Of a stretch of 20,169 bases of DNA, positions 1-20,169 are shown piece after piece (within the stretch, counting starts at the first letter, position 1; every line of letters begins with the position of its first letter). The translations under genes were made by a program, and so were the position numbers. Below the pieces are notes generated by a model. The model did not search any database and was not told the origin of the DNA. It saw only the letters and a list, made by a program, of their open reading frames with translations. Source of the stretch: a virus; the IMG/VR virus record IMGVR_UViG_3300044618_001788, positions 1 through 20,169 of that record. The stretch is one strand, 5' to 3'.

Positions 1-40
1 CTAGAGCAAACCAAAAAATAGATTCTAGCCACCAAAAGTA

Positions 41-69
41 ATTATACAACCAATTTTTAATTTTGTCAA
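41..69 (-). promoter_or_regulatory. sigma70-type promoter reading out of the left edge
   Basis: On the minus strand, a TTGACA -35 box (64-69) and a TATAAT -10 box (41-46) are separated by 17 bp. The -35 box lies 5 nt beyond the stop of the 148-aa gene. No start codon follows before the window ends, so the driven gene lies to the left. The spacer is unlike the conserved spacer of the other promoters here. Confidence 0.75.
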
Positions 70-74
70 ACATA

Positions 75-521
75 TTATACAGTAACCTTTTCCCAAGAAC
101 CTTCAACTTCGTAGGGCTTGTTCCATTGTCCAATGTTTACATCTACATACCAACCCACATCAAAGTAGTCAGATTGAATGTCCGAATTGTCGTGATTACC
201 TGCATTCATTGCTTTGAATACTTCCTTCAGAAAAGAAAGGGCCTTACCTGTATAGTGTTCTTGATACCAGTAAGGGTTAACATCCAAAGCTTTGTTGTTG
301 CGGATGTAATCAATTTGATTTTGATCCATTTTGTTGCCGTAGTTTTTATCGGCATCAGTCTTGATATAATTTTCGATAAAGTCAATAGAACCCGACTTGA
401 TGTTTAGAACAAAAGTAGAGTGGTGACGCACAGCAAGCGAACCTTTGACACCGTACTTTTTCAGGATAGCCTTGATAGCTGGAGCTTTTTGTGATTTGCG
501 TTCTTGATTGAAGTAAGCCAT
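75..521 (-). CDS. conserved phage hypothetical protein, 148 aa
   Basis: A soluble 148-aa protein with a basic N-terminus (many Lys and Arg in residues 1-35) and an acidic, aromatic C-terminal half. The segment NAGNHDNSDIQSDYFDVGW (about residues 106-124) resembles a conserved family I recall from phages and some plasmid or bacterial proteins, possibly related to the LPD29 domain; that match is from memory. No catalytic residues can be assigned. The start at 521 has a Shine-Dalgarno AAAGGAAA about 5 nt upstream and a dedicated sigma70 promoter at 554-582, so it is a single-gene unit. The alternative function is unknown. The gene call is firm and the function open. Confidence 0.85.
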   Translation of the reverse strand: MAYFNQERKSQKAPAIKAILKKYGVKGSLAVRHHSTFVLNIKSGSIDFIENYIKTDADKNYGNKMDQNQIDYIRNNKALDVNPYWYQEHYTGKALSFLKEVFKAMNAGNHDNSDIQSDYFDVGWYVDVNIGQWNKPYEVEGSWEKVTV

Positions 522-553
522 TTCGTTTCCTTTTCTTTACTGTTTAAGATTCT

Positions 554-582
554 ATTATAACACCAAATCCATTTATTGTCAA
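554..582 (-). promoter_or_regulatory. sigma70 promoter of the 148-aa gene
   Basis: TTGACA (577-582), 17-bp spacer, TATAAT (554-559), with the shared spacer start ATAAAT and the core ATTTGG. The -35 box starts 1 nt past the stop codon of the 43-aa gene. The leader (539-553) carries the shared 15-nt element seen at three other promoters. Confidence 0.9.
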
Positions 583-583
583 G

Positions 584-715
584 TTATTGTTCCATCGGGT
601 CACCAAGAAAATACTCGGTGACATAGGTGACAACAATATCTTTACCAGAATGAATCTTTAAGTATTCACCTAGGGCTTCGACACTTCTAAATAAATAACC
701 ATTTGCTTTGTACAT
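584..715 (-). CDS. small hypothetical protein, 43 aa
   Basis: Reading the minus strand from the ATG at 715 gives a 43-aa protein that begins MYKANGYLFRSVEALGEYLK and ends at TAA at 584. A Shine-Dalgarno AAAAGGA sits about 8 nt upstream, and a near-perfect sigma70 promoter lies at 748-776. With promoter, ribosome site and clean stop it is very likely real despite its size. No family is recognised. The composition is mixed, soluble and slightly aromatic. The stop codon is directly followed by the -35 box of the next promoter, so this is a promoter-plus-small-gene cassette. Confidence 0.75.
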   Translation of the reverse strand: MYKANGYLFRSVEALGEYLKIHSGKDIVVTYVTEYFLGDPMEQ

Positions 716-747
716 TTTTAATCCTTTTCTCAACTGTCTAAGATTCT

Positions 748-776
748 ATTATATACCCAAATCGATTTATTGTCAA
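748..776 (-). promoter_or_regulatory. sigma70 promoter of the 43-aa gene
   Basis: TTGACA (771-776), 17-bp spacer ATAAATCGATTTGGGTA, TATAAT (748-753). The shared leader element lies at 733-747. The -35 box is 5 nt downstream of the stop of the preceding 57-aa gene. This is one of the best matches to the local promoter family. Confidence 0.92.
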
Positions 777-781
777 CCTTT

Positions 782-955
782 TTAGGAGTTGATTGTCTCA
801 AACGGGCTCAATTCCTCAGACTGACCTTCAATACTTTCAATCACATCATAGACAAAAATCACCGGAACGTCTAGTACCGCGGAGATAGTTGCCGGATGTG
901 TACCTTGCGCCAGCATGGTTTCGATTTCTACATACATGTCTGCCATTTTACTCAT
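782..955 (-). CDS. small hypothetical protein, 57 aa
   Basis: A 57-aa reading frame from the ATG at 955 to TAA at 782. It starts MSKMADMYVEIETMLAQG and has a short acidic tail. The predicted helix-turn pattern around GTHPATISAVLDVPVIFVYD (residues 18-37) resembles a small helix-turn-helix such as those in resolvase-like or phage regulator tails, but the match is weak. The start codon overlaps the stop of the upstream 70-aa membrane protein by one base (TAATG), so translation is probably coupled. It is the last gene of the operon driven from 1482-1510. Confidence 0.7.
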   Translation of the reverse strand: MSKMADMYVEIETMLAQGTHPATISAVLDVPVIFVYDVIESIEGQSEELSPFETINS

Positions 956-1167
956 TACGATTTACTCACATTAGATTTAAACAAGAAGCCACACAGTACG
1001 GTCAGTCCCCATGCCTGCAACCAGGACACTTCACCAACTCCTGCAACGGCTCCAACTAAGCAACCATTCCAAAGCATATACACGGGCCAACTCAACAAGA
1101 AACTGAGAGCCAGCAGGCCTGCAAGACTTAGAACAACTGCACCAACAAACACTGCAACTTTTTCCAT
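955..1167 (-). CDS. small membrane protein, 70 aa
   Basis: A 70-aa hydrophobic protein with two probable membrane segments (about residues 4-25 and 30-62, the second broken by Gly and Trp residues) and a short basic C-terminus. The motif WPVYMLWN (about residues 27-34) recurs in small membrane proteins I associate with T4-like phage genomes. A strong Shine-Dalgarno AAGGAG sits 6 nt before the ATG at 1167 and overlaps the stop region of the upstream gene. It is the middle gene of a three-gene operon. The role is unknown; small phage membrane proteins of this kind often alter the host envelope, but nothing here shows that. Confidence 0.8.
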   Translation of the reverse strand: MEKVAVFVGAVVLSLAGLLALSFLLSWPVYMLWNGCLVGAVAGVGEVSWLQAWGLTVLCGFLFKSNVSKS

Positions 1168-1176
1168 GATTACTCC

Positions 1177-1452
1177 TTAAACAACAGTCAACATACTAGC
1201 AGGAACTTTCCAACTACGGAACTGACCTGGTTCGTCCACAATAATAAATTTACGGTTGATTTTCTTTACAATACCGGAGATTGTACCCTTTGACGAACTA
1301 GTAAATTTCACATTGGATCCAAGTGTTAGTACCGATTTGTTTTGTATTACCAGTTGGGCCCGTGCAAAACGAATTGCGTCACCAATGCTGTTCAATTCTT
1401 CATTAGAAAAGTCACCCTGCATAATAGCAGTATTAATTTGCTTGATGTTCAT
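1177..1452 (-). CDS. small phage protein with SH3-like C-terminal half, 91 aa
   Basis: A 91-aa protein. The N-terminal half (MNIKQINTAIMQGDF and on to about residue 40) looks helical. The C-terminal half (residues 45-91) has the beta pattern of a small SH3-like barrel: GSNVKFTSS, GTISGIVKKINRKFIIVD, then a WKVPASML end. I recognise this layout from a conserved small protein in T4-like cyanophages and related marine phages. No enzyme residues are visible; nucleic-acid or protein binding is a family-level guess. It is the first gene of the operon behind the promoter at 1482-1510. The ATG at 1452 has AAGGAG about 5 nt upstream. Confidence 0.82.
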   Translation of the reverse strand: MNIKQINTAIMQGDFSNEELNSIGDAIRFARAQLVIQNKSVLTLGSNVKFTSSSKGTISGIVKKINRKFIIVDEPGQFRSWKVPASMLTVV

Positions 1453-1481
1453 AAGAACTCCTTTTGACTGAATAAGACTCT

Positions 1482-1510
1482 ATTATAGACCCAAAACGTT
1501 TTATTGTCAA
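1482..1510 (-). promoter_or_regulatory. sigma70 promoter of the 91/70/57-aa operon
   Basis: TTGACA (1505-1510), 17-bp spacer ATAAAACGTTTTGGGTC, TATAAT (1482-1487). The shared leader element is at 1467-1481. The -35 box begins 4 nt past the stop of the 79-aa gene. Confidence 0.92.
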
Positions 1511-1514
1511 CCTT

Positions 1515-1754
1515 TTATTGTTTGATGTTTTTCATTGAATTTTCCATGTCTTCCAAGTGCTTACGATACTGGATACGACCGAGATTGATGCTATACATCA
1601 CATAAGCCAACATAGCAATACAGAATGTAATTCCAATGTAGGGGATTGCTGACACTGGAATGAGTGTAAGCAAATAGATAGTTGCAGATCCTGCGATTGC
1701 GGCGAGTGCCAATTCTTTTGCTGTCTGGGCGACGGCTTCAGTTTTCATAGACAT
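1515..1754 (-). CDS. small two-helix membrane protein, 79 aa
   Basis: A 79-aa protein with two membrane helices (about residues 17-34 and 37-54), a short N-terminal segment and a charged C-terminal tail rich in Lys, Asp and Glu. No family is recognised. The start at 1754 (MSMKTEA) has AAAGGAAA about 8 nt upstream; the second Met at 1748 is less well placed. It has its own promoter at 1788-1816, whose -10 region is overlapped by a perfect 14-bp palindrome, so it may be regulated separately from its neighbours. Confidence 0.82.
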   Translation of the reverse strand: MSMKTEAVAQTAKELALAAIAGSATIYLLTLIPVSAIPYIGITFCIAMLAYVMYSINLGRIQYRKHLEDMENSMKNIKQ

Positions 1755-1777
1755 TTTTGTGTTTCCTTTTAAAGTTT

Positions 1778-1791
1778 CAATACATGTATTG
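1778..1791. promoter_or_regulatory. 14-bp perfect palindrome over a -10 box, candidate operator
   Basis: CAATACATGTATTG is a perfect palindrome and covers the downstream side of the -10 hexamer of the promoter at 1788-1816. A dyad at this site would suit a repressor blocking open-complex formation. No repressor has been assigned. Confidence 0.45.
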
Positions 1792-1816
1792 TATCAGATA
1801 TCCGAATTATTGTCAA
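1788..1816 (-). promoter_or_regulatory. sigma70 promoter of the 79-aa membrane gene
   Basis: TTGACA (1811-1816), 17 bp, TACAAT (1788-1793). The spacer departs from the local consensus. The whole -35/-10 unit overlaps the 3' end of the upstream 55-aa gene. Confidence 0.8.
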
Positions 1817-1961
1817 ATTTTGGATGCTTGGATTTGCGGGTGTAAGTGCCCTTTTTAGATTTTACAACCTTAGGTTTAAACGGTGTGTTGTCATCAAACA
1901 ACACACGATGGGCACGATGTTTCATCGGCTCAAGTTTGAAGGATAGTATTTCTCTTTTCAT
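1794..1961 (-). CDS. small basic protein, 55 aa, probable leaderless mRNA
   Basis: A 55-aa highly basic protein starting MKREILSFKLEPMKHRAHR. Residues 32-48 are a Lys/Arg-rich stretch (KVVKSKKGTYTRKSKHP) typical of nucleic-acid-binding tails. I choose the ATG at 1961 over the longer frame to 2006 because the longer form would start upstream of its own promoter. The -10 hexamer at 1969-1974 lies only 7 nt from this ATG, so the transcript should start at or next to the start codon and lack a Shine-Dalgarno. Function unknown. Confidence 0.7.
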   Translation of the reverse strand: MKREILSFKLEPMKHRAHRVLFDDNTPFKPKVVKSKKGTYTRKSKHPKFDNNSDI

Positions 1962-1968
1962 AATACAT

Positions 1969-1997
1969 ATTATAGCATGAGTTCTATTTATTGTCAA
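1969..1997 (-). promoter_or_regulatory. sigma70 promoter with -10 box 7 nt from the ATG
   Basis: TTGACA (1992-1997), 17 bp, TATAAT (1969-1974). It lies within the last codons of the 93-aa gene. The predicted transcription start coincides with the ATG at 1961. Confidence 0.85.
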
Positions 1998-2265
1998 TAT
2001 TGTCAATTAGCCATCTATAAATAGGTGTGGTAAAAGTCAACACATTGTTGACCATTAGATGTTTAACGGAAATGTTTTCAATCCACACATCATCAGTTGA
2101 TTTATTAAATGTTAGTGTATGGGTAGAAGTGTCATCTAGTATTTCACAATGTCCATTGATGTGAGGGGTTACAACACCATCCACTATAATTTCTAGACCA
2201 TCAGATGAAAATGTATCTATTGTTAATTTCTTGACAAAAGAAATTTTTCCTGGCATACTATACAT
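1984..2265 (-). CDS. hypothetical beta-rich protein, about 93 aa
   Basis: A 93-aa protein with alternating hydrophobic and polar residues throughout, suggesting a mostly beta fold. No family is recognised. Two starts are possible, ATG at 2265 and ATG at 2256. The first overlaps the last codons of the PP-loop gene, the second lies 1 nt past its stop. Neither has a clear Shine-Dalgarno, so coupling to the upstream gene is likely. Being the last gene of the operon with the asparagine-synthase-like protein, it may be a partner of that protein, but this rests on position alone. Confidence 0.72.
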   Translation of the reverse strand: MYSMPGKISFVKKLTIDTFSSDGLEIIVDGVVTPHINGHCEILDDTSTHTLTFNKSTDDVWIENISVKHLMVNNVLTFTTPIYRWLIDNIDNK

Positions 2266-3418
2266 GATCGGGCTCGTTGAAAAGGTAATCTAAACTATTG
2301 CTGTAAATACGATCAAATTCTTTTTTACTAAAGAAAGGTAGATTGGGTGTTTTGATTATAGAGCTATCTGCCAATCTAGCAATCCATCTCATGTCAAGCA
2401 TATATGTTTTCTTTATAGTATACCAGGCAAATTGTAAGCTATTGGATTTGCTTTTGTTTATAAAATAATCTTCATTTTTGTCGAAATCAAAAATATATTT
2501 TTTCATAAAATTTTTGTGTGTCTTATAATTGTGCCTATCTTCAATGATTAGTTGAGGATTGAAATACATAAAAGATTCAAAGTCATAGTTATCGTAGAAG
2601 GCGATAGTATCTTCCACTTTGACATTTTGTTGATTGGTTAAGAAAATGTTGTCTGAGATTTGGAATACTTGTGATTTGTTTGATGCATAAAACCACCATC
2701 TTGCATCCAGTACTGTTTCTATCTGTTTACCTGACTTTGCAAAGTTATTTTCACAAAACTCTATTAATTCAGTTTTTCCTTGTTCCTGAAAATAATCTTT
2801 CCATGACCTATACAATCCATTTCCACCTAATCTATCATAGAAGCTATCATCAAGGCTCCCTGCAAATTCATCACCTCCATGACCATTAATGAATATGCCA
2901 TCGAAATTTGTATCCAAGTATATTGTTCCACTTATGTCGAGTGTTTCAACTTGAGGATAATTTTTATGCAACATTTCTAAAAATTTTTGATTTTCATATA
3001 CAGAGAACGGTGAATATATCACTCGTAATTGGCTTAAGTCGGGTGCATGTTTTATAAATGCAACAAGCATAGTAGTAGAATCTATTCCCCCACTCCAACA
3101 CAAGTTTATCTTTTTGTTAGAGCAAACATGCCACATAACCTGATTATACATTAAATCTTCAAATGAAAGACATGACGTTGGTATTTTCCAGTCACGTAAA
3201 ACTTTGTATTTGAAGGGCATGTTAGTTGACTTAGTTCTATCAATTATTTCACCGAACGGGTAAGTAGAAAAAACACTATTAATATCCAGTAGATTGTTAT
3301 AGTTTTTAAACCCATCAATCTTGTACAAGTTACCTACAAATTCATAGTTTATATTTTTCCAATTCAATATTTTACTAAAATATTGAGGATTAGTTGCTAA
3401 TAATCCTATTTCCATCAT
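2258..3418 (-). CDS. asparagine-synthase-like PP-loop ATPase, 386 aa
   Basis: A 386-aa protein of the adenine nucleotide alpha hydrolase superfamily. The PP-loop SGGIDSTT is at residues 109-116 and a second conserved block GHGGDEFAGS at 179-188 matches the asparagine synthase/beta-lactam synthetase pattern, where the acidic residues help bind ATP and Mg. Family members adenylate a carboxyl or carbonyl group for attack by an amine. The N-terminal 100 residues lack the catalytic Cys1 glutaminase domain of true AsnB, so ammonia would have to come from elsewhere or the nucleophile is another amine. The gene overlaps the upstream 98-aa gene by ATGA, with GGGGAG just before the tandem ATGs at 3418 and 3415. 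It is very AT-rich. Product unknown. Confidence 0.85.
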   Translation of the reverse strand: MMEIGLLATNPQYFSKILNWKNINYEFVGNLYKIDGFKNYNNLLDINSVFSTYPFGEIIDRTKSTNMPFKYKVLRDWKIPTSCLSFEDLMYNQVMWHVCSNKKINLCWSGGIDSTTMLVAFIKHAPDLSQLRVIYSPFSVYENQKFLEMLHKNYPQVETLDISGTIYLDTNFDGIFINGHGGDEFAGSLDDSFYDRLGGNGLYRSWKDYFQEQGKTELIEFCENNFAKSGKQIETVLDARWWFYASNKSQVFQISDNIFLTNQQNVKVEDTIAFYDNYDFESFMYFNPQLIIEDRHNYKTHKNFMKKYIFDFDKNEDYFINKSKSNSLQFAWYTIKKTYMLDMRWIARLADSSIIKTPNLPFFSKKEFDRIYSNSLDYLFNEPDHV

Positions 3419-3711
3419 GCTCCCCTATGTGTGATTATTGTTGGTTCAGGGGGAAACTGTTGGCGCCAACTAGATTTCAACGGTATTGACAGAAAATCAT
3501 TAGGATCATCGGTTTCAAAATCAGATAGTTTTTTGTAAATTTGCAATTGATACTCTGTTAGTTGTTCTAACATTCTAATCCTACGTTTGACAATAGTAGG
3601 ATCAGTAGCATCATCAATCATTTCATTGATTAATCTATTGCGTTCATAATCACATCGTTCATTAAATTCTTTAATAAATTTAATTTTATAAAATTTTACA
3701 TTTGGTGTCAT
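3415..3711 (-). CDS. hypothetical helical protein, 98 aa
   Basis: A 98-aa charged protein predicted to be mainly helical in residues 8-65 (for example RRIRMLEQLTEYQLQIYKKL), with a Pro-rich tail. No family is recognised. The ATG at 3711 has no obvious Shine-Dalgarno, 12 nt after the stop of the WYL_2 gene. The stop overlaps the start of the PP-loop gene by ATGA. Its position directly before the asparagine-synthase-like gene hints at a shared role. Small helical phage proteins of this shape can be chaperones or adaptors, but that is a guess. Confidence 0.72.
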   Translation of the reverse strand: MTPNVKFYKIKFIKEFNERCDYERNRLINEMIDDATDPTIVKRRIRMLEQLTEYQLQIYKKLSDFETDDPNDFLSIPLKSSWRQQFPPEPTIITHRGA

Positions 3712-3723
3712 TTAACAACATGT

Positions 3724-4014
3724 TTATTCTATAGTGAAATTAACTTGCTTTACTTTCTTGATGGTGAAGCTACGCCACTCATTCTTTTCTAAATCAAATA
3801 CACGCATAGTTGTAGTTGATTCTTTACGGGGCGTTGCATCCTCTTTAATTTCAACTTTAGGTAATTGTTCTGGTACTAGTGTACATTTCATTACACGCTC
3901 GGTGCCGTCTGACTTGGTGAATGTGACTACACCTTCACTTACTGCTAACATGCCCTTAAGCCATTCAGTAAATTTGTCCCAATCTTTGTCAGTCCATTTA
4001 GTAATAATGTTCAT
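3724..4014 (-). CDS. WYL_2 family, Sm-like SH3 beta-barrel protein, 96 aa
   Basis: A 96-aa protein with the signature of the WYL_2 (Sm-like SH3 beta-barrel) family common in T4-like phages. The core beta strands are VVTFTKSDGTERVMKCTL (residues 29-46), and the closing strands are RVFDLEKNEWRSFTIKKV (residues 71-88). Family members are thought to bind nucleic acid or regulate phage processes, but no exact role is established to my knowledge. The ATG at 4014 has a GGAG Shine-Dalgarno 7 nt upstream, located inside the DUF805 gene, whose end it overlaps by 17 nt. One of the strongest markers that the window is phage. Confidence 0.88.
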   Translation of the reverse strand: MNIITKWTDKDWDKFTEWLKGMLAVSEGVVTFTKSDGTERVMKCTLVPEQLPKVEIKEDATPRKESTTTMRVFDLEKNEWRSFTIKKVKQVNFTIE

Positions 4015-4369
4015 CTTTTTTCTCCGATGTTAAACAACCTAATACGATCCAAGGAATAATTCCAATTGGGGGCGGGATAAAAATAGTTGCACTAAACCAA
4101 ATATTGATTCCTGCGTCACGGCATCGTCTTACTGCGGTAGCAATGAATACCCATAACGCAACAGCTAATCCACCGAACAACAAAAACAAATTAATAAACC
4201 AACCCAAGAACCAAATGAAGGGCAATCCTATCAATGAGAATGCACCCACAATAAAAATTAAACAAAACAACAAGACGCACGAAACGATATAAGTTCCCCA
4301 ATATTCGGATCTAGTAGCCTTACCTTCAAATGAAAAATATTTTGAATATTTGTTAATTAGATTTGTCAT
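3998..4369 (-). CDS. DUF805 membrane protein, 123 aa
   Basis: A 123-aa integral membrane protein of the DUF805 family. The N-terminal YFSFEGKATRSEYW (residues 11-24) is the family hallmark, and RRCRDAGINIWF (81-92) is the second conserved block. Four hydrophobic segments are visible (about 26-46, 48-66, 64-82 and 92-112), ending in a charged tail. Function is unknown in bacteria as well as phages. The ATG at 4369 lies within the last codons of the AbrB-like gene (17-nt overlap) with no strong ribosome site of its own, so coupled translation is expected. A host-derived membrane gene carried by a phage may modify the envelope. Confidence 0.88.
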   Translation of the reverse strand: MTNLINKYSKYFSFEGKATRSEYWGTYIVSCVLLFCLIFIVGAFSLIGLPFIWFLGWFINLFLLFGGLAVALWVFIATAVRRCRDAGINIWFSATIFIPPPIGIIPWIVLGCLTSEKKDEHYY

Positions 4370-4820
4370 TGTCTTCCCACTCAGTAAAAAAGGTTTTTAT
4401 TTTTGTTTCTTCATCCCAAGACTTGGTATAATCATTATCTTGGTCACACATATTTAATGCTTCATCCATACTGATGACCCTATGAGAAACAATCTGTTCG
4501 CCTAAATGTTCAGACGAAAACGACTTTGCATCATTCATTGTGACAGTATCAAGTGCCCAATCTTTTTTATCTTTACCATAGTTGTCAGTACCAATTGGAA
4601 CTTCAACCATATAACGCTCACGGAAAGTTGATACTGCTTCAACTAACACCCATTGTGTTTCTTTTTTAGTCAACGTAAAACTTCCATCTTTATTATCAGT
4701 CCAATCAAGAACATCACCCTCTTTCCATCCGGCTTCTTCTAGCATTTCAGGAGGAAATTCAATAATGCCGTCACCTGTTACTGCATCCTCTTTGATAGGT
4801 ACTATCCATCGTTTTGTCAT
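4353..4820 (-). CDS. AbrB/SpoVT-like domain protein, 155 aa
   Basis: The N-terminal residues 3-55 form a swapped-hairpin AbrB-like DNA-binding domain: WIVPIKEDAVTGDGIIEFPP, EMLEEAGWKEGDVLDW and then DGSFTLTK. This variant is frequent in T4-like marine phages. The C-terminal 100 residues are acidic and unassigned; LGEQIVSHRVISMDEALNMC looks like a short alpha/beta unit. I start at the ATG at 4820, which overlaps the upstream stop by ATGA and has GGGTGAT upstream; an in-frame TTG at 4832 is inside the previous gene. A role as transcription regulator is inferred from the fold. It lacks an adjacent toxin, so an antitoxin role is unlikely. Confidence 0.85.
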   Translation of the reverse strand: MTKRWIVPIKEDAVTGDGIIEFPPEMLEEAGWKEGDVLDWTDNKDGSFTLTKKETQWVLVEAVSTFRERYMVEVPIGTDNYGKDKKDWALDTVTMNDAKSFSSEHLGEQIVSHRVISMDEALNMCDQDNDYTKSWDEETKIKTFFTEWEDNDKSN

Positions 4821-5116
4821 TGCATCACCCAAATTTTAATCAAACCAATTAAATCGATTGTAGATATGAGAAGGTAATTGGCAAACATTCCCATACTATT
4901 TCTTGTCCAAGCACAATATGCAAAAATTGCACATTGAAAAATGAAGAAAGGATATAATACAAACATAGGAGGATAGGGTGCGTACACCGCTACTGCTATC
5001 GTACACCCTATACTAATTATCCATGCGATAGCTTCTAAAAAAAATCGTATCTGATTAGATTGATAGTCTTCTTTGATCCATTCAACTGTTGAGACAAAGC
5101 CTTGTTTAATATTCAT
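4817..5116 (-). CDS. three-helix membrane protein, 99 aa, operon leader gene
   Basis: A 99-aa protein with an N-terminal soluble segment (residues 1-24) and three membrane helices (about 26-46, 50-70 and 76-96). It resembles small membrane proteins found near AbrB-like genes in T4-like phages, from memory. It is the first gene of a seven-gene overlapping operon running to 1984. The ATG at 5116 is only 6 nt from the TATAAT at 5123-5128, so it is predicted to be translated from a leaderless mRNA, and no Shine-Dalgarno is present. Function unknown. Confidence 0.8.
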   Translation of the reverse strand: MNIKQGFVSTVEWIKEDYQSNQIRFFLEAIAWIISIGCTIAVAVYAPYPPMFVLYPFFIFQCAIFAYCAWTRNSMGMFANYLLISTIDLIGLIKIWVMQ

Positions 5117-5157
5117 TTGTACATTATATTACAAACAAATAAAAAATACAAGGCTTT
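5096..5157. repeat. 10-bp perfect inverted repeat spanning a promoter
   Basis: AAAGCCTTGT (5096-5105) and its exact complement ACAAGGCTTT (5148-5157) are separated by 42 nt. The right arm overlaps the -35 region and the left arm lies just inside the 99-aa gene. It could be a cruciform, a looping operator or a readthrough hairpin at the end of the upstream operon. Confidence 0.5.
5123..5151 (-). promoter_or_regulatory. sigma70-type promoter with -10 box 6 nt from the ATG
   Basis: TTGTAT (5146-5151), 17-bp spacer, TATAAT (5123-5128), then six bases GTACAA and the ATG at 5116. The -35 box is weaker than its relatives (4 of 6 consensus bases). Confidence 0.65.
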
Positions 5158-5167
5158 TGGTTACAGC

Positions 5168-5473
5168 TTATTGACAAGTTCGGGTGCGAGTTATAGTACC
5201 ATCATGATTTTGCGTCTCTGTCCATGGAGTACACATCTGCCCAATTGGAGTAGAATTTTGAATAACTACTTGTGTTTGTTGATTACGATGGTATACTTCA
5301 TTGAGAGCGGCTCCGATAACTATCGCACTGATAGCAGGTGCCACCCAATTGTCACGGTAAATTACACGCGGTCCGTGATAATTATGATGGCGAAAGCCGT
5401 GACCATGATAATGTTGTGCCATTGATGTGCCGGTTAACGCCAAAAGTGACAATGCTACTAGAATTTTTTTCAT
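5168..5473 (-). CDS. exported His-rich protein, 101 aa
   Basis: The protein starts with a clear Sec signal peptide: MKK, a hydrophobic core ILVALSLLALTGT, and a likely cleavage after SMA at residue 19. The mature N-terminus is rich in His (HYHGHGFRHHNYHG, residues 21-34), suggesting metal binding. A hydrophobic segment follows (about 46-60). The C-terminus carries two Cys residues that could form a disulphide in the periplasm. A Shine-Dalgarno AGGAGAT lies 6 nt before the ATG at 5473. It follows the ribbon-helix-helix gene by 30 nt and closes that operon. No family is assigned. The pattern resembles small glycine-zipper or nickel/cobalt-type periplasmic proteins of proteobacteria. Confidence 0.8.
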   Translation of the reverse strand: MKKILVALSLLALTGTSMAQHYHGHGFRHHNYHGPRVIYRDNWVAPAISAIVIGAALNEVYHRNQQTQVVIQNSTPIGQMCTPWTETQNHDGTITRTRTCQ

Positions 5474-5503
5474 AACGATCTCCTGTTACACTTATATAAC
5501 GCA

Positions 5504-6028
5504 TCAGCCTAATGTTCCGTTGACACGATGATGGTTGATTGCCTCTTGCAATACAATCTCTACCATCTTATTTAGTGTGATATCACGCTTATGTGCTTCC
5601 ATAGAAAGTTTTAAGATAGTAGCATCATCCAAATCAACTTCTACTTGCACCCGTGTATCAAATTCTTCACCGTTGAACATTGCTTTTGCTTTTTCCAGGA
5701 AGTCACTTTCTACATCCAAGTCAACCCACTTAACATCATCCCATGCTTGATCGGGATCAACACCACGTTCTTTTGCTTCATCCAAATAAACATCTTTAAA
5801 CACAGGGTTTGTCCAGCGATAGGGCGATTTGTCTTCTTCCCATGCATCACTCTTAACAGATACATCAGCTTGATATACAATTTGATCGACTGTACTATAC
5901 AATATTGAAACGTGGGCGTATTCACTTTCATAGTCTAGGAATCGTGCATCGGGAAAGCATTGCCATTGATATTCAGAGCCACCGGTTATTTGGTGATTCA
6001 TTGCTTCGTTAATCTGGTTCAATTTCAT
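5504..6028 (-). CDS. protein with C-terminal ribbon-helix-helix-like domain, 174 aa
   Basis: A 174-aa acidic protein. Residues 1-120 form an unassigned domain rich in Trp, Tyr and Asp. Residues about 126-166 look like a ribbon-helix-helix DNA-binding or dimerisation unit: strand TRVQVEVDLDDATILKLSM, then helices through AHKRDITLNKMVEIVLQEAI. In small RHH proteins the strand pairs insert into the major groove, so autoregulation or a regulatory role is possible. The ATG at 6028 lies within the end of the 75-aa gene (20-nt overlap) without a strong ribosome site, so coupled translation is likely. The family of the N-terminal part is unknown to me. Confidence 0.8.
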   Translation of the reverse strand: MKLNQINEAMNHQITGGSEYQWQCFPDARFLDYESEYAHVSILYSTVDQIVYQADVSVKSDAWEEDKSPYRWTNPVFKDVYLDEAKERGVDPDQAWDDVKWVDLDVESDFLEKAKAMFNGEEFDTRVQVEVDLDDATILKLSMEAHKRDITLNKMVEIVLQEAINHHRVNGTLG

Positions 6029-6236
6029 AATTGTCTTTCAGTAGGTTAATACATTGTTTTTTGACATGTTCCGTAACAGTTGGTAACCGTAATAATATCT
6101 CACATTTATAACTAATAGTAATAACTGGTTCTTCAATTTCAGGTTCTTCCTGAAGCATCCAACCAAGGACTACTATTGCTACAATTATAGCAAGAATTTT
6201 CTTAACTGTCAATTCATATTTTTCCCAAAGACTCAT
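6009..6236 (-). CDS. single-pass membrane protein, 75 aa
   Basis: Starting at the ATG at 6236 gives 75 aa: a short N-terminus (MSLWEKYELTVKK), one membrane helix (about residues 14-28), an acidic linker (EEPEIEEP) and a C-terminal domain with two Cys residues. The frame extends to a TTG at 6260, but the ATG is preferred. Just upstream lies CATAAATA (6242-6249), 5 nt from the ATG, a T4-late-type -10 box, so this gene may have its own late transcript besides operon readthrough. No family is recognised. Confidence 0.72.
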   Translation of the reverse strand: MSLWEKYELTVKKILAIIVAIVVLGWMLQEEPEIEEPVITISYKCEILLRLPTVTEHVKKQCINLLKDNYEIEPD

Positions 6237-6241
6237 ATCGT

Positions 6242-6249
6242 TATTTATG
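6242..6249 (-). promoter_or_regulatory. T4-type late promoter box (CATAAATA)
   Basis: CATAAATA on the minus strand, 5 nt before the ATG at 6236. It matches the NATAAATA form of T4-like late promoters. It is a single 8-mer in AT-rich DNA, so chance is possible. Confidence 0.35.
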
Positions 6250-6270
6250 AGTCCTGGCAAATATTGTTAA

Positions 6271-6552
6271 TTAATCACCTGAATCAATTTGGTAACGATC
6301 ACCACAGTGTTTGCAAGTGTATCCAGTTAAACATCTTCCGTCTGACTGGCTTGTATAACTATGCTTGCAAGGTACACCTTCGGTGTTTAATCTGACTTCA
6401 CCTTTAGGTGATCCATACATGTATTGACCACCACAATTGTGACAAGGTCTATGTGTCTTATCTTTATTCCAAGAATAACTTTTCTCTTGCTCTGTCAATT
6501 CAACTTGACAGGTCCCATTGCAAACAGGACATACTCCATATCCATCTCTCAT
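6271..6552 (-). CDS. zinc-finger protein with CxxC pairs, 93 aa
   Basis: A 93-aa protein with Cys at residues 8, 11, 15, 37, 40, 62, 74, 80 and 83. The first part, CPVCNGTC then CHNCGG, resembles the DnaJ cysteine-rich zinc-binding module. The second part, from C62 to CKHCG (80-84), could bind another zinc. Such proteins usually bind protein or nucleic acid; no enzyme residues are visible. The start at 6552 follows the preceding stop by one base (TAGTATG) with AAGGA upstream. A second in-frame ATG at 6564 lies inside the preceding gene with its AAGG too close. It sits mid-operon between tiny membrane proteins. Confidence 0.8.
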   Translation of the reverse strand: MRDGYGVCPVCNGTCQVELTEQEKSYSWNKDKTHRPCHNCGGQYMYGSPKGEVRLNTEGVPCKHSYTSQSDGRCLTGYTCKHCGDRYQIDSGD

Positions 6553-6553
6553 A

Positions 6554-6640
6554 CTAAAATCCATCCTTGATGATGATTGCCAGGCCCATCACAATGACAG
6601 GCAACATGACGATAACCAAATTTGTAATAGCTTGCATCAT
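6554..6640 (-). CDS. tiny membrane peptide, 28 aa
   Basis: A 28-aa frame, MMQAITNLVIVMLPVIVMGL followed by AIIIKDGF, almost entirely one membrane helix with a charged tail. The Shine-Dalgarno AAGGAA lies 6 nt before the tandem ATGs at 6640. It fills the gap between the 23-aa peptide and the zinc-finger gene. The ribosome site and the exact fit argue that it is translated, but its size makes it easy to miss. Role unknown. Confidence 0.6.
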   Translation of the reverse strand: MMQAITNLVIVMLPVIVMGLAIIIKDGF

Positions 6641-6657
6641 TTTATATTCCTTAAATT

Positions 6658-6729
6658 TTAAAATTTACCCAAATAGTGTACGACAATGGTTGGTCCTACC
6701 AGACAAATCAGTGCTATAATTTCAGTCAT
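6658..6729 (-). CDS. tiny membrane peptide, 23 aa
   Basis: A 23-aa frame starting MTEIIALICLVGPTIVVHYL, a single hydrophobic helix. The ATG at 6729 overlaps the stop of the 74-aa gene in an ATGA junction, so translation is coupled. It is followed 17 nt later by the 28-aa hydrophobic peptide, making a tandem pair of similar size and character. It is too short for a family match. Confidence 0.55.
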   Translation of the reverse strand: MTEIIALICLVGPTIVVHYLGKF

Positions 6730-6950
6730 TCTTCAACTCCGAAATGTTCTCTAATTCGTTTCTGCACCTGTGATGCGGCCACATAACTCAAATCTGAATT
6801 TTCATCACGCAGGACATCACGCACACATTCAATAGCATGACCAACAATCAACTCGGCGAACTTTTCCTGAAATTTGGGTTCTGAATAAGTCCCAGTTTCG
6901 TTCATCTCTCTTGCAGCCTCTTTAGCAAGTTCTTTAATTCGTTCGTTCAT
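6726..6950 (-). CDS. small charged helical protein, 74 aa
   Basis: A 74-aa soluble protein, strongly charged and almost all predicted helix (starts MNERIKELAKEAAREMNE). No family is recognised; the pattern could support coiled-coil pairing. The ATG at 6950 overlaps the stop of the 69-aa gene by ATGA, and the stop overlaps the 23-aa peptide start in the same way, so three genes are linked by coupled translation in the operon from the promoter at 7190-7218. Confidence 0.78.
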   Translation of the reverse strand: MNERIKELAKEAAREMNETGTYSEPKFQEKFAELIVGHAIECVRDVLRDENSDLSYVAASQVQKRIREHFGVEE

Positions 6951-7156
6951 GCTGGTTCCTTGTTTGCTTTTTTAGCACGGATTTGTTGAGACAATGTAGG
7001 GTTCTCATACTTAGTATCCCAACCCCAACCCTTAGCATTGTCCTCGGGTTCTTTTTCATACAGGTTGTATGCTTTCCGAGCCATTTGGGCTGTCTTAAAT
7101 TCAATCTGGGTGACTGAACCATTTTTGTATTCAATGTAGAAGAATGCACCTGACAT
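6947..7156 (-). CDS. small hypothetical protein, 69 aa, operon leader
   Basis: A 69-aa protein with an N-terminal beta hairpin (FFYIEYKNGSVTQIEF, residues 5-20), a helix (TAQMARKAYNLYEKE) and a Lys-rich tail. It resembles small phage proteins of unknown role. It is the first gene of the operon that continues down to about 5168. The ATG at 7156 has ACGGAG about 6 nt upstream, with the sigma70 promoter at 7190-7218. Confidence 0.8.
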   Translation of the reverse strand: MSGAFFYIEYKNGSVTQIEFKTAQMARKAYNLYEKEPEDNAKGWGWDTKYENPTLSQQIRAKKANKEPA

Positions 7157-7189
7157 TTTTTGCTCCGTTGTTTGACTGTCTAAGACTCT

Positions 7190-7218
7190 ATTATATGCCC
7201 AAATTGATTTATTGTCAA
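7190..7218 (-). promoter_or_regulatory. sigma70 promoter of the 7156-5168 operon
   Basis: TTGACA (7213-7218), 17-bp spacer ATAAATCAATTTGGGCA, TATAAT (7190-7195). The TGA stop of the GIY-YIG gene (7215-7217) is inside the -35 hexamer. The shared leader element is at 7175-7189. Confidence 0.92.
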
Positions 7219-7556
7219 CCTTTTACACCGAATGTATTCAGTGCAGGTTGCAGGGTGTTAATCAATAGTGTCTCACGCTCATGTGCAGGACGCTTGCCTC
7301 GAACAACTTCTAAGGTACCAAATACAAAACGCTCGGCGCCTCGCTCACGCAAGGCACGACTCAAACCCCAATTTTTGTTTTCAGTCATAGCCCGTTGCAT
7401 ATGTTTTTGCATACGACGGCGTAGTGTCAAAAACACATTGCCTTTATATGACAATGCAGTCAGACCGATATAGTACTCAAGTGTTACTGTATCTTGGATA
7501 AAGTAAATTACTTGGTTACGATCAGTTCTACGTTTGCGGTTGATTTTCGAGTTCAT
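7215..7556 (-). CDS. GIY-YIG domain endonuclease-like protein, 113 aa
   Basis: From the ATG at 7556 the protein is 113 aa and holds a compact GIY-YIG nuclease fold. VIYFIQD and YYIGLT supply the two Tyr-containing strands, Arg residues in TLRRRMQKHM follow, and a Glu in HERETLLINTLQPALN fits the metal-binding position. It lacks a clear extra DNA-binding domain, so a free-standing homing enzyme, a repair nuclease or an anti-competitor nuclease are all possible. The longer frame (to 7643) is wrong because it reads through the promoter. The TATAAT at 7563-7568 is 6 nt from the ATG, so the mRNA should be leaderless. Confidence 0.85.
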   Translation of the reverse strand: MNSKINRKRRTDRNQVIYFIQDTVTLEYYIGLTALSYKGNVFLTLRRRMQKHMQRAMTENKNWGLSRALRERGAERFVFGTLEVVRGKRPAHERETLLINTLQPALNTFGVKG

Positions 7557-7562
7557 AAGTGT

Positions 7563-7591
7563 ATTATATACCCAAATTGATTTATTGTCAA
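7563..7591 (-). promoter_or_regulatory. sigma70 promoter, leaderless type, for the GIY-YIG gene
   Basis: TTGACA (7586-7591), 17-bp spacer ATAAATCAATTTGGGTA, TATAAT (7563-7568), six bases ACACTT, then ATG. The -35 box starts 2 nt past the stop of the 74-aa membrane gene. Confidence 0.92.
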
Positions 7592-7593
7592 CC

Positions 7594-7818
7594 TTAGAAT
7601 GCTCGGTACAAGCCAAGCAAACAGATAATAACAGAAACGACATTGACTACCATTTGTGCATTGTTGCGGACCCTGTAAGCCCATGTAAGGAAGAATACAG
7701 TTCCAAAACTGAATGCTACGATGTTGTAGGGATCCATGTTACCCATTGAGTTCAGGATGTGACCTGCTACGATGAAAACTACCCCTACCCACTGCAAAAT
7801 GTCATTTGTTTTATTCAT
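7594..7818 (-). CDS. three-helix small membrane protein, 74 aa
   Basis: From the ATG at 7818 the protein is 74 aa with three hydrophobic segments (about residues 8-22, 30-46 and 55-72) and short polar loops (SMGNMDPYN, RVRNNAQ). No family is recognised. The longer frame to 7908 would translate through the promoter and is rejected. The -10 box at 7825-7830 is 6 nt from the ATG, giving a predicted leaderless mRNA. It is a single-gene unit between two promoters. Confidence 0.78.
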   Translation of the reverse strand: MNKTNDILQWVGVVFIVAGHILNSMGNMDPYNIVAFSFGTVFFLTWAYRVRNNAQMVVNVVSVIICLLGLYRAF

Positions 7819-7824
7819 ACGTGT

Positions 7825-7853
7825 ATTATATACCCAAAACGATTTATTGTCAA
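7825..7853 (-). promoter_or_regulatory. sigma70 promoter, leaderless type, for the 74-aa membrane gene
   Basis: TTGACA (7848-7853), 17-bp spacer ATAAATCGTTTTGGGTA, TATAAT (7825-7830), six bases ACACGT, then the ATG at 7818. Confidence 0.92.
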
Positions 7854-7871
7854 ATCCGGGTATATAGTACT

Positions 7872-8063
7872 TTAGTTTACTTTTGTGATTTCTGCTCTCC
7901 AGTAGCATTCACGGTCGCCACCTGTTTCCCAGTGTGCCTTGTAGGCTTGGGCTTCTTCCAGTGTAGTGTAGAAGCGAGTATCACGCTCATCGACACGTTG
8001 CACACCACAATCATATTCGGTGACAGTGACTTTATACACACCACTTAGTTTGACTTCTGCCAT
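7872..8063 (-). CDS. small hypothetical protein, 63 aa
   Basis: A 63-aa soluble protein, MAEVKLSGVYKVTVTEYDCG at the start, then a helix TTLEEAQAYKAHWE and a short beta end (YWRAEITKV). The layout of two strands, a helix and one more strand fits a small alpha/beta fold, and similar tiny proteins occur in phages. A Shine-Dalgarno AAGGAAG precedes the ATG at 8063. It has its own promoter at 8105-8133, with a palindrome over the -10 box. Function unknown. Confidence 0.78.
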   Translation of the reverse strand: MAEVKLSGVYKVTVTEYDCGVQRVDERDTRFYTTLEEAQAYKAHWETGGDRECYWRAEITKVN

Positions 8064-8092
8064 ATCGTCTTCCTTTCTCGGGGGTTACTATC

Positions 8093-8108
8093 TACTGTAA
8101 CTACAGTA
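8093..8108. promoter_or_regulatory. 7-bp-arm palindrome over a -10 box, candidate operator
   Basis: TACTGTA, AC, TACAGTA: two perfect 7-bp arms with a 2-bp centre, overlapping the -10 hexamer of the promoter at 8105-8133. The position suits repressor binding. Confidence 0.45.
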
Positions 8109-8133
8109 TAGCAGAAAATCCATTTATTGTCAA
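8105..8133 (-). promoter_or_regulatory. sigma70 promoter of the 63-aa gene
   Basis: TTGACA (8128-8133), 17-bp spacer beginning ATAAATGGATTT, TATACT (8105-8110). Confidence 0.85.
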
Positions 8134-8142
8134 ATATTGGCA

Positions 8143-8210
8143 AAAATCGCTAGAAGTGTATCAGAGTGCGTTCCTGAATCCTCTAGCGATTTTGAAGCCC
8201 CTGAGGGGGC
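8143..8210 (-). terminator. tandem hairpins closing the 9457-8261 operon
   Basis: A perfect 12-bp stem, AAAATCGCTAGA (8143-8154) with TCTAGCGATTTT (8182-8193), encloses 27 nt that hold a smaller TCAG/CTGA stem. On the minus strand the long stem ends in a run of T. Next to it GCCCC (8197-8201) pairs with GGGGC (8206-8210) over a 4-nt loop. The rest of the gap 8064-8260 holds the promoter at 8105-8133 and a pair of AGTACT palindromes (8217-8222 and 8241-8246). Confidence 0.6.
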
Positions 8211-8260
8211 AAAATGAGTACTTTTGTTTCTTAAAAATGTAGTACTAAAGTAGTAACCAA

Positions 8261-8710
8261 TTATTGATTTTTCTCTAAGTATCTACGCACATCGGATAAA
8301 AGCGGTTTTTGTTTTTGTTCAACATCTAATTCCCATGGTAATTGTGAATAATGTTTATAGTCTCCAAAAGAATAACTATCAACTTTATATGAACGCTTTT
8401 TCCAAATATAAGATCCAGATCGGGTAACAGATAATAATCCAGTATGTATTTGATACAGGTGGATTAATTCATGCACTAATATTTCAACTATTTCTTCGTC
8501 AGTTAAACTGGTGTTTATACTAATTCTATTTTTAAATCTATTATCTAATGCAGTATTACCATATACTGATGGACCTAAATTAGCAAATCTAATTTGAATT
8601 TCTATAGGTAAATCTAAAAAGGTAGAAACAATATTACAAACTTTTGAAACCACTGTTTCTCTACTAAGTTTATAATCATCGTTCTCATATATAAATCTAA
8701 TATTTGGCAT
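8261..8710 (-). CDS. putative zinc metallopeptidase (HEXXH), 149 aa
   Basis: A 149-aa protein with the zinc-binding motif VHELIHLYQ (HELIH at residues 80-84) at the end of a helix. Downstream, LPWELDVE (near residue 128) can supply a third acidic ligand, as in small SprT-like or phage-type metallopeptidases where PWE follows the helix. Residues 1-70 form the N-terminal alpha/beta part. No signal peptide is present, so it acts in the cytoplasm or virion. Its ATG at 8710 overlaps the stop of the acidic protein gene by one base (TAATG). It is the last gene of the GNAT operon. Substrate unknown. Confidence 0.8.
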   Translation of the reverse strand: MPNIRFIYENDDYKLSRETVVSKVCNIVSTFLDLPIEIQIRFANLGPSVYGNTALDNRFKNRISINTSLTDEEIVEILVHELIHLYQIHTGLLSVTRSGSYIWKKRSYKVDSYSFGDYKHYSQLPWELDVEQKQKPLLSDVRRYLEKNQ

Positions 8711-8997
8711 TAATGAATCACTTGTCCTATAGATGTATTTACATATTCTTTAATATGGGCATTAAGTTCTTCTTCAGTATATCCCATTTCTCCCAACCTA
8801 ATAACTAATTCACAAAATAATCCAAAAGTTAAAGTTCCATCGACATACTTTTCATCTTCATTTTCACATTCAAACTCATCTATTTGAGGGAATAATATAT
8901 CATCGATAAACTCTTGTGCAAGATTAATGCTATGCTCAAATTGCCAAATTTCATATTCTTCTTCATCCAACTCAACTTGCGGATTTTCTTCGCTCAT
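8710..8997 (-). CDS. highly acidic hypothetical protein, 95 aa
   Basis: A 95-aa protein with a very acidic N-terminal half (EENPQVELDEEEYEIW and on through FECENEDEKY) and a helical C-terminal half. The composition recalls DNA mimics or adaptor proteins, but no family is recognised and acidity alone does not prove mimicry. The ATG at 8997 has AAGGAAT upstream and follows the GNAT stop by 1 nt. It sits between an acetyltransferase and a metallopeptidase. Confidence 0.78.
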   Translation of the reverse strand: MSEENPQVELDEEEYEIWQFEHSINLAQEFIDDILFPQIDEFECENEDEKYVDGTLTFGLFCELVIRLGEMGYTEEELNAHIKEYVNTSIGQVIH

Positions 8998-8998
8998 T

Positions 8999-9457
8999 TT
9001 ATTCCTTCATATTATTTGCTACATCAGTGTATTCGTAATTTATAGTTTCGATATTTTCTCTGAAAACAATTGCACCATTTTTTAAATGAAATCTACGTGC
9101 CATATTAGTCTTAGGGCTTAGTGTTACAAATCTATTAACACTTGGATATTGTTCTTGAATTTGTTTAACTGCACGAATTAATAATTCAGCTCCTTTACCT
9201 GCTTTATAACTCCATATAGTATAGAATACTGCGGTAGTTGGAACTTTTGCAGTATTTTTTAAATCATCTACACCAGTTGGAATAAAATCATGAAAACTAA
9301 CACATACCATTGCATCCGGGTCATCTTGATTTTCAGCAAGAGCCGCAACTATTCTACCGTCGCTTACTCTAAAATCAGTAGAAATTTCTGGACGTACAGG
9401 ATCGTCTTTAATGAAGTTCAATAATTTGTGTGTTAGGTCTGTGATAAAGTGTAGCAT
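8999..9457 (-). CDS. GNAT-family N-acetyltransferase, 152 aa
   Basis: From the ATG at 9457 the protein is 152 aa. GKGAELL (residues 87-93) fits the acetyl-CoA pyrophosphate loop at the start of helix 3, and TLSPKTNMARRFHLKNGA (112-129) fits the motif B strand and helix. VFYTIWSY (77-84) is the central strand before the loop. I recognise this arrangement from a conserved GNAT in T4-like phages. It should transfer an acetyl group to an amine, but the acceptor is unknown. The in-frame TTG at 9481 is not used because ACTAAATA, a late-type promoter box (9463-9470), lies 5 nt upstream of the ATG. It heads a three-gene operon. Confidence 0.85.
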   Translation of the reverse strand: MLHFITDLTHKLLNFIKDDPVRPEISTDFRVSDGRIVAALAENQDDPDAMVCVSFHDFIPTGVDDLKNTAKVPTTAVFYTIWSYKAGKGAELLIRAVKQIQEQYPSVNRFVTLSPKTNMARRFHLKNGAIVFRENIETINYEYTDVANNMKE

Positions 9458-9462
9458 AATGT

Positions 9463-9470
9463 TATTTAGT
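9463..9470 (-). promoter_or_regulatory. late-type promoter box (ACTAAATA) for the GNAT operon
   Basis: ACTAAATA on the minus strand, 5 nt before the ATG at 9457. The same 8-mer precedes the second TctC-like gene. It differs from TATAAATA at two bases. Confidence 0.4.
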
Positions 9471-9482
9471 ATAGGTATCAAA

Positions 9483-9503
9483 ATATGCTAATAAATAGCA
9501 TAT
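9483..9503. promoter_or_regulatory. 8-bp-arm palindrome at a divergent junction
   Basis: ATATGCTA (9483-9490), a 5-nt centre, and TAGCATAT (9496-9503). It overlaps the late-type box at 9490-9497 and the ATG at 9502. It could be an operator or a hairpin over the start codon. Confidence 0.4.
9490..9497 (+). promoter_or_regulatory. late-type promoter box (AATAAATA) for the PP-loop gene
   Basis: AATAAATA on the plus strand, 4 nt before the ATG at 9502, matching the NATAAATA form of T4-like late promoters. The transcript would be leaderless or nearly so. Confidence 0.45.
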
Positions 9504-10383
9504 GGAACATAAAACTTGGGTGTCAGGGTTAAATGGGTACAAGAAACATATCCTATCTAACAATGAGTTTATCACAATATTAACCGATTGTGAAGTCAAA
9601 AAGGACAGAGATATCACATCTATTTTCCAAGACCACATAGGGGATAGAAAGTACATAGAAGTATTATACAGTGGCGGTACTGATAGTGAACTGGTCTTAT
9701 TGACATTGCTTAAAGCAAAGATACCATTTACTGCTATTACAATGGTAATCAAAGTAGATGGGTGTATATTAAATACCCATGATTTATATTATTCTGAGAA
9801 GTTTTGTAGAGAGCATAATATTGAACAAAAGAAAATAGATTTTGATGCTGGTTCTTTTTACGGGAACGGTGACTACTTAAATTACTTGACTCCTTATAGA
9901 ATAATAGAGCCACATGTGGCTAGTCATTTTTGGTTAATAGAACAATTGAAACATCCTATTATGGGAGGTGATTGGCCTTGGGTACATAAAAGTAAAATAC
10001 AAAAAGTAATTAGTCCAAGTAGATTAGACTATTCATGTTATGAATTGTTTATGGCAGATAAGAAGATCGATGGTATTGGTAATATGATTAATCATAGTTT
10101 AGAATCAACATGCAAATTTATTCAATTACATTTAGATTGCACTGTGCAAACAAAAAAAGACCATTTAGTTAAACACAAGATGTACAGTAGTTTATATCCA
10201 TCTATTGAAAACAGAGTAAGAAGTTATGGTTGGGAAAATTGTCGTAAGAATATATTAAATATGACCGAATGTAAGATTGAATTAATTAAAAAATCTAAAA
10301 TAGTTACTCCTATAATTCAGTGGGGAGAAACTATTGCAAATATATTAGAAACAACTGAAAGAGAAAATAAGAGCTTTGTATGA
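9502..10383 (+). CDS. PP-loop ATPase (adenine nucleotide alpha hydrolase-like), 293 aa
   Basis: A 293-aa protein with the PP-loop SGGTDSE at residues 57-63, right after a hydrophobic strand (YIEVLY). A second block, IMGGDWPWV (about 153-161), occupies the position where related enzymes bind the nucleotide or Mg. It lacks a glutaminase domain and tRNA-binding additions, so it is not TilS, MnmA or QueC. The likely chemistry is adenylation of a substrate carbonyl or carboxyl, but the substrate is unknown. It has no Shine-Dalgarno; a late-type box ends 4 nt before the ATG. It overlaps the next gene by ATGA, which makes a two-gene unit with a methyltransferase-like protein. Confidence 0.82.
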   Translation: MEHKTWVSGLNGYKKHILSNNEFITILTDCEVKKDRDITSIFQDHIGDRKYIEVLYSGGTDSELVLLTLLKAKIPFTAITMVIKVDGCILNTHDLYYSEKFCREHNIEQKKIDFDAGSFYGNGDYLNYLTPYRIIEPHVASHFWLIEQLKHPIMGGDWPWVHKSKIQKVISPSRLDYSCYELFMADKKIDGIGNMINHSLESTCKFIQLHLDCTVQTKKDHLVKHKMYSSLYPSIENRVRSYGWENCRKNILNMTECKIELIKKSKIVTPIIQWGETIANILETTERENKSFV

Positions 10384-10958
10384 GTAATCCCTATGAATCA
10401 TTTTCACATGGTTTAATATCTAGCAAGATTTGGCTATGTGAAGAATTAGAAAGAACAATGTATAACAAAGGAATAGTTAATCCAGCTGTTAATATACTTG
10501 GTGCTTGGCACAACACATTAGCATTTATGATGATTGTTAGGAAGCCAAAATACTACGGGGTATTTAATTGTTATGATTTAGATAGTAACTCAATTGAAGT
10601 TGCAAATCAAATATGTGATACTTGGAAACATGAATATCCAAAAGTATATAATCATGTTGCCGATGCAGAAAAAATAGATTTCACATCTACTGGTAATGAA
10701 TCTATCTTTATCAATTGCAGTGTTGACCAGTTTGAAGGCACTGAATGGTATAATAGGATACCCAATGATCGATTAGTATGCTTACAGACAACTAATGTGA
10801 CTACTGACCAATCATTGTGGGAAATAAAGCAATCATCAAATTCAATAGTAGAATTTACTGAGAGGTACAAAGTCAGTACATTACTTTATAGCGGGCAAAA
10901 GAAAATAGAATATTATGGATTATCTTATGACCGCTATATGATGATAGGCATTAAGTAA
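10380..10958 (+). CDS. Rossmann methyltransferase-like protein, 192 aa
   Basis: A 192-aa protein. NILGAWHNTLA (residues 38-48) resembles a divergent SAM-binding motif I, and CYDLDSNSIEVAN (64-76) a motif II whose acidic residue would hold the ribose. FINCSVDQFEG (about 110-120) sits where motif IV is expected. The glycine loop is atypical, so SAM binding is likely but not certain. The gene is coupled to the PP-loop ATPase upstream (ATGA). Its stop at 10956-10958 runs past the stop of the convergent gene (10951-10953), so the two frames overlap by 8 nt and no terminator fits between them. Confidence 0.7.
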   Translation: MSNPYESFSHGLISSKIWLCEELERTMYNKGIVNPAVNILGAWHNTLAFMMIVRKPKYYGVFNCYDLDSNSIEVANQICDTWKHEYPKVYNHVADAEKIDFTSTGNESIFINCSVDQFEGTEWYNRIPNDRLVCLQTTNVTTDQSLWEIKQSSNSIVEFTERYKVSTLLYSGQKKIEYYGLSYDRYMMIGIK

Positions 10959-12141
10959 AATCTTTCATATAGTATTTTTTACTATATACACCCAATGTCC
11001 CGTAGTACGGATCGTTCTTATTAAAGACATTTGTAAAACTAGTTTTTAAATAGTTCATTGCATCAGCAAAGTTATGAGCAGATTCCCAATTCTCATCGGT
11101 AGCTTTTCTTAATAAGTTTTTAAATATTTCTTCATGACCTTCATTTTTGTATTTACTTTTACCATTTTGAATTCCTAAATTGACATTCCAGGCTGCTCCT
11201 CTGCCACATGCAATACAAAAATCATCATAGTAATCACTATGGCTATTACCGCAGTATTCTTTTAGAAAGTCATTATTTACTGAGGTAGATTTTTTAATGA
11301 TCTTGGTAGTAATAGAAAAAGTAGTGTCACTGGGTGATACGAACTTACTTGTACTGATAGGATCAATTTGTTCAGTAGTATATTCTGCGCCACCATATGT
11401 TTTCTCAATATGATTGAGAGTCATCCAACTTTGTTTTAAATGAATCTTAGGCATATCCGGTGCATAATAGAATAACTCAATATTTGGAATATCAGTGATA
11501 AATGTTTCCATTGTTTTATCAATGATAGTTGAATAGTATTTGCCATCTTCTAAAATGATTCGAGGTTTGTCTACTCCAAGTATAACACCGTGATCAGGTT
11601 CATCGGCATGCATAATCTGTTTGACATAGAAACTAAAATTAGTTGGTTGAAAGTAACCATGCACAAGAGCGGATGCAGGTTTTTCTAACCAATCATCTTG
11701 AAAATAATTATCAAATTCTTCGGGTCCTACATCAACCGTTGTTACTTTTGTATTGGGATATTTACGTAAGAAATTATGTACATGTGGATAAATCAACCTA
11801 ATTAATTCATCTTGACGCATGTGATTTGTTTTTAAGTTTAACAAAACAATTTCATCTAATGGAATGTTGAAGTAATAAAAGCATCTGAGTATATGATGAC
11901 TATCTCTACCTGCACTATAAAATAAGCTTAGTTTTTTGTATTTTTGTCTTAGTGTAATGCAACGCTCATAGCATATTTCATCCCAAGATTCTGCTGGTTC
12001 CGTAGTCCAATCAAGCTTGTCGTATTGTTCGTCATAGAAATAAAAACTAGGCATTATTCCTAATTTATTTGCCGCACGCCATGCATCAAATTGACTAGAT
12101 GTTCGTTCTCCATTAACGATCCAATGAGGTAAGTAATACAT
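10951..12141 (-). CDS. PP-loop ATPase-like protein with Cys cluster, 396 aa
   Basis: A 396-aa protein with the PP-loop variant YSAGRDSHH (residues 75-83), where AGRDS replaces the usual SGGxDS. Residues 85-200 form the rest of the Rossmann-like fold; GVILGVDKPRI (185-195) is a second conserved block. C297, C309 and C312 (the last two in CIACG) with H301 could bind a metal. This resembles sulphur-transfer or tRNA-modifying PP-loop proteins in layout but not in detail. The ATG at 12141 overlaps the TctC-like stop by one base (TAATG), so a cytoplasmic ATPase is co-translated with an exported binding protein. Substrate unknown. Confidence 0.8.
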   Translation of the reverse strand: MYYLPHWIVNGERTSSQFDAWRAANKLGIMPSFYFYDEQYDKLDWTTEPAESWDEICYERCITLRQKYKKLSLFYSAGRDSHHILRCFYYFNIPLDEIVLLNLKTNHMRQDELIRLIYPHVHNFLRKYPNTKVTTVDVGPEEFDNYFQDDWLEKPASALVHGYFQPTNFSFYVKQIMHADEPDHGVILGVDKPRIILEDGKYYSTIIDKTMETFITDIPNIELFYYAPDMPKIHLKQSWMTLNHIEKTYGGAEYTTEQIDPISTSKFVSPSDTTFSITTKIIKKSTSVNNDFLKEYCGNSHSDYYDDFCIACGRGAAWNVNLGIQNGKSKYKNEGHEEIFKNLLRKATDENWESAHNFADAMNYLKTSFTNVFNKNDPYYGTLGVYSKKYYMKDFT

Positions 12142-13031
12142 TATTTTCCTGAAAATTGTTTAACCATTTTTACAATATCATTTGTTGATAAAAATACAGG
12201 ATGGGAGCTATTTGCTTCTAACTTCTGTATCACATCATTATCTTTACCACATGTATGTATTGCTTTAACTATCATGCTACGAGTGTCTTTATCTACTGAT
12301 GGTTGTACACTAAGTATCAATCCCAATCCAATCGGTGACTTTGATAACTTAGAACTGTATACACCTACGTTAGAGTGATTAAATTTGGTTGCGTATGTTT
12401 TATCAAAAGTGCTTGTCATTATATGTATTCTATTTGCCTCTACTAGAGGTCTTGCTCCAATAAAGGTATCGACAAACAAGTCTAAGTTTCCATTAACAAC
12501 GTCGGTTAATCCACCAACACTAGACTTGTAGGGCACAATTTGAAACTGTGCATTCATGTCTTTAAATATAGTTTCTGTTAAGAATGTTCCTGATGCGGAA
12601 GGAGAACCTATATTAATAATTCTTCCTTTAGATTCAGTAACCAATTCGTCTAAAGATTTGTATTTACCTGACTTAGCTACAAATACTAGTGGTGTCGAGT
12701 TCATATATACTAACGGATTTATATCTTCTAGTAAATCAACACCGGGAAACTTGCTTAATGTGTTTAACCCAAAGTTACCCATAAGTAAATGCGTAGTTGT
12801 GTCTGTATCCTGTGCGGCCTGCAATGCTTTGATAGCAACTAGTCCTTCTGCTCCAGGCTTGTATTCTTTCAATACATTAATGTTTTGTTTCTTTAAACAA
12901 GGTGCATAAGTCTCGATACTTACATCAGAACCAGATCCTGGACCGCTTGATAGAATAAATTTAAAAGTGTGAGTTTGTGAGTTTGCCAATGTTGCAACCA
13001 ATGCAACCATTAACATTAAGATAGTTTTCAT
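12141..13031 (-). CDS. TctC/Bug-type periplasmic solute-binding protein, 296 aa
   Basis: Starting at the ATG at 13031 gives a classic signal peptide, MKTILMLMVALVATLANS, with likely cleavage near residue 18. The mature protein follows the Bug/TctC fold: FILSSGPGSGSD (binding-loop region), MNSTPLVFVAKSGKYKSLDE (domain 1 hinge region) and GSPSASGTFL. In bacteria this family binds carboxylates such as citrate, nicotinate or amino acids and feeds tripartite TctAB permeases. No permease gene is here, so a host permease would be needed. A Shine-Dalgarno AGAGGAAAT precedes the ATG. The frame upstream to 13079 is rejected because it crosses the TATAAATA box. The usual PGG is varied to GPGSGSD. Confidence 0.85.
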   Translation of the reverse strand: MKTILMLMVALVATLANSQTHTFKFILSSGPGSGSDVSIETYAPCLKKQNINVLKEYKPGAEGLVAIKALQAAQDTDTTTHLLMGNFGLNTLSKFPGVDLLEDINPLVYMNSTPLVFVAKSGKYKSLDELVTESKGRIINIGSPSASGTFLTETIFKDMNAQFQIVPYKSSVGGLTDVVNGNLDLFVDTFIGARPLVEANRIHIMTSTFDKTYATKFNHSNVGVYSSKLSKSPIGLGLILSVQPSVDKDTRSMIVKAIHTCGKDNDVIQKLEANSSHPVFLSTNDIVKMVKQFSGK

Positions 13032-13051
13032 CAATATTTCCTCTAGACACA

Positions 13052-13063
13052 TATTTATAAATA
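13052..13063. promoter_or_regulatory. overlapping divergent T4-type late promoter boxes (TATAAATA)
   Basis: The 12-mer TATTTATAAATA holds TATAAATA on both strands: 13052-13059 read leftward to the TctC-like gene (20 nt before its ATG) and 13056-13063 read rightward to the oxygenase gene (7 nt before its ATG). This is the exact T4 late -10 sequence in both directions. Confidence 0.65.
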
Positions 13064-13070
13064 AGAAAGC

Positions 13071-13646
13071 ATGAGACAAATTAATTTAATAAACCACCCT
13101 TTCGTACACAATGCAATCATTGAGATTAGTGATCTAACCGACTTGCCTATACCAATTAATCCAGTGTATGACACTTCAACCGGGTATAACAATGTGTATG
13201 CCGACGGTGGTAGAGAAAGGGCATATAATTGGGATAACAAAGAAGAATCTATAGAGTATTTTACTAGATTATTCAAAGAAGATATTATACCCAAATTTTA
13301 CAGTAACAAATTGTTCACGAATGATTATGGTACAGTAACGTGTGAACAATTATTGCGTAACATTGATATTGCTGTGGGAGTAGTAAAAGATGCGCCTACA
13401 TGGGATCAACACGTACATGAAGATTGTAGGACAATGATATGTGCCGGATTAATACATTTACAAGATACTGATCGGGGCACACAGTTTCACGGTAATAACA
13501 CTGATAAAGTTAGATACACTGCCCCTAGTAAAAAATTATCAGGCTCAGCTTGGGCTAATATGGCACATTCATTTCACAGTGTTGGTAAGGGAGAGAAAGA
13601 AAGGTACGCCTATTTAATTAGCGTAATGTGGAAGCTAGTATTATAA
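13071..13646 (+). CDS. 2OG-Fe(II) oxygenase-like protein, 191 aa
   Basis: A 191-aa protein with a prolyl-4-hydroxylase-like double-stranded beta helix. HVHEDCR (residues 114-120, iron ligands H116 and D118) begins the core. GLIHLQDTDRGTQF (126-139) is the middle strand region typical of this class in phages. AHSFHSV (165-171, H166 or H169) supplies the third iron ligand, and R178 in GEKERY would bind 2-oxoglutarate. Target (protein, nucleic acid or small molecule) is unknown. There is no Shine-Dalgarno; the late box is 7 nt from the ATG. It is divergent from the TctC-like gene. Confidence 0.8.
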   Translation: MRQINLINHPFVHNAIIEISDLTDLPIPINPVYDTSTGYNNVYADGGRERAYNWDNKEESIEYFTRLFKEDIIPKFYSNKLFTNDYGTVTCEQLLRNIDIAVGVVKDAPTWDQHVHEDCRTMICAGLIHLQDTDRGTQFHGNNTDKVRYTAPSKKLSGSAWANMAHSFHSVGKGEKERYAYLISVMWKLVL

Positions 13647-13740
13647 AGCTCACTTTAGATTTCCGAGTAGCGAATTCGTACATCAACCCAGCAGCCGGGT
13701 TCACACTTATAACGCAAAGGTCCTAAGGTAGTGTGATCTT
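13646..13740. other. structured intergenic segment with tRNA-like fold potential
   Basis: Between convergent genes. AAGCTCAC (13646-13653) can pair with GTGATCTT (13733-13740) with one mismatch. Inside lies a 5-bp stem with a 7-nt loop (AACCC 13685-13689, GGGTT 13697-13701) and a CACACT/AGTGTG stem (13702-13707, 13730-13735) that competes with the outer stem. GGTCCTAAGGTAG (13719-13731) equals a piece of a conserved 23S rRNA helix. It lacks U33 and a T-arm, so it is not a standard tRNA. It may be a bidirectional terminator or an RNA. Confidence 0.4.
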
Positions 13741-14422
13741 ACCAAGAATTGTCAGTCAGTTCTAGTTGATGACTTTCAAATCTCTTTAATCTATTTATAA
13801 ATTCTGTAGTTCGTTCAGTTATAATACCAGTTAACTGGAATGTTACTCTAGGGTTATGTCCTGCATTCGCAGTAGAGTGAGGCATGTTCTGCCAATCAAA
13901 TGTCGTAACATCTCCTGCACGCCATTGCTGATGTAAGTAATTACCGTAACTCCAAAAATGACCTTGTTCCCAATCAGTCAACGCAACTTGAACACGCATG
14001 ACTGTCCAAGGTGCATCAGGTGCCCACTTCTCTAATTTGTCTAAATGCAGATTCCAAACTTCACCGGGCTTTTGCACATGTATGCGTTCCATACAATCAT
14101 CTAATGCAAACAATTCAGTAATCTTTTTTAAGTTAGGAGTTATCTGCCAATTCAAATGTGTAATCTGATAGTCTTTTCCATAGCCAAACTTTTCTAAATC
14201 ATAATCTTCGCTTGCTAATTCTTCTTCAGGTCTAGTCTTACCTACTTTACCACGTGTGCGCCAAGTCGCAGGCTTAGCTGTCTCTATTGCATGTTTAACA
14301 TCTTCACTATAGTCAGCAGTAATTTTACCAAGTCTAATTACTTTATCGACCTGTGAATCATTTTTGAAGTTATCAAAATGATACTTACTTTTTTGTTTGC
14401 TTTGATCCCAACTGCTTATCAT
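13739..14422 (-). CDS. 2OG-Fe(II) oxygenase (aspartyl/asparaginyl hydroxylase-like), 227 aa
   Basis: A 227-aa protein with the cupin-type iron site HLD (H126, D128), a distal His in MPHSTANAG (H182) and an Arg two residues after HN (R192) for 2-oxoglutarate. This order, HxD then H then R about 10 residues later, fits the aspartyl/asparaginyl beta-hydroxylase group. Residues 1-110 are an N-terminal extension without known motifs. It overlaps the sulfotransferase-like gene by ATGA and is last in the TctC2 operon. It is a second oxygenase of a different subtype from the one at 13071, so the two probably have different substrates. Confidence 0.8.
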   Translation of the reverse strand: MISSWDQSKQKSKYHFDNFKNDSQVDKVIRLGKITADYSEDVKHAIETAKPATWRTRGKVGKTRPEEELASEDYDLEKFGYGKDYQITHLNWQITPNLKKITELFALDDCMERIHVQKPGEVWNLHLDKLEKWAPDAPWTVMRVQVALTDWEQGHFWSYGNYLHQQWRAGDVTTFDWQNMPHSTANAGHNPRVTFQLTGIITERTTEFINRLKRFESHQLELTDNSW

Positions 14423-15039
14423 ATTACTGTTACCTTTACATTTGATGCACCGTAGCTTTGAAAGTAGTCACTAGGTGGTAGTTCTATATTTAGTGCCTCA
14501 CATAGGTCATTATTAGTTAATGGGTTACAATTCTTATACTTGTATGTTGCCTTGATAATACCTTGATTCTGTTCTTTAATCTTAGTAGCCATTACTTTCA
14601 AGTTCTGATAGTATTCACTATAGTCAGGGTATGTAATATCAAAATGCCCGCACTTTACCCACCATCCTAAACAAGCATCATCGGGACGATGTACTAGTAT
14701 GATCGGGCAATCAGGCCATGTTTCTTTGATGTAGTCAATGTGATTACTAAACACATGAGACTTGATGATGCGGACACCTTCTCCATTGAATGGTTCATCA
14801 AAGTCACGTTCTAATGTTTCTTTGTCATACATTGGAAGTCTATGAAAGAACTTACCAAACTCCATGCCAGGATCGTAGTATGCACCTAAATGCATCAATT
14901 CCATTTTGCCACTAGCATCATGGTAATATGTTCTACTATCACTATAATCAGATTGGTCTACGCTAGGGCTATAGTAAATGTTCTTTACTACGCTACTCCA
15001 TTTACTGCCAGGAGCTCCTGCTACGAATATATATTTCAA
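14419..15039 (-). CDS. sulfotransferase-like P-loop protein, 206 aa, TTG start
   Basis: From a TTG at 15039 the protein is 206 aa and begins with strand KYIFVAGAPGSKWSS, whose GAPGSKWSS (residues 8-16) fits the 5'-phosphosulfate-binding loop of PAPS-dependent sulfotransferases. IIKSH (about 92-96) and IILVHRPDD (114-122) fit the second strand and the 3'-phosphate-binding region. There is no ATG near the start: the TTG overlaps the stop of the TctC2 gene (TTGA), so translation is probably coupled. The usual RxxxxxS 3'-binding Ser is not obvious, so activity is uncertain. A GTP or ATP-binding role is the alternative. Confidence 0.75.
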   Translation of the reverse strand: MKYIFVAGAPGSKWSSVVKNIYYSPSVDQSDYSDSRTYYHDASGKMELMHLGAYYDPGMEFGKFFHRLPMYDKETLERDFDEPFNGEGVRIIKSHVFSNHIDYIKETWPDCPIILVHRPDDACLGWWVKCGHFDITYPDYSEYYQNLKVMATKIKEQNQGIIKATYKYKNCNPLTNNDLCEALNIELPPSDYFQSYGASNVKVTVI

Positions 15040-15989
15040 GGTGTAATCTTCTTTGCTATTTGAATCCAATCTCTGCGTAATAGTGCCATACTAGCATGGA
15101 CACCTTCTGGAGAATGTTCTCTAGTAGTTATGAACATTAAATTCTCATCAAATTTTTCTTTTGCTTCCTTGCTACGAATTGCAGGTACAAAGTTATCGTG
15201 ATACCATTTTTGTATTTCAGGACTTGTGCCTTTTGGTAACACTAAGTTCCAGCAACCGTATAGATTAAGACCGGGCGCATACTTACTCATTAATGGCGCA
15301 GACTCTAGACCTTTAAGTGGCACTTCGCTTGCCAGTCCGATAAGCTTTAATTTACCTGCTTTAACGTGGGGATAGCCTACACCAACTGGGGTGACAGCAA
15401 ACTCAGCATGACCTCCCATAACATCTAATAGTGCTTGTGCTGGTCCTTTGTACATAGCAGTTTGAACCTTATCGCCACCGGGTACATTTAGTTTTGTAGT
15501 TAAGTATTCAACGGCTAACTTGTGTCCGCCTCCACCAATCGCAAAGTTGATAGGGCGTTTCTTTTCACGTATCTCTCTAATCAAATCTTCAGGTGTATTC
15601 ACTTTACTATTGGGATTAGCCCAGAATGCTAAAGGGCTACGTGCTATATTAGCAACTGGTTCAAAGTCATATATGTTATACTTTAACATTTGTGGATACC
15701 AAACTTCAGCAGTAATCCATTGACTATTACAAGCAGGAACTGCAACAGTATGACCGTCATTTGGAACAGTATTGAAATGGTTCATTGCTATGTTACCGTC
15801 TGCTCCTGCACGGTGTTCTCTTGTAAAAGTTACCCCTGTTTTTTTGTTTACTATATCTGCTACAAAGAAAAATGATATCTCATTACCTGCTCCCGGGCCA
15901 TTTGGGAATATAACTGTAATGGGTTTTGTTGGTTGCCAAGCAAATGCAACTAGTGGTATAAATGCTAACAATGCTAAAAGTTTTTTCAT
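15036..15989 (-). CDS. TctC/Bug-type periplasmic solute-binding protein, 317 aa
   Basis: A 317-aa protein with a signal peptide, MKKLLALLAFIPLVAFA, cleaved before WQPTKPI. The mature part follows the Bug/TctC family closely: ITVIFPNGPGAGNE (binding loop), VTFTREHRAGADGNIAMN, and a C-terminal GVHASMALLRRDWIQIAKKI helix. It is the more typical of the two binding proteins here. The family captures carboxylates for tripartite permeases; none is encoded nearby. A strong GGAGGA Shine-Dalgarno precedes the ATG at 15989. A late-type box (ACTAAATA, 16022-16029) lies 32 nt upstream. It heads an operon with the sulfotransferase-like and oxygenase genes. Confidence 0.88.
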   Translation of the reverse strand: MKKLLALLAFIPLVAFAWQPTKPITVIFPNGPGAGNEISFFFVADIVNKKTGVTFTREHRAGADGNIAMNHFNTVPNDGHTVAVPACNSQWITAEVWYPQMLKYNIYDFEPVANIARSPLAFWANPNSKVNTPEDLIREIREKKRPINFAIGGGGHKLAVEYLTTKLNVPGGDKVQTAMYKGPAQALLDVMGGHAEFAVTPVGVGYPHVKAGKLKLIGLASEVPLKGLESAPLMSKYAPGLNLYGCWNLVLPKGTSPEIQKWYHDNFVPAIRSKEAKEKFDENLMFITTREHSPEGVHASMALLRRDWIQIAKKITP

Positions 15990-16001
15990 CAGTCCTCCAA
16001 G

Positions 16002-16009
16002 AATAAATA
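16002..16009 (+). promoter_or_regulatory. late-type promoter box (AATAAATA) for the methyltransferase gene
   Basis: AATAAATA on the plus strand, 39 nt before the ATG at 16049, in the divergent gap with the TctC2 gene. It matches the NATAAATA form. Confidence 0.4.
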
Positions 16010-16021
16010 TGATGTGACAAT

Positions 16022-16029
16022 TATTTAGT
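16022..16029 (-). promoter_or_regulatory. late-type promoter box (ACTAAATA) for the TctC2 operon
   Basis: ACTAAATA on the minus strand, 32 nt before the ATG at 15989. It is the same 8-mer as before the GNAT gene, with two differences from TATAAATA. Confidence 0.4.
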
Positions 16030-16048
16030 CCATCTTACAAAAAATCAT

Positions 16049-16777
16049 ATGAATACTAAAATTTTTAAGCTTTTACAAGAAAATTTGCAACTTGCGTTTA
16101 ATTTACCCAAGTATTCCAAAATTTCTATTACTAAGGATACTATCGTACAAGACCTACCTTGGACACCCGCACGATATAGCAAATTCAAAGAGGCAGTAGA
16201 AGCTGAATTGCATTTGCCATGTGACTACACAGGGACATTGATTGACATTACTAATGATTTGTCAGAACGTTATATCTTGCGTTTCTTTAGTGAGATATGG
16301 AAACCAAGAACAGGTGATTATGAACATACTGGATGGGAACTTGCAGATGAGATTAACAAACTAAATCCAGAGAAGGTTCTTGATGTTGGTTGCGGATATC
16401 ATCCCTTCAAGGGTCGTATTCAAAACATCATTGGTATCGATCCATACAACAACTGTGCTGACTATGAAGTTGATATATTAGAGTACAAAGTAAAACCAGA
16501 AAGCCATGATGTAATTATAGCATTAGGTAGTATTAACTTTAATAGCAAGGATGAGATTGAAACACGATTCAGTCATTGTATAAATCTGTTGAAGAATAAT
16601 GGAAAATTCTATCTACGTGCTAACCCTGGTATACCTCATAAGACAGGACCTTATGTTGATATCTTCCCTTGGACTTTTGAAGTCGTAAATGAGTTTGCTG
16701 AAAAATACAATCTTAATTTAGATACGTTTAAAAAAGATGCCAACGATAGATTGTATTTTGTTTACACAAAACGATAG
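16049..16777 (+). CDS. class I SAM methyltransferase with ACP-like N-terminus, 242 aa
   Basis: The C-terminal two thirds is a class I methyltransferase: motif I VLDVGCGYH (residues 110-118), motif II IIGIDPYN (about 127-134), motif IV VIIALGSINF, and a post-motif ANPGIPHKTGPY. The N-terminal 75 residues follow the spacing of an acyl carrier protein: DTIVQDL (30-36), then YSKFKEAVEAELHLPCDY, then GTLIDITNDL. The Ser that carries phosphopantetheine would align with P40, so it cannot be loaded in the usual way. The gene is divergent from the TctC2 operon and ends at a strong terminator. The substrate is unknown; a role on a carrier-bound or small-molecule intermediate is possible. Confidence 0.82.
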   Translation: MNTKIFKLLQENLQLAFNLPKYSKISITKDTIVQDLPWTPARYSKFKEAVEAELHLPCDYTGTLIDITNDLSERYILRFFSEIWKPRTGDYEHTGWELADEINKLNPEKVLDVGCGYHPFKGRIQNIIGIDPYNNCADYEVDILEYKVKPESHDVIIALGSINFNSKDEIETRFSHCINLLKNNGKFYLRANPGIPHKTGPYVDIFPWTFEVVNEFAEKYNLNLDTFKKDANDRLYFVYTKR

Positions 16778-16782
16778 CCGAA

Positions 16783-16808
16783 AAAATAGACCCCGAAGGG
16801 TCTATTTT
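16783..16808. terminator. bidirectional hairpin terminator between convergent genes
   Basis: AAAATAGACCC (16783-16793), tetraloop CGAA, GGGTCTATTTT (16798-16808): a perfect 11-bp stem. On the plus strand it ends in TTTT, on the minus strand in a run of six T. It serves the methyltransferase gene (+) and the metallophosphoesterase gene (-), whose stop codon it overlaps. Confidence 0.92.
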
Positions 16809-17409
16809 ACATTGTGGGTCCGTTCCCACTACGCATACCAACTGTTCCACCTTCTGCTTCGATTCGTTTGATAACGTCCTCGAATAAGATAGGAGTAAAA
16901 TCAGTTTGCTCAACACATACACAATGATAACGTACATCGTTTTCAGTACTGTATAATGTTGCACCTGTCTTAGCATCGATTCCCCTAGCCTTCTTCACTC
17001 TGTTAGAATGTAAGTGACCGTGAATGTTAACACCAAAACGACCTAACGATGCTTCATGTAACGGGATGTGACTTAAAATCATTCCGTTCATTACATGATA
17101 TGCACGTAATTCTCTAAAGTACATTCTATACTCATCATCACGAAAAATGTCATGGTTGCCACGAATTAAAACCTTGTCACCGTTTAAGCGGCTTAATGTC
17201 TTTAAAGACTTGCGGTTAATGACAACATCACCTAAGTGATATACTTTATCGTTTGGACGTACTGTATCGTTCCAACGCTTAATCATTTCCTCATCCATTT
17301 CATCTGGATCAGTCCATGGACGAATCTTAGTAACACCGTCTGCTTCTGTGAATCTACACACTCCGGCATGACCAAAGTGTGTGTCACTTGTTAAAAATAC
17401 TGCTGGCAT
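16807..17409 (-). CDS. calcineurin-like metallophosphoesterase, 200 aa
   Basis: A 200-aa protein with the full metal-site series: SDTHFGH (residues 8-14), GDVV (60-63), GNHD (84-87), LSHIPLH (112-118) and GHLHS (131-135). It fits small bacterial/phage phosphoesterases that hydrolyse phosphodiesters or phosphomonoesters; some act on cyclic nucleotides or RNA ends. The specificity cannot be read from the sequence. The ATG at 17409 overlaps the stop of the 75-aa gene by one base, with AGAGGG upstream. It is last in the operon that starts with the dual-specificity-phosphatase-like gene and ends at the bidirectional terminator. Confidence 0.88.
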   Translation of the reverse strand: MPAVFLTSDTHFGHAGVCRFTEADGVTKIRPWTDPDEMDEEMIKRWNDTVRPNDKVYHLGDVVINRKSLKTLSRLNGDKVLIRGNHDIFRDDEYRMYFRELRAYHVMNGMILSHIPLHEASLGRFGVNIHGHLHSNRVKKARGIDAKTGATLYSTENDVRYHCVCVEQTDFTPILFEDVIKRIEAEGGTVGMRSGNGPTM

Positions 17410-17636
17410 TATACCCTCTCTTTCTTTACTCTACCTATTCGGCTAGCTTTGTTCCAATCGTATGCAACACCATCTGGACATAGACCGTCTACTACACTGT
17501 CAACTCCAAACATACCACACACTTCAAAGTCTATACCTTTGATGGATACAAACTCATTCATCTTCTTTGCCAAGAACATTGCATCATCTAATGAATATAC
17601 TTCATATTCTGCATTCTTGCCTATTACTTTAAACAT
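17409..17636 (-). CDS. small hypothetical protein, 75 aa
   Basis: A 75-aa soluble protein starting MFKVIGKNAEYEVYSLDDAM, with a strand-helix opening, two Cys residues and a basic C-terminal tail (RIGRVKKERV). No family is recognised. The ATG at 17636 has AAAGGAAT upstream, and the stop overlaps the metallophosphoesterase start (TAATG). Its tight coupling to the phosphoesterase suggests a linked role. Confidence 0.75.
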   Translation of the reverse strand: MFKVIGKNAEYEVYSLDDAMFLAKKMNEFVSIKGIDFEVCGMFGVDSVVDGLCPDGVAYDWNKASRIGRVKKERV

Positions 17637-17645
17637 ATTATTCCT

Positions 17646-17954
17646 TTACGCAACCATCCAGTGGTCGTTTTCTTTGTATTCGATGGATTCACTTCCATCA
17701 TATTCATTTACTTTAAACAATGTACCTTCTGGTATCCATTCTACTTCCAAGTCTGTCATGCCACCTTTGTAGATTTCAGGATACTTCAGTGTTACATATG
17801 TATCTAATTCAGCCCACTTTTTGTTCTCAACAAATTTTACGATTGCTGGGTCAAAAAGTATTTCAGGAGTATCATAGTTCCATGTGTACCATCCTGCACC
17901 GAAGCCAGGACTGTACAACACTGCTACCTTTCCATCTTCAATTAACTTGTTCAT
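17646..17954 (-). CDS. conserved phage hypothetical protein, 102 aa
   Basis: A 102-aa protein with an N-terminal block VAVLYSPGFGAGWYTWNY (residues 10-27), then a helix (PAIVKFVENKKW) and a C-terminal beta segment (EGTLFKVNEYDGSESIEY). I recall similar phage proteins that share the SPGFGAGW block; function unknown. The ATG at 17954 overlaps the phosphatase-like stop by ATGA. Confidence 0.78.
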   Translation of the reverse strand: MNKLIEDGKVAVLYSPGFGAGWYTWNYDTPEILFDPAIVKFVENKKWAELDTYVTLKYPEIYKGGMTDLEVEWIPEGTLFKVNEYDGSESIEYKENDHWMVA

Positions 17955-18415
17955 TCTATACTCTTAAAAGTTCGCCAATCATCAACGTTTGGCTTTTCAT
18001 CTTCATCATAAGTCCAACCCAGTGCCTTCATCATGCGATGCTTGACTAGCAAGTTAGGGCTACGGAATCTTCCCGTATCTTCAAAGCCCATCATCACACC
18101 AACTTCACACACTGCACCACTACGGCAGATACCTGCATAGCAATGGACAACTACATTCATCCTGTTGTCTTTTGCATGTTGCAACAGTCGGACTAATTCG
18201 TTTGCTTGCTCCTGACTGCAACGCATTGCCTCGTCAAGAACCACATCATTTTTTTCAACGTCCAAGAATTCAAAATTGTGAATCTCTTTGAACTTGTGAG
18301 CGGGAACGGGTCTCCAACTTGCCGGGTCAACAATGCTAATCAGCATACTATTCTCACCGGCTTCGTGATGAAACCTAGTTGGTATATCTGCCGCCGCTAC
18401 GTTTTCAATCCACAT
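17951..18415 (-). CDS. dual-specificity/tyrosine phosphatase-like protein, 154 aa
   Basis: From the ATG at 18415 the protein is 154 aa. The active-site P-loop HCYAGICRS (residues 91-99) matches HCxxGxxRS of Cys-based phosphatases, with the strand MNVVVH before it. DEAMRCSQEQANELVRLL (about 61-78) is the helix ahead of the loop. A general-acid Asp is probable in the loop around residue 55 but not certain. It could act on phosphoproteins, nucleotides or RNA 5' ends. The longer frame to 18445 would begin upstream of the -10 box. Shine-Dalgarno AAGGAG lies 6 nt upstream. It heads a four-gene operon with a metallophosphoesterase. Confidence 0.83.
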   Translation of the reverse strand: MWIENVAAADIPTRFHHEAGENSMLISIVDPASWRPVPAHKFKEIHNFEFLDVEKNDVVLDEAMRCSQEQANELVRLLQHAKDNRMNVVVHCYAGICRSGAVCEVGVMMGFEDTGRFRSPNLLVKHRMMKALGWTYDEDEKPNVDDWRTFKSIE

Positions 18416-18436
18416 TTCTAACTCCTTAATATTAGT

Positions 18437-18465
18437 ATTATACATCCAAACTGATTTATTGTCAA
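18437..18465 (-). promoter_or_regulatory. sigma70 promoter of the phosphatase operon
   Basis: TTGACA (18460-18465), 17-bp spacer ATAAATCAGTTTGGATG, TATAAT (18437-18442). It is a copy of the promoter family otherwise confined to 1-8.1 kb. Confidence 0.92.
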
Positions 18466-18479
18466 ATTTTAGATATGGG

Positions 18480-18507
18480 AAAAGGTCTGAGCATTTCTAC
18501 TCAGACC
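18480..18507 (-). terminator. terminator of the TROVE gene
   Basis: GGTCTGAG (18484-18491) pairs with CTCAGACC (18500-18507), an 8-bp stem with an 8-nt loop. On the minus strand it is followed by TTTTCCC (T run at 18480-18483). It lies 19 nt beyond the TROVE stop. Confidence 0.85.
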
Positions 18508-18525
18508 CTTTAGGGGGTTAGCACT

Positions 18526-19941
18526 TTAACATGCGTAACGATAGCTCATGATGGTCTTCATCATGATGCCTTCTGGAGTGAACTCAGAAGGATCAGCACC
18601 TAGCAAGCTTGCCATGATGCTTGGGCTAAAGCCAGAGACTAGAGCCGCACCAGACTTGTCTGCCTTGACAGGGGCGTTACCGCTACTGTTCAAGTTCCAG
18701 AACACTACGCTAGGCGCAGTGTAGCCTGCTTCTGCATACTTGCGTTGGATCATTTCCATTGCAGAATCATCGTGGGTTACACATTGATTGAACTGCATGT
18801 CAGAAAGGATCAACAACATCTTAGGCATGTCGCTTTCAGGAACAGAGTTCTTGACCGCAACACTTAGGATCTTGTCCATAGCCTTGTGCAAGTTAGTGTC
18901 CATTGCCCAAGTGGAGTTAACCATTTGGTTGATCTTCTGAACGATAGTACCCTTTAGAGTAACTAGTTCAGGAGTACCACTGAAGGTCAAGAATGTGTCC
19001 TTGAACGCACCCTTGTTCTTGTCAGCTAGGTAAAGACCAAGCGATACACTAACGTCCAAACATGTTACACTACCAGTTCCGCCTGCTGGGCAAGACATAG
19101 AACCAGATACGTCTACCAATGGTAGAATGTTTGCATCGTTCATGTAGTTAGGCAATGCATCCCATTGTGCAGTCACGTGATCCAATTCGGTCTTACCCAA
19201 AGTAGAACGGCCGTACGCAGAGATTAAACCCTTCAAGACTTCATGAGGGAACACTGCCGAAGCATTGACCTTCACAGTCTTGTCACCACTGACCAACTTA
19301 GCAACATATTCTGCGAATGTTACAGAATGACGGTTGAACGCCTTCTTGTAGATTCGTGATGCCTGTGAAGGCACATGTGAATAGTTGATGTTGTCCCAAT
19401 CGTTAGCACACATTTGTGTTTCAACAACCTTAGTCATTGCCACAAGTGTCTTACGATATTGCTTAGGACTCATACCGAAGAATTCACGGATTTCACGTGC
19501 TACTTCACCCTTACGAGGAGTCCACTTTGCGGCTAAGCCGTTCTTTGCACGAAGGTTGTCACCTAGCAAAGAATATGCCTTAGCCTTAAGATCCTTGTCC
19601 TTAAAGACAAACAAGTCATCGAAACGACCTACTTCAGGAATCTTAACTAGCAAACGTGCTGCCGCTTCTGGGTCATGCTTTTCCAAGTATGACAAGATAT
19701 CACGGAACAGTTGACGTTCACCTGCACCACCACGTGCATCACGTGCCCACAAAGCCACACGCAAAGCGAGGTCCTTGTCTTGCACATAAGCCGCAGTGAA
19801 TGCTGGGATAATGTTCTTACCACGGCTTGCGCCGATGTTGTAGAATAGATCAACCACTGAGTTAGCGGTTGACTTACGAGCCTTCATACCGTTTGTAGTA
19901 CGGGCTTCTTGATTTGCGATTGCGTTTACAAATGCGTTCAT
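18526..19941 (-). CDS. TROVE/vWA (Ro60-like) RNA-binding protein, 471 aa
   Basis: A 471-aa protein with an N-terminal HEAT-like TROVE region (about residues 20-255) including ALWARDARGGAGERQLF (63-79), the family's hallmark block, and GRFDDLFVF (105-113). A von Willebrand A domain follows (about 270-465) with the MIDAS motif DVSGSMS (277-283). Ro60/Rsr proteins form rings that bind Y RNAs and misfolded RNAs and assist RNA decay or repair. The best match in detail is the TROVE/DUF2828 type. Its codon use looks more GC-rich than its neighbours, suggesting transfer or strong expression. The ATG at 19941 has AGAGGT upstream. The gene has its own terminator. Confidence 0.85.
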   Translation of the reverse strand: MNAFVNAIANQEARTTNGMKARKSTANSVVDLFYNIGASRGKNIIPAFTAAYVQDKDLALRVALWARDARGGAGERQLFRDILSYLEKHDPEAAARLLVKIPEVGRFDDLFVFKDKDLKAKAYSLLGDNLRAKNGLAAKWTPRKGEVAREIREFFGMSPKQYRKTLVAMTKVVETQMCANDWDNINYSHVPSQASRIYKKAFNRHSVTFAEYVAKLVSGDKTVKVNASAVFPHEVLKGLISAYGRSTLGKTELDHVTAQWDALPNYMNDANILPLVDVSGSMSCPAGGTGSVTCLDVSVSLGLYLADKNKGAFKDTFLTFSGTPELVTLKGTIVQKINQMVNSTWAMDTNLHKAMDKILSVAVKNSVPESDMPKMLLILSDMQFNQCVTHDDSAMEMIQRKYAEAGYTAPSVVFWNLNSSGNAPVKADKSGAALVSGFSPSIMASLLGADPSEFTPEGIMMKTIMSYRYAC

Positions 19942-20023
19942 TTTATTTACCTCTCAGAATGTGTTTTGTTTTCAGATATTGGTTGAAATTTAAATTTGCT
20001 GTTAACATTCTATGTCTCTAGCA

Positions 20024-20142
20024 GGATGAGTGAAACGGTTAAGTTTATTTTCTGGTCTACCTCATCCCCTGTATATCGGTTCAGTTTCGTAGACCCTATC
20101 AACAATTCATGTTGACTATCTAGTAATTGTGTCTGCTACTAG
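20024..20142. ncRNA. candidate structured RNA beside the TROVE gene
   Basis: The non-coding stretch 19942-20169 holds several perfect inverted repeats: GGATGAG (20024-20030) with CTCATCC (20061-20067); GGTCTAC (20054-20060) with GTAGACC (20089-20095); TCAACA (20099-20104) with TGTTGA (20110-20115); CTAGTA (20120-20125) with TACTAG (20137-20142). The first two are interleaved and could form a pseudoknot or switch between two folds. No open frame covers it. A Y-RNA-like partner of the TROVE protein is an inference from position. Strand is not determined, and no promoter was seen. Confidence 0.4.
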
Positions 20143-20169
20143 CAACATACAAAGTCTTTCCAATGTGTC

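Follow-up and report, generated by a model that had tools for sequence, protein, structure and literature searches.

We identified a recurrent core of four genes in a phage genome fragment of 20,169 nt (the whole stretch analysed, hereafter the window), in which the methyltransferase-like gene MT2 diverges from an operon, TctC_a-ST-OxyA (positions 13739-16777), encoding an exported binding protein, a sulfotransferase-like protein and an oxygenase-like protein. This order is shared by several unrelated phage backbones, some on contigs of 260-525 kb, and the co-occurrence of the core genes exceeds chance. The linkage shows joint selection, not one common pathway. Our preferred reading, to which we assign a probability of about 40%, is an auxiliary metabolic import-and-tailor cassette by which a small acid would be imported and then modified, with sulfation at the center.

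Gene order and linkage across phages

Every reading frame named in the initial annotation was found where it had been placed, except that the start of ST was moved from 15069 to a TTG at 15039 (Table 1). The cassette genes are real and intact, and strong purifying selection was detected across all genes tested (dN/dS 0.02-0.11). The genes had been described as one cassette; we found several units instead, namely, the core, the pair TctC_b-PP3, the pair PP2-MT1, and PP1, which lies apart, ~7 kb away within unrelated backbone. At both the TctC_a-ST and the ST-OxyA junctions, the genes overlap by 4 nt and are translationally coupled. TctC_b-PP3 is an add-on pair outside the core, and TctC_b adjoins PP3 in most PP3-containing contigs. 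PP2-MT1 is a phage-backbone unit separable from the core, present without the remaining cassette genes in four of the related phage contigs compared here (numbered with the prefix L; L024, L025, L027 and L028). The block from PP3 to MT2 is missing from the close relative L024, which aligns to window positions 8439-10958 and 16768-20169 with both ends 30 nt apart, an exact empty site. The cassette is flanked by accessory or DNA polymerase/clamp-type genes, and tail genes are not adjacent. No Rfam families were detected in the window.

Table 1. Features of the window, with strand and assignment
Feature	Position	Strand	Assignment
PP1	2258..3418	-	Asparagine-synthetase-C-like PP-loop protein, stand-alone; SGGIDS, GHGGDEFAG
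PP2	9502..10383	+	PP-loop ATPase, SGG(T/L/S/M)DS; backbone unit with MT1
MT1	10380..10958	+	Read by eye as methyltransferase-like; overlaps PP2 by 4 nt; part of the backbone unit, outside the core
PP3	10951..12141	-	PP-loop (HUP fold) ATP-dependent ligase-like; SAGRDS; 1 nt common to TctC_b
Movable block, PP3 to MT2	10959..16767	.	Missing from close relative L024
TctC_b	12141..13031	-	Second exported TctC protein; PF03401 E=2.6e-9
OxyP4	13071..13646	+	Second 2OG-oxygenase-like protein, sporadic; HxD...H...R by eye
OxyA	13739..14422	-	2OG/Fe(II) oxygenase-like; 4-nt overlap with ST
ST	14419..15039	-	P-loop protein, sulfotransferase-like; TTG start, in a 4-nt overlap with the TctC_a stop
TctC_a	15036..15989	-	Binding protein of the tripartite-tricarboxylate (Bug) type, exported; opens the operon; PF03401 E=8.6e-22
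MT2	16049..16777	+	Class I SAM-methyltransferase-like; N-terminal extension of ~80 aa, conserved; oriented divergently to the operon

Among OxyA genes with at least 3.5 kb of upstream DNA, an ST gene lies beside OxyA in 50 of 50 and TctC is present in 47 of 50. In a scan from MT2, independent of the OxyA-based count, TctC or the TctC-like c101 was found, among the matches listed, within 4.5 kb at 54 of 55 distinct loci, ST at 47, OxyA at 46, and TctC, ST and OxyA together at 42. Thus, repeated co-occurrence, which the initial annotation had proposed as its check, was observed for MT2, TctC_a, ST and OxyA, in the same order on several backbones, and for PP3 with TctC_b, but neither for PP1 in this window nor for OxyP4, and PP2-MT1 is separable. 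OxyP4, TctC_b, PP3, c26, c28 and c29 are variable members gained or lost among contigs. Contigs L086 and L087 carry diverged PP3-like, PP2-like, MT2-like and several ST-like genes together with TctC, arranged differently; this links PP2 and PP3 to the theme of the core. Relatives also add a TctA permease, a glutaminase, extra ST-like genes and an APS-kinase fusion; the glutaminase, of class I, lies inside the operon in ~10 contigs.

Proteins of the core

The description of two exported TctC/Bug-type proteins held for both: TctC_a and TctC_b score 78.4 and 37.5 bits against PF03401 (cut-off 27), the match spanning most of the domain, and both start, as judged by eye, with signal peptides, that is, hydrophobic N-termini with cleavage-type ends AFA and ANS. 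The predicted signal peptide of TctC_a, read from the sequence, is MKKLLALLAFIPLVAFA; TctC_b probably starts at the ATG at 13031, giving MKTILMLMVALVATLANS. Solved relatives of TctC_a in the PDB include Bug27, BugD and the terephthalate-binding protein (E down to 4e-25), its dN/dS is 0.02-0.04, and its profile had a single match, at 26%, in genome_contigs. The 20-kb window contains no TctA or TctB. Contigs L135, L139 and L141 carry a TctA permease gene (PF01970, E=2.6e-84) within this operon, and L102 has one close to TctC-ST. TctC could also be a mere binding or signaling protein.

The initial assignment of ST as a sulfotransferase-like P-loop protein is backed, at the level of the predicted fold, by structural comparison: for the ST model (pLDDT 92), the top VIA-align match was tyrosylprotein sulfotransferase (Z 11.5, 166 residues at 3.6 A). 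Adenylate kinases matched at Z 9 and nucleotide kinases overall at Z 8-9, and Foldseek alone returned no match below E 0.01. The window protein scores 17.3 bits against PF13469 (cut-off 27), which matches 11 of 31 ST members at E<=0.05 (best E 1.9e-5). H105 and R128 are invariant in the 31 sequences and K103-S104 is conserved in at least 90%; by analogy with SULT enzymes, the K-x-H motif and the 3'-phosphate Arg may have catalytic roles. The position after the proline is glycine, where the 5'-PSB usually has Lys/Arg. The window encodes no APS kinase. Many other contigs have, downstream of OxyA, a gene for a fusion protein with an APS-kinase-like half (top PDB matches, adenylylsulfate kinases); elsewhere, this fusion adjoins a clear sulfotransferase (PF13469, E=2.5e-17). 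The candidate c28 was considered as a close ST paralog, which hhalign did not support.

In OxyA, the HxD...H...R residues H126, D128, H182 and R192 make up the metal triad and the 2OG-binding Arg, invariant in 29 relatives. Profile and hhalign comparison assigned OxyA to no known oxygenase family: Asp_Arg_Hydrox (PF05118) matched 1 of 29 members at E 0.02; kinship with AspH, LpxO or proline hydroxylases gave an in-register hhalign alignment without significance and was not adopted, nor was an AtsK-like alkylsulfatase (E 0.2). Neither the OxyA nor the ST profile matched any of 274 bacterial genomes, and genome_contigs contained no OxyA relatives. Of the two iron/2OG oxygenases proposed initially, OxyA has an invariant motif, whereas the motif of OxyP4 is read by eye and the protein has no Pfam match. 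OxyP4 was found only in the window family and, as a 34% relative, in L014.

MT2 carries DVGCG and GIDP motifs invariant in 19 relatives and gives weak, below-cut-off matches to CmoB and Methyltransf_25. An acyl-carrier-like N-terminal extension, suggested by eye, was dropped after an empty PDB profile search. Of the two proposed SAM methyltransferase-like proteins, MT2 has its invariant DVGCG motif with below-cut-off profile matches, whereas MT1 is a reading by eye, with no match in Pfam or PHROG. Some apparent MT1 relatives, in L122 and L135, are cytidine-deaminase-like and had been grouped with MT1 through single linkage, and MT1 counts were therefore left out.

PP-loop proteins

The three PP-loop motifs reported initially, SGGIDS (PP1), SGGTDS (PP2) and SAGRDS (PP3), are all present. 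In PP3, the S/G/D/S residues are invariant in 13 relatives, and its model (low confidence, pLDDT 56) matched NadE, GMPS and LarE with Foldseek (probability 0.97-1.00) and beta-lactam synthetase, NadE and GMPS with VIA-align (Z 8.0-8.7); on this model, PP3 is predicted to have a PP-loop ligase fold. In PP2, SGG.DS is invariant in 17 relatives, matches to QueC (12.7 bits, cut-off 22) and ATP_bind_3 are weak, and a homolog adjoins the PP3-like gene in L086 (hhalign 96.6%). PP1, with its motif read in the window and a few relatives, weakly matches Asn_synthase and asn_synth_AEB, and relatives at 27-28% lie beside TctC genes in L088 and L089. The absence of TilS, QueC or MnmA matches was borne out, with QueC below cut-off for PP2 and none of them matching PP3. 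Queuosine, TilS- or MnmA-type tRNA modification was rejected, given profiles far under cut-off and no further pathway genes in the cassette.

Proposed function and known systems

In the import-and-tailor reading, the exported, periplasmic TctC_a (and TctC_b) would capture a small carboxylate-like compound and deliver it to a TctA-type permease, encoded by the host or, in some relatives, by the phage itself. In the cytoplasm, ST would transfer sulfate from PAPS onto the imported molecule, which OxyA might hydroxylate and MT2 methylate, and PP3 (with PP2 in this lineage) could activate a carboxylate with ATP and form an amide or similar bond. We infer the use of PAPS, the order of reactions, the identity of the imported molecule with the enzymes' substrate and the benefit to the phage. 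This reading is supported by the linkage of the core, the 4-nt overlaps, the TctA, APS kinase and glutaminase of relatives, the ST fold, the dN/dS values and the empty site. It is weakened by the kinase likeness of ST, its sub-cut-off Pfam score, the glycine in the 5'-PSB and the low-confidence PP3 model, as well as by the lack of TctA, TctB and APS kinase in the window and of a family assignment for OxyA. The earlier proposal that the genes make or decorate one particular molecule is plausible and gains from the TctA permease, glutaminase and APS kinase present in relatives. A bolder form, which we consider rather unlikely, is a phage-exclusive pathway in which a phage receptor would import a molecule to be made into a new sulfated, hydroxylated, methylated and amide-linked compound serving the phage, a logic reassembled in related phages from Rieske and diiron oxygenase-like proteins, desaturases and extra sulfotransferases.

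Alternatively, the targets of ST, OxyA and the methyltransferases might be a polymer of the host envelope or a protein of the phage tail, whose sulfation, hydroxylation and methylation would block superinfection or tune adsorption, with TctC as a periplasmic accessory. The match of ST to protein-tyrosine sulfotransferase fits this idea, as does the position of the APS-kinase fusion of other phages, often with a sulfotransferase, after tail-fibre-like repeat proteins including RCC1-repeat genes, and, in the marine virus AG-345-D19, of two ST relatives after a tail-fibre-like gene of 1615 aa. However, the window cassette is not adjacent to tail genes, and the near-obligate TctC, the TctA permease and the PP-loop ligases are left unexplained; we consider this alternative unlikely. 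We consider it decidedly unlikely that TctC raises the uptake of an organic acid or sulfonate while OxyA and ST free or rearrange sulfur or carbon for phage replication. TctC does occur with TctA in relatives, and a report on SUP05 viruses named a 2OG oxygenase and TctA together among candidate auxiliary genes (PMC4164917), but the AtsK match of OxyA that would suggest alkylsulfatase activity is at noise level, sulfotransferases add sulfate rather than remove it, and the style of the PP-loop ligases, methyltransferases and glutaminase is that of biosynthesis. Quite improbable is a loose hotspot at which unrelated useful genes pile up at one insertion point with no common pathway: the variable members, the separable PP2-MT1 and PP1 and the empty site agree with it, but the four-gene core is retained with its start/stop overlaps on several backbones, and the diverged set recurs rearranged in L086/L087. 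An anti-phage defense or counter-defense module is highly improbable, as the cassette is movable and in a variable region but PADLOC was silent except for a weak match of MT2 to mad2 (E 1e-5), and exported binding proteins fit poorly.

DNA phosphorothioation and known defense systems were rejected, as PADLOC gave, that mad2 match aside, no match. A Cj1415-1417-type phosphoramidate pathway, an idea prompted by the top NCBIfam match of the glutaminase and a kinase/nucleotidylyltransferase fusion, was rejected at 72.8 bits against a cut-off of 250, the nucleotidylyltransferase half being NMNAT-like.

Large uncultured aquatic phages carry a recurring, swappable block in which a secreted protein that would bind small molecules is paired with enzymes apparently able to carry out sulfation, hydroxylation, methylation and ligation. 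The cassette points to widespread sulfation chemistry in these phages. Single sulfotransferases, 2OG oxygenases and TctA have long been catalogued as phage auxiliary genes without function; an operon coupling a periplasmic receptor to ST-like and oxygenase-like enzymes is a defined protein set to study together, and the TctC_a ligand could name the substrate and open up the remaining pathway.

In agreement with the initial annotation, which knew of no described phage system with this set, none matched in the literature search or among 50,697 GenBank phage records, in which OxyA and PP3 had no match and the weak ST matches were confined to AG-345-D19, with a weak MT2 match there too. With tripartite tricarboxylate transporters, the cassette shares the PF03401 domain, the signal peptide and, in some relatives, TctA in the operon, but the window TctC_a is overlap-coupled to ST-like and oxygenase-like genes, with no TctA/TctB in the window, and phage TctC is at most 29% identical to strong bacterial TctC matches in the genomes searched. 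ST resembles tyrosylprotein sulfotransferases and the bacterial STF9, curacin ST and Cpz8 in fold, K-S-H and 3'-side Arg, but is shorter, 12-14% identical and altered in the 5' phosphosulfate loop, and its activity is putative. PP3 has the HUP fold and PP-loop motif in common with AsnB, beta-lactam synthetase, GMP synthetase and LarE, whereas the cassette PP-loop proteins have no glutaminase domain, the SAGRDS motif is unusual and no family member is close. In the parts of the OM43 phage report available to us, a sulfotransferase (PF13469), 2OG oxygenase, GATase and MPE are listed as auxiliary genes, and its authors call the function of phage sulfotransferases unclear (PMC10580990); the enzyme classes and the aquatic phage setting are the same, but those parts report no linked cassette and do not mention TctC. 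The SUP05 virus contigs, on which a 2OG-Fe(II) oxygenase and tctA were proposed as auxiliary metabolic genes (PMC4164917), likewise combine a 2OG oxygenase with a TTT component, but there the genes are listed separately and tctA by a domain match only, whereas the present cassette is a conserved operon of several genes with TctC, ST and MT2.

Gene organization and protein identities

In this viral fragment from IMG/VR (20,169 bases), all genes named in the initial annotation are present and intact (table). The start of ST was reassigned to a TTG that overlaps the TctC_a stop within TTGA, consistent with the start in nearly all relatives. Given the 4-nt overlaps of PP2-MT1, TctC_a-ST and ST-OxyA and the 1-nt overlap of TctC_b-PP3, these pairs look translationally coupled.

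Features of the viral fragment (positions in nt)
Feature	Position	Strand	Remark
PP1	2258-3418	-	PP-loop
Decarboxylase-domain gene	8999-9481		
PP2	9502-10383	+	PP-loop
MT1	10380-10958	+	methyltransferase-like
PP3	10951-12141	-	PP-loop
TctC_b	12141-13031	-	exported binding protein
OxyP4	13071-13646	+	2OG-oxygenase-like
OxyA	13739-14422	-	2OG-oxygenase-like
ST	14419-15039	-	sulfotransferase-like; start TTG at 15039
TctC_a	15036-15989	-	exported binding protein
MT2	16049-16777	+	methyltransferase-like
TROVE/vWA-like gene	18526-19941		
Promoter-like element copies	521-588, 715-782, 1449-1516, 1968-1997, 7157-7224, 7530-7597, 7814-7853, 8104-8133, 18404-18471	-	

TctC_a and TctC_b score over the Pfam cut-off as TctC/Bug receptors. 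The structural model of ST (pLDDT 92) matched human tyrosylprotein sulfotransferase-1 (Z 11.5, 3.6 Å, 166 residues); other sulfotransferases come next, and adenylate kinases reach Z 9. Foldseek alone returned no significant match. Overall confidence in the PP3 model is low (pLDDT 56); its PP-loop half resembles NadE, GMP synthetase and LarE (probability about 1), beta-lactam synthetase tops its VIA-align list (Z 8.7), and hhalign aligned the PP3 and PP2 profiles across the PP-loop (62%). PP1 contains both asparagine-synthetase-type motifs, SGGIDS and GHGGDEFAG, with weak profile scores, and profile comparisons gave OxyA no family placement past its motif.

Every tested gene showed dN/dS of 0.02-0.11 against its nearest relatives. 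Among aligned relatives, the OxyA iron triad and arginine are kept in 29/29, ST H105 and R128 in 31/31 (K103-S104 in at least 90%), the PP2 PP-loop in 17/17, S-x-G-x-D-S of PP3 in 13/13 and DVGCG of MT2 in 19/19.

Linkage and separable units

Relatives of five proteins were taken from viral contigs and collapsed to 92 distinct contigs, in which the core order, MT2 divergent from TctC_a-ST-OxyA, recurs on several different backbones. Among the best-matching OxyA genes that have 3.5 kb or more of upstream sequence, pooled from contigs retrieved by several queries, ST lies nearby in 50/50, TctC in 47/50 and MT2 in 43/50; the three loci without TctC (L135, L139, L141) instead encode a TctA permease together with an exported protein, TctC-like by eye, without a Pfam TctC match. 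With MT2 as the sole query, a later scan yielded 55 distinct loci with enough flanking DNA, again best matches only: TctC or this TctC-like protein is present in 54, ST in 47, OxyA in 46 and all three in 42. Both sets of figures are thus fractions among near relatives.

The initial annotation had proposed one cassette; these neighbourhoods and an empty site instead reveal several units. Contig L024, which shares the window backbone (82-89% DNA identity), aligns with positions 8439-10958 and 16768-20169, and these alignments end 30 nt apart in L024; therefore, the PP3-to-MT2 block between MT1 and MPE occurs either complete or not at all. PP2-MT1 is retained in L024 although this block is absent, and likewise occurs without the cassette in L025 and L028. 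PP1 lies ~7 kb from the cassette and is found in few contigs.

Several other features were observed. Kept adjoining PP2-MT1 is a gene whose product matches the malonyl-CoA decarboxylase C-terminal domain (PF05292, E=9e-8) and is probably a GNAT-fold acetyltransferase. A minus-strand promoter-like element, TTGACAATAAAT...TATAATA, has ~9 copies across the backbone and none between 9.5 and 16.8 kb, where the cassette region lies; L024, L025 and L028 contain similar copies. The TROVE/vWA-like protein (DUF2828 and DUF7788) is possibly a phage Ro60-type RNA-binding protein. Close to the DNA polymerase of another contig (L067:16261-17814), a 517-aa protein of a 21-member cluster (c16) has a TGT-like GDSGGFQ motif by eye and no match in Pfam and PHROG searches; it might be a DNA-deazaguanine enzyme.

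Proposed sulfation theme and function

In other contigs, operon neighbours include a class-I glutaminase (PF07722, c26), a second P-loop protein (c28), a TctA permease and a diiron-oxygenase-like protein (c56, weak AurF). Another is an APS-kinase/nucleotidylyltransferase fusion (c29); the nearest solved structures to its N-terminal half are adenylylsulfate kinases. In a scan of its own, the fusion was also located away from the cassette, where it several times adjoins a clear sulfotransferase (n4, PF13469, E=2.5e-17) and lies close to genes with RCC1 or other repeats; in L102, a Sulfotransfer_2 protein overlaps it directly upstream of TctA. These contexts are the best indirect evidence for sulfation as the theme of the gene set.

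Such sulfotransferase/fusion pairs (L246:1045-1866 and neighbours; likewise L234, L239, L244, L247, L251 and L258) often lie behind repeat proteins resembling tail fibres or adhesins, and might sulfate virion adhesins. In a large phage, a NodU-type carbamoyltransferase (L214:3777-5267, PF02543/PF16861) is encoded near a fusion gene and SGNH-hydrolase-like genes.

L086 and L087 group one diverged PP3-like, one PP2-like (hhalign with PP2, 96.6%), one MT2-like, two desaturase-like and four sulfotransferase-like genes with one TctC in a different order, plus a Rieske oxygenase in L086; the dense group at L086:2-10915 looks like a fuller biosynthetic cluster. In L088 and L089, a PP1-like gene adjoins TctC, c56 and glutaminase genes.

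Most likely, TctC and the permease would import a substrate that is then tailored, with sulfate transfer as a central step. The sequences show linkage, coupling, motifs and movability; from these we infer the use of PAPS, the identity of the substrate, the order of reactions and the benefit to the phage. The main rival is that the enzymes decorate a component of the surface or the virion. It is favoured by the modelled TPST-like fold of ST and the sulfotransferase/APS-kinase genes near tail-fibre-like genes in other phages, but leaves TctC and the permease without explanation.

Occurrence in bacteria and known phages

OxyA and ST profiles had no matches in 274 bacterial genomes, a set without a positive control drawn from one class around a betaproteobacterial MAG, and TctC_a is at most 29% identical to bacterial TctC among strong matches. 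The 50,697 GenBank phage records gave weak matches only, mainly to an uncultured marine virus with a psbA-like gene. In marine virus AG-345-D19, a repetitive tail-fibre-like gene of 1615 aa is immediately followed by two ST relatives (L156:3352-10102), and the virus's record set includes a psbA-like gene (L155:6543-7625).

The literature search found no paper describing the linked gene set. OM43 phages have a sulfotransferase, a 2OG oxygenase and a GATase, and their authors call the function of phage sulfotransferases unclear (PMC10580990); SUP05 viruses have a 2OG oxygenase and tctA (PMC4164917).
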